From Selaginella tamariscina (Eukaryota > Streptophyta > Lycopodiopsida > Selaginellales > Selaginellaceae), in NCBI GenBank assembly GCA_003024785.1, contig PUQB01000328.1, positions 217,370-281,369 on the forward strand: a stretch of 64,000 bases of DNA, given 5' to 3'. Within the stretch, counting starts at the first letter, position 1. Each line of letters starts with the position of its first letter. Of the stretch, positions 1 to 64,000 are shown in pieces. The translations under genes were made by a program, and so were the position numbers. A model generated the notes under the pieces. That model ran no database searches, was not told the origin of the DNA, and saw nothing but the letters and a program-made list of their open reading frames with translations.

Positions 1-435
1 GCGTGTGCGTGCGTGTGTGTGTGAGAGAGAGACGTGTAGAGAATGTGTGTGTGAAGCATGAATGCAATATACGTACACATACACTGTTTGTTTGTGTGTG
101 TATGGATACCTTTGGCTGAAGAACAGTTCGAGGGATAAATTGGCTCCGCATATCCCAACAATAATGAGTTCCATGAAACTAAGTTGTAACACAGCATTGA
201 ATCGAATATTCTTCCCGCATCTAATCAATATCCACAGTTTGCATATATTTCCACCAAAGAGCTTGCATAATCCTGTTTACCTATATAATAATAATAATAA
301 ATCAATAGTTATCAGCGTATCAAGATATTAAGTAATTAATAACAATAATTAATTATGACGGTACCTGTGCGAGTCGAGAGTGGATACACATGTCTTTTTC
401 TAGTGGTGTATATATATTAACATGCAGCAATAAAA

Positions 436-486
<51 letters not shown>

Positions 487-1081
487 TGTTTCATATCAAT
501 ATATGCTTATTATGAATGAAGAACGCCTAACAACATACACACGCACGGACGCACAACCTAATGCCATGATTAGTGAATGTCCTTCTTAAGAATATTCTAA
601 AACACCCTGATAGGCTTCCACACTTGCAATAGATTGCTTGACACGGAGATATCCTTCATTGTGTCAATGTACTCCTTTCTCCAAGGATTTTACCTGTGAA
701 TGAAACACATGCCTCACGAACACATATGTGTGATTATTGACATAAAGACTCGAGGAGATAGCGTACATTTCTGTGTATGTATATACACATATATAAGTTT
801 TTATCATACATGTATAATTTATACATGCAAATAAACCTTTACATACACACAAGGGTGATAGCAGCAAGAGAAACGCAGGCCTTATGTACCGCAACGAAAG
901 AGAAGATACTCAAGGCATAATCCTCTTCGTTAATCTCAGCATATCCGAGAATAAGTGAAATAATACTGGATATGGCAACTCATAAGTTGCATAGAAATCC
1001 GCCAGACTGTTCATCACAATACGTTCTCTGCAGTAAATATATGTGAATTCTTATCAAACACTTATATTTGCGTGTACTGCG

Positions 1082-1149
<68 letters not shown>

Positions 1150-2040
1150 TCAGTTTTCCACATATATAAGTTATCTATGTCTAGGTATGTGTGCAACAAG
1201 TGAAATAAATTCTCCAGCATATTTGTGCAGACCTTAAGGAAACCTATGTTTAATTGCACGCGCCGCGCGCGCACACACACGTGTACATGCATACATGTCT
1301 TTTACATGTATTAACACAACATAATTTACATTATTTGGCAACATAATGGAGAGCTGTGTATATGTGTTTCTTGCACTTCTATATTAGTGGGTCCATGATA
1401 TACACCTTGGCTCCTGCGTGTGTGTGCTTCGCGTATAAACTTAATCCGTATATGTTTACAGAACAAAATAACGAAAATAGAAAATGTGTATAGTGTATGA
1501 ACATGTTATTTTTATGCAATATTGAATTCATTTTCTATAATTTATATAACGAGTTAATTAAGCTTATAAGATAAGAAAAGAAGAACTTACAGAATGCGAA
1601 TGTCTCTAAACCCACAACAGGAATGTAGATGTATGTTTGCTTTATTTATGTTAGCTTTTAAGGGAATTATAAATATATAAACCTTAAACTTGTAATACAC
1701 AGTATATATGCATGTGTATACACACGTGCATAGTGACACATGAGTGGTGATCTAGCCCCCATGTCAGCATCATGTGTTGCATGTGTGCTACATGGTAGAA
1801 GGTTTTTGTATATAAGCAGGGTTTTAAAGCTGAATAAAGTATCACATTCTGTACATATTTATTTGGTGGAGAAGTTGGGTATTTGTTCTTTTCTGCATAT
1901 TCCTTTTCTTGTTTTCATAACAATGAATGTGAATACGGCTTTTAACATTATTACACATTGTTATTAATGCACATATTAAGTTATTGGAGTGCTTTATTGA
2001 GGGTCCATCCTCTTCTTCCCTGCATAAGCCATGCTAGGGA
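1..2040. other. Gene-free flank with microsatellites
   Basis: I see no gene here. The stretch is AT-rich with simple repeats: GT-rich sequence at the very start, an AT run followed by GA repeats at about 433-486, and TG followed by GA repeats at 1081-1147. The short open frames over these runs encode low-complexity peptides and have no family resemblance. Confidence 0.7.
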
Positions 2041-2049
2041 ATTTGCTTC

Positions 2050-2363
2050 TAATACTCTGTCTTCTTCATATGTCACAAATCCAAAGGTTCAACCCCAATC
2101 TTTTGGTGGTGATCTAAGAGATAATATATACCACTAGTTTGATCATTTTTAAGTTATTATTCGTTATCATGGTTAGGATGAGGCTCGTGCTTTCAGAGAA
2201 TTCTTTACATATTTAGAAGGTCCAATGCTCAAATGTATAATGGATTGACTGTGAAGATTTAAGTTAATAGTAATCGACTGACGGAATGCCTCAAATGTAT
2301 GTTTGATAAAGTTGAGAACTTAGATGATGTTTTTCAATAATTGCATGCAATACAACAACATAT
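2050..2363 (+). pseudogene. Left half of a retrotransposon gag-like remnant split by the DNA element
   Basis: Decayed coding-like sequence reading toward LHAIQQHM at the boundary of the 15-kb element. The sequence just right of the element (17386 on) continues as RMVNEFSQVVQHAQAQDAEV in the same frame if one AT dinucleotide is removed as the target duplication. Seen directly: helical, Q-rich sequence with stop codons. Inferred: one gag-like coiled region interrupted by the element. The assignment to gag is weak because the C-terminal gag features are missing. Confidence 0.4.
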
Positions 2364-2388
2364 GCAAGTTGTAACTAAAATGGGCATG
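2364..2388 (+). repeat. Left terminal inverted repeat (copy 1)
   Basis: Twenty-five bases starting GCAAGTTGTAACTAAA and ending GGGCATG. They pair with 17359-17383 except at positions 4 (A/C) and 17 (A/G). The same 25 bases start the second copy at 55412. Confidence 0.85.
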
Positions 2389-2866
2389 GCTATAGTCCCA
2401 TTTCCTAATAATTAGCAATTTTAGCTATTTAATTAGCATTTTCTAATATTAAAGGAATATTCTTTAGAATATATGTTTGAAAAGAGAATATTCTTTAGAA
2501 TATTCTATTTTGTATTCTACCCTTTAATAAATTATAGCATTCATTGAACAAAAATTAATAACATTATAAAAGTAGAATGTATTAAATTATATAATAATTG
2601 CCTAATATAACAATTAAGGAAGAGCATAAGAGGTACATTATATAAATATTGATGTTGTTATTAAAATATTAATATTTAAATATAACATTATTAATTAAAA
2701 ATTTGTAGTAGTAATATATATATATAAAATCCTATAATAATATAGTCAATCTTCCATATCATTTTTTAAATTTATATAGTTAAGTATACAATTTGGTACT
2801 ATTATTAAAGAGTTTATAATAATTATGAATATTAAATATATGATATTTTATAATTTTGTAATTGCT
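2389..2866. other. Left subterminal AT-rich region
   Basis: Non-coding, AT-rich, lying between the left TIR and the stop codon of the candidate transposase. It contains three closely spaced GAATATTC palindromes at about 2455-2510. The same word recurs near the right end (about 17188-17220), so these may be transposase-binding subterminal motifs. Differences from the second copy here are mostly small A/T indels. Confidence 0.6.
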
Positions 2867-5800
2867 TTAAGCTTCAGAAAACATACATTCCCTTGCAGTT
2901 TTGTTAATCGTGACTTTATCAACGCTTCTTGACATCCACCCATATCGAATGGATTTAACATTTATAAAACATGCTGGGTCTTTTTGATTGGGAGACCATG
3001 TTTTCTCTAGGCATCCATTATATCTTTCGCTCTCCTTCTCGTGTCGCCTTTTTTGTGGTTTGAACCATGCAACCTTAACAATACTATTTTTTGTGATTAC
3101 TTCAGGTGTGTCGATAATTTGACCCATCCAAATAGGCTGATTATATGACGCATCTGGAGTAATGAGAACCATCATTAGTTTTTGAAGATCCTTGCAGCAA
3201 TCAAAGTATGCTTTAGGTTTTTGGTTCCTTTGTCCAACAAAGTGTGGGGTTTGCACTTCCACATCACTACTGGCTTCTATGTCGTCTGCTCAGTGATGTC
3301 ATTTCAATCTCCTCTCGCCACCTTGTTTTAGGCCAGAAAGGGTGTTGCAATTCTGTACTTGTGACAGTAGGCCCTTCCAACTCTCGAACAACAGTCTCCC
3401 AATAGTTGACCACATGCTTATATAGTTCTGAGTAACCAGTTGCCTTATCAGAATTCTTTGGCATCGATTTTTGAACCCATGCCACATATTTTTTGATGCC
3501 ATCAATAATAACCTCTTGTTCCTTGAGCTGGGCACTCAATGGAATAGGGTCTGGTTGTCCTTCTGGGAGAAGTGGCTTTCCATCCTCTCCACTTTTGAAG
3601 AGCATTAAGCCCTCTTTCGGTAACCACTCCTGCTCTGATGGCCGTAACTTGTACTGCATAATAGGTATACCATCTCGTATGGAGAAAAAGAATTGTAGCG
3701 GCACAAGGTGACCAACTAAAGAATCACTCCCTTCTTTTATATACTCCTTGAGAAATTTTTTGAAGTCTGGCACCTCAGTCACAAGCAAAGCACAACTTTT
3801 TTTGGAGATGCAATTTTCAAAAAGATTCATCATATGCGGTAAGGTAAGTGCACTTGTCCTTTTTGTAGAGTTGGAGACCTTGCTGAAGAACGCATCAATA
3901 TCTTCATGAGTGTGACCAACCATAAGGAAACTGAGCGTGATTGTTTCAAACACACCTTTGGCAACAAGCATTGACAAGTATGCTAGCACATATCTAGAAA
4001 ATAAAAGTAAGTATGAGCTTGAGAAACCCTTAAGTAAAATGATTTACCTATTTTTGTTCTCGCCTGCACAATTATCCATCTGTAAAAGCAAATGACGAGG
4101 AAGCTTATTTGATGTTGAGGACACATGTACACTATTTGAGCTAGATCCCTCCACTGAACCTGAACTCTCAACAGGGCCATCTGTTTTTTGTGCAGGTTGC
4201 TGACAATGCCTCTCATATTCCCAAGTAGCCTCAAGTGCAGACGTGTTCATGAGAGCATTATGTAAAGGTTGAAGGTGTTGTTTCTTCACTTTGAGATCAC
4301 TGATAGGACTTGTCTGTGAGTGGGCTTCAAGGTTTCTGAAACACATGGCTAACGACCCAATAGTGAAATTGGAGTCGCTAGACCAATGTGGAAGTGAAAA
4401 GTGTCCATATGACTCACAACCGTGTCCATGTGTTAGCACACCTGTCAATGAAATCGGAAGTTTCATGACATTTCCAAGGCACTTTGGTGTTGCAAAGAGC
4501 TTTGGAATGCTGGTCTTTGAATGATCCATCTTGTCATGGATCAAGCACAGGTACTCTGATGGGCGTGACACAGAAAGCATGCGGTGTGCATAGTACTGAG
4601 ACCGACAAGTTTGTTGTGCAATCATGTGGGCCTCCATCTTCCTTTGAATGGTAGTGATCTCCACCAAGGTTTTTGCACAAGCCTCTGCAGCCTTCAATGA
4701 TGTACAAGTGTCACACTTAGAAAAGCTAGAGTGTTTTGCAATCTCCACATCCTTAAAATGAGTATTCCATATGTTGTTGAAGGTACCAGTGCAGATTGCT
4801 TGGAGCCCCATCAAACTGAGGCACTTGTTCACATGTTCACACAGTTTCAATTGAGTGTAGATTGAAGGTAAAACCTTGAGATTTTCCCTGACCCCTGCAT
4901 TTGTGGTTCGGCATTTGTGAGGCATCCTGTCTGCATTTGCTTCCACAAAAGCCTTGAGTATCTCTATGGCTGCCATGATGTGAGAGCGGGTTTTGACCAA
5001 GCGAGTGTTCCCATGAACTGAGGTTCGCGCTCCATCTAGCCACTCATCCCTCCGACGGTAGAACGTGGTCTTTGGGATCCCGTATATACTGTACCAAGCT
5101 TTGAAGCAGATGGCCACCTTATTAAATACCATGGATGTACTCTGATAACCTGTGTCCGAGGCCATTCCATCAATACACCCAGTTAGTGCAGCATATACAA
5201 ACTCATGCCTTTGCTTTTGGGTGAGCATACGAAAGACATGTCTACATTGGGTAATTTCATTCCGGTCTGCCATCTGACAACACTTCTTCTTGCAACAGTC
5301 AATCGTGGAAATGCTCGTAACACTTTCGGAAGATGTAGGATCCATCTTTACCCTCTTGCTGAAACTTGCAGGGGAAGATCTACAACCCATGAATCGCCTT
5401 TTTCTTACAATAGGACCAATGCAAGGAACCTCTTCAAATATGAGTTGTTCTTCCGGGTTGTTATTATTGAAATCCAACCCAGAATATGTTGAACCATCTT
5501 GCCGTCTTAATTCAGATGTTCGCCACCTCACGAGGGATCCAGGATACAATGTGCCATTAGGTGAAACCTCTGTCACAACTACACCCACGAAGTCGGACCC
5601 TAGTTTCTCTTCTGACACTGCTTCCATTGGATTTATAGCTGTGATGATGCCTCTTCCGACTTCAATCTCACGAAGAAAGAGAATCACCTCATCCATCACA
5701 GCAGGCAAGCCATCATCTGGTAAACTCGTGCTACTATTTGTTTGTGACTCTGCATATTCTGTGTCAGCCTTGACTTCATCCAAATTCCACAATACAGGAG

Positions 5801-5984
5801 AACCCTCCTCAAATTCCATTCCCAGAACCTCAACATGCTTGTAAATGGTGTTCACCCATACGTACACACAAGATCCTTGGGCAATATTGTGACATGATGC
5901 ATTATTATCTCGAACTTCCACAGTTCCAGTGCCAACTATCTCGTTGTTCCGAAGAAGACATACTTTATCTCCAGTATTAAACAT
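2867..5984 (-). CDS. Candidate DDE-like transposase (DUF7869-like), copy 1, broken late in exon 2
   Basis: Leftward gene with a long exon (4048-5990), a 54-nt GT-AG intron (3994-4047) and a last exon ending at 2867. The first ATG is at 5984. Visible parts, counted from 5996: two related beta-rich segments at about residues 10-75 and 105-165, a Cys cluster DCCKKKCC near 233, an HTH-like stretch near 300-320, a CDTC pair near 428, acidic LIHDKMD near 485-491, then QMDNCAGENKN at 639-649. The motif MVGHTHEDID follows directly after the intron. The spaced D, D and E/D residues resemble an RNase H-fold transposase; this arrangement is that of proteins annotated DUF7869, from memory. Copy 1 is intact through the 650-residue exon but lacks two bases (AT) at 3287/3288 compared with copy 2, which shifts the last ~130 codons. 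Function is inferred from motifs and the TIR context. Confidence 0.7.
3994..4047 (-). other. 54-nt intron in the candidate transposase (copy 1)
   Basis: On the minus strand the donor reads AATAG/GTAAATC and the acceptor TTTTCTAG/ATATGTG. Splicing joins ENKNR to YVLAYLSMLV and keeps the frame between the two halves of the conserved core. The intron is identical in length in copy 2 (57045-57098). Confidence 0.75.
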
Positions 5985-5990
5985 ATTGTC

Positions 5991-6138
5991 CTGCACATAA
6001 ATAATTGTATTATTTATGATATCTGTTTATGCAATATTTTTAAGAAATCTGAATTACGGTTACTTAATAATATGCATATGCAATAATACATAATTATGTT
6101 TAGAGATAATATCTCATGTTTGATTAATACAACTGATG
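5991..6138. other. AT-rich spacer, probably intronic
   Basis: The transposase reading frame is preceded on the minus strand by ATGTGCAG/GACAATATG, a good splice acceptor. The sequence upstream is AT-rich with no ATG-led frame joining it. It may therefore be the 3' end of an intron leading back across palindrome array A. Confidence 0.4.
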
Positions 6139-6935
6139 GGCGGGATTAATCCCGCCACGAATCCCTCCGACGAGGAACGGTCGGCGGGATTAATCCCGCC
6201 GCCGACTCAACCCCTTCGGAGAGAGTCGGCGGGATTAATCCCGCCTTGGACTCCCTCCGACAAGGAAGAGCCGGCGGGATTAATCCCGCCGCCTCTTCCT
6301 CGGGGGAGTCCGGCGGGATTAATCCCGCCGACTCTCTCCGACAGGAGAGTCCGGCGGGATTAATCCCGCCGACTCCCTTCCTCTCGGAGAGAGTCCGGCG
6401 GGATTAATCCCGCCGGACTCCTCCGACAGGAAGAGTCCGGCGGGATTAATCCCGCCGACTCTCCTCCCGGGAGGTCGGCGGGATTAATCCCGCCGGACTC
6501 CCTCGACGAGGAAGGCGGCGGGATTAATCCCGCCGGCTCTTCCTTGTCGGAGGAGTCGGCGGGATTAATCCCGCCCACAATTCTTACGACGGGGAATGGG
6601 TGGCGGGATTAAACCCGCACATAACTCTCTCCAAAACTATGATTTCAAAGAGATCTCGGGATAAATCCTGTCCCCAAATCTTAAAACAGGGTGGTGGCGA
6701 GATTAATCCCGCCACCCCTTCCCTGCCTCCTAAAATGGTTGGCGGGATTAATCCCGCCGACAACTCTTTCTAATAAATTCTGGTAACTCTTCATCAGTTG
6801 AGAAGGTTATCGACGGGATTAATCCCGCCACTCTTTTTCAGTGGCGGAGAAGCATTGCCCGAGATGGTGGCGGGATTAATCCCGCCACCTCTTCGAAAGA
6901 GCGAAAAAGAAATGGCCGGATTAATCCCGCCGCCC
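6139..6935. repeat. Palindrome array A (copy 1)
   Basis: Tandem-like array of the perfect 18-bp palindrome GGCGGGATTAATCCCGCC. Eleven perfect sites start at 6139, 6183, 6228, 6273, 6312, 6353, 6397, 6439, 6477, 6517 and 6558, with start-to-start spacing of 38-45 bp (about four DNA turns). Degenerate or truncated copies follow to 6935 (GGCGAGATTAATCCCGCC, for example). Spacers carry CTCCGACNAGGAAGAG-like sequence. Open frames across the array encode only reiterated GGINPA and AGLIPP peptides because the palindrome reads alike on both strands, so they are not genes. Confidence 0.9.
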
Positions 6936-7087
6936 CGTTAACCTAGAATATTAAGTTAAAAGGATATTTAAACGGATAAATCCCTAACGGAATATATTAT
7001 AATCCTAATGCCCTAAATTGTAATTTTAAGAGAGAATGTAAGAGAGTGAATCTTATAAGTATTTTTAAATTTGTTTATAATACTTAC
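6936..7087. other. AT-rich spacer after array A
   Basis: No coding signal. On the minus strand it would form the 5' part of a ~1.1-kb intron if the candidate exon at 7088-7163 is real. Confidence 0.35.
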
Positions 7088-7163
7088 TTGTAAACAGCAC
7101 TGAAGGCGCCGTGCTTTCCTATAAAGAATAGCACCCAATTTAATCTCGCTCCTGAGATGATCA
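7088..7163 (-). other. Candidate upstream exon of the transposase gene (copy 1)
   Basis: Minus-strand segment bounded by a pyrimidine-rich acceptor (TTTTTTCTTCATAG) and a near-perfect donor (CAA/GTAAGTATT). Joined to the acceptor at 5991 it stays open in the transposase frame (…RRLQCCLQ then DNMFNTGD) and would put array A inside a 1,097-nt intron. It has no ATG itself, so another exon would be needed upstream. The segment is conserved in copy 2 (59997-60072). This is splice-signal inference only. Confidence 0.35.
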
Positions 7164-7349
7164 CTATGAAGAAAAAAGAAGATCTAAAGAGTGAAAAATA
7201 CAGAAATGAAGAAACCCTTGCCGGAGAAAGAACCAGATCTGAATTTGAGTGGGAAATTAAATGCATTTTCAAATTTACATGTCAGACCGACAATACATAT
7301 GTCAGAAATTCAAATTTTTTAAAAAGAACAGAAAATAAAATTTAAGATG

Positions 7350-8280
7350 AGTTGACACAAATATCCGACACTCTGACATATATACTCTCCAGTTCCAATG
7401 AGTATTTTAAAATTGCATTTAATGTTATTCAAGTGATTCAAGCTGTTTAATATTACGAAATTTTAGACTATATTCTACATTCTTAGTATTCAAGTATATT
7501 TTATATATATATATATAAATATATACTTATACAATAAATAAATTGATATATTATTATGTATCATTTAAAATATATTCATAGTCTGTTTATTATTATTATT
7601 TTCTTAATTACTCGAGTATTTAGTTTTCATTTCCTAGTATCAATGGGATATTCTTTAATATTTTATTAATATTTGAAGAATATTCTAATATTAAACCTGA
7701 TTATCATAATTAAATTAGTCTTGTTCTTAATTATTGCAGTAATTATTCTACATTTGTATATATTAATGGGATTTTCTCAATTAATTTGTTATTATTTCAA
7801 GAATATTCATGTGTTAAACCTTATTATCAATATTAAATTAATACACACTATGAACATATTTTAAATTATACATAATAATACATCATTTTATCTAATATAT
7901 AGTCATATATAGTTTTAATAATATATATATTAATATCATTTCCTTAATTACTTGAGTAATTAATCTTCTTTATATTAATGGGATATTCTTTATTATTTTC
8001 TTATTATTCCAAGAATATTCCAATATTAAACATGATTATGATAATTAATTTAGTTAATTATTTGAGTACTTAATTTACATTTGTATATATTAATGGGATT
8101 TTCTCAATTAATTTCTTATTATTTCAAGAATATTTCAATGTTAAACCTTTTTATCAATATTAAATTAATATATATTATTAAAACTATATATGGCTATATA
8201 TTAGATAAAATCATATATTATTATGTATAATTTAAAATATGTTCATAGTGTGTTTATTAATATTATTTTCTTAATTATTC
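7350..8280. repeat. AT-rich region with a diverged ~325-bp direct repeat
   Basis: No gene. Two stretches recur about 325 bp apart: one starting TATTAATGGGATATTCTTTA (about 7640 and 7971) and one starting TATTAATGGGATTTTCTCAA (about 7760 and 8087). The whole region is retained in copy 2 with small indels. Confidence 0.6.
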
Positions 8281-9300
8281 GATGTTTGTTTTGCACACAT
8301 ATATAAACACAATCATAAATTTACACACGCATTACAAGAACTTACAAAAACACATATGCACACACATGCACAACCCTAAACCAAACTGAAGAAATATGTT
8401 GCTTCTTTATTGAAAACATCATGTTCAACGCATGTATGATATATGTACTCAATCTGTGTGTATGTAACACATTGAATTTACATGTGTAATATTTATATTA
8501 AGCTTGTTGGGAGCAAACCCTAAACCCTAAACCCTAAACCCTGTGTATACATGTGTGTACAAAAATAATTTTTCAACACTCTCTCTTCACACCATGCATG
8601 ATCCATCCTAAACCCTAAACCCTAAACCCTAATATGTAACACAATGAATTTACTCATGTAATATGTATGTATGTCTGTGTGTATACACGTGTGCATGTAT
8701 ATATGTGTACTTGTATGTATATATGTGTACTTTCTGTCTTCTCTCATACATACACACCATGCATGATCCATGTTAATATGTACTGTCTCTCTTCTCTCAA
8801 ACATACACACCATGCATGATCTATAATATGTACTCGGTCTCTCTAATATTATGTACTAATGTATGTATGTATGTCTGTGTATAATACACACCATGCATGA
8901 TCCATAATATGTACTGTCTCTCTTCTCTCATATACTATGTATGTATATCTGTGTATAATATGTGTAAGTATATATGTGTACTAATATATGCAATGTGTAC
9001 AAAAATAATTTTTCAACACTCTCTCTTCTCTCATACATACACACCATGCATGATCCATCCTAAATCCAAAACCCTAAACCCTAAACCCTAAACCCATGTA
9101 ATATGTATGTATGTCTGTGTGTATACACGTGTGTATGTATATATTATGTGTATTAATATATGCAATGTGTATGTATGTATTGATACACATGAAACTTTAA
9201 CACTCTCATGGACACACACATGTTAAATCCCTGCATGATTTATATTTTTGGGGTGTATGTGATACACCCACGCACACGCACGCGCTAATAATATAATGAA
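8281..9300. repeat. Microsatellite region with telomere-like CCCTAAA blocks (copy 1)
   Basis: Three short runs of the plant telomere word CCCTAAA occur at about 8515-8542, 8607-8632 and 9069-9094. They are embedded in GTATGTATGT-type repeats and a recurring CACACCATGCATGATCCAT segment (about 8589, 8755, 8807, 8887, 9041). All are shared with copy 2, so they belong to the DNA element and are not a chromosome-end fusion. No gene. Confidence 0.75.
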
Positions 9301-9484
9301 AGAATATTCGTTTAGGGCGAATCTATATTTTATTCTTTTTAGGGTTTAAGTATATTCTCAGAAGGAATATTCTATTAGGGTTAATATATATATTTAATTC
9401 CTTTAGGGTTTAGGTATATTCTTAGGGTTTCAAGAGGCGGCGGCTGTGAAATCGGCGGCGGCGGCTGTGCACACAGGTGAGATC

Positions 9485-9485
<1 letters not shown>
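9301..9485. other. GC-rich, exon-like patch
   Basis: An abrupt AGAGGCGGCGGCTG / GGCGGCGGCGGCTG patch at 9432-9470 ends in CACACAG/GTGAGATCTG, a consensus-like splice donor. Upstream are GAATATTC and TTTAGGGTTT words. It could be a short untranslated first exon or chance. No long reading frame. Confidence 0.2.
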
Positions 9486-9515
<30 letters not shown>

Positions 9516-9781
9516 ATATGTATAGGAGTGTGCGTATAAATTTATTTATTAGTTTTATCTCTCGCACACACACGCACACTCCTGTGTATGTATATGTGTG
9601 TGTGGGTGTGTGTTTGTTTATCTGTATGATTTTATTTGTTTCGCTCACACACGCATACACACGATATACATATACACATATATATATATACCTATATACA
9701 TATATACATACATATATTATGTGTACCAGTATCTGTAAATTTTTTTTTATTGATCTATCTCTCCCACACACACGCACATGC

Positions 9782-9847
<66 letters not shown>

Positions 9848-10604
9848 ATATAATGCATATTAACAAATAGTATACAACACTAGTTTATATATGCTTATAT
9901 ATTCATATGGGTTATATATCTATATAACACATATATATATGTGTGTTTTTTATCTGTATAATTTTATTTATTTATTAGTTTTATCTCTCGCACACACACG
10001 CACACTCCTGTCCTGTGTATGTATATGTGTGTGTGTGTGTGTTGTTTATTTGTATGATTTTATTTGTTTTGCTCACACACAGCATACACACAATATACAT
10101 ATACACTATATATATACCTATATACATATATACATACATACAACACTAGTTTATATATGCTTATATATTCACAGACTCTCTCTCTTTCTCTATGGATTAT
10201 ATATCTATATACACACATATATATGTGTGTGTTTATCTGTATAATTTTATTTATTTATTAGTTTTATCTTTCGCACACACACGCACACTCCTGTGTATAT
10301 ATATGTGTGTGTGTGTGTTTGTTTATCTGTATGATTTTATTTGTTTCGCTCACACGCATACACACGATACATATCATACACACATATATATACCTATGTA
10401 CACACATATATTATGTGTACCAGTACTGTATAATTTTATTTATTTATCTATCTCTTGCACACACACGTACACTCCTATACATACATACATATAATATATA
10501 ATATATAATATTATTACACACACACATATATATATGTGTGTGTTTTTATCTGTATAATTTTTTTATTTATTAATTTTATCTCTCGCACACACGCTAAGCC
10601 CTCG
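9486..10604. repeat. Large dinucleotide microsatellite block (copy 1)
   Basis: Alternating TG/CA and TA runs with diverged tandem units that each carry a CTCGCACACACACGCACACTCCTG-like word and a GTATAATTTTATTTATTTATTAG-like word (recurring near 9540, 9950, 10230 and 10430). The open frames give only HTHTHT/YIYIYI peptides. No gene. Confidence 0.85.
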
Positions 10605-12225
10605 AGCGCGATTAATCCCGCCGTTATAGGTTTATAGCCTCGGCGGCGGGGATTAATCCCGCCGCTATATGGTTGGGGCCATGGCGGCGGGATTAATCCC
10701 GCCGCCGAGGCCCTTCACGCAGGCTATGGGCGGCGGGATTAATCCGCCGCTCTACGACAAACCGAAGAGCGGCGGGATTAATCCCGCCGCCCATGGCCTG
10801 CGTGAGGGGCCTCGGCGGCGGGATTAATCCCGCCGCTCACCCATGCCCTGCGCGGAATGCGGGATTTATCTCGCCGGCAATGGCCTGTGTGAAGGCCCTA
10901 ATGGGCGGGATTAATCCCGCCGGATTCCGCGCGGGCATTTACAGGGGATGGGCGGCGGGATTAATCCCGCCGCTCATGAGGCTAACCGAAGAGCCTGCAT
11001 GAAAGATCCTGCACGGAAGGCTAACCGAAGAGCCTGCATGACATGTCCTGCGCGTAAGGCGGCGGGATTAATCCCGCCGCCCAGGGAATTCACGCAGGAC
11101 ATGAACGCGGGATTAATCCGGCCCCACGCTCATGCCCTTCGCGGAGGGCGGCGGGATTAATCCCGCCGCTCAGGCACTTCCGCAGGATATAAGCGGCGGG
11201 ATTAATCCCGCCCCCACCCATCCCTGTTCAAAATGCCGCAGCCAATATATATGTGTGAGCGCATGATTTACGAGAGGGCGGCGGGATTAGTCTCTCCGAA
11301 CCTTCATTACCCGGTGGCGGGATTAATCCCGCCACCCTTCTTTTTTCCTCCATTGGTATGTTGAATCAATCCCGACTAACTCTGTCTGAGACGGAGAAGG
11401 TTTACAAAATACCAATGGAGGGAACTGAGAAGGGTGGTGGGATTAATTTCACCATCCCTTACATGGTGGGCGGGATTAATCCCGCCGCGTACGCATGCCC
11501 TGCGCGGAATCGGGCGGGATTTATCCCGCCGCCATTGGCCTGCCTGAAGGGCCTAGGCGGCGGGATTAATCCCGCAAGATTTCGCACAGGGCATTGGCGT
11601 TCGGCGGGATTAATCCCGCCGACTAAGGCCTGAGTGAAGGGCCTGGGACGCGGGATTAATCGCCGGTACGCATGCCCTGCGGAATCGGGCGGGATTTATC
11701 CCGCCGCCATTGGCCTGCCTGAAGTGCCTAGGCGGCGGGATTAATCCCGCCCGATTCCGCGCAGGGAATTGGCGTCCGGCGGGATTAATCCCGCCGCATA
11801 GGGACCGAGTGAAGGCCCTGGGCGGCGGGATTAATCCCGCCGAGTCTTCAATGCCTGTTGGAGGAATGAATCCCGCCACCCTTCTTTGTTTTCTCCATTG
11901 GTGAGTCGGACCAATCCCAAACGTTTCTGTCTGAGACGTAGAAGGTTTTCAACATACCAATGGAGAGAATTGGGAAGGGTGGGGAAATTCATTTAACCAT
12001 CATTACATGGTGGGCGAGATTAATCCCGCCCCCTTTCTGGAGTCACTGAAGGGGTGTGAGAAATAAATCCTGCCCAGTTCTCTCTGAGAAACCGAGAAGG
12101 GTGGCAAGATTAATTCCGCACTCCCGTTCAAGGCCTCCAGAGGCATTGAAGGGGTGGCGAGATTAATCCCGCCACTCTTTCAGGAGGCATTGAAGGGGTG
12201 GCGAGATTAATCCCGCCGCACCTTC
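10605..12225. repeat. Palindrome array B (copy 1)
   Basis: About two dozen copies of GGCGGGATTAATCCCGCC or close variants (GGCGGGATTTATCTCGCC, GGCGAGATTAATCCCGCC), more degenerate toward the right. Spacers differ from array A: they carry GGCCTGCGTGAAGGGCC-type sequence, present in both orientations (compare 10697-10725 with the reverse complement of 10785-10815), so larger units are themselves inverted. Peptides read through it are artefacts of the repeat. Confidence 0.88.
11345..11424. repeat. Foldback repeat inside array B (first of two)
   Basis: CCTCCATTGGTAT on the left pairs with ATACCAATGGAGG on the right across a ~50-nt loop containing TCTGTCTGAGACGGAGAAGG. A diverged second copy lies at about 11891-11969, showing that this hairpin-capable unit was duplicated within array B. 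Confidence 0.6.
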
Positions 12226-12332
12226 CATGTGAATATATATGTGTATTAGTATATATAAGTTGCATATCTCATTTTATTTACTTTTATCATCTTATCATAA
12301 TATTTCGAGTAAAAGCTAGGAATCTATGTAAA

Positions 12333-12417
12333 ACTGTCCAGAGCTCACATTTGTGGTGGTTCTAAAACGAAATGTTATCTTTCTTTTGCACTAACACAAA
12401 TGTGAGCTTCGGACAGT
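12333..12417 (+). ncRNA. miRNA-sized hairpin candidate
   Basis: Arms 12333-12355 and 12395-12417 (23 nt each) are complementary except for two adjacent bases, separated by a 39-nt loop. The pairing core is AGCTCACATTTGTG with CACAAATGTGAGCT. It lies between array B and the ParB-like gene. It could be a small-RNA precursor, a foldback regulatory site or a relic inverted repeat. I do not recognise a known plant miRNA. Confidence 0.35.
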
Positions 12418-12559
12418 TAATTACGTCTACTTCTCTCTGTGTATTATTTTTGTATATTCGGGTTTATACAAGTGTGTGTGCGTTTTTATATAATTTATAT
12501 TTATAGTGTATTATTTTGCAGAAGGACGATTTGATCAAACAAGGAGATCGAGTCATTAG

Positions 12560-15500
12560 TATGGAGTCGTCGTCAAATTCTGGGTAAGAATTAAAATAAA
12601 ATCTGTTATACTCGGATACTTGAACTAATCATTTTTGTATTCAGATGTGGAATTGAGGTGACATTAAAGACAAGAGCAGGAGAAGAGATGGGCAGGGGGA
12701 TTCTGGAATCAACTTGGCCATATTTTAAGATAAATGGGAAGCGCATTGGAGCAACCATGGCTGCTGTCAAATTAACCTCTGTCACATCTCATGGACAAGC
12801 AAAACAATGGAAAGTAGATTCGCTAGTCAAGCACCCGAAAGCAGGCTGCGAACCCAGATTGGACGATGCTCGACACATATGCCTTGTTCCATCCAATGTC
12901 ACGTTCTCGGATCCAGAGGTCGTCAGTTACAACATTAATTTCGGGTGGTTTTGTCGACTTGTGGATAATGACGTTCACGTGTTCACTAATGATGTTGACC
13001 TTGGAGTTCTTCTTCAACTCAACGAAAGCCCATCTATGGAGGGGATCCATCTGGATGTCTACTTCGAAAATCTTCAGACTCATCGAGTAGGTGTATTGTC
13101 AGGAGATATTGCTTCACAATACAGAAAATCAGCAAGTGAGCAATCTCCCTCTTCACATTGAAGAAGAACACAGCGACATCATAATGGAGATTGAGAGGGT
13201 GGCTCGGTCTCAGGTTCTCTACAGATCACGTTCAATTTGCTTAGGGAGCTTTGGGAGCTGGAAGAGTGTACCGAGAACACTAGAACAGCTGCAGTCGGGG
13301 ATCACACATGTTGATTCGGATCGCAAAAGAAAATCATCAATCGTTTTGTCAGCTGCACCTGTGGCATCTCATGCTGCAATAAGTCACAAGGAAATGATGT
13401 TGGATGATAAGATTTATCCTTGTAGGGTTAAATATTGCAGCGTCAACCCAAACTTCAATTACAGGCCACTCAACCAGGAACGTGTAGCTGAGCTCATGGA
13501 GAAGATGAAGGACGACAATTCTTATACCGTTCCACATAATGCTGTTTTGTGTCCATACTATGAAAGAAGGAAGGGCGCTGACAAAGTCTGGATCACAACA
13601 CCAGAACAACTCATGAAGATTCAGACGGAGAATAAAAAATCTATCAAGTACTACATCATTAGTGGCCAGCACACAATAACGGCAGCCCAACGACTTCTCG
13701 AGGAACACAACAAAGGAACGATGGCAACAAAACTTTCCGAGCATACCCGTGAGAAGCTGACAAAAAGATCGGCGTTTTTAGCTAAGCCGAATCTCACAAT
13801 CGAGCAGTACCATAAGTTATCGGCGGAATGGGACGCTGCCGACACCAACCACTACAACAGCAAAATATGGGAGAAGTTTAAACACACGCGAGCCGTGTGG
13901 GAATCTCTTCAGCGACCACAAAGAGCTACCGCAGGGAATACACAATCTGCGGAATACCGGGTAAGCAAATTGTTTGGGCGGGATTTATCTCGCCGGTATA
14001 TTAATCTGTCTTTTTCCTCAGAGAGTTGAAGAAATTGCAGCAGTTGATTTTGCCCAGGTGGGCGGGAAGGAAACATCCTTTCTGATGATGTTGATTTCTT
14101 GCCCCGAAGATACTTTGCCAAATGGTTGGGGATTATGGAATCCTTTTCAAAAGGAACACTGAAGAAGAAGCAGACAAGTGAAGGGGAGCCCTCAGAAAAG
14201 TCTGCAAAGAAACCCAGTAAGACGCCGAAGGCTAAGTCTGTTCAATCTACAAAGGATGTAGACAACGATTTCAAGCTCACATGGTTGAAGCCTTTAAATG
14301 GAACAACGATGGAGGAGATGGAAGTCTTGGCTGATTTGGTGATCGATGGCAAACTACAAATTAATAACAGCAGCCCAACCTCTCCTTTTCATCTCAAGGC
14401 AATGGAGTTGAAGACGGTCAGGCATTTCAAGGAGTGGTTGGGAATACACTGCCACAAACTGGGTTGGACCTCGACTTCAACATATGAAGAGGTCAGCAAA
14501 TATTTGCATGTGACGAACGATGATATGCTTGTCGAATGGGTGAACCAATCGGAAGATCTGGGCAAGAATCTATTGCACGCCAACGCCAAAAAGGAGAACA
14601 TTGGGATGACGCCTTCTCTTATGGCAGTCCTTCAGCAGCGGAGAACCGAATTGAACCTTATAAAGGAGGATGCTACAAATCACGACAAGCCCTACAGATG
14701 TTTGTTGTTAGATTCGGAGACTTTATGGGTAACATCACTGCTTGTAGGAAACCGTTTCAATTGTTCGTGATGGATCGGCGGGTGTCAAAAAATCTTTCGA
14801 CAGATAGGGCACTAGAGGATCTGGTGGAGAAACTTAGCCGTGCAAGCATATACATAGAAGGTATTTATTATTGAATTCATGCTTGCGCTCTTCACTGATA
14901 CCTACTTTTTCAGGTATTTATTTCTTGATTCTTGCTCATGTCACCGATACTTTTGCCTTCGCCTTCGCCAAGAAGAATAGACATCGTTGGACAGGATTTT
15001 ATATGAACGATGCTAATCCCAAGTGCATTGATACCGTTGTTCACTTGGTTGTTAGGAATGCGCCAAACAATTTCAAGCTTCCAAATGACTGGCCAGGCAT
15101 CTGTTTGCACTCCAACGGCCCTGAACCTCCATCCGATACACCGATAGGTATGAGTGACGTATTCGACAATGTACGTTATCCAAACATTACAAGTCAAGCG
15201 GCACGGAGCATCGTCAACTTGATTAGGGGTCCTCACAGTGATGCGTGGGTTTTTGACTACTGCACTAGGGGGTCCGTCTTGAAGGAGTGTTACCTTCGGC
15301 ATACATGTGTGTTTGCCGTTGAAAAGGATAAGACCATGGTTGAGGACCTGAACAAGTGGATAGATTGGGTCTCAACTGAGTACCCCAACGATTCCATAAA
15401 GGCGTATTTGAGAAAGTTCCCTCCAGATAAGTGCGATAGCTCTGAAGGTGAATCTGGTTCAATCTCGGAGTCTGAGAACGAACTTCAATCAGATATTAGA

Positions 15501-15659
15501 CCGGAAGTTATCTCGAGGAGTACAGAACATTCGCACACTCCAGGACCCATGGAAACATCAATAGAAGATGCAGAAGATCTTGAACCATCTCACAAGCGGC
15601 TTAGACCTTCTTCGCCTCACTCAGAAGGTAATAGCGAAGAAGAATTGATAATGAATTGA
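12560..15659 (+). CDS. ParB/sulfiredoxin-like protein with a degenerate methyltransferase-like C-terminus
   Basis: Spliced gene of about 959 codons. Proposed exons: 12560-12582, 12645-13086, 13133-13960, 14022-14860 and 14914-15659; introns are 62, 46, 61 and 53 nt, all GT-AG. The start is the ATG at 12560, since splicing phase makes MESSSNSG run into CGIEVTLK. Residues ~1-155: unknown beta-rich domain. Residues ~248-350: ParB-like, with FNYRPLNQERVAELMEKM and ISGQHTITAAQRLLEE in the place of the usual G-x-R-R box. Residues ~655-850 match the C-terminal layout of beta-class N4/N6 DNA methyltransferases: MDRRV where DPPY is expected, then ARSIVNLIRG followed by VFDYCTRGSV and FAVEKD. The catalytic motif is lost, so activity is unlikely. 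An acidic Ser/Glu tail ends the protein. Two apparent one-base deletions (near 14081 and 14690, both at short homopolymers) break exon 4. Role in the transposon is inferred. Confidence 0.55.
12583..12644 (+). other. Intron 1 of the ParB-like gene (62 nt)
   Basis: TCTGG/GTAAGAATT at the donor and TTTTGTATTCAG/ATGTGG at the acceptor. The phase-2 junction restores an uninterrupted frame with the ATG at 12560. Confidence 0.65.
14861..14913 (+). other. Intron 4 of the ParB-like gene (53 nt) with duplicated boundaries
   Basis: Donor AAG/GTATTTATT, acceptor CTTTTTCAG/GTATTTATT. The 11-nt word AGGTATTTATT is present at both boundaries (14859-14869 and 14912-14922), as expected if the intron arose by a small tandem duplication or insertion. 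Confidence 0.6.
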
Positions 15660-15863
15660 TAGAGTGACGAATAGTTGTAAATGAGTGTAACATAAGGCAT
15701 TTTTGTATATTTCTTTTATATTTGTACAGAAAATAAATTCTCAAGGATTAATGAAGCTTTTAGTTCAAACATGGGTCACACATTAACAAGGTAAATAATA
15801 TACCTTGATAATTTTAAGGTCAGCTAATTATCATTTTGCAGATGTAATGAAATAATTGAGAAC
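15660..15863. other. Intergenic spacer between ParB-like and HAD genes
   Basis: About 200 bp of AT-rich sequence with AATAAATTC-like words at 15730 that could serve polyadenylation of the upstream gene. The next gene starts in the same direction. Confidence 0.4.
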
Positions 15864-17097
15864 ATGGATTTTCAGCATTGCCATGAGGTAAGAGAGGGGT
15901 TTGGCGACAATTTCTTGTGCCACATGTCAGAATGACAGAGTTCATGCAGGAAATGGATAATAATGCAGCTCAAAACATCGTTACCATGGGGGCCACTTCA
16001 TCATCATTTTTATTGGCTTCAGTTCCGAAATCAATTTCTTCAGCGCATGCAATATCTGAATCTTGTAAGGATGATGTACAATTAAATGATGAAGGGATAG
16101 GCAACGAGATAGTGGCAACGGATAAATGTGAAAGGGAGCAAACAAGTGATTTGCAAAGTATTCAAGAGGCAACGCCATCTCATGTTACTCATGGCCATAT
16201 TGTGTTGTTGGATGTCAATGGTGTTCTGCTTCATCGACAAAGGCCCCAGGATAGAAAAAAGAAATCAAACAAGGAGATTTCATTCCTTGTCATGGTAAAT
16301 TTCGATATGATATTATTTTTCGTCCAGGGTTGGATCGTCTCTTTCAAAAGCTTAAGGAGATGGGTGCGCTTGTGGGGATTTGGTCATGCATGCAGATTCA
16401 TAACTTAACACCGCTGTTGAATTTACTTAAGAAACATTGTAGTGTTGCAGAAGAGGTGATTCGTAAAGATTGGATTTTTGACCAGCGAATGTGTCATAAA
16501 CCTCTCGAATTTCAGAATATAAGAAAGGAAAGCAAGCCATACTTCTTCAAGAATGAAAGAATAATTGGGACTCATGGGGAGATCAGTCGCTTAAGGATAA
16601 TGAAGAACGCACAGATGTTAGTAGTAGACGACTCTCCTCAGAAGGCTATGCTCAACCAAAACATTGCTTGTATTCATCCAATCACTTTCGATCCATATTC
16701 TGATACCGATATCATGGATGAGCTAGTGAACTACTTGGATACGTGCCTCAGAAAGAAGAATCTCGAAAATTTTTGTGAGCAGTATCCACCGTATCATACA
16801 TTTCCTGAAGCTTTTCTTTCTCGTGATATTGAATTTTATAAAATGAAGGATAGCAACCGGGCGCTTTATAATATTATTCTTAAGGAACGTCAGTTTTTAG
16901 ATGAGCCTTTATGCAGACCTTCTCTTATCACATCTTATGTATTAACAAGGATGGCAACTCCCAATTGCATTCGTGAGAGTGTTAAGTGGTGGCAACAACA
17001 TCAAGATATTGACCAAAATGATTTGATTAATCCGGAGAGTGATGATTTAGACAAAATGAAAAGATTTCTTTGTATGATAGAAAGAAAGTATTTATAA
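15864..17097 (+). CDS. FCP1/NIF-like HAD-superfamily phosphatase
   Basis: About 390 codons. Exon 1 is 15864-15887 (MDFQHCHE), followed by a 62-nt intron (15888-15949, GTAAGAG…CATGCAG) and a long exon to the TAA at 17097. Residues ~9-90 are low complexity. The HAD/FCP1 core follows: HIVLLDVNGVLLH (nucleophile Asp ~96, with Asn at +2 where FCP1 has Asp), GLDRLFQKLKEMGALVGIWS, KPYFFKNERIIG and MLVVDDSPQKAM (~231-242), then FDPYSDTDIMDELVNYLDTCL. Plant FCP1-like proteins with LDLNG in this place exist, so Asn may be normal for the subfamily. The frame needs one extra A in the A6 run at 16255-16260. This is probably a captured plant gene riding in the transposon; its substrate is unknown. Confidence 0.7.
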
Positions 17098-17358
17098 AAA
17101 ATTAACATGTTGATAAGAAAATGATTTCATTTGTAATTATGTTTGATAGTATTTCTTCATTATTGTAAACTATTTTTAGAATAATATGAATATTCTAAGA
17201 TATTTTAGGAATATTCCTTACTAAGTAAGGTTATTGAAGGATTAATTAATTAATTAATTAATATTTAAGGCTTAATTACATATTAATTAAATGATTAATT
17301 AATAATTAAAACTTAAGTATTAATTAGTAATTTATTTTATATTCCCATTTTCACGTAT
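17098..17358. other. Right subterminal AT-rich region
   Basis: Non-coding, with GAATATTC words at about 17188-17220 and a long TTAATTAA-type run at 17240-17300. It mirrors the base composition and GAATATTC content of the left subterminal region. Confidence 0.55.
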
Positions 17359-17383
17359 CATGCCCACTTTAGTTACAACGTGC
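17359..17383 (-). repeat. Right terminal inverted repeat (copy 1)
   Basis: The reverse complement begins GCACGTTGTAACTAAA and ends GGGCATG, matching the left end at 23 of 25 bases. AT follows at 17384-17385. Confidence 0.85.
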
Positions 17384-17385
17384 AT

Positions 17386-18366
17386 AAGGATGGTCAATGA
17401 GTTTAGCCAGGTAGTTCAACATGCTCAAGCACAAGACGCTGAGGTGTAGGAGCTCAGAGGACAGCTAGAGCCACCATTCTCATTTTAGGATGGAGTTTTG
17501 TACTACAATGGCTTGTGTGTATCTTCCTTGTATGGACCATTTGATCAATCAGTTACTATATTTCCATCATGATCACCCGGAGGCTAGTCATTTTGGGGGG
17601 AGGAAAACGTATGAGTTGATCAAGAGAAGGTTCTATTGGAGGAATATGAAAGCTAATATCATAGAGTACTGCAGGACTTGTGACAAGTGTCAGCAAGTAA
17701 AGGTGCCCAGGGAAAAACCAAGTGGGCTATTAGTACCATTGCATATTCCAAACAGGCGATGGAGCAGTATCTCTATGGACTTTGTCACCCATTTGCCAAG
17801 GACATAGTGGCATTGGAATGAGTCCATATTATGCTATGTTTGGACGGCATTCCAAGACATCTTTTGAGTTGGGTTTAGCAAGTAAGAAAGCTCAAGGCAA
17901 CATGAATGAGGAAGCTAAAGATTTGAGTGTTAAGCTTAGAAACATTTAGAGTTTATGCAAGAAGAACTTACAAATAGCTCAGAGCCGAGCTATCAAGTTT
18001 GTTAATGAGCACAAAAGCTTCCAAGAGTTTCAGGTGGGAGATTATGTATATTCTCTGAGTGGTATTTGCCACACATGTAAGGCAGAACACTATTGTGGCC
18101 TTACGGAAGGGACACAATGATAAGTTGTCTCCCAGGTACTCAGTCCTTATGAGATTCTGAAGCGTATCGATAAGGTGACATATCGACTACGATTGCCAGA
18201 AGGAGTGAGGGTGCACCCAGTGTTTCATATTAGCCAATTAAGAGAGTACTCACAAGGAATGAGTCCCGGGTAGATTCTTTGTGGATGTACAAGGCTAATG
18301 ATACAAGACCAGTTGAGTAAGTTATACTGCCCTTGAGGACAAGGACTTGCTAATGGGGGGAGGATT
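17386..18366 (+). pseudogene. Ty3/gypsy gag-to-integrase remnant
   Basis: Begins with the right half of the interrupted gag-like region, then jumps to integrase. The zinc-binding start is clear (HHDHPEASHFGGRKTYELIKR and CRTCDKCQQ), followed by SISMDFVTHLP. The catalytic core is deleted and the frame resumes near GIGMSPYYAMFGR and VHPVFHISQL, the C-terminal integrase region. Protease, RT and RNase H are missing. Several stops. Confidence 0.75.
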
Positions 18367-18620
18367 GTTATGACCCGTATAACGAATTAAAGAATATTCC
18401 TCAGAAAGGTATAAGCTAGAATATTCCTAAAGAGCTATACCTAGATCTAAGAGAATTAAGGGCACCCTAATATTGGAAGCCTTTTTAGAGAGCAGAGACT
18501 AGAGACAGCTCGGGGGAGGTCGGGTGGTTTTGTGAGGGTCTTTAGTTTGTACATAGTGGTGCCTAACACCCATTCAAAAACATTGTACCTTGCTATGCAT
18601 GTACCTTGCCATGCATAGCA
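18353..18620 (+). mobile_element. Polypurine tract and 3' LTR start of the Ty3 remnant
   Basis: AATGGGGGGAGGATTG is a typical polypurine tract just after the integrase remnant, followed by TGTTATGACCCG as probable LTR start. The right LTR boundary is not clear; sequence changes to a copia remnant by about 18650. Confidence 0.45.
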
Positions 18621-18654
18621 GACATGATTTGTTTTCTATTGTTGTATATGCAGC

Positions 18655-19240
18655 TCAACACATGAAGAAAGATGTGATACGCATTCTTAATTATCTTATA
18701 GGCACTCCACTTAGCCATCAAGTTTTAATGGATTAAGCATGGAGGATTTTTTCATGTATGTAGATGTTGACTTTTGCCAAATAGCAAGGAGATTTTAAGT
18801 CTAGAACCAAATGGTGCATAGTCATGTTTGGAGGAGCTTTTTCTTGGAAATGTAAAAAGCAAAGGATCATGGCTACATCGATTGTTGAGGCTAAATGCAA
18901 TGCTATATATTTCATTACAAAAGAAGTAATATGATTATACAGATGGCTTATTAATGCTCATTCTTTAGTAATCTTCAATGATAATATCTCATGTATAGAG
19001 ATTGCAAAGAATCTTATGCAACATAATTTATCTAAGCATATGAATATACATGATTGTTGATTAAAAGATCATATTGACAAGGGAAGCATTTAATATTAAA
19101 GTATATTCAAGGTAAGGATCATCTTATAGATGTCTTAACTGAACATGTTCCAAAAAATGAGTTTGTGAAGCATTGGGACAAACTTGGCTTAGTATTGTGT
19201 CCAATCTAAGGTGAAGATAATGGGTATTGCATATCAGAAC
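18655..19240 (+). pseudogene. Ty1/copia RNase H remnant
   Basis: Broken frames in copia order: MKKDVIRILNYLIGTPL, then KWCIVMFGGAFSWKCKKQ, IMATSIVEAKCNA, IEIAKNLMQHNLSKHMNIHD. These match the end of copia polyproteins (RNase H active site region and the H-x-K-H-I/M-x-I motif). Many stops. No LTR is recognisable with confidence. Confidence 0.65.
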
Positions 19241-20290
19241 ATTTTAATCTATATAGTTTGCTCATTTTTTTGAGTGAGCCCCAATGCCGGAGTAGAGTTG
19301 TGCTCAAGGAGTGTTGGAGTAGCGTGGATCGAGCTGATGCGTGTGTGTGAATCAAGCCATGACTCATGGTGCACCACATACATATAGCTCATGAGGATGA
19401 GTGAGTGGCTATTCGTTCAATGCGAGTTTAATATATTCTATTCTAACAAGTGCAATAATTGGATGACATGGTCACGTATAAATGTGGAATAGATTGCAAA
19501 TAAATTGCAAAAACATGACAACCTAATGGTTTGACCATGCATACATGATTATAATAGAAAATGGTCATGTAGATGAGCAAATATGAAGAATGTTTTCATT
19601 ATGGTTTTGTAATTTATCTCCATGTACTTCAACAACTTGAGAATTCTTTAAAGTTTTAATAAAAACTTGTATCATTTGTTAGTAATTGTACCGAAGAAAT
19701 GTTGTGATCATTGAGATATGTGCATACCCTTTGTCATCCATGTTAGGGTGTAATATATATCATCAATGAGATTTTTGTCACTACAATAATACTCAATTTG
19801 CCTTTGTAACACAAAATCCAAATTTGGCATAAGCATCAATATAAGTGAGAACATCATTTTATACATAATTCCTAAAGAGCTAGCTTTAGAAGATGGAATT
19901 GTATATGACAAGCAATAAATATTCTCAATATTTGACTCTTGTCTTCTATTACCATCTAGCCTTGGCTATAGATCGGCCTGAGGGACATCTAGTTGGTTAA
20001 ATACAATAAGATTTAGAACGTCCCTTGGCTACAAATCAACCTAGGGAACATTGCTGATTAGATGCAATAGTATTTAGATCCTCCCTTGGCTACAAATCAA
20101 CATGGGGACATCTAACTAGTTAGATGCAACAATATTTAGATCCTTTCTTGATTGGGGAACATATGGCTAGTTAGACGTAAGCTTGAAATGATCACCCTTG
20201 TTAGCACCTCTGTCATAGTTTTTACTTAGTGCCATGAAGGTGGCCTACCAGATGCCAATCATGGAATCTCTCTTTGAAAACCCCCACATT
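19241..20290. repeat. Non-coding spacer with four ~67-bp tandem units
   Basis: No gene. From about 19958 to 20187 a unit containing CCTTGGCTACAAATCAAC, GGGACATCTA and GTTAGATGCAA repeats four times with divergence. The rest shows nothing recognisable. Confidence 0.5.
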
Positions 20291-21131
20291 ATCTGGTAAA
20301 GTATGCGTGTTAGGAACCCGTCACTTAAGAACTCATACCCCCCAATTGGCCAAGTCCACAGTCAAGGCTCACCTCGTGAGTTAAGATGTGTGGGCTAGCC
20401 GAGTTACAAGTATCATTCCTAGCTTGGCGTCGATGAGGCAGCCAAAGTAAGGCCTCATCCACTAGTCTTGCGAAACATGAACTCGGGCTTCCAAGCTTGG
20501 GAGCGGGTTGATAGTCCCAAGAATTAACTAACTTCTTGGACGTGATGTACCTAGTCACAAGGGCGAAATCCTGCCAATGATAAGGGTAGGTTAACTTGAA
20601 GTTGGGACGTACCCATGTTGTGTGGAAGTTAGGGCGGCACAACGAAGAGTTATGCTTTGACAACATAAGCTTAACTTGCATTGGTAGGAGAATAACAAAC
20701 TCTCTTTTGAATCTGGGAACTCTCACTACATATACCCTACCTTATTTATGTGACAGACCCCCCTCCCCCCGTTTTCCTAATTGAGTAAGTGGGTTGGCTT
20801 GGAATGCCAGCCCTTAAAGAAATGAGATGACCTAAACCTACTAACCCTAAATAGCATGGGGTTAGGGCAACCCTGGGGTTTGACAAGCTATACTTTTTGA
20901 AGGAAACCTAACTAGAACATCAAACCAGGGGAGAGTTTTATAAATAGAAGTGCTAGCTTCGCCTAGAATTTCTTGCAAATACCTAATGACACCCAACTGG
21001 ACTATCACTAAATACTCAAGTGCACTATGTGGGCCTGTTTCTTTTACACCTAGGTTTGTCAACACAACTTGGCAAGTAACAATAGTCAACCTTCAAAGTA
21101 AAGGGTCGAGTCATAATAAAAACTATAACAC
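20290..21131 (-). mobile_element. Diverged LTR of family LTR-B, minus orientation
   Basis: Resembles the right half of 36632-38391: shared words include CCTAATGACACC, CAAGTGCACTA, GGGTCGAGTCATA and the terminal AAAACTATAACA. It is followed by CACTCCCTGCCTTT, the reverse complement of a polypurine tract, marking this as the 3' LTR of a minus-strand element. The left boundary is approximate. Confidence 0.55.
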
Positions 21132-22745
21132 ACTCCCTGCCTTTAAAAATGTCAACATCCTCGTTGACATTTAACTTCAAAACTACATTAAGTTAGAAAA
21201 AATTAATTAAAAAGCTAATGCTAATCATTCTATGCGGAGTCAACAAAAAACTCACATAATTTTCATTTACCCCCTTGTATTATGCAAAGCTAAGTACTGT
21301 AGAACCGTTGTTCATTAAGCGGCAAGTTTAGCTGCTGAAGGTACCACTTTTGATATGAAGAATTTATATCGAAGGTCTCTAGTTAATACGCCTCAAATTC
21401 CTTCACCAACTCCATTGCGTTTTGCAAATTCTCCAATGGTTCCCATGTCGATTCACACGCCCGATTGATGAGATACTTGAACTTACATTTATGCGGCCAT
21501 AAACCTTCCTTTTGCTCAATATGGATTGACTTCATATTTCTTCTCTTCACCAACTAATTCAGGGGCCATATATAAGTTATTGTATCTTTGTGGATGTTTC
21601 TATCCTTGTGGAATGGTTCAAGCAAATTGACATGAAACACATTGTCTAACGTTCCCAACTTCGAAGGAAGATCTAACTCATAAGCCACCTTTCCTACTTG
21701 TTTTACCACCTTATACGGACCTATGTAATGCGATAGAAACTTTCTTGAAAGAGTTGTTGGAACCTTTAGGTTTCTGATACTCAACAACACTATATCTCCA
21801 ACTTGATATTCTACATCCTATTGATGCTTATTGTACTACTGATTATACCATTCTTGTGCTACAATCATCGCTTGATGAGCAACTTTCATGTATGATACAA
21901 TTGTCCAGTGAACTCTGTTATAAAGGAAATTCGATTGAACATCATCTTTCAATAACACCATGCTTTGAGGAATACCACCCTTATTCCCAGTTAACACCTC
22001 CATCGGGTTACACCCAATCATAGTGTGTGTCGAGTTATTATAACATATCTTAACCATATTCAAGTGTTCAGCCCAATTAAGTTGATCACCTTGAATATAG
22101 CACTTGAGATAGTCCTTGACTTGTCGGTTCACCCTTTTGACCATCTGTTTGCGAATGGTAAGCCATACTGAACCTCAGTATTGTATCAAATTGTTTAAAC
22201 AACGTTCCCCAAAACTTCTCTATAAACTAAGGATCCTTATATGATATCATAGTTTTTGGTAGTCTGTGCACTTTTACGACCTCATGAAAGAACAACTTTG
22301 CTACTTGTTTTACATTCATTATCTCTACAGTTGGAATGAAATGAGTAACCTTTGAAAACCGATTGACCACCACCATGAGGAAAATGAAACCACAAGATTT
22401 TGGCAATCTTGTGATAAAGTCCAAAATAACACTTTGAAACAACCACTCTGAAATCGGTATTCACTGAAACTTCTCAGCTCATTTTTAAGATCTACTCTTT
22501 ACTTGTTGATATGTGGGACATGTCTTAACGTACTTAACAATGTCGTTTATCATTCCCAGCCAATAAAACCTCTGTTTCAGTAGATAATGTCTTATGTCTT
22601 CCACTATGTCTTGCCAAAGGAACATCATGGTGTTCTCTTAACAATTTTTGCCTCCATGTTCCTTTTGGAACATAAAGTCTCTTCTCTTTATAATAGAGAA
22701 GTCTATTTCGCATTGCAAAATGTGGCCGCTTGAGTGTTTCCATTT
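21132..22745 (-). pseudogene. Ty3/gypsy integrase remnant (LTR-B family), minus strand
   Basis: Minus-strand fragments in order: HSGRHKTL (zinc domain), VILDFITRLPKS and VVNRFSKVTHFIPT (core), VKRVNRQVKDYLKCY and MEVLTGNKGG, then HYIGPYKVVKQVGKVAYEL and VFHVNLLEPFH (C-terminal domain). Multiple stops and frameshifts. It belongs with the LTR on its left. Confidence 0.75.
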
Positions 22746-22839
22746 GACTTCCTATTTCTACTAAAATATCACAACTTCTTCATAATTGATGAATTTGTTT
22801 CCTCTTTTCTACTAGGTTCAAGGCCTCCTTAGCAAACTT

Positions 22840-23170
22840 GTCTTGAAGGATATGCCATCACAAATTCATCCACTAAAGTTGACACTGGTGTTGACATCCT
22901 TGGTCATCGTCTAGCCCAATCCACTTGCAGATCTCCAGTTGCAATCCCTTATGGTACCACATCTTCTTAGTTAGGTCAACGAGGGCATCCCTTAGTTGGG
23001 CAATGTACCCCAACATGCGAATCATTTCAATCTAGTTAGTTTAAGGATTACCTCTTCTTCACTCTTTTCCTCTTGGAAGGTATCTAGAAACGCCCTTTGT
23101 GCGGTTTCCTAAAGAGCTCCTTCATTTGCCTTGTGAATCGCATCCACCAATGTTTAACAAGTTACTCGTG
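22840..23170 (-). pseudogene. Possible gag fragment, minus strand
   Basis: The minus strand reads MIRMLGYIAQLRDALVDLTKK and a GL-x-x-EICKW continuation, which resembles a helical gag segment. It lies upstream of the integrase remnant on the same strand, but RT and protease are absent. Weak. Confidence 0.35.
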
Positions 23171-24887
23171 CTAAGAAGGTGGAGTGGCGAGAAGCTGAGA
23201 GACGCCAAGAGAGGAAGGTGCAAGACAACTTAGATGCTAAGGGAGTGAACAAGACCACCATAGACGAGGAGAACCTCTTGGACACCCAAAAGCCTGCCAA
23301 AAAGGAGCGGCAGTCGAGAGCCAGAGAGCACATGCAATCACAACAAAGGGAGGCCCACAAGGCAACAACATGGAAGGAGGACCTAACTACCACCCTCACC
23401 TAGCTAGGATACACCGTGCGTGGGGACAATTATTGCAAGGTGTGTAATGGTTGGCCCATGGGTAAGTTGAACCCCCCTTTTGCTTGCATGTCGAGGATGA
23501 CCACGTTTGTCAAGTTCTTGATACTTTGAATCATCAGAGGTCGCACTCTTGGGAGTGCCAACCATATCGACAGAGGTATGACAATAGAAATAGATGGCTA
23601 GAATGCCAAGAGATGATCTGCACGCTGTGCAGCGGCACCACTTGCTATATCGATGCTCATGGAAGGCCACAAGGGTAGCCGAAGAACCAACTCCGGCCTC
23701 GGCAAGAGCAACCCCCACACCACAAGCCAACCATGTAGAAATGTCACCACCAAAGCTATAATGCGAGGCAATCATGAGATCACAAGCCCAACAGACAGGA
23801 TCATTGGTCAACCTCGAGGAGGAAGATGACAGGGAATCTAGTGAGGGGAAGTGGTGGCCGAACCCATGAAACCAGGACAATGGCTTGGAGACATGCCAAA
23901 GTGGAGGCTGTTGCGAGCAAGTGAGACTCTTGCAAGTGGTTGTTGCCCCTCCCTATGGGGGCCTTTTACATGAAGCTTTTCCTCCTCTCTTTTTGGGCAT
24001 CCATGACCAGTTTGCCTCACCCTTCTCGATGACAGTGGCCTTGGGTTTAATGCACCACGCCCTTTGCTTCCTCGGGCATGTGGAATTGTTGGTTCTCGTC
24101 CTTCATCACTCCACTCATTGTCATCATTGCTTCAAATTTCCTGCCTCTAGTGCAAGCTTCCCATCCCTTGGGGTTCTTTTGCACAAGGTCTCCTCCCTTA
24201 GGGGTACTCCTCTAATGTGGGTTAATCGTGTTGTGTGCCGGCTCATTGTAATCATCACTCTCTCCTACATCGAGAGCAGGTGGTGAACTTTCTTTGTCCA
24301 ACCATTCGTCCCATTCTCCTTTGTAGGTCGTATCGAGGTGGTTTCTCCATTTGGATGTTACTCATTCCCATGCATTTCTACACCTGGAATCTCATTAGGA
24401 TGTGTTAGGGGTTCTTCATACCTTTCTTCATCATTGAGATTGGCTTTGAGGCCATCATCACTCTTTTGCATGGTCGTTTGAGGTGTCCTCCTCTCCCCGC
24501 GAGGTTGTGTGGTTGCATGGACCTATGGCATTCGCATTGTAGTCTCGAGTTGGTGAGGCAAGAGCTAATTGTAGCATCCATGGTGCTCTCTTGTTCTCCC
24601 ATGCTGCACGTCCCATTCTCCTGACCAATTGATATTCAATTGATGTTCAATTATTTGAATGAGTTAGCTCTTGCTCTCCAATCTCTTCTTCATGTAGCAA
24701 CTCAACTTGCTACGGTGAACTCCATCCGTGCATGACAACAATCCCTTCGTGATCATCACAAATGGTCGTCAGGACTCTGCATGCTAGATATGAGGTGAAT
24801 GTAGGTTGTTTTAGTGGTCTTTAGAACGTTGTTGCCAACATTCAATTCTGAGATTCTGAGCCAAGGTTTGATTGTTTTCCTAAAAGG
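23171..24887. other. Unrecognised sequence
   Basis: A Lys/Glu/Arg-rich frame at 23179-23403 (plus) and other short frames are present, but nothing matches a family I know. Higher GC than its surroundings; probably old retrotransposon internal sequence. Confidence 0.3.
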
Positions 24888-25402
24888 TGTCGGAGTATGT
24901 AGTGATGGCCTTTACTAGGACGGGCATGTAAAGGTCTACAGTTCTACTAGAAAGCAAGAGTGCCAACTGGGTTAGAGAGAGAGAGAGAGAAGGGCTTCTA
25001 CCGTTTGGCCAACAACAAGAGTATAAAAGAAAAGAATGACTATTGCATAACAGAATTACAAAATGGCCCTCCCCTTAGTGGCTGACTACCCAAGGCAGAA
25101 TGCCTTGGACTGGTAGTAATCTAGCCTATCTATTGGTAAGACAATTATGTGTGTAGAGAAGAGGAAGAATAAGAGGAACCCTGCCCACTAATTGCCTACC
25201 TGCTTATATAGTGGTTCAGGTGGTACTCGTCTGTAACCTAGGTAGCATCTTCCCTTTGGGTGCCTTTGTCATGATTAAGTGCAGTCAACTGTCTTAATGC
25301 ATGATGTCCTTTATGTCTGGGGTGGTTGGTTCAAGATAATTAGATTTAACCTGTTATCAATGTTGTTTGACACCTGCCCCAATCTATCAACATCGCTTGA
25401 CA
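24888..25402. mobile_element. Possible LTR
   Basis: A ~515-bp stretch starting TGTCGGAG and ending CTTGACA, with GTATAAAAGAAAAG at 25020 as a possible TATA box. The TG…CA ends resemble the other LTRs, but no matching 5-bp duplication flanks it (AAAGG left, ACCAT right). Confidence 0.25.
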
Positions 25403-26380
25403 ACCATCACTATATATTCATTCCGCATGTCTAAGATTGCTAGAGGAAAGTCACCCACCCAAGGTCCCATGCTTTTGTTTGGGACTGCCGCTCGTCCACG
25501 TTGTCCATCCACTTTGGTATAGACATAGAGTAGAGATACATATATAGATAGATGGCTTTTAATATGTACACATAATGTTATGATACATATACACATGTAA
25601 ACAAAAACATAGAAAATGCATGTATGTCCCAATATACACAATCATACATATAAAGTGTATACAATATACATTATATATATAAGTACTTGAGGCGTATGTA
25701 TGGTAGATGAACCTACAAAGACATCAAGATGTAATTCTAATTTTATTTTTTTAATTATTTTGCTCCTAGATTCTCCACGACTAGAACATATTGACTTAAG
25801 AGAAATTATTTTAAAAACATGTTAGTTGTTCTTCAAACTAACCAATTTATAAAACCACATAAAAAGCTATATAATAAGACCAACAAAAAAAACTAAGTGG
25901 TCGTTCTTGAGACACCACTTCTATAAATCACATCTAAAAGAACATGTAATTGTTAAGAGCTAAAAATCTCTCATACACAAATCATAAGTAATATAGTCAA
26001 TGTCAGTCAACACAAAATTTTTAAAAATACACACAACAACAAAAGGGTAATGATGGCTAAGCTCAAAGAATGCTAAACTCACTCAAAAAACACAAGCCTC
26101 TACTATGGATTTCAACATCATATTGAGAAACAATTATAAACAAAGTACTGCTCATAAAAAATATAGGTAATCATTTGTATTACTAATATAAAATAAAAAT
26201 ACAATAATGAACACATGATCCCCTCTTTCTACTTCGTCATCTGTGTTTATATGTCCCATTTTCTATTATTGTAACCCTTATGTTCATTCTTGTTCGTTAT
26301 CATAACTATTTGTTACTCTTATCCATAGAACAATTACCTCTTCTTGATTTGCTCCTTGTTATACTCGTAATATGGTTATG
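25403..26380. other. AT-rich spacer
   Basis: No gene or repeat recognised beyond short ACATATA-type runs. Confidence 0.5.
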
Positions 26381-26385
26381 ACCTT

Positions 26386-27056
26386 GCAGTAGAACCTATT
26401 TAATTGAACATGTGTAAATTAAAACCCTCTCTAAATTAAACAAAAATCATGGTCCCAACTTGGGCTCTATACTTAAATTGAAAACCTTTTTAAATTAAAA
26501 AATTAAACATGGTGCCTCGATTTTTTAAACTGAATTTTCCTATATATGGCAGATGGAAATAGATAAACTAACCTACTCTGACCCAAAAAGAAAGTACTAG
26601 ACATGAGGAAAGAAGTCAGAGATGGACTTCTACTTCAGCTGACGTGTCTTGATCAAGCCAGCCTTGTCCTTCATATTGTGGAGGGCTGTGATGAAGTCTA
26701 GGCTTTGTTCATATTGCTGTAGCCAGAAAGTCTCTAGTGACTTGAGCATCTTGAGTGCCTTAGAAGGAGTGACCTTAATTGGTTCCAATAATGTCATTGT
26801 CGTCTACACCCTCGGCATCATTTGTAGTAGGTTCATAAGCCTGTAGGCAGTCTTCGACAAAAATGAATACGTGGTGATGACATATATAGTATATGTGTAC
26901 ATTACATACAATATTAAAGCACCAATGCCATTAAACTTAAGTACAAAAAAATTACTATTGTATGCTATTGTATTTTGCTCTCCCTTATTTAAAACCCTAA
27001 ATTAAACACTGCCCCCAATTTCAAATATTTAATTTAGATAGGTTTTATTGTATATT
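26386..27056 (-). mobile_element. Tigger/pogo-like element remnant
   Basis: Ends look like inverted repeats: CAGTAGAACCTATTTAA on the left, and on the reverse strand of the right end CAATAAAACCTATCTAA. The minus strand between encodes a broken C-terminus with VTPSKALKMLKSLETFW and KSISDFF, which resembles the end of Tigger/jerky-type transposases. The catalytic domain is missing. Confidence 0.5.
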
Positions 27057-27245
27057 GTTTATATATATTTCTCATAATGTTTATAAAATACTTTTAATTA
27101 ATAATGAAAAAAAATTATCCAACATCTCCCAAACTTGAAATGAGCATCATCTTTGATGCTATCATTGCTCCATATTATTGGGCCTTTAACTTCTACATTG
27201 AGTATGCTAACCAGTTTAATATAGATCTTCAATTAGTATACTTAC

Positions 27246-27781
27246 TGTTAAGTCATGATCCAAGAGCAAGGAGGCTTAACTCAAGAGCAGGACAAGAACT
27301 AGGAACAAGATGAGAATAAGAGGAGGTAAGGAATAAGACAAAAATAGACAAGAATAATCATAGAATAACTGGTTTTAATAGTAATTGATTGTAAACAATT
27401 AGGTCGGATGTCATAGTTCTAGCCTGGTAGGTTGACTACCTAGGTAAAGATTGTGGGATATGTGGGATATGTGGGCAAAAAGACCCAAGCAGACCTGGGT
27501 CATCACGACTAGGGGCCCTCTCATAAACACCAATTGGCCATTTGCCTAGTTGGCATAAGGGAGAGGGAAAGTTGTGACATCGGAGCTTTTATGGTCACAA
27601 CTCCAAGAGCTAATTTAGGCATGAGTTAAAAATATACTCCAAGAGCTAATCTAGTTATGAATTAAAAATATGTCCCTTATCCTATAGGATATCTTGTATC
27701 CCGTATTCTATATCATGTATCTTGTATCGGGTCATGACAACAGGCATATCCTATATCCTGTATCTATATCGGGTCGTGACA
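27246..27781 (-). mobile_element. Chromovirus 3' LTR, minus orientation
   Basis: TGTTAAGTCATGATCC … GGGTCGTGACA, rich in CAGGA-type words and ATCCTGTATC repeats. It is followed by GCACCTCCTCCCT, the reverse complement of a polypurine tract, and by minus-strand pol. Confidence 0.7.
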
Positions 27782-28412
27782 GCACCTCCTCCCTAAGGAC
27801 GAGTTTCACGAGTCTTGTGACCTGGTTTAACAGAATAACGTCGATGAAAGACAGTAACTTTGGAAGAAGCATGGAGTAAATTAGATGCATGAAGTAAATT
27901 GGATGCATGTTCCCAAGTGCGATCGGTAGGCAAATAACCTTTCTAATCCACCAAGTATTGAAGTTGGCGGCGATAAAGACGAGAATCAAGGATGTCTGCA
28001 ATTTTGTACTCAGGTTCATTGTTAATGACCACAGGAGAGGGAGGAGAAGAAGCACGACTAGGAAGAGAAGAAGGATGATATGGTTTCAACAAAAAGGTGT
28101 GAAACACAGGATGAAGTTTCACAGTAGATGGTAGCTCTAGTCGAAAAGCTACAGGATTGACCTTAGCCGCAATCCTATAAGGGCCCAATAGTTGAAAATC
28201 CAACTTAGAAGAAGGCATGTTGGTGAGAATATGCCGATGAGGAAGCCACACGAGATCATTAATCTTGTATGCAGGTGTCGGCTGATGATGAGCATCAACA
28301 TGATGCTTGTACCATTCATGTGCCTGCTGAAGATGAACTCGAGATCATCTTGTACTTAACGAAGATGCTGGAGACGATCCTGTACTGCTAGAGTAGAAGA
28401 AGGAGAAGCATG
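27782..28412 (-). pseudogene. Chromovirus integrase C-terminus and chromodomain, minus strand
   Basis: Reads SKLDFQLLGPYRIAAKVNPV, VKLHPVFHTFLLKPYHPS, then EYKIADILDSRLYRRQLQYL, the start of a chromodomain. Only the 3' end of pol is present; another LTR begins immediately upstream on this strand. Confidence 0.75.
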
Positions 28413-28843
28413 TGTCAAGTCATGATCCAAGAGCAAGAAGGCTTGACTCAGGAGTAGGACAAGGACTAGGAATAAGACAGGAGCAGGACAGGAACCAAGA
28501 ACAAGATAAGAGAAGGACAGGAACCAGGAGCAAGACAGGAGCAGGACAGGATCCAGGAGCAAAATAGATCCAGGAGTAAGACAGGAGCAGGACAGGATCC
28601 AGGAGCAAGACAGGAGCAGGATAGGATCCAGGAGCAGGACAGGAACTAGAAACAAGACAAGGAAAGAACAGAAAGTAAGGAGCAAGACAAGATTAATTAT
28701 AGAAAGACTGGTGTTGATAGTAACTGATTGTACAACAATTAGGTTAGATCTTTTATGCTCACAACTCCACGAGCTAAAAATGGTGACCCTTATTCTGTAG
28801 GTATATCCTGTATCTGGAATCCTGCATCTTGTATCAGGTCGTC
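28413..28843 (-). mobile_element. Second CAGGA-rich chromovirus LTR, truncated
   Basis: Starts TGTCAAGTCATGATCC and contains long runs of AGCAGGACAGGATCCAGG-like units. It loses its normal GTGACAGCACC end. The following pol end (28844-28897) is interrupted by the Ty3 element at 28898. Confidence 0.6.
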
Positions 28844-28897
28844 CTCCCTAATGATGAGTTCCATGAGCATGGAGTAAGTTGGATGCAAGTTCCCAAG

Positions 28898-29280
28898 TGT
28901 AAGGATCATGGGTCATTTTTTGACTTTCATAGGACTTGAACCCGAGACCTTTTGGCTAACACACACATGTGTTAACCAACTTGGATGCTGAACTACACCA
29001 TCAACAGCAAGGCGTATATTCATACGCATGTTCCAGACCAGTGTGGACCACACATTCCAGACCAGTTGTGGATCACACATTCCAGACCAGTTGTGGACCA
29101 TACAATCCTCAGGACCTCAGATATATAAAAGGGTTCCAGTTCCAGGTTTCTCAGAATCATTCAACACCAGTCTTCGGCCTTGTGTTTCATTTTGTATTCA
29201 TTTCTTTCTTGAATACAATCTCCTCCTTTCAAGGTTCCACCCTTGTTCTAAAGGTTTGCCCTTTGCACAAGGTCGTGACA
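28898..29280 (+). repeat. 5' LTR of the Ty3 element
   Basis: TGTAAGGATCATGGG … GTCGTGACA, 383 bp. It contains a TATA-like ATATATAAAAGGG at about 29110, likely the element promoter, and three tandem copies of ACACATTCCAGACCAGT-like units upstream of it. Confidence 0.8.
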
Positions 29281-29442
29281 GTTTGAATGATTCTGAGGTA
29301 GTGACAAGCTTCTGTTTCCGCTTGTCATCGATCCCATTTTCTTTCTTTCTCTCTTTTTCAATTTTCTTTTCGATTTTTTTCTTTTCTTTTTCTTTTTGAT
29401 TTTCTTCTCTTTTTTTTTTTGATTTTTCTTCTTCGACTCATC

Positions 29443-30347
29443 ATGTCCGAGCATGCTCTTCATGAGCAAGTTGCTGCCCTCCAGCAGCAGCTCAAACAAC
29501 TACACCTGGAGAATGATCAGCTCCGACAGCGTGCGAATTCTCCAGAGCCGAAGATCAGCATGCCCGAAAAGTTCGATGGTACCCGATCGAAGTTCCGAGG
29601 TTTTCTCAATCAAGTTCGTCTGCGGATCGTGATGCAGCCGAGGCGCTACAGCACAGAACCCATTAAGGTTGGATTGATCGGGTCGCTGCTTTCTGGTTCT
29701 GCTCTTTCATGGTTCTCAGCCTTGCTGGAGAACAATGATCCGATCCTTGGGAATTTTGACGAGTTTGTGGAACGGTTCACGGCGATGTTCAGTGACGTGG
29801 ATCGTGAGAGTGCTGCCATCACCAAACTCCGTCAGCTTCACCAAGGGGGTATGTCGGTAGCAGAGTACGCATCGAAGTTTCAACTTCTTGCTTGTGATGT
29901 CACATGGGGAGATCGTGCTCTCAAGGAGGTTTTCCGGTCGGGGTTGCAGGACGAGGTCAAAGACATGTTGCTGAATTTTGCGTTCCGGAAACCCTCACCA
30001 GCATGATCGAGTTGGCAATTCGTTGTGACAACCGGTTGATCGAGCGGAAACAAGAACGTCGGCATCCTTCTTTCTTCTTGGTGCCGTCTTCTTCCATTTC
30101 TGCAGTCCCTGTTCCCTCATCTGCTGATTCATCATCTTCCTCAGTAGAACCATCCCCGATGGAATTAGGGCGATCACGCCGAGGCAAGCTTTTGCCAACC
30201 GAACGTCAGAAGCGGATTCAGTACAAGCTTTGTTTGTACTGTGGGGACCCGTACCACAAGTTGGAGAATTGTCATCGACGTCCAAAACAAGCTCGTGAAG
30301 TGGCCCTTGCTGTGCTGCCGGGAAACGAGAAGATCCAGCCCGAATAG
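29443..30347 (+). pseudogene. gag of the Ty3 element, one frameshift
   Basis: Starts MSEHALHEQVAALQQQL (coiled coil), then ISMPEKFDGTRSKFRGFLNQ and the retrotransposon gag core to LQDEVKDMLLNF. A frameshift near 29985 separates this from the C-terminal part, which carries a CCHC knuckle CLYCGDPYHKLENC. The structural protein would package element RNA. Confidence 0.8.
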
Positions 30348-30379
30348 GAGCCGTCCGGCTGGATTGCCGTGGAACAACT

Positions 30380-30884
30380 CATGTTCCTCAAGGCTCTTCA
30401 CTCATAACATCTTCCCTTCCTCATCTTGGATCCATTCCATCCACGAAGGTGTGCAAGCCGTTCCATGTTCCGGTGCAGCTGAAGACACCAGAGGTGGAGT
30501 TCTCTGGTAAAGCTTTGGTGGATAGCGGAGCGAACGCAAATTTCATCGACAAGAATTTTGCTGTCAACACGGGATCCGTCTACATCCTTTGAAGACTCCT
30601 GGTTCTGTACGGGTCGTTGATGGACGAGATATCAAATCTGGAGCGGTAATAAATGACACGGAGTTCGTTGAGGTCGTTGCTTGCGGTGCTGTGTGCAACA
30701 TCTCCTTCAGTGTTGTTTCTATTCCAGACTCTACGATTATCCTTGGTTTGCCGTGGATCGAGTTGGTGGATCCTGGTTGGAGAGAACGTTTCATGAACAG
30801 TTTCCCAGCTGTTTCAACTCCAGCCACACTCTTTGATTCCGATCCTGTTCCAGTTCCTCCTCCACTTCAGTCTCGCATATCACC
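30380..30884 (+). pseudogene. Aspartic protease region of the Ty3 element
   Basis: KALVDSGANANFIDKNFA contains the D-S-G catalytic triplet; further on are VRVVDGRDIKSG and TIILGLPWIE, the flap and C-terminal ILG motif. The frame breaks around 30590. Confidence 0.75.
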
Positions 30885-31996
30885 TTGAAGCAGTTCAAGA
30901 AAGATAGCCGACATGACCCAGCATCCGTGTTCGCGATCAAAGTCTATCCCTGCTCTGCTAAGGATGTTTCTGTTCCTCCTGCCTTACCAAAGCAGTATGC
31001 CGATTTCGCAGACGTCTTCGACAAAAAGAAAGCTTCTGCCTTGCCACCGCACCGTGAGTACGACTGTCCTATCGATCTCGTTGAGGGTAAGCAGCCGTCC
31101 TCCGGTCCCATTTACGGTCTCTCACCAACAGAGTTGGAGACATTGAGGAAATACATTGAGGAGAATCTTGTCACCGGATTTATCCGTCATTCGCGATCAC
31201 CGGCTGGTGCTCCAGTATTCTTTGTTTCCAAGAAGGATGGAAGTCTCCGGCTCGTGGTGGACTACCGAGATCTGAATAAGGTCACCATTCCAAACAAGTA
31301 TCCTCTCCCGCTCGTCTCCGACATGCTCGAACGTCTTTCTGGTGCCCGGTACTTCACAAAGATCGATTTAAGAGGAGCGTACAATCTCATCCGAATTCGA
31401 GAAGGGGACGAGTGGAAAACAGCTTTCCGTACACGCTACGGACATTTCGAGTACGTAGTAATGCCGTTCGGCCTGACAAATGCACCTGCTGTGTTCCAGC
31501 ACATGGCTAACGATATTTTCGGGACTTCTTGGATTTGTTTGTCATCATGTACCTAGACGACATCCTGATATTTTCCAAGACTCGAGAAGAACACGAACGG
31601 CATGTACGGTTAGTCTTGGAGAGGCTCCGGAAGCACCACTTGTTTGCCAAGTTGGAGAAGTGCTCTTTCAGTCAGCAGTCTGTCGAGTTCCTGGGGTACA
31701 TCATTTCAGCTGAAGGTGTTCACATGGATCCTGCAAAAGTCCGGACTGTATTGGAGTGGGAGAGACCATCAAATGTTCGTGATGTTCGATGTTTCCTCGG
31801 GTTTGCGAACTTCTATCGACGTTTCGTTCGGGATTTCTCCAAGATTGCATTGCCATTGACGAAGTTGACTGGCAAGGATGTTCCATTTGTCTGGTCCTCT
31901 GAGGCTGAGGAGGCGTTCGAGTTCCTAAAGAAGGCGTTCACCTCGGCACCTGTTCTTATCCATCCTGACCCTGCGAAGCCATATTTTGGAAGCTGA
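30885..31996 (+). pseudogene. Reverse transcriptase of the Ty3 element
   Basis: All RT blocks are present: [58 protein letters not shown], then after a frameshift near 31530 [13 protein letters not shown] (YLDD catalytic pair) and VEFLGYIISAEG. The break lies just before YLDD. Confidence 0.85.
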
Positions 31997-32407
31997 TGCC
32001 TCTGACTTCGCCATTGGTGGAGTGTTGTCCCAGGAAGGTCCAGATCATCTTCTCCATCCCATTGCTTTCCATTCCCGCAAGTTCACTGCACCTGAGATCA
32101 ACTACGATGTTACAACAAGGAGCTGCTGGCGATCGTCGATGCCTTTGAGGAGTGGCGCAGATTCCTTGAAGGTTCCCCGCATGTGGTTAAGGTGTATTGT
32201 GATCACAAGAACCTCCAGTACTGGGCAACAGCACGAGTTCTCAATCGACGTCAGGCGCGATGGGCACAGTCTTTGTCCCGGTTCCGATACGTGATTATTC
32301 ATCGTCCCGGTCGTCTAAATGGCAAAGCAGATGCCTTATCTCGTCGCAGTTACCTAGCTCCAGTACCAGGTGAAATCCGATTTGATCAACAAGAACAAGT
32401 CATCTGA
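31986..32407 (+). pseudogene. RNase H of the Ty3 element
   Basis: [15 protein letters not shown] starts the domain; after a frameshift near 32110, [12 protein letters not shown] and [13 protein letters not shown] complete it. The catalytic D and the DHKNL motif are present. Confidence 0.8.
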
Positions 32408-33567
32408 GCTCCGACCAGTTGTTGGTAACGCGCTTTCCCGTTCTTCTGCTCCAGTTGACACTTCGTTTTTGGATCTAATCCGAGAAAATCTCCCTCAAGA
32501 CGAGTTTGCTCGTGATGTCCTTGCACATGTTCGACGAGTTCAGCCATTGTCTTCAGGGTCACAACTACGAGATTATGCTGCTTTCCATCTTCATAATGGG
32601 TTGCTGTACCACCACATCCAAATCTATGTTCCGGACGGAGAACTGAGGTTGCGAGCTGTCCAACACTGCCATGACAACACAGCTGCAGGACATTTTGGCA
32701 TTCGAAAGACGATCGAGCTGGTACAACGGGTGTTCTGGTGGCCTCGGCTTCGCGTGTATGTTGAGAGATTTGTGCGATCTTGTGACACGTGCCAGCGTAC
32801 AAAGCTTCCTCGTCATCGACCGGTTGGACTACTACAGCCTCTTCCTATTGCTCAGCGGCCATGGTCATCCATCACCATGGATTTCCTCACGGATTTACCG
32901 CCTTCTAGAGGGTTTGATGCTGTCCTAGTCATTGTTGATCGGTTCTCTAAGATGGCGCACTTTGTTCCCTGCAACAAGACATGTTCGGGTCCTGATGCTG
33001 CAGATCTGGTGTACCGGGAGGTGTTCCGCCTTCATGGTCTTCCTGATGAACTTGTCACTGATCGAGGTCCCCAGTTCACTTCGGCATTTGGCGGAGATTC
33101 CTAGATCGGCTAGTATCACCAAGAAGCTGTCTACTGCACATCATCCTGAAACAGATGAACAATCAAAGCGCACAATTCAGACTCTGGAACAATATCTCCG
33201 GTGTTTCATTTCTCATCTGCAAGATGATTGGGTCGATGTCCTTCCTACTTGCCCGTGGTTCCTGGCCTCACCACTGTTGCCGATGATCGTGTTGAGCATC
33301 TCCGACAGGTCCATGAAGAAGTGCAGCATCATCTTTAACGCACTCGGGATTTGCAACAACAAGCTGTTAATCGTTCCCGTTCCTCTCCTCCAGCATTCAC
33401 AATTGGTGACCAAGTGTGGCTCCTCCGGCGTCATTGGCCAATCACACGTCCCTGTGACAAGCTGGACTATCAACGCTTGGGGCCATTTCGCATCATCCGG
33501 CGTCATTGGCCAACCACACGTCCTGTGACAAGCTGGACTATCAACGCTTGGGGCCATTTCGCATCAT
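32408..33567 (+). pseudogene. Integrase of the Ty3 element, frameshifted with duplicated tail
   Basis: H2C2 zinc domain (HCHDNTAAGHFGIRKT … CDTCQRTK), core ITMDFLTDLPPS and [10 protein letters not shown], then a frameshift near 33095 before the Glu motif ([16 protein letters not shown]). The C-terminal part is collapsed, and a ~73-bp segment (TCCGGCGTCATTGGCCAA…) is tandemly duplicated at 33424-33567. Confidence 0.8.
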
Positions 33568-33579
33568 CGAAAACTCTCT

Positions 33580-33791
33580 GATGTGACGTTCCGCCAACCA
33601 TCTGGATCCATCCCATGTTCCATCAACGATATCCTACAAAACCTCAACCATCTGACGTTCCGCCAACCATCTGGATCCATCCCATGTTCCATCAACGATA
33701 TCCTACAAAACCTCAACCATCAACGATATCCTACAAACCTCAACCATCTGGATCCATCAACGAAGGTGCTCGTCATCGAAGGGGAAGATAG
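33580..33791 (+). other. Tandem duplications and polypurine tract before the 3' LTR
   Basis: A ~69-bp unit containing GACGTTCCGCCAACCATC and CAACGATATCCTACAAAACC occurs twice (about 33582-33720). GAAGGGGAAGATAG directly before 33792 is the polypurine tract. Confidence 0.65.
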
Positions 33792-34172
33792 TATAAGGAT
33801 CATGGGTCATTTTTTACTTTTCACAGGACTTGAACCCGAGACCTTTTGGCTAACACACACATGTATTAACCAACTGATCCGTATGATCCTGGATGCTGAA
33901 CTACACCATCAACAGCAAGGCGTATATTCATACGCATGTTCCAGACCAATGTGGACCACACATTCTAGACCAGTTGTGGATCACACATTCCAGACCAGTT
34001 GTGGACCATACAATCCTCAGGACCTCAGATATATAAACAAGGTTCCAATTCTAGGTTTCTCAGAATCATTCAACACCAGTCTTCGGCATTGTGTTTCATT
34101 TTGTATTCATTTCTTTCTTGAATACAATCTCCTCCTTTCAAGGTTCCACCCTTGTTCTAAAGGTTGTGACAC
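33792..34172 (+). repeat. 3' LTR of the Ty3 element
   Basis: Matches 28898-29280 almost throughout, with a 15-base insertion near 33880 and a ~17-base deletion near its end. Ends GGTTGTGACA. Confidence 0.8.
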
Positions 34173-34258
34173 CAAATGTGATCGAGAGGCAAATAAGCTT
34201 TCCAATCCACCAAGTATTAAAGTTGGCAATGATGAAGACGAGAATCAAGGATGGCTGC

Positions 34259-34849
34259 TGTCATGACCTGATACAGGATACATGTTTTCGGATACAAGAT
34301 ACGGGTTGCAGGATTTCCTACAGGATATTCCTATAGGGATTCCGGATACAGGATATGGTTGCAAGATATTCTTATAGGATATGCCACAGGATATGCCTAG
34401 AGGATAAGGGACATGTGGACTCATCTTAACCTCTGCATGCATGCAACCACTTTTAGCACTCATGCCTAGATTAGCTCTTGGAGTTGTGAGCATAAAAGCT
34501 CCGACTTAATTGTTGTACAATCAGTTACTATCAACACTAGTCTTACTACAATCAATCTCGTCTTGTCTTGTTCTTGTCTTGTTTCCTGTCCTGCTCTTGT
34601 CTCGCTCCTGTTTCCTGTCCTGCTCCTGGATCCTGTCCTGCTCCTTTCTTGTTCCCGGATCCTATCCTGTTTTTGTCTTGTTCTTGGATCTTGTCTTGCG
34701 CCTTTCTGTCTTGCTCCCGAATCCTATCCTGTTCTTGTCTTGCTTCTGAGTTTCTGAGTTCCTGTCCTACTCTCCATCCTATTCTTGAGTCAAGCCTTCT
34801 TGTTCTTGGGATCCTGCTCTCTTCCTGGTTCCTGAATCGTGGCTTGACA
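34259..34849 (+). mobile_element. Chromovirus 5' LTR, plus orientation
   Basis: TGTCATGACCTGATACAGG … GGCTTGACA. The left half is built from ACAGGATAT-CCTA words and the right half from TCCTGTCCTGCTCC words. It lies inside the pol end of the older minus-strand chromovirus and leads into gag on the plus strand. Confidence 0.75.
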
Positions 34850-34941
34850 GTTTTGATAGTAACTGCTTTCATAGCTCTCTGTTTCCCAGTTACTTTTTTT
34901 TAATTCTTTTCCTTCGTTTTCCTCCTTTTCTTTCATAGATC

Positions 34942-35850
34942 ATGGCTGATTTTGAGCACTTCCAACACGAGCACCAAATGTTGCTTCATGAGCTGGCCAC
35001 TTTGTGCCAAGTGGTCACCGATTTACAAGGTTCCACCAATGCGGCACATGTAGCTGCTGATGCATCCTCCAAGGCTGCTGCGCAGGCTCTCTCTCAGGCA
35101 TCGATGGTTCCTTCTTCATCAAACTTTTCTACAGAACGAAGATCAGCATGCCCGAAAAGTTTGGTGGCAATCGTGCGGATTTCCAAGGTTTCCTGAATCA
35201 GATCAAGCTCTTGATCCGCATGTAACCATGCCGCTACTCGACTGATGCACAAAAGGTTGGCCTTTTGGCATCTTTACTAAGTGGATCTCCACGGGCTTGG
35301 GTTGCCCCCTTGCTAGAGCGTGACGACCCATTGATGGAAGAATTTGAAGGTTTTGTGGCTGCCTTTGAAGCCTGCTTTGGAGATCCTGATAAGTACTGTT
35401 CCGCATGCACGAAGTTACGGAAGCTCACTCAAGGATCCCGACCAGCTTCCGTTTATGCATCCGAATTTCAGCAAATTTGCACGAACATTCCATGGGACGA
35501 GACTGCATTGATTGAACACTTCCATTTGGGTTGAGGGATGACGTGAAGGACCTTCTCCTTATGTTACCGGATGCCCAAACATTAGTAGAGATCATGCAGC
35601 AAGTTGTTCGTTGTGACAATCGTCTGTTCGAGCATCGTTAGGAAAGATCCCGTCAGCAGTTCCTGCAAACCAATCCTGTGGCTGTGGTACATGTTCCTGC
35701 ACTACCTTCTGGAGTAGTTCCTATGGAGATTGAGAAATCCAAACGTGGCTCTCTTTCCGCTGCTGAGAAGCAACGTCGCCGCAGTGAGAACCTATGCTTT
35801 GTATTGTGGTGAAGCAGGACACAAAGTGGCAGAATGTCCTATTAAAGTCA
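34942..35850 (+). pseudogene. Chromovirus gag with damaged zinc knuckle
   Basis: MADFEHFQHEHQMLLHELATL starts at 34942. After frameshifts near 35140 it continues VGLLASLLSGSPRAWVAPLL (seen as GLLASLLSG) and CFGDPDKYCSACTKLRKLTQG. The knuckle near 35800 reads ALYCGEAGHKVAECP, so the first Cys is changed. Intact CLYCGEAGHKVAECP is found in the sister copy at about 54400. Confidence 0.75.
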
Positions 35851-35939
35851 GGAAGTTCAAGATGCGTGAAGTTGAAGCTGAAGTTCAGTCGAAAAAACTT
35901 CAATGTCCACTTTGTCTAGGAGCCGTGAAGTTGGACGTA

Positions 35940-36631
35940 GGTGCAAGCTCCATTGGTGCTGCTCATACCATTCCATCATTTAAGTTTCTTATACACATTC
36001 ATCTTAATAATCGAGAGCTCATGGAGTTTGCCTTATTAAACACTGGTGCAAATGCATGCTTCATGGATGACACTTTTGCAACTCAACATGGCATTTCGGT
36101 GGTGAAGTTGAAGCGTGCAGTTCCTGTAGAGGTGGTTGATGGGCGTCTAATTGCTTCTGGCGTAGTTACCCATGCTACCGAACCTCTCTCCTGCAGTTAT
36201 GGCACATTCAACTGTTCAATTTCCTTCAACTTGATCAAGACTCGGTCGACTCCCATCATTTTAGGCATGCCATGGTTCGTTGTTGCAAATCCGCAGATCA
36301 ACTGGAGGTCTAGGACGCTCACGTTTTCCTCTCCGACAACTAGGATCAATCATGTACCTTCCTGACAGTGTGTGCAGGATACATCCTTAGTATCTGAGGT
36401 AATACAAGCTACAGGATTGACCGTGCCTGTTCCTGTACCAGTGTTGAAGACTCCTCCTCGACAGGATTCACCTCATGTCAGTTCCTCAGCCCATTCGCAG
36501 GCTCTCTCCACTCCTGTAAGTTTGCGTTTTCCTGTACAGGGTTCTTCCAATCCTGTATCAGTGTCGAAGGTTCTTCCTCAACAGGATCCACCTCCTGTTG
36601 ATTCGTCAGCACATTCGCAGGCTTTCCCCAC
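35940..36631 (+). pseudogene. Chromovirus protease and Pro/Ser linker
   Basis: FALLNTGANACFMDDTFATQ holds the protease site, but D-T-G has become N-T-G. IILGMPWFVVANPQINW follows. A repetitive linker with PVPVPVLKTPPRQDS-type units runs to 36631, where LTR-B is inserted at CCCAC. Confidence 0.75.
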
Positions 36632-38391
36632 TGTCAGAGTTTTAACCCAAAGGGCCACACGTGGCAACACGTGGCTGCCAGGTGACCATTTGGTGTCATC
36701 ACCCTGTGTGAGCAATGCTAAGTTTCACAGAACAACCCCAATGACCCCTAGGGTTAGACTCTAATGCCCAAGTGGACAGGAGACTTAGGGTTTAGCCTAA
36801 GTCTCCTAGAATGTCTGCCCCAGAACCCTAGTTGACTTAGGGTCTTGCCCTAGAAGACCTAGACAGGCTCATGCCTTAACCCCCATCAAGAAGACGTGTG
36901 TTCCACACATACCCTTGGACAAAGCTAAGGCATCGTCACTTACCCCTTGAGGAATCACCCTCATCCGGGAGTACAACCCCTTTAGGGCGACAAGGGGTAC
37001 CCTGAACCACGACTAACCCCTAAGGGTTTGAGTGGCCAAGTTATACCCTAGACCTAGGGCTAGTACTTAGTGAGGACACGAGTGTGCGCCGTAGGCGGAC
37101 ACGAGTGTTCTGCTAAGCAAACTTCCTAAGGCTAGGTTTGGGATAACCCTAAGCACATGACCTTGCGAGTGCCTCACGAAAGGGCTCCTGCTAACATGTC
37201 TAGGTTGTTCAACTCTTGAATTCCAAGGAGAAACACTCCCCTAGCCAAGTGTGCCAAAGCACACCTAGTTATGAGACCTAACCTCCCTTGAGCAATGCCC
37301 AAGGCTTAGCACCCTAGTGCAAGCACAAACATGTTTTGTTTGCTAAAGTATCCAACCCCTTGGCAACAAGCCCATGACAATAACCCCAAAGGGCGTGCCT
37401 CAGGCGTTGCACACCATGTGACGTTTAGCCCAGTGTCACATCTCCATGTGACACTGCCTTCCCGATGTGGGCTATCATGCCATACCCTTAGATTCAAGAG
37501 TTGCACTAAGTGCTACAAATGTGGCTCCTAAATGCCAACTCTAGAATCCCTCAATGAACCCTCAAGAACCAGGTATGTGAACCTGTCAAACAAGATCCCA
37601 CGCCCACAGTTGACAAGGACACGGATGTGCCTTGCTTGGCTGTGAGTGCTACACCTAGCTTGACGTGGAGGAGGAGGTTGGAGACAAGCCTCAACCTCTG
37701 CCTCTTGGAACGTGCATTCCGACAAGACCTCCCAGACATGGATTCGTCAATGTTAAAGGGTAAGCTACCCGAAGGTGGGACGTACCCCTGGCATCTGGAA
37801 GTTAAGGCGGCACAACAGAGGGTTGTACCTTAACGACACAAGCTAAAGCTTGCACCGGCAGAAGAGCAACGAACTCAATCATAACCCAGGAGCTCTTCCA
37901 CGTATACTCTACCTTATTTATGTGACGGAGCCCCCCCCCCCCCCCCCCCCTCTTTTCCTGTTTGTGTTAGTGGGCTGGCACTGAATTCTAGCCCTTAGAT
38001 AAATTAGCAATATGAGCCTATAACTCACCCTTACCTACCCCTAACCCTACCCAAGGGGGTGGGGGTTTTAGGGCGTGGGTTAGGGCAACCCTAGGGTTAG
38101 GTCAACCCTACAAGTGTTCCTAACCCTACTTAACACGCCAAACTCATTTGCAACAACCAATCAGCCTATTTGGGACGTCAAAAATCGGGGGTGGGTTTTC
38201 TAGAAGGTAAGTTCTAGCTTCGCTTAGAGTTTCCTATAAATACCTAATGACACCGGCCGGCCATCACCAAATACCCAAGTGCACTAAGCGGGCCTGTTTC
38301 CTACTACATCTAGGGTCCATCAACATAGTACAATAGGTAACAACAGTCAACGTCCAAAGTAAAGGGTCGAGTCATAGTAAAAACTATGACA
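36632..38391 (-). mobile_element. LTR-B, minus orientation (1.76 kb)
   Basis: TGTCAGAGTTTTAACCC … GTAAAAACTATGACA. Followed by CACTCCCCGCCTTT, the reverse complement of its polypurine tract, so it is the 3' LTR of a minus-strand element. It contains a run of about 20 C at 37931-37950. The left flank is CCCAC (36627-36631), whose partner is found beside the LTR-B copy at 46863. Confidence 0.8.
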
Positions 38392-38690
38392 CACTCCCCG
38401 CCTTTGAAAATGTCAACATCCTCGTTGAGGTCCAACTCCAAGACTAGATAATGTTAAAAAACTAACCAAAACTAACATATCACATAATTTCATTACCCCC
38501 CTTGCATTACGCGAAGCCAAGTTCTTCAGAACCGTCGTTCACTGAGTCGTAAACCCAGCTGCCAGAGGCCACCTGCGACATGAAGTCACTTGGAGACTTT
38601 TGCACTTCTGCAAAGTCTGTCACCTGACGCACACAACACTGGTTAATTTTTTTACTTAACTAGAATTTATATTGGGCCTCTAGTTAGTGT
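38392..38690 (-). mobile_element. Short internal piece of the LTR-B element
   Basis: Matches the sequence next to the older LTR-B copy at 21132-21390 (TGTCAACATCCTCGTTGA, GAACCGTCGTTCACTGAG). It stops abruptly at about 38690 against chromovirus protease sequence, which I take as a rearrangement breakpoint. Confidence 0.6.
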
Positions 38691-41600
38691 TGTTGCCGGT
38701 GCAAATGCATGCTTCATAGATGACACTTTTGCAACTCAGCATGGCATTCCAGTGGTGAAGTTGAAGCACACAATTCCTATAGAGGTTGCAGATGGTCGTC
38801 TGATTGCTTCTGGCATAGTTACCCATGTTACCACACCTCTCTCTTGTACTCATGGCATTTTCAACTGTTTGATTTCCTTCAACTTGATCAAGACTCAGTC
38901 AACTCCCATTGTTTTGGGCATGCCTTGGTTTGTGGTTGCAAATCCTCAGATCAACTGAAGGTCCAGGACACTCACATTTTCCTCCTCGGTAGCCAGGATC
39001 AATCCTGTACCTTCCTGCGTGCAGGATATGATCTTAGTGTCAACGCAGTACAAACTATCGGATTGACCATGCCTGTTCCTGTATCAATGTTAAAGGTTCC
39101 TCCTCAATAGGATTCACCTCCTATCAGTCCGTCAAACATCCGCAAGTTCTCTCCACTCCTATAAGTTCACGGTTTCCTATACAGGTTCTTCCAATCTTGT
39201 ATCAGTGTCGAGATTCCTCCTCAACAGGATCCACCTCCTGTTGGTTCCTTAGCACACTCGCAGGCTCCTTCAGTCCTGTGCATCCACAGACTTCTGTACA
39301 TGATTTTCCAATCCTGTACATTGTCAACATCTGCACAGGTTTTTCCTAATCCTGCCTCTTTTCATTACTCTGCTTCTGTTCCACCCCTCAAGATCCTTCC
39401 TCTTTTTCAGTCACAACTCCCTCCTTCTCCTCTCCGAATTCTTACCACTACTATGCATGAACTTGCCACTAATCCTGCTCCTTTTCATCTTTTGCTTTCC
39501 AAGTAACTCTTATGTCCTCTTTTAGCTTTCATGTATCTAACTCTCCTGTTTTTCAATCTCATTCTCCTGCTCCTTCTCCTTCTCCTTCTCCTACTTCTTC
39601 CCTGCCAGCCAAGTATCACTCCTTTCAGGACGTTTTTGACAAGCACAAGGTTGCAGTTCTTCCTGTTCACAAGTCCTACGACTGTCCTATCGATCTTGCA
39701 GAAGGGAGACTTCACCGTTCAGACCGATTTATGCATTGTCACCTACAGAATTGGAGGTTTTTTGCCAGTACATCGAGGACAACTTGGCATCCACTTCATT
39801 CGTTCACTCAAAGTCCCCTGCAGGAGCACCTATCTTCTTTGTCAAGAAGAAAGATGGGAGTTTGCACTAGGTTGTGGACTACAGGGGTTTGAATCAAGTC
39901 ACTATCGAAATCGGTATCCATTGCCATTGATCCCAGAACTTCTCAATCGGCTACGAGGAGCAAAGGTGTTCACAAAGATCGACTTACGAAGGGCCTACAA
40001 TCTTGTACGGATTCGTCCAGGCGATGAGTGGAAGACTGCCTTTTGTACAAGGTATGGACATTTTGAGTACACGTGATGCCTTTCAGACTTACAATGCCCC
40101 AACCGTGTTCCAACACATGGTAAACGACATCTTTCGGACTTCTTGGACCAGTTTGTGGTGATCTACCTCGATGACATTTTGATTTTCTCCAAGGATCAAG
40201 CAGCACATGACAAGCATATACGACTAGTTCTACAGGCTTCACGAGCATGGCATGTATGCAAAGTTGGAAAGTGTTTTTTTGACAGTGATACTGTGGAGTT
40301 CTTGGGCTACATCGTCTCTCCTGCTGGCGTTTCCATGGACATGCACAAGGTGAAGACTATGTGGAGTGGGAGAGGCCCAAGTTATATGAGACGTACAATG
40401 TTTTTTTGGCTTTGCAAACTTCTACAGGCGATTCATACAGGACTTCTCCAAGCGCGTACTTCCACTCACAGAACTCACCAAGTGCACAGGAGATTTCTCT
40501 TGGTCCGACAAGGCAAAACATGCATTCACAGCACTTAAGGACGCCTTCATGATAGCTCCGATTTTAGCACATCCTGATCCTTCTCGTCCCTTCTTCGTTG
40601 AAGCAGATGCCTCGGATTTTGTAGTAGGTCCCTATCACAAGTGGAGAAGACAATTACTCATCCTGTAGCCTTTCACTCTCATAAGTTCCTTTTAACGGAA
40701 ATCAATTACGAGATTCATGACAAGGAACTCAAGGCCATTGTGGATTCGTTCGAGGAGTGGCGGCATTTCTTAGAAGGTGCTGCGCATCCTGTACAAGTTC
40801 TTACGGATCACAAGAACCTGGAGTTTTTTCAAACGGCTCGAGTTTCAGTCGACAACAGGCTAGGTAGGCGGAATTCCTATCACGTTTTGATTTTGTTATC
40901 GTCTACATGCCCAATTTTTGGAATGACAAAGCGAACACATTGTCTAGGCGCTCTTACCTTGCATTGACCCGGGCAATCCTGCATATGACTGTCAAAAGCA
41001 AGTGTTATTGGGTCCTGATTGATTTCGGCTTATGGCACTACATATTCATTATGCTCCAGCAAATTCAACACTTCTACAGGACATCCATTTGTAGTTGGCT
41101 ACAGATGACTTGGCTACAGACGACTTGGTAAAGAATGTGTTCTCACACATTAGTCCTGACATTGCAAGCTCCTCTTCCTCCAGTTCCTGTTCAGACTATA
41201 AGTTGTTCACTATACAAGACGGACTCCTGTACTGGGAAGGTCTCCTGTATGTTCTTGTTGGTGTTTACAAGACTCATGTGGTACATGATTATCATGATAC
41301 TCCAGCTACATGACATTTTAGTGTGGCTAAGACAGTTGAGTTGGTGACTCACAACTATTGGTGGCCTGGGTTGTGAGGTTCTGTGGAAAGGTTTGACGGA
41401 GTTGTGACACCTGCAACAAGTCAAAGATGCCTTGTCATGTGCCCTCTGGTCTTCTTCATCCTCTTCCTGTTCCTTTTGCTCCTTGGAGATCCATTTCTAT
41501 GGATTTCCTCATAAATCTTCCTCCTTATGGATTTAATGCAGTTCTTGTGGTGGTTGACTGTTTCACCAAACAGGCTCATTTCCTACCATGTAACAAGACG

Positions 41601-42256
41601 GCTATAGGCCAGACAACTGCTGAGTTGGTGATCCGTGAAGTTTTTTGACATCATGGTCTTCCTGAGAGTATTGTTTCTGATCGAGACCCACAATATATGT
41701 CCAAATTTAACAGGACAACTGGTTGGACCTTCTTCCAATGGCGGAGTTTGCCTATAACAACTCCATTCACGCATCTACAAGATAAACACCTTTCTTCACT
41801 CTTACAGGCTACCATCCACATTTTGACTTTGGTCCTCCTGCTTCTCCTTCTTCCGCTCTAGCAGTACAAGATCGTCTCTAGCATCTTTGTCAGGTACAGG
41901 ATGATCTCCAGGTTCATCTTTAGCAAGAAAAGGAATGATAAAAGCGTCATGCTGATGTTCATCATCAGTCGGCACCTGCATACAAGATTGGTGATCTCGT
42001 GTGGCTTCTTCATTGGCATATTCACCAACAGACCTTCTTCTAAGCTGAACTTTCAATGATTGGGCCCTTACAGGATTGCGGCTGAGGTCAATCCTGTAGC
42101 TTTCTGATTAGAGTTACCATCTACGGTGAAACTTTATCTTGTGTTTCACACCTCTTTGTTTGTAGTCGTATCATCCTTCTTCTCTTCCTGGTCGTGCTTC
42201 TTCTCCTCCCCTCTTGTGGTCATTGACGATGAACCTGAGTACAAAGTTGCAACTGT
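38691..42256 (+). pseudogene. Chromovirus protease-pol, plus strand, heavily frameshifted
   Basis: Order: protease part (GANACFIDDTFATQHG), Pro/Ser linker, RT ([38 protein letters not shown] at 40150), RNase H ([31 protein letters not shown]), integrase (SISMDFLINLPP, VVDCFTKQAHFLPCNK) and the C-terminal end (PEYKVAT). More than ten frame changes and an integrase deletion near 41710. It faces the minus-strand copy at 43727-46862. Confidence 0.8.
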
Positions 42257-42893
42257 CAGGCCACGATCCAAGAACCAGGAAGAGAACAGGATCCCAAGAA
42301 CAAGAAGGCTTGACTCAGGAACAGGACGGAGAGTAGGACAGAAACTCAGAAACTCAGGAACAAGACAGGAACAGGATAGGATCCAGGAGCAAGACAGGAA
42401 GGCGCAAGACAGGATCCAGGAACAAGATAGAAACAGGACAAGATCCGGGAATAAGACAGGAGTAGGATAGGATCCAGGAGCAGGACAGGAAACAGGAGCG
42501 AGACAAGAGCAGGACAGGAAACAGGAGCGAGACAAGAGCAAGACAGGAAACAAGACAAGAACAAGACAAGACGAGATTGATCGTAGTAAGACTGGTGTTG
42601 ATAGTAATTTTGTACAACAATTAGTCTGGAGCTTTTATGCTCACAACTCCAAGAGCTAATCTAGGCATGAGTGCTAAAAGTGGTTACATGCATGCAAAGT
42701 GACTGCATGCATGCAGAGGTTAAGATGAGTCCACATGTCCCTTATCCTCTAGGCATATCCTGTGGCATATCCTGTAGGAATATCCTGCAACCGTATCCTG
42801 TATCTGGAATCCCTATAGGAATATCCTGTAGGAAAATCCTGCAACCCGTATCCTATATCCGGAAACCTGTATCCTGTATCGGGTCGTGACAGC
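42257..42893 (-). mobile_element. Chromovirus 3' LTR, minus orientation
   Basis: TGTCAGGCCACGATCC … GGGTCGTGACA with dense CAGGA words. The polypurine tract (reverse complement of GCACCTCCTCCCT) follows at 42894, so it is the 3' LTR of the minus-strand element to the right. It abuts the end of the opposing plus-strand pol. Confidence 0.75.
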
Positions 42894-43082
42894 ACCTCCT
42901 CCCTAAAGACGAGTTCCACGAGTCTTGGAAGATAACGCCGATGGAAGGCAGCAACTTTGGAAGAAGCATGGAGTAAGTTGGATGCAGGTTCCCAAGTGCG
43001 ATCAGTAGGCAAATAACCTTTCCAATCCACCAAGTATTGGAGTTGGCGGCGATGAAGACGAGAATCAAGGATGGCTGCAACT
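42894..43082 (-). pseudogene. Chromodomain of the minus-strand chromovirus
   Basis: VDWKGYLPTDRTWEPASNLL and KVAAFHRRYLPRL are the core of a chromodomain, which in chromoviruses targets integration to marked chromatin. It is separated from the rest of integrase by a solo LTR at 43083-43726. Confidence 0.8.
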
Positions 43083-43726
43083 TGTCACGACCCGATACAG
43101 AATACAGGATTCCGGATACAGGACATGGGTTGCATGACTTTCCTACAGGATTCCGGATACAGGATATGGGTTGCAGGATTTTCCTACAGGATACTCCTAC
43201 TAGGATTCCGGACACAGGATTCGGTTGCAGGATATTCCTACAGGATATGCCACAGGATATGCCTAGAGGATAAGGGACATGTGGACTCATCTTAGCCTCT
43301 GCATGCATGCAATCACTTTTGCATGCATGCAACCACTTTTGCATGCATGCCTAGATTAGCTCTTGGAGTTGTGAGCATAAAAGCTCCGACCTAATTGTTG
43401 TACAATCAGTTACTATCAACACCAGTCTTACTACGATCAATCTTGTCTTGTCTTGTTTCCTGTCCTGTTCCTGTCTCGCTCTTATTTCCTGTCCTGTTCC
43501 TGGATCCTGTCCTGCTCCGGGATCCTGTCCTGTTCCTGTTTTGCTCCCGGATCCTATCCTGTGCTTTCCTGTCTTGCTCCCGGATCCTATCCTAATCCTG
43601 TCCTACTCCTAGATCCGTCCTGTTCCTATTCCTGGTTCCTGTCCTGCTCTCGATCCTGTTCCTGAGTCAAGCCTTCATGTCCTTGGAATCCTGCTCTCTT
43701 CCTGTTTCCTGGATCGTGGCTTGACA
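43083..43726 (+). mobile_element. Solo chromovirus LTR with perfect target duplication
   Basis: TGTCACGACCCGATACAG … GGCTTGACA, 644 bp, flanked by CAACT on both sides (43078-43082 and 43727-43731). It interrupts the integrase/chromodomain junction of the minus-strand element and is most simply a solo LTR left after LTR-LTR recombination. Confidence 0.85.
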
Positions 43727-44760
43727 CAACTTCGTGCTCAGGTTCAGTGTCAATGACCACAGGAGGGGAGGAGAAGGAGCACGATCGGGAAGAGAAGAAG
43801 GATGATACGGCTCCAACAAGGAGGTGTGAAACACAGAATGAAGTTTCACCGAAGATGGTAACTCGAGTCGAAAAGTTACAGGATTGACCTCCGCCACAAT
43901 CCTGTAAGGGCCCAATCGTTGAAAATCCAACTTAGAAAAAGGCCTGTTTGGTGCGAATATATTGACAAAGAAGCCACACGAGATCACCAATCTTGTATGC
44001 AGGTGCTGACTGACGGTGAGCATCAGCATGATGCTTGTATCGTTCTTGTGCCTGCTGAAGAGATCATTCTGTACCTGACGAAGATGCTGGAGACGATCCT
44101 GTACTGCAGGAGCGGAAGAAGGAGAAGCGGGAGGAGCAAAGTCAAAACGTGGATGGTGACCTGTAAGAGCAAAGAAAGGTGTCTGTCCTGTAGATGCGTG
44201 AACGGAGTTGTGTAGGCAAACTCCGCCATTGGAAGAAGGTCCAACCAGTTGTCCTGCTGGTAACTGATGAAGTAATGAAGATACTGTTCCAAAGTCTGAA
44301 TTGTGCGTTCGGACTGCCCATTAGTTTGCGGATGATATCCTGAAGAAAGATCCGCTTTAACCTGTAGACTCCGAAGAAGCTCTCGCCAAAACTTGGACAT
44401 GAATTGTGGACCTCGATCGGAAACAATGCTCTTAGGAAGACCATGATGTCGAAACACTTCATGGATCACTAACTTAGCAGTTGTCTGACCTGTAGCTGTC
44501 TTGTTGCAGGGTAGGAAATGAGCTTGCTTAGTGAAACGGTCAACCACCACAAGAACTGCATCGAATCTACGAGAAGGAGGAAGATCTGTGAGGAAATCCA
44601 TAGAAATGGATCTCCAAGGAGCAGAAGGAACAGGAAGAGGACGAAGAAGACCAGAGGGTGCATGATGAGGCATCTTCGACCTGTTACAAGTGTCACAACT
44701 CCATACAAACCTTTTCACAAAACCTCTCAACCCAGGCCACTAATAGTTGCGAGTCACCAA
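43727..44760 (-). pseudogene. Chromovirus integrase, minus strand
   Basis: A long open stretch carries CDTCNRSK, SISMDFLTDLPPS, VSDRGPQFMSKFW and [18 protein letters not shown], so all three catalytic acids (D, D, E) are present. The C-terminal SH3-like part (FQRLGPYRIVAEVNPV, LHSVFHTSLLEPYHPS) lies at about 43740-43990. Frames break between the two parts. Confidence 0.85.
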
Positions 44761-46862
44761 CTCCACTGTCTTGGCCACACCAAAATGTCCTGTAGCCCGG
44801 GTATCATGACAATCTTGTAGCCCGGGTATCATGACAATCCTGTAGCCCGGGTATCATGACAATCCTGTACCACACGAGTCCTGGAAATACTAACAGGAAC
44901 GTACAGGAGACCTTCCCGTTACAGGAGTCCATCTTGTATGGTGAACAACTTGTAGTCTGAACGGGAACTGGAGGAAGAGGAACTTGCAATGTCAGGATGA
45001 ATGTGTGAGAACACATTCTTTGCCAAATCGTCTGTAGCCAACTGCGAACGAACGTCCTGTAAGAGTGTTGAATTTGCTGGAGCCTGATGAACCTGCAATG
45101 CCACAAGCCGGAATCGATCAGGACCCAACAACACTTGCCTTTGACAGTCATATGCAGGATCGCCCGGGCTTGGTGCAAGGTAAGAGCGCCTAGACAATGC
45201 GTCTGCCTTGCCATTCTGAAAACCGGGCCTGTAGACGATAACGAAATCAAAACGTGATAGGAACTCCGCCCACCTAGCCTGTCGCCAACTGAGAACTCGA
45301 GCCGTTTGAAAATACTCTAGGTTCTTGTGATCCGTAAGAACTTGTACAGGATGTGCAGCACCTTCCAGGAAATGCCGCCACTCCTCGAACAAATCCACAA
45401 TGGCCTTGAGTTCCTTGTCATGAATCTCATAATTGATCTTCGCTGAAAAGAACTTACGAGAGTGAAAAGCTACAGGATGAAGCAACTTGTCTTCTCCAAC
45501 TTGTGATAGGACGGATCCTACTACAAAATCCGAGGCATCTGCTTCAATGAAGAAAGGATGAGAATGGTCAAAATGTGCTAAAATTGGAGCTGTCGTGAAG
45601 GCGTCCTTGAGTGTTGTGAATGCGTGTTCCGCCTTGTCGGACCAAGAGAAAAGCCATGTGCGCTTGGTGAGTTCCGTGAGTGGAAGTACACGCTTGGAGA
45701 AGTCCTGTATGAACCGCTGTAAAAGTTTGCAAAGCCAAGGAAACATTGTACATCTCATACAGACTTGGGCCTCTCCCACTCCACGATGGTCTTCACCTTG
45801 TGCATGTCCATGGAAACGCCAGCAGGAGAGACGATGTAGCCCAAGAACTCCACCGAATCCCTGTCAAAAAAACACTTTTCCAACTTGCGTACAGGCCATG
45901 CTCGCGAAGCCGCTCTAGAACTAGTCGTACATGCTTGTCATGTGCCGCCTGGTCCTTGGAGAAAATCAAAATGTCATCGAGGTAGATCACCACAAACTGG
46001 TCCAAGAAGTCAAAGATGTCGTTCACCATGTGTTGGAACACAGCTGGGGCATTGGTAAGGCGAAGGGCATCACCGTGTACTCGAAGTGTCCATACCTTGT
46101 ACGAAAGGCAGTCTTCCACTCATCACCTGGACGAATCCGTACAAGGTTGTAGGCCCCTCATAAGTCGATCTTCATGAACACCTTTGCTCCTCGTAGCCGA
46201 TCGAGAAGTTCCGGGATCAATGGCAACGGGTACCGATTCCGAATGGTGACTTGATTCAAACCCCTATAATCCACAACCAAACGTAAACTCCCATCTTCTT
46301 CTTGACAAAGAAGATAGGCGCTCCTGCAGGGGACCTTTTGACGAATGAAGCCGGATGCCAAGTTGTCCTCGATGTACTAACGAAGAACCTCCAACTCTGT
46401 GGGTGACAATGCATAAATCGGTCTGAACGGTGGAGTCTTTCCTTCCGCAAGATCAATAGGACAGTCGTAGGACCTATGAACAGGAAGAACTGCAGCCTTG
46501 TGCTTGTCAAAAACGTCTTTAAAGGAGTGATACTTGGATGGTAGGGAAGAAGGAGGAAAGGAGAAGGAGTAGGAGAAGGAGATTGAAAAACAGGAGAGTC
46601 GGATACAAGAAAGGTAGAAGAGAGGAGTTACTTGAAAAGCAAAAAGGTGGAAAGGAGCAGGATCAGTGGCGAGTTCATGGTAGTGGTAAGAACTCGGAGA
46701 GGAGAAGGAGGGAGCTGTGACTGAAAGAGAGGAAGGATCTTGGGGGTGGAACAAAGCAGAGTAACAAAAAGAGGCAGGATTGAAAAAAACCTGTGTGGAT
46801 GTTGACGAGTGTACAGGATTGGAAGAATCATGTACAGGAGTCAATGGTTGCGCAGGAGTGGG
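44761..46862 (-). pseudogene. Chromovirus RT-RNase H and linker, minus strand
   Basis: RNase H and connection are in one 286-codon frame (44919-45779: [43 protein letters not shown]). RT is in two frames ([15 protein letters not shown] at about 45990; [16 protein letters not shown] at about 46290). The Pro/Ser linker runs to 46862, where LTR-B starts. A CCCGGGTATCATGACAATC unit is triplicated at 44797-44862. Confidence 0.85.
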
Positions 46863-48598
46863 TGTCATAGTTTTTACTATGACTTGACCCTTTACTTTGG
46901 ACGTTGACTGTTGTTACCTACTGTACTATGTTGATAGACCCTAGATGTAGTAGGAAACAGGCCCGCTTAGTGCACTTGGGTATCTGGTGATGGTCCTGTC
47001 ATTAGGTATTTGTAGGAAACTCTAAGCGAAGCTAGAACTTACCTTCTAGAAACCCACCCCCAATTTTGACGTCCCGAATAGGCTGATTAGTCTTTGTAGA
47101 TAAGTTTGGCGTGTTAAGTAGGGTTAGGAACACCTGTAGGGTTGACCTAACCCTAGGGTTGCCCTAACCCACGCCCTAAAACCCCCCCCCCTTGGGTAGG
47201 GTTTAGGGGTAGGAGTAAGGGTGAGTTATAGGCTCATATTGCTAATTTATCTAAGGGGCTAGAATTCAGTGCCAGCCCACTAACACAAACAGGAAAAGAG
47301 GGGGGGGGGCGCTCCGTCACATAAATAAGGTAAAGTATACATGGGAGAGCTCTTAGGTTCATGATTGAGTTCGTTGCTCTTCTGCTGGTGCAAGCTTTAG
47401 CTTGTGTCGTTAAAGTACAACCCTTTGTAACTTCCAGATGCCAAGGGTACGTCCCACCTTCGGGGTAGCTTACCCTTAACATTGATGAATCCATGCCTGG
47501 GAGGTCTTGTCGGAATGCACGTTCCAAGAGGCAGAGGTTGAGGCTTGTCTCCAGCCTCCTCCTCCACGTCAAGCTAGGTGTAGCACTCACAGCCAAGCAA
47601 GGCACATCCGTGTCCTTATCCAACTGTGGGCGTGGGATCTTGTTTGACAGGTTCACGTTACCTGTTCTTGAGGGTTCATTGAGGGATTCTAGAGTTGGCA
47701 TTTAGGAGCCACATTTGTGGCACTTAGTGCAACTCTTGAATCTAAGGGCTATGGCATGATAGCCCACATCGGGGAAGGTAGTGTCACATGGAGATGTGAC
47801 ACTGGGCTAAACGTCACATGGTGCAACGCCTGAGGCACGCCCTTTGGGGTTATGTCATGGGCTTGTTGCCAAGGGGTTGGATACTTTAGCAAATAGACAT
47901 GCTTGTGCTTGCACTAGGGTGCTAAGCCTTGGGCATCCGCTCAAGGGAGGTTAGGTCTCATAACTAGATGTGCTTTGGCACACTTGGCTAGGGGAGTGTT
48001 CTCCTTGGAATTCAAGGGTTGAACAACCTAGACATGTTAGCAGGAGCCCTTTCGTGAGGCACTCGCAAGGTCATGTGCTTAGGGTTATCCCAAACCTAGC
48101 CTTAGGGAGTTTGCTTAGCAGAACACTCGTGTTCGCCTACAGTGCACACTCATGTCCTCACTAAGTACTAGCCCTAGGTCTAGGGTATAACTTGGCCACT
48201 CAAACTCTTAGGGTTAGTCGTGGTTCAGGGTACCCCTTGTCGCCCTAAAGGGTTGTACTCCGGATGAGGTGATTCCTCAAGGGGTAAGTGACGATGCCTT
48301 AGCTTTGTCCAGGGGTATGTGTGGAACACACGTCTCCTTGATGGGGGTTAGGGCATGAGCCTGTCTAGGTCTTCTAGGGCAAGACCCTAAGTCAACTAGG
48401 GTTATCCCTCAAGGGTTCTGGGGGCAGACATTCTAGGGAGACTTAGGCTAAACCCTAAGTCTCCTGTCCACTTGGGCATTAGAGTCTAACCCTAGGGGTC
48501 ATTGGGGTTGTTCTGGGCTTAGCGTTGCTCACGCAGGGTGATGACGCCGAATGGCCACTTGGCAACCACGTGTGGTCCTTTGGGTTAAAACTCTAACA
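46863..48598 (+). mobile_element. LTR-B, plus orientation, with PBS
   Basis: TGTCATAGTTTTTACTATGAC … AAACTCTAACA, 1,736 bp, the inverted counterpart of 36632-38391. GTGGG precedes it (CCCAC on the other strand). A primer-binding site follows directly, so this is a 5' LTR. Confidence 0.85.
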
Positions 48599-48599
48599 T

Positions 48600-48611
48600 T
48601 GGTATCGGAGC
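48600..48611 (+). promoter_or_regulatory. Retrotransposon primer-binding site
   Basis: TGGTATCGGAGC, one mismatch from the common plant initiator-Met tRNA primer-binding site TGGTATCAGAGC, one base after the LTR end. Confidence 0.8.
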
Positions 48612-51600
48612 CTATTCTCTGCGGTCAGTAGGACTACCTAAAGTGTAATGTATTTTAGGGTTTAGTTAGTTTTAAATTCTTGAAGTACTTTATCACTTTC
48701 GGCTAATGTCTGAATTCTGCGTGGAGAGTTGGTCCTGAGATCTATAACTCTTCAGAGTACACCTACTTTCATAAGTGGGTGTGGGTTATGAACTTAGAAG
48801 GTAGCACTTGGAAGTCAGCTTCCAAGTTGTATGCCAGGTTATTTTACCTTATGGTTGTCCAGGTTACTTTCCATTTACTTCCACAAAGACAAAGCATGTT
48901 AGTTTGTTTGGTTACAAACTAAGTCTTGTGAGATGGGCCTTGTGATATCCTATTCTACACATTATTGAAAATTTTTCTTTTTCTTTAAGGTGTTTGAATT
49001 TGGGATAACACATGATTTGAAACATGACTATGTCCATTGAGTTTTGACTTAGGTCAAGATTCAATATCGTTTCTAACAATAGTGTTCAAACGGGGAAAGA
49101 CTTATGTTCAGAAGTGCGCCTTTAACTTCGAGAGAAAGGGCGTATTCAAACATAAGATAAACACTACATTTTGACAAAAGTGTAAAATAATCTCTCATTA
49201 TAGTGCGTGTTTTTCAGAGTATAACTCCAAAAGCAGACTATGGTGATGAACTTATAATACAACGAAATGTCAAATATTAACATATGATGAATATGTTAAG
49301 AAGTTGATTCGAAGATCCAATGTAATCAAAGTATTGTCCGATGTTCGCAATATTTTGATGATGCTAGCTACAAGTAACATTAGGTGGAATGGTTTACTAA
49401 GTTCAAGTCCTAATTTGAACAGTACAACTTGAAACCTTAGTTAGTTGTAAGCGCGCACTCTGTATTCAAGTTAGCTAGCTCGACTAACTTGATTATGAAG
49501 TTGTTTCATAAGAGATCATGAGAGAAACTTCGGATAATAGCTAAAGAATTTCGTTATCTTATCAATATTGATTTTAGGATAGATGGCATGATCTATCAGA
49601 AAGAGAAATGTTGGAAACATATGTTTACATTTTCAGTTTACTGAGTAATGAAGGACTTGCATAGTGAAGGCGTTCGGCGCACACTTGCCATTTTCATAAT
49701 TAATTCTTTAATATTGAAATTTGTAACATTGTTTACAATGTGGGCATAAGCTCTTGAACAAGGGTGATTCCTTGGTTAAGAAGAGCATGATTTGGGATTC
49801 TTCACTTTGTTTATCGACTAAGTAAGGAGACTTGCTAAGTTTGATAACTTATGTTGAGAATTACCAATGAGCTAGTAATAGTCGGATTTCCATTGGAGGT
49901 TTAAGTGCATGTACCTCCTCAGAGAGTCGGTGTTGATGAGAATTGAAAGTTGATATTGATTTTCAATATCAATTTTATTTTATAGTCGAATAGGATTATT
50001 CAAAAGACGGTTTCTTGACTCTGCATCATGGTCGCAAATGTGGCACTTAAAGAACAAATAAAGTATGTATCTTCAATCTTTCAGAATATTGAAAAATAAA
50101 ACTATTCTTGACTCAAGGTTTGATTATATTCCTTGGGTTAGTTGTTAGTTCTATCTCAAGGTTTGATGGTGTTCTTTGAGTTAGTTCAATATTCTTGTAA
50201 GTATGATATTGTGTAACGGGATTAGCTCAAGAAGATGGTGTCCCTTCTTGATGATTGTAGTTCAAGGTTCATCCAATATTCGGTTCGAGAATATGAGGTT
50301 TTCTATCACCTCATCTGTTGAGATATTTATATTCTAAACTTTGGCAGAATTTGTGACAATCTTTTCAAGATTAATTATAAATGACTTGTCAAAGTATGGT
50401 ATGATATCTCTTCAATATTGAGTTTGGAGCGCTCAATATCAAACTTGGTTATGATCACATGAGGTGGCCGTAATCATATAATATAAAACTCAAGTGGATT
50501 TGAGTCTGACACTTTGGTAAGGCACTACCTTAGTGTTATAACTTGAAACGTATTTTTAAGTTAGTTGAGAAATGAGACATTTCTCAATACATTGCTTGAG
50601 GGGCAATGTGATACTTTCTGGATTGTTAGGTGTCTAAAGTGAATAATGCATCTTATTCAATATACTGAATTAGATATTTTATTCATGTTTGGGGAGATCT
50701 ATTGAATTATAAGGTATAACTAAAACATGAAGTTAATATAACACTTCAGTGTTATGATAACATTTATGTGGAAGTTGATATCTTACTAAATCAATTAAAT
50801 GAACCAGACACTAGTTCATGATTCCTCTTAGTCTCTGAACAAGTTCCTCGGAATACTGTCATAACATTATATGTCCATCTCAAAAACTCAAGTTTGGTTC
50901 ATGTAAATTAAAACCATATCTATATTATAGTTGTAGCATTTTGATAAATTGATATGATTGTAAGTTTATATTCGCTAGTATAACAACTAGTTGATAAATT
51001 TAGGATTTGAATGTTAAAATGATCATTATCCATTCAAGAGTATCAATATCGAAATTACAACTATTTATGGAATAAGGATTAGTTTAAAAAGATGTTTATC
51101 AAAACACTAATTGCTTGAATTAGTGAAATACTATACTTCGGTATAGTATTGAGAAACATTTACATAATCAATTTCAAAGTTGAAATCAATATAATGTTAT
51201 GGAGGCGTGCAGTATTACAAGTTCAGGGAGACTCTTATCGTGGAAACTAAGTTCTAAAATTCGGTATTTTGAACTTAGTACGATAAGAAGTTAGGAATTA
51301 TTGAATGGCACCTAGTATGTTGTGCTCTTTGGGAATGAGTACAATGAGATGACAATTAAGAGACGTGTTATCTAAAGGTTGTCAATTGAAGCACTAGAGA
51401 TGGGTTGAATTTCCTGGTTTCCACATTGGTTTGTAAGAAAGGTATGTTAGCCTATCTGATCCCTGAGTTGGTCGGTGTTATGAAAGAGTACAAAGTTGAT
51501 TGTGAAAGACAAATGGTAGTGTTATCACACTTGGTCACATATTTGACTAAATTTGATTCCTATCGGAATAAATTTATGTTAATAACACACCAAGTAGATG

Positions 51601-52059
51601 GTAGTTGGCAGGTTGGCAAGACCTTGTTGTATACATGTGTACAGCCATGCACCTCTGTGATCGCCTCTAGCCAGATTGACATGTTTACAAAGAACAGGGT
51701 TCTACGAATTGTACTCTTGTATCGGAAAAGAGCTTGATTCCGATAAAAGTCTTATACTTAGTCTAGCGTAGCTATATACTAACGAGGGATAGGTATAGTA
51801 GCAGACCCTTATGTAAAGGAGTAATGAGAAACATCAAGGGATGCAGAAATGTGAAACTATAATACCGTAACATGTGACAATGTGGGACCATTGGAAAATC
51901 AAAGAAATGCGAAGGTGTTTGGGTCAAGCATTTGAGTGCTTGTTGTGCGCTAGATGACAGGGGTTGTCAACAGCGTTTAATATAAAGGGATAAAGTAAGT
52001 CTTTATTTCTTATTAACCAAGGGGCCGGTGTCTAATAGGGCAAACTCCTTGAGCTCTTG
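48612..52059. other. Internal LTR-B element sequence, no intact gene
   Basis: 3.4 kb of AT-rich sequence after the PBS. One 110-codon frame (51405-51737) has no recognisable domain. Expected gag and pol motifs are not visible, so this is either a strongly decayed internal region or a non-autonomous large-LTR element. Confidence 0.45.
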
Positions 52060-52696
52060 ATTATTAAGGCAAATGTGTATAAGAAACTTGAGTGATGGAA
52101 TGGTATGAGCAGCACCAATGGAGCCTGCACCTACATCCAACTTCGTAGCTTCTAGACGAAGTTTTCCGACTGAACTTCAGCTTCAACTTCACGCGTCTTG
52201 AAAGTCCTGGCTTTAGCAGGACATTCTGCCACCTTGTGTCCTGCTTCACCACAATACAAGCATAAGTTCTCACCGCGACGATGTTGCTTCTCGCAATTGA
52301 AAGTGGACCACGCTTGTATTTCTCAACCTCCATAAGGACTACTCCAGAAGATGTCGCAGGAACATGTGCTACAGCTGCAGGATTGGCTTGCAGGAATTAC
52401 TGACGGGTTTTTTCTTGACGACACCGAACAAACGGTTGTTGCAACGAACAGCCTATTGCATGATCTCTGCTAATGTTTGGGCATCGGTAATGTAAGAGAA
52501 GGTCCTTCACGTCATCCCTCAACCCAAAACGGAAGTGTTCGATCAATACAGTCTCGTCCCATGGAATGTTCGTGCAAAGTTGCTGAAATTTGGATGCATA
52601 GATAGAAGCTGGTCGGGATCCTTGTGTAAGCTTATGTAACTTCATGCATGCGGAACGGTACTTATCGGGATCTCCAAAGCAGGCTTCAAAGGCAGT
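52060..52696 (-). pseudogene. Chromovirus gag fragment, minus strand
   Basis: FEACFGDPDKYRSACMKLHK and FGLRDDVKDLLLHYRCPN match the gag core of the copies at 35350 and 53960; the knuckle region follows in another frame near 52250. Truncated at 52696 by the next LTR. Confidence 0.75.
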
Positions 52697-53442
52697 TGTC
52701 ACGACTCGATACAGGATGCAGGATTCCGAATACAGGATTTCAGATATATGATATGCCTATAGGATTACCTACATGATATGCCTATAGAATATTCTTAGAG
52801 GATATGCCTACAGGATATTCCTACAAGATATACCTATATAATATGCCTACATGATATGCCTATAGAATATACTACAGGATATACCTACAGAATAAGGGTC
52901 ACCATTTTTAGCTCATGACTAGATTAGGCTCATGACTAGATTAGTTCTTGGAGTTGTGAGCATAAAAGCTCCAACCTAATTGTTGTACAATCAGTTATTA
53001 TCAACACCAGTCTTTCTACGATCAATCTTGTCTTGTTTTTATCTTGCTCCTTGGTTCTTGTTCTCTCATTGTCTTGTTCCTAGTTCCTATCCTGCTCTTG
53101 TCTTGCTCCTGGTTCATGTCCTGCTCTGTCTTGCTCCCAATTCCTGTCCTGCGCCTTGTCATGCTCCTGAGTTCCTAGTTCTTGTCCTGCTCCTTGTCCT
53201 ACTCCTGAGTCAAGTTCCCTTATCCTACTCCTGAGTTCCTAGTTCCAGTCCTGCTCCTTGTTCTACTCCTGAGTTCCTAGTTCCTGTCCTACTCCTGTCC
53301 TGTCCTGTTCCTAGTTCCTGTTATGCTCCTTGTCCTGCTCTTGAGTTCCTAATTCTTGTCCTGTTCCTTGTCCTGCTCTGAGTCAAGCTTCCTTGTCCTA
53401 CTCCTGAGTCAAGCTTCCTTATTCTTGGATTGTGGCTTGACA
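52697..53442 (+). mobile_element. Chromovirus 5' LTR, plus orientation
   Basis: TGTCACGACTCGATACAGG … GGCTTGACA, 746 bp. Longer than its sisters because the TCCTG-type low-complexity half is expanded (53040-53410). It leads into gag at 53544. Confidence 0.75.
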
Positions 53443-53543
53443 GTTTGATAGTAACTGCTTTCATACTCTTCAATTTCTAATTACTTTTTTTTTTCCTTGG
53501 TTCTTTTCCTTGTTTTCCTCCTTTTTTTTTTCTTTCATAAATC

Positions 53544-54492
53544 ATGGCCGATTTTGAGCAATTTCAACGCAAGCACCAAATGTTGCTTCATGAGTTGGCC
53601 ACTTTGCGTTAAGTGGTCACAGATTTGCAAGGTTCCACCAATGGGGTGCATGCAGTTGCTGATGCATCCTCCAAGGCTATTGCGCAGGCTCTCTCTCAAG
53701 CATCTGTAGTTTCCTTTCCATCGAACTCTTCTTCGAAGCCAAAGATCAGCATGCCGAAAAAGTTCAGTGGCAATTGCGCCGATTTTCAAGGTTTTTGAAT
53801 CAGATCCAGCTCTTGATCCGCATGCAACCACGCTGCTACTGATTGATGCACAAAAAAAAGGTTGGCCTTTTAGCATCCTTACTAGTTGGATCTCCACGGG
53901 CTTGGGTTGCCCCTTTGCTAGAACGTGACAACCCATTGATGAAAGACTTTGAAGGATTCGTGGCTGCCTTTGAAGCCTACTTTGGAGATCCCGATAAGTA
54001 CCATTCCACATGCACGAAGTTACGGAAGTTCACATAAGGATCCCGACCAACTTCCGTTTATGCATCCGAATTTCAGCAACTTTGCACGAACATTCTATGG
54101 GACGAGACTGCATTGATTGAACACTTCTGTTTTGGATTGAGGGATGACGTGAAGAACCTTCTCCTTACGTTACTAAATGCCCAAACATTAGTAAAGATCA
54201 TGCAACAGGCCATTCGCTACGACAACCGTTTGTTCGAGCATCGTCAAGAAAAAACCTGTCAATAGTTCCTGCAAGCCAATCCTGCAGTTGTAACACATGT
54301 TCCTACAACACCTTCTGGAGTAATCTCTATGGAGGTTGAGAAATACAAGCGTGGTCCACTTTCAGCTATGGAGAAGCAACGTCGTTGCGGTGAGAACTTA
54401 TGCTTGTATTGTGGTGAAGCAGGACACAAGGTGGCAGAATGTCCTGCTAAAGCCAAGACTTTCAAGACGCGTGAAGTTGAAGCTGAAGTTTA
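53544..54492 (+). pseudogene. Chromovirus gag, plus strand
   Basis: MADFEQFQRKHQMLLHELAT (53544), ISMPKKFSGNCADFQGF, LLASLLVGSPRAWVAPLLER, and an intact CCHC knuckle CLYCGEAGHKVAECP at about 54400. At least four stops or frameshifts. Confidence 0.75.
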
Positions 54493-55409
54493 ACGTGCAC
54501 TTCGTCTAGGAGCCGCGAAGTTGGACGTAGGTGCAGGCTCCATTGGTGTTTGCTCATACCATTCCATCACTCAAGTTTCTTATATACATTCGCCTCAACA
54601 ATCGAGAGCTCAAGGAGTTTGCCCTGTTAGACACTGGTGCAAATGCATGCTTCATGAATGACACTTTTGCAACTCAACATGGCATTCCAATGGTAAAGTT
54701 GAAGCATGTAGTTCCTATAGAGGTGGCCGATAGTCATCTGATTGCTTCAGGTGCAACTAATCATGCTATCACACTCTCTCTTGCAGTCATGGCATATTCA
54801 ACTGTTTGATTTCCTTCAACTTGATCAAGACTCGGTTGACTCTCATTGTTTTGGGCATGCCATGGTTCATGGTTGCAAATCCTTAGATAGACTAGAGGTT
54901 TAAGACGCTCACGTTTTCCTCTTCGGCAGCCAGGATCAATCCTGTATCTTTATACGTGCAAGATACGTCCTTGTGTATGAGGCAGTACAAGCTATAGGAT
55001 TGATTGTGCTTGTTCATGTATCAGTGTTAAAGATTCCTTGACAGGATTCATCTCATGTTAGTTCTCAGCACATCCGCATGCTCTCTCCACTCCTGTAAGT
55101 TCGTGGATTCCTGTACAGGGTTCTTCCAATCTTGTATCAATGTTGAAGACTCCTCCTCGACAGGATTCACCTCATGTCAGTTCCTCAGCACATCCGCAAG
55201 CTCTCTCCACTCTTGTAAGTTTGTGAATTCCTATATAGGGTTTTTCCAATCCTGTATCAGTATCGAAGGTTCCTCCTCGACAAGATTCACCTCCTGTCAT
55301 TCATCATCACTACAGGTTCATCAGGCTCCAACAGATTCAACACTTCTACAGGACATTCATTTGCAGTTGGCTACAGACGACTTGGCAAAGAATGTGTTTT
55401 TACACATTA
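54493..55409 (+). pseudogene. Chromovirus protease, linker and internally deleted pol, split by the DNA element
   Basis: Protease FALLDTGANACFMNDTFATQ keeps D-T-G. The linker contains a repeated CTGTATCA…CCTCCTCGACAGGATTCACC unit. RT and RNase H are deleted; sequence resumes at LATDDLAKNVF, upstream of integrase, and ends at 55409 where copy 2 of the DNA element begins. Sister copies continue CACATTAGTCCTGAC or CACATTCATCCTGAC at this point. Confidence 0.75.
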
Positions 55410-55411
55410 AT

Positions 55412-55436
55412 GCAAGTTGTAACTAAAATGGGCATG
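55412..55436 (+). repeat. Left terminal inverted repeat (copy 2)
   Basis: Identical to 2364-2388. The sequence left of it is unrelated to the left flank of copy 1 except for the AT dinucleotide. Confidence 0.85.
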
Positions 55437-55915
55437 GCTATAGTCCCATTTCCTAATAATTAGCAATTTTAGCTATTTAATTAGCATTTTCTAATATTAA
55501 AGGAATATTCTTTAGAATATATGTTTGAAAAGAGAATATTCTTTAGAATATTCTATTTTGTATTCTACCCTTTAATAAATTATAGCATTCATTGAACAAA
55601 AATTAATAACATTATAAAAGTAGAATGTATTAAATTATATAATATATTGCCTAATATAACAATTAAGGAAGAGCATAAGAGGTACATTATATAAATATTG
55701 ATGTTGTTATTAAATATTAATATTTAAATATAACATTATTAATTAAAAATTTGTAGTAGTAATAATATATATATAAAATCCTATAATAATATAGTCAATC
55801 TTCCATATCATTTTTTAAATTTATATAGTTAAGTATACAATTTGGTACTATTATTAAAGAGTTTATAATAATTATGAATATTAAATATATGATATTTTAT
55901 AATTTTGTAATTGCT

Positions 55916-58900
55916 TTAAGCTTCAGAAAACATACATTCCCTTGCAGTTTTGTTAATCGTGACTTTATCAACGCTTCTTGACATCCACCCATATCGAATG
56001 GATTTAACATTTATAAAACATGCTGGGTCTTTTTGATTGGGAGACCATGTTTTCTCTAGGCATCCATTATATCTTTCGCTCTCCTTCTCGTGTCGCCTTT
56101 TTTGTGGTTTGAACCATGCAACCTTAACAATACTATTTTTTGTGATTACTTCAGGTGTGTCGATAATTTGACCCATCCAAATAGGCTGATTATATGACGC
56201 ATCTGGAGTAATGAGAACCATCATTAGTTTTTGAAGATCCTTGCAGCAATCAAAGTATGCTTTAGGTTTTTGGTTCCTTTGTCCAACAAAGTGTGGGGTT
56301 TGCACTTCCACATCACTACTGGCTTCTATGTCGTCTATGCTCAGTGATGTCATTTCAATCTCCTCTCGCCACCTTGTTTTAGGCCAGAAAGGGTGTTGCA
56401 ATTCTGTACTTGTGACAGTAGGCCCTTCCAACTCTCGAACAACAGTCTCCCAATAGTTGACCACATGCTTATATAGTTCTGAGTAACCAGTTGCCTTATC
56501 AGAATTCTTTGGCATCGATTTTTGAACCCATGCCACATATTTTTTGATGCCATCAATAATAACCTCTTGTTCCTTGAGCTGGGCACTCAATGGAATAGGG
56601 TCTGGTTGTCCTTCTGGGAGAAGTGGCTTTCCATCCTCTCCACTTTTGAAGAGCATTAAGCCCTCTTTCGGTAACCACTCCTGCTCTGATGGCCGTAACT
56701 TGTACTGCATAATAGGTATACCATCTCGTATGGAGAAAAAGAATTGTAGCGGCACAAGGTGACCAACTAAAGAATCACTCCCTTCTTTTATATACTCCTT
56801 GAGAAATTTTTTGAAGTCTGGCACCTCAGTCACAAGCAAAGCACAACTTTTTTTGGAGATGCAATTTTCAAAAAGATTCATCATATGCGGTAAGGTAAGT
56901 GCACTTGTCCTTTTTGTAGAGTTGGAGACCTTGCTGAAGAACGCATCAATATCTTCATGAGTGTGACCAACCATAAGGAAACTGAGCGTGATTGTTTCAA
57001 ACACACCTTTGGCAACAAGCATTGACAAGTATGCTAGCACATATCTAGAAAATAAAAGTAAGTATGAGCTTGAGAAACCCTTAAGTAAAATGATTTACCT
57101 ATTTTTGTTCTCGCCTGCACAATTATCCATCTGTAAAAGCAAATGACGAGGAAGCTTATTTGATGTTGAGGACACATGTACACTATTTGAGCTAGATCCC
57201 TCCACTGAACCAGAACTCTCAACAGGGCCATCTGTTTTTGTGCAGGTTGCTGACAATGCCTCTCATATTCCCAAGTAGCCTCAAGTGCAGATGTGTTCAT
57301 GAGAGCATTATGTAAAGGTTGAAGGTGTTGTTTCTTCACTTTGAGATCACTGATAGGACTTGTCTGTGAGTGGGCTTCAAGGTTTCTGAAACACATGGCT
57401 AACGACCCAATAGTGAAATTGGAGTCGCTAGACCAATGTGGAAGTGAAAAGTGTCCATATGACTCACAACCGTGTCCATGTGTTAGCACACCTGTCAATG
57501 AAATCGGAAGTTTCATGACATTTCCAAGGCACTTTGGTGTTGCAAAGAGCTTTGGAATGCTGGTCTTTGAATGATCCATCTTGTCATGGATCAAGCACAG
57601 GTACTCTGATGGGCGTGACACAGAAAGCATGCGGTGTGCATAGTACTGAGACCGGCAAGTTTGTTGTGCAATCATGTGGGCCTCCATCTTCCTTTGAATG
57701 GTAGTGATCTCCACCAAGGTTTTTGCACAAGCCTCTGCAGCCTTCAATGATGTACAAGTGTCACACTTAGAAAAGCTAGAGTGTTTTGCAATCTCCACAT
57801 CCTTAAAATGAGTATTCCATATGTTGTTGAAGGTACCAGTGCAGATTGCTTGGAGCCCCATCAAACTGAGGCACTTGTTCACATGTTCACACAGTTTCAA
57901 TTGAGTGTAGATTGAAGGCAAAACCTTGAGATTTTCCCTGACCCCTGCATTTGTGGTTCGGCATTTGTGAGGCATCCTGTCTGCATTTGCTTCCACAAAA
58001 GCCTTGAGTATCTCTATGGCTGCCATGATGTGAGAGCGGGTTTTGACCAAGCGAGTGTTCCCATGAACTGAGGTTCGCGCTCCATCTAGCCACTCATCCC
58101 TCCGACGGTAGAACGTGGTCTTTGGGATCCCGTATATACTGTACCAAGCTTTGAAGCAGATGGCCACCTTATTAAATACCATGGATGTACTCTGATAACC
58201 TGTGTCCGAGGCCATTCCATCAATACACCCAGTTAGTGCAGCATATACAAACTCATGCCTTTGCTTTTGGGTGAGCATACGAAAGACATGTCTACATTGG
58301 GTAATTTCATTCCGGTCTGCCATCTGACAACACTTCTTCTTGCAACAGTCAATCGTGGAAATGCTCGTAACACTTTCGGAAGATGTAGGATCCATCTTTA
58401 CCCTCTTGCTGAAACTTGCAGGGGAAGATCTACAACCCATGAATCGCCTTTTTCTTACAATAGGACCAATGCAAGGAACCTCTTCAAATATGAGTTGTTC
58501 TTCCGGGTTGTTATTATTGAAATCCAACCCAGAATATGTTGAACCATCTTGCCGTCTTAATTCAGATGTTCGCCACCTCACGAGGGATCCAGGATACAAT
58601 GTGCCATTAGGTGAAACCTCTGTCACAACTACACCCACGAAGTCGGACCCTAGTTTCTCTTCTGACACTGCTTCCATTGGATTTATAGCTGTGATGATGC
58701 CTCTTCCGACTTCAATCTCACGAAGAAAGAGAATCACCTCATCCATCACAGCAGGCAAGCCATCATCTGGTAAACTCGTGCTACTATTTGTTTGTGACTC
58801 TGCATATTCTGTGTCAGCCTTGACTTCATCCAAATTCCACAATACAGGAGAACCCTCCTCAAATTCCATTCCCAGAACCTCAACATGCTTGTAAATGGTG

Positions 58901-59034
58901 TTCACCCATACGTACACACAAGATCCTTGGGCAATATTGTGACATGATGCATTATTATCTCGAACTTCCACAGTTCCAGTGCCAACTATCTCGTTGTTCC
59001 GAAGAAGACATACTTTATCTCCAGTATTAAACAT
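55916..59034 (-). CDS. Candidate DDE-like transposase, copy 2, frameshift before the core
   Basis: Same gene as at 2867-5984. Here the last exon is intact: 374 codons from VLAYLSMLVAKG through MVGHTHEDID to MFSEA. The first exon has T5 instead of T6 at about 57234-57238, which shifts the frame after residue ~604 and removes QMDNCAGENKN from the reading. The two copies are thus broken at different places. The 54-nt intron is at 57045-57098. First ATG at 59034. Confidence 0.7.
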
Positions 59035-59188
59035 ATTGTCCTGCACATAAATAATTGTATTATTTATGATATCTGTTTATGCAATATTTCTAAGAAATCT
59101 GAATTACGGTTACTTAATAATATGCATATGCAATAATACATAATTATGTTTAGAGATAATATCTCATGTTTGATTAATACAACTGATG

Positions 59189-59835
59189 GGCGGGATTAAT
59201 CCCGCCCACGAATCCCTCCGACGAGGAACGGTCGGCGGGATTAATCCCGCCGCCGACTCAACCCCTTCGGAGAGAGTCGGCGGGATTAATCCCGCCTTGG
59301 ACTCCCTCCGACAAGGAAGAGCCGGCGGGATTAATCCCGCCGCCTCTTCCTCCTGGGGGAGTCCGGCGGGATTAATCCCGCCGACTCTCTCCGACGAGGA
59401 AGAGTCGGCGGGATTAATCCCGCCGCCGCTCCCTTCGGAGAGAGTCGGCGGGATTAATCCCGCCCACAATTCTTACGACGGGGAATGGGTGGCGGGATTA
59501 AACCCGCACATAACTCTCTCCAAAACTATGATTTCAAAGAGATCTCGGGATAAATCCTGTCCCCAAATCCTTAAAACAGGGATGTGGTGGCGAGATTAAT
59601 CCCGCCACCCCTTCCCTGCCTCCTAAAATGGTTGGCGGGATTAATCCCGCCGACAACTCTTTCTAATAAATTCTGGTAACTCTTCATCAGTTGAGAAGGT
59701 TATCGGCGGGATTAATCCCGCCACTCTTTTTCAGTGGCGGAGAAGCATTGCCCGAGAGATGGTGGCGGGATTAATCCCGCCACCTCTTCGAAGAGGCGAA
59801 AAAGAAATGGCCGGATTAATCCCGCCGCCCCGGTT
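59189..59835. repeat. Palindrome array A (copy 2), contracted
   Basis: Seven perfect GGCGGGATTAATCCCGCC sites start at 59189, 59234, 59279, 59324, 59365, 59407 and 59447, where copy 1 has eleven. The degenerate right part is retained, and one site that is mutated in copy 1 (CGACGGGATTAATCCCGCC) is perfect here (near 59704). Confidence 0.9.
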
Positions 59836-59996
59836 AACCTAGAATATTAAGTTAAAAGGATATTTAAACGGGATAAATCCCTAACGGAATATATTATAAT
59901 CCTAATGCATTCCTAAACCCCTAAATTGTAATTTTAAGAGAGAATGTAAGAGAGTGAATCTTTATAAGTATTTTTAAATTTGTTTATAATACTTAC

Positions 59997-60072
59997 TTGT
60001 AAACAGCACTGAAGGCGCCGTGCTTTCCTATAAAGAATAGCACCCAATTTAATCTCGCTCCTGAGATGATCA
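59997..60072 (-). other. Candidate upstream transposase exon (copy 2)
   Basis: Same acceptor and GTAAGTATT donor as 7088-7163, with no base change noticed. Conservation over this short time scale is weak evidence of function. Confidence 0.3.
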
Positions 60073-60249
60073 CTATGAAGAAAAAAGAAGATCTAAAGAG
60101 TGAAAAATACAGAAATGAAGAAACCCTTGCCGGAGAAAGAACCAGATCTGAATTTGAGTGGGAAATTAAATGCATTTTCAAATTTACATGTCAGACCGAC
60201 AATACATATGTCAGAAATTCAAATTTTTTAAAAAAGAACAGAAAATAAA

Positions 60250-61190
60250 ATTTAAGATGAGTTGACACAAATATCCGACACTCTGACATATATACTCTCC
60301 AGTTCCAATGAGTATTTTAAAATTGCATTTAATGTTATTCAAGTGATTCAAGCTGTTTAATATTACGAAATTTTAGACTATATTCTACATTCTTAGTATT
60401 CAAGTATATTTATATTATATATATATATATAAATATATACTTATACAATAAATAAATTGATATATTATTATGTATCATTTAAAATATATTCATAGTCTGT
60501 TTATTATTATTATTTTCTTAATTACTCGAGTATTTAGTTTTCATTTCCTAGTATCAATGGGATATTCTTTATATTTTATTAATATTTGAAGAATATTCTA
60601 ATATTAAACCTGATTATCATAATTAAATTAGTCTTGTTCTTAATTATTGCAGTAATTATTCTACATTTGTATATATTAATGGGATTTTCTCAATTAATTT
60701 GTTATTATTTCAAGAATATTCATGTGTTAAACCTTATTATCAATATTAAATTAATACACACTATGAACATATTTTAAATTATACATAATAATACATCATT
60801 TTATCTAATATATGTCATATATAGTTTTAATAATATATATTAATATCATTTCCTTAATTACTTGAGTAATTAATCTTCTTTATATTAATGGGATATTCTT
60901 TATTATTTTCTTATTATTCCAAGAATATTCCAATATTAAACATGATTATGATAATTAATTTAGTTAATTATTTGAGTACTTAATTTACATTTGTATATAT
61001 TAATGGGATTTTCTCAATTAATTTCTTATTATTTCAAGAATATTTCAATGTTAAACCTTTTTATCAATATTAAATTAATATATATTATTAAAACTATATA
61101 TGGCTATATATTAGATAAAATCATATATTATTATGTATAATTTAAAATATGTTCATAGTGTGTTTATTAATATTATTTTCTTAATTATTC
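60250..61190. other. AT-rich region (copy 2)
   Basis: Counterpart of 7350-8280 with the same internal ~325-bp repeat. No gene. Confidence 0.6.
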
Positions 61191-62210
61191 GATGTTTGTT
61201 TTGCACACATATATAAACACAATCATAAATTTACACACGCATTACAAGAACTTACAAAAACACATATGCACACACATGCACAACCCTAAACCAAACTGAA
61301 GAAATATGTTGCTTCTTTATTGAAAACATCATGTTCAACGCATGTATGATATATGTACTCAATCTGTGTGTATGTAACACATTGAATTTACATGTGTAAT
61401 ATTTATATTAAGCTTGTTGGGAGCAAACCCTAAACCCTAAACCCTAAACCCTGTGTATACATGTGTGTACAAAAATAATTTTTCAACACTCTCTCTTCAC
61501 ACCATGCATGATCCATCCTAAACCCTAAACCCTAAACCCTAATATGTAACACAATGAATTTACTCATGTAATATGTATGTATGTCTGTGTGTATACACGT
61601 GTGTATGTATATATGTGTACTCTGTATGTATATATGTGTACTTTCTGTCTTCTCTCATACATACACACCATGCATGATCCATGTTAATATGTACTGTCTC
61701 TCTTCTCTCAAACATACACACCATGCATGATCTATAATATGTACTCGGTCTCTCAATATTATGTACTAATATGTATGTATGTCTGTGTGTATAATACACA
61801 CCATGCATGATCCATAATATGTACTGTCTCTCTTCTCTCATATACTATGTATGTATATCTGTGTATAATATGTGTAAGTATATATGTGTACTAATATATG
61901 CAATGTGTACAAAAATAATTTTTCAACACTCTCTCTTCTCTCATACATACACACCATGCATGATCCATCCTAAATCCAAAACCCTAAACCCTAAACCCTA
62001 AACCCATGTAATATGTATGTATGTCTGTGTGTATACACGTGTGTATGTATATATTATGTGTATTAATATATGCAATGTGTATGTATGTATTGATACACAT
62101 GAAACTTTAACACTCTCATGGACACACACATGTTAAATCCCTGCATGATTTATATTTTTGGGGTGTATGTGATACACCCACGCACACGCACGCGCTAATA
62201 ATATAATGAA
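61191..62210. repeat. Telomere-like and microsatellite region (copy 2)
   Basis: CCCTAAA blocks at about 61427-61452, 61518-61540 and 61980-62004, in the same context as copy 1. Confidence 0.75.
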
Positions 62211-62394
62211 AGAATATTCGTTTAGGGCGAATCTATATTTTATTCTTTTTAGGGTTTAAGTATATTCTCAGAAGGAATATTCTATTAGGGTTAATATATA
62301 TATTTAATTCCTTTAGGGTTTAGGTATATTCTTAGGGTTTCAAGAGGCGGCGGCTGTGAAATCGGCGGCGGCGGCTGTGCACACAGGTGAGATC

Positions 62395-62690
62395 TGTGTG
62401 TGTGTGTGTGTGTATGTATGTATATATGTATAGGAGTGTGCGTATAAATTTATTTATTAGTTTTATCTCTCGCACACACACGCACACTCCTGTGTATGTA
62501 TATGTGTGTGTGGGTGTGTGTTTGTTTATCTGTATGATTTTATTTGTTTCGCTCACACACGCATACACACGATATACATATACACACATATATATATATA
62601 CCTATATATATACATACATATATTATGTGTACCAGTATCTGTAAATTTTTTTTATTGATCTATCTCTCCCACACACACGCACACTGCTTT

Positions 62691-62743
<53 letters not shown>

Positions 62744-63373
62744 CAATGCATATTAACAAATAGTATACAACACTAGTTTATATATATGCTTATATATTCA
62801 TATGGGTTATATATCTATAACACACATATATATATGTGTGTGTTTATCTGTATAATTTTATTTATTTATTAGTTTTATCTCTCGCACACACACGCACACT
62901 CCTGTGTATGTATATGTGTGTGTGTGTGTGTTTGTTTATCTGTATGATTTTATTTGTTTCGCTCACACACGCATACACACAATATACATATACATATATA
63001 TATACCTATATACATATATACATACATACAACACTAGTTTATATATATGCTTATATATTCACAGACTCTCTCTCTTTCTCTATGGATTATATATCTATAT
63101 ACACACATATATATGTGTGTGTTTATCTGTATAATTTTATTTATTTATTAGTTTTATCTTTCGCACACACACGCACACTCCTGTGTATATATATGTGTGT
63201 GTGTGTGTTTGTTTATCTGTATGATTTTATTTGTTTCGCTCACACGCATACACACGATATACATATACACACATATATATACCTATGTACACACATATAT
63301 TATGTGTACCAGTACTGTATAATTTTATTTATTTATCTATCTCTTGCACACACACGTACACTCCTATACATAC

Positions 63374-63404
<31 letters not shown>

Positions 63405-63480
63405 CACACACACATATATATATGTGTGTGTTTTTATCTGTATAATTTTTTTATTTATTAATTTTATCTCTCGCACACAC
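62395..63480. repeat. Dinucleotide microsatellite block (copy 2)
   Basis: Counterpart of 9486-10604, preceded by the same GGCGGCGGCGG patch at 62346-62383. Run lengths differ from copy 1, for example a shorter AC run near 62692-62714. Confidence 0.8.
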
Positions 63481-63489
63481 GCTAAGCCC

Positions 63490-64000
63490 CTCGAGCGGCG
63501 GGATTAATCCCGCCGCTATAGGTTTATGGCCTCGGCGGCGGATTAATCCCGCCGCTATATGGTTGGGGCCATGGCGGCGGATTAATCCCGCCGCCGAGGC
63601 CCTTCACGCAGGCTATGGGCGGCGGGATTAATCCCGCCGCTCTACGACAAACCGAAGAGCGGGATTAATCCCGCCGCCCATGGCCTGCGTGAAGGGCCTC
63701 GGCAGCGGGATTAATCCCGCCGCTCACCCATGCCCTGCCGGAATGCGGCGGGATTTATCTCGCCGGCAATGGCCTGTGTGAAGGCCCTAATGGGCGGATT
63801 AATCCGCCGGATTCCGCGCAGGCATTTACAGGGGATGGGCGGCGGGATTAATCCCGCCGCTCATGAGGCTAACCGAAGAGCTGCATGAAAGATCCTGCAC
63901 GGAAGGCTAACCGAAAGCCTGCATGACATGTCTTACGCGTAACGGCGGGATTAATCCCGCCGCCCAGGGAATTCACGCAGGACAATGAACGCGGGATTAA
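63490..64000. repeat. Palindrome array B (copy 2), cut by the window end
   Basis: Begins CTCGAGCGGCGGGATTAATCCCGCCG, a complete site where copy 1 has a damaged one at 10605-10622. Same spacer order as copy 1 as far as it goes. Confidence 0.88.

Follow-up and report, generated by a model that had tools for sequence, protein, structure and literature searches.

The window analyzed here, a 64,000-bp stretch of the Selaginella tamariscina genome, contains a repeated element of about 15 kb with several genes, raising the question of what kind of mobile DNA it is and why it carries more than a putative transposase gene. Two further genes and arrays built from a single repeated DNA word may help the element to avoid silencing.

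Ends, Copies and Target-Site Duplication

The first copy spans 15,024 bp (2362..17385, forward strand), with boundaries common to other copies. The left end carries a 27-bp terminal inverted repeat (TIR), ATGCAAGTTGTAACTAAAATGGGCATG (2362..2388, forward strand), that pairs at 25 of 27 positions with the right end (17359..17385, reverse strand), confirming the paired ends claimed in the original prediction. The second copy, likewise predicted to start at the same base, begins at 55410 and runs on the forward strand to 64000, where it is cut by the contig end (C647:281369), which is also the window end; it is 99.4% identical to the first copy over the first 4 kb. The start base shared by both window copies was also found in 20 of 20 and in 9 of 9 left ends compared, all of which had been picked by a left-end match. 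Frameshifts interrupt transposase exon 2, gene A and gene B in the first copy, and the parts frameshifted in the window copies are open in other copies. The central region (6932..10604) is A+T-rich (G+C 0.28) and contains tandem and inverted repeats, with no gene supported.

A 239-bp DNA query from the right end gave no match, probably because common words were skipped by the search, and copies were subsequently found by TIR patterns and gene pieces. The genome-wide search by ends and core gene, which the original prediction had called for, revealed a multicopy element: the 21-bp TIR core had 2,926 exact matches (0 for the reversed control), and the signatures of the transposase and of gene A occurred 1,817 and 1,454 times, respectively. 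The copies that were read are nearly identical, and the transposase gene and gene A remain linked across copies in divergent orientation. Copies of the element number over a thousand, and their spread is probably recent.

An exact 4-bp target-site duplication was present in 10 of the 20 copies in which both ends were readable, compared with a mean of 0.16 in shuffled pairings, and none of the 20 had a duplication of 5, 6, 7 or 8 bp, the lengths counted above 4. The count excludes seven copies whose right end could not be read, and only left ends were taken from copies C246, C243 and C192, which stand outside it. In a nested insertion into another copy (C602), the 4-bp duplication was directly visible. 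Note that the first window copy is a poor example, since its flanks (ACAT/AAGG) have no 4-bp match. The original prediction had taken AT as the target duplication; since the nested insertion assigns AT to the element, these bases are part of the TIR, and the true duplication is the 4 bp beside them. A Tc1/mariner or ISL2EU kind of element with a 2-bp AT duplication, suggested by the AT that borders the originally proposed ends, is practically negligible as an explanation, since AT occurs at 20 of 20 left and 18 of 20 right ends regardless of the target, four further bases are duplicated in half of the copies, and the nested insertion already refutes it.

Two Additional Genes

Gene A (12561..15659, forward strand) has four exons (12561-12583, 12645-13960, 14022-14860 and 14914-15659, read by eye) and encodes a 976-aa protein, whose frame is open in the C926 copy and frameshifted in the window copy. 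No relative was found at E<=1e-3 by a word-based protein search, no PDB sequence matched, and no Pfam family was matched, hence neither DUF1985 nor DUF287. The empty protein search gives little reason to regard gene A as an orphan, because gene B, which has a clear Pfam domain, also returned no relative at the same threshold.

Gene B (15932..17097, forward strand; about 391 aa, frameshifted in the window copy) is, judged from its sequence, a NIF/FCP1-type HAD protein. It matched PF03031 with an E value of 3.1e-9 and 37.2 bits against a gathering score of 21.8, while the NCBIfam dullard-like model gave 14.3 of 139 bits, below its cut-off, and PDB sequences gave weak p27 matches (E 0.02 or worse). 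Phosphatase activity is uncertain because its motif, LLDVNGVLL, has Asn in place of the second Asp (LLDVNGV).

The cargo had originally been described as ParB-like and HAD phosphatase genes, and the Pfam match upholds the HAD part, while the ParB part consists of a short motif without profile support. Specifically, the gene A motif ISGQHTITAAQRLL resembles a ParB box, and parS sites are short palindromes, so that gene A might bind the palindromes of the element, spread along the DNA, and partition or tether the element. We consider this very unlikely: no ParB family was listed for gene A in Pfam, PHROGs or NCBIfam at an E cut-off of 1 or 10 (at E values over about 0.1, most matches are removed by the HMMER filters), and partition is of no obvious use to a chromosomal transposon. 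AF2, applied to a 194-aa segment of the gene A protein, gave a pLDDT of 44.6, too low to judge the fold, and a literature search for ParB with plant transposons yielded bacterial work only, none of it relevant.

The DUF7869 Gene and Probable Superfamily

On the reverse strand, the first copy carries a gene (2867..5984) of two exons (5984-4048 and 3993-2867) separated by a 54-bp intron (4047-3994; splice sites read by eye), with a product of about 1,020 aa. Both exons matched PF25273, a domain that Pfam lists under no other name than DUF7869. The corresponding gene of the second copy lies at 55916..59034 (reverse strand; coordinates by offset from the first copy), where exon 2 (about 57044-55916) is open and a frameshift interrupts exon 1 close to the 3' end of that exon. 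A protein search identified 92 homologues, and the structure model of one of them, P0001, which was modelled instead of the window's own protein, has an RNase H/DDE fold, indicating that the DUF7869 gene probably encodes the transposase of the element. Two Asp residues are conserved together with an acidic third site in GHTHEDID, where E392, D393 or D395 could be the third catalytic acid, so that both DDD and DDE are possible. Solved transposase structures matched the P0001 model only moderately. Among viral contigs, 161 pattern matches included no transposase relative; among genome contigs, 43 pattern matches included three, all on short MAG contigs, which are presumably eukaryotic contamination. 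Overall, the prediction of a TIR transposon that encodes a DUF7869 transposase and carries further genes along with it holds, and the unnamed DUF7869 family is thereby linked to transposition.

The original prediction could name no superfamily for the element, but its traits agree with the description of Sola. According to excerpts from two papers, Sola elements have a 4-bp duplication, a DDD transposase, TIRs of 11-1124 bp and a size of 2-9 kb, with some >15 kb, and Sola1 is known from the moss Physcomitrella, while Mutator/MULE elements make duplications of 7-12 bp (PMC10741241, PMC9033089). The present element shares with Sola the 4-bp duplication and a DDE/D transposase (as modelled for P0001, where DDD and DDE are not distinguished), and its 27-bp TIRs and length of 15,024 bp lie within the ranges given for Sola. 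The 4-bp duplication does not agree with the 2-bp TA duplication of Tc1/mariner or, with 0 of 20 copies at 7-8 bp, with that of Mutator/MULE including VANDAL. Judged by these described traits, the element fits Sola reasonably well.

DUF7869 transposases might instead form a new superfamily, a separate DDE/D lineage sharing the 4-bp duplication with Sola by chance. This is consistent with the moderate structural matches, with termini and cargo that match no nameable element, and with the literature searched, in which we found no mention of DUF7869. We regard it as improbable, since all Sola traits that could be tested (duplication, enzyme, TIR and size) agree.

Palindrome Arrays

As originally predicted, the element contains palindrome arrays, with 45 sites in the first copy at <=3 mismatches and none in window sequence that belongs to neither copy. 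Array 1 (6139..6931), composed of the palindrome GGCGGGATTAATCCCGCC, lies upstream of the transposase gene with units mostly 38-45 bp apart, and array 2 (10605..12217) ends about 344 bp ahead of the gene A start codon. These arrays are candidate targets of gene A or the transposase, by analogy with known systems. Alternatively, they could be a functionless G+C-rich tandem repeat that grows by slippage or hairpins. Transposons often contain tandem repeats whose copy number varies, and array content does differ among copies of the element. However, the palindrome is a sharply bounded, G+C-rich 18-bp word to which conservation is confined while the spacers diverge, both arrays are placed upstream of the divergently oriented gene pair, and CpG is kept at 1.03-1.15 of expectation, compared with 0.41 in the transposase gene. 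We therefore consider a functionless repeat somewhat unlikely.

Proposed Mechanism and Comparison with Known Systems

We consider it likely that the locus represents a giant cut-and-paste DNA transposon, most probably of the Sola kind, that recently reached more than 1,000 copies, and propose that its proteins and arrays act as follows. The DUF7869 protein, with its modelled RNase H-type DDE/D core, would cut at the TIRs and join the ends to the target with a 4-bp stagger. The 18-bp palindromes in both arrays would be bound by an element protein, for which gene A and the transposase are the best candidates, and this binding may hold the promoters in an active or unsilenced state, as VANC does on VANDAL tandem-repeat targets. 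Gene B may be an accessory that acts on a host phosphoprotein or serves as a binding module. The more specific idea that gene A binds the arrays, of about 44 palindromes, as an anti-silencing or activator system independent of VANDAL/VANC in a Sola-like transposon, enabling the >1,000 copies, is put forward tentatively and is rather unlikely at present.

This analysis defines the termini, target-site duplication, gene content and copy number of a TIR transposon of very large size and apparently recent spread. If the arrays are targets of an element protein, this would be a plant transposon with its own sequence-specific regulator, unrelated to VANDAL, and would offer a natural reporter for escape from silencing.

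As described for VANDAL, TE-encoded VANC proteins act on tandem-repeat targets of Arabidopsis VANDAL elements and remove methylation (PMC5735166, PMC10398659). Like this MULE, the present element is a multi-gene TE with tandem motifs in non-coding DNA beside its own genes, and the motif number varies among copies in both; however, VANDAL differs in target duplication and transposase, and its target word is YAGTATTAY instead of an 18-bp G+C-rich palindrome (PMC5735166, PMC10398659). The likeness to VANC lies in motif-array anatomy, as read from DNA sequence, and gene A lacks DUF1985 and DUF287. Fungal transposons carrying TET/JBP are also DNA transposons with an accessory gene, one thought to counter silencing, although enzyme class and host kingdom differ (PMC12730594). 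The excerpted descriptions of the Sola superfamily mention neither genes A and B nor palindrome arrays (PMC10741241, PMC9033089). Sola2 elements with Fanzor1 are described as having AT-rich 4-bp duplications and as having acquired an extra protein, so that they resemble the present element as Sola transposons with a 4-bp duplication and added cargo, Fanzor1 in their case and, here, a protein without known relatives together with a NIF/HAD protein (PMC3627910).

Ends and Target-Site Duplication of the Element

The TIR transposon predicted in the window (copy 1, 2362–17385; window at C647:217370–281369) is present, with boundaries shared with further copies in the same assembly (300.7 Mb, 1,391 contigs). 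The left 239 bp gave 40 genomic matches of ~100% over the full length and one partial match (best 40 of 773 candidates scored), and the left boundary was identical to the base in 20/20 and 9/9 further copies, all chosen by their match to this 239-bp sequence. The TIR has the sequence ATGCA(A/C)GTTGTAACTAAA(A/G)TGGGCATG, and its left and right versions pair at 25/27 positions. The ends pair as originally predicted; the repeat is 27 bp rather than 25 bp long and includes the AT. Copy 2 starts at 55410, and its right end lies beyond the contig end. The host sequence of copy 1 (2100–2361 and 17386–18000) looks like a gypsy-like relic. Elsewhere in the window, 29419–46868 holds Ty3/gypsy-type retrotransposon fragments on both strands, with gag, protease, RT, RNase H and integrase domains.

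Right ends were sought in 26 non-window copies and found in 19, giving 20 copies with the window copy. An exact 4-bp duplication was found directly outside the ATGC...GCAT ends in 10 of the 20 (ATAA, CCAT, AAGA, ATTT, ATGT, ATAT, TTAT, TTGT, AATG and ACTT). Among these 20 copies, direct flank matches of 2 bp occurred in one copy, those of 3 bp in two, and those of 5–8 bp in none. When left and right flanks were randomly re-paired (5,000 trials), 4-bp matches averaged 0.16, with a maximum of 2. By eye, the duplication is also present in C441 (ACGT) and C120 (ACTT) if one terminal base may vary, and C113 has a shifted TTTG duplication. No duplication was found in 7/20 copies (the window copy, C618, C447, C440, C380, C91 and C3); the window copy is flanked by ACAT/AAGG, with no 4-bp match, whereas half of the examined copies do match.

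Two copies, C602 (loci L011–L012) and C618 (L017–L018), are nested inside other element copies, so that the empty site can be read. In C602, the empty site GCATAAGAGG (as in the window copy) becomes GCATAA-[ATGCAAG...GTGCAT]-ATAAGAGG when filled, indicating that AT belongs to the element and that the duplication is 4 bp. C602 is direct empty-site proof of this duplication, and the original reading of AT as the target duplication is therefore replaced by one in which AT is part of the TIR. No clean duplication was found for the C618 nested insertion.

Copy Number and Divergence

Exact genome-wide matches to a 21-bp TIR core numbered 1,482 + 1,444 (total 2,926); those to a 28-bp transposase piece and a 27-bp gene-A piece numbered 895 + 922 and 711 + 743, respectively, and the reversed control of each gave 0. 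If two ends represent one ~14.7-kb element, this corresponds to roughly 1,460 elements, ~21 Mb or 7% of the assembly, an estimate that leans upward because solo ends and truncated copies are also counted. Among the first 100 of the 2,926 listed ends, 28 neighbouring pairs face each other, 21 spaced at 10.2–15.4 kb and 7 wider. None of the 28 is <10 kb apart, and hence no short deleted derivative was detected in this 100-end sample. Gene A was divergent and 5–15 kb away for 51/96 listed transposase pieces (6 each in the same-strand and wrong-side controls).

Transposase exon 2 of window copy 2 differed from that of ten copies by 0–2 substitutions per 1,122–1,128 bp. For the window copy, exon 1 differed from nine others by 1–10 per 1,236–1,945 bp, and the gene-B part from six others by 1–16 per 799–808 bp. 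A 431-bp gene-B piece was identical to the window in 40/40 scored matches (best 40 of 1,383 candidates). Single-base gaps are scattered among the copies and may reflect either mutation or sequencing error. Judged by the few substitutions between copies, spread of the element is recent, with some copies older or diverged; this is not a rate-based date.

Palindrome Arrays

The window copy contains 45 sites with ≤3 mismatches to GGCGGGATTAATCCCGCC, 27 of them exact. Neither the window outside both elements nor any of 50 Markov sequences modelled on the element contained such a site. In nine other copies, the counts were 36–45 for eight and 16 for C438; for C926, C438 and C180 the counted stretch does not stop at a right TIR. 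Array 1 (6139–6931) begins ~155 bp upstream of the start codon of the DUF7869 transposase (minus strand, 2867–5984), and array 2 (10605–12217) ends ~344 bp before that of gene A (plus strand, 12561–15659). Of the 45 sites, one with 3 mismatches falls within a gene A intron (13961–14021).

When array sites were anchored on ATTAAT alone, agreement was 35–43/43 at each of 18 positions and only 13–28/43 outside. Palindrome flanks with ≤2 mismatches accompanied 37/43 array ATTAAT sites, and 0/17 ATTAAT outside the arrays, even allowing 4 mismatches. CpG observed/expectation was 1.15 and 1.03 in the arrays, 0.41 in the transposase gene, 0.74 in genes A and B (gene B, NIF/FCP1-type HAD, plus strand, 15932–17097) and 0.67 in the central region (6932–10604). 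The A+T-rich block at 7528–10600 contains tandem repeats with a 327-bp unit, together with inverted repeats and an AC microsatellite. The arrays look like a protein target: a short word is conserved and repeated in tandem upstream of two genes, while the spacers between its copies have diverged.

Comparison with Known Systems

In the proposed mechanism, the transposase would cut at the TIRs and insert with a 4-bp stagger; the duplication is observed, and the chemistry is suggested by the fold. Sola elements are described as having a DDD transposase, 4-bp duplications and TIRs of 11–1124 bp, as measuring 2–9 kb (some >15 kb) and as present in Physcomitrella (PMC10741241), whose Sola1 is tabulated in PMC9033089; capture of a Fanzor1 gene by Sola2 elements has also been described (PMC3627910). 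Our element shows all of these traits that the analysis could address. The label 'Sola-like' is a provisional placement by these traits. The word DUF7869 was not found in the literature searched, though print elsewhere may differ. The gypsy-type surroundings, the introns and the Riccia relatives suggest a plant-like host. A 4.3-kb contig in a Synechococcales MAG bin (L067) encodes a DUF7869 protein with 30% identity to the query, and is probably eukaryotic contamination of the bin.

The arrays are probably targets of an element-encoded protein. The best precedent seen is VANC, a TE-encoded protein of VANDAL elements. According to PMC5735166 and PMC10398659, VANC binds motifs in tandem repeats within the non-coding DNA of the TE that encodes it, causing methylation loss, and its target repeats gain or lose units between copies. 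VANDAL is Mutator-like, whereas our element is not, so that any likeness to VANC would be convergent. TnpA of maize Spm, which binds repeated motifs, offers a second precedent.
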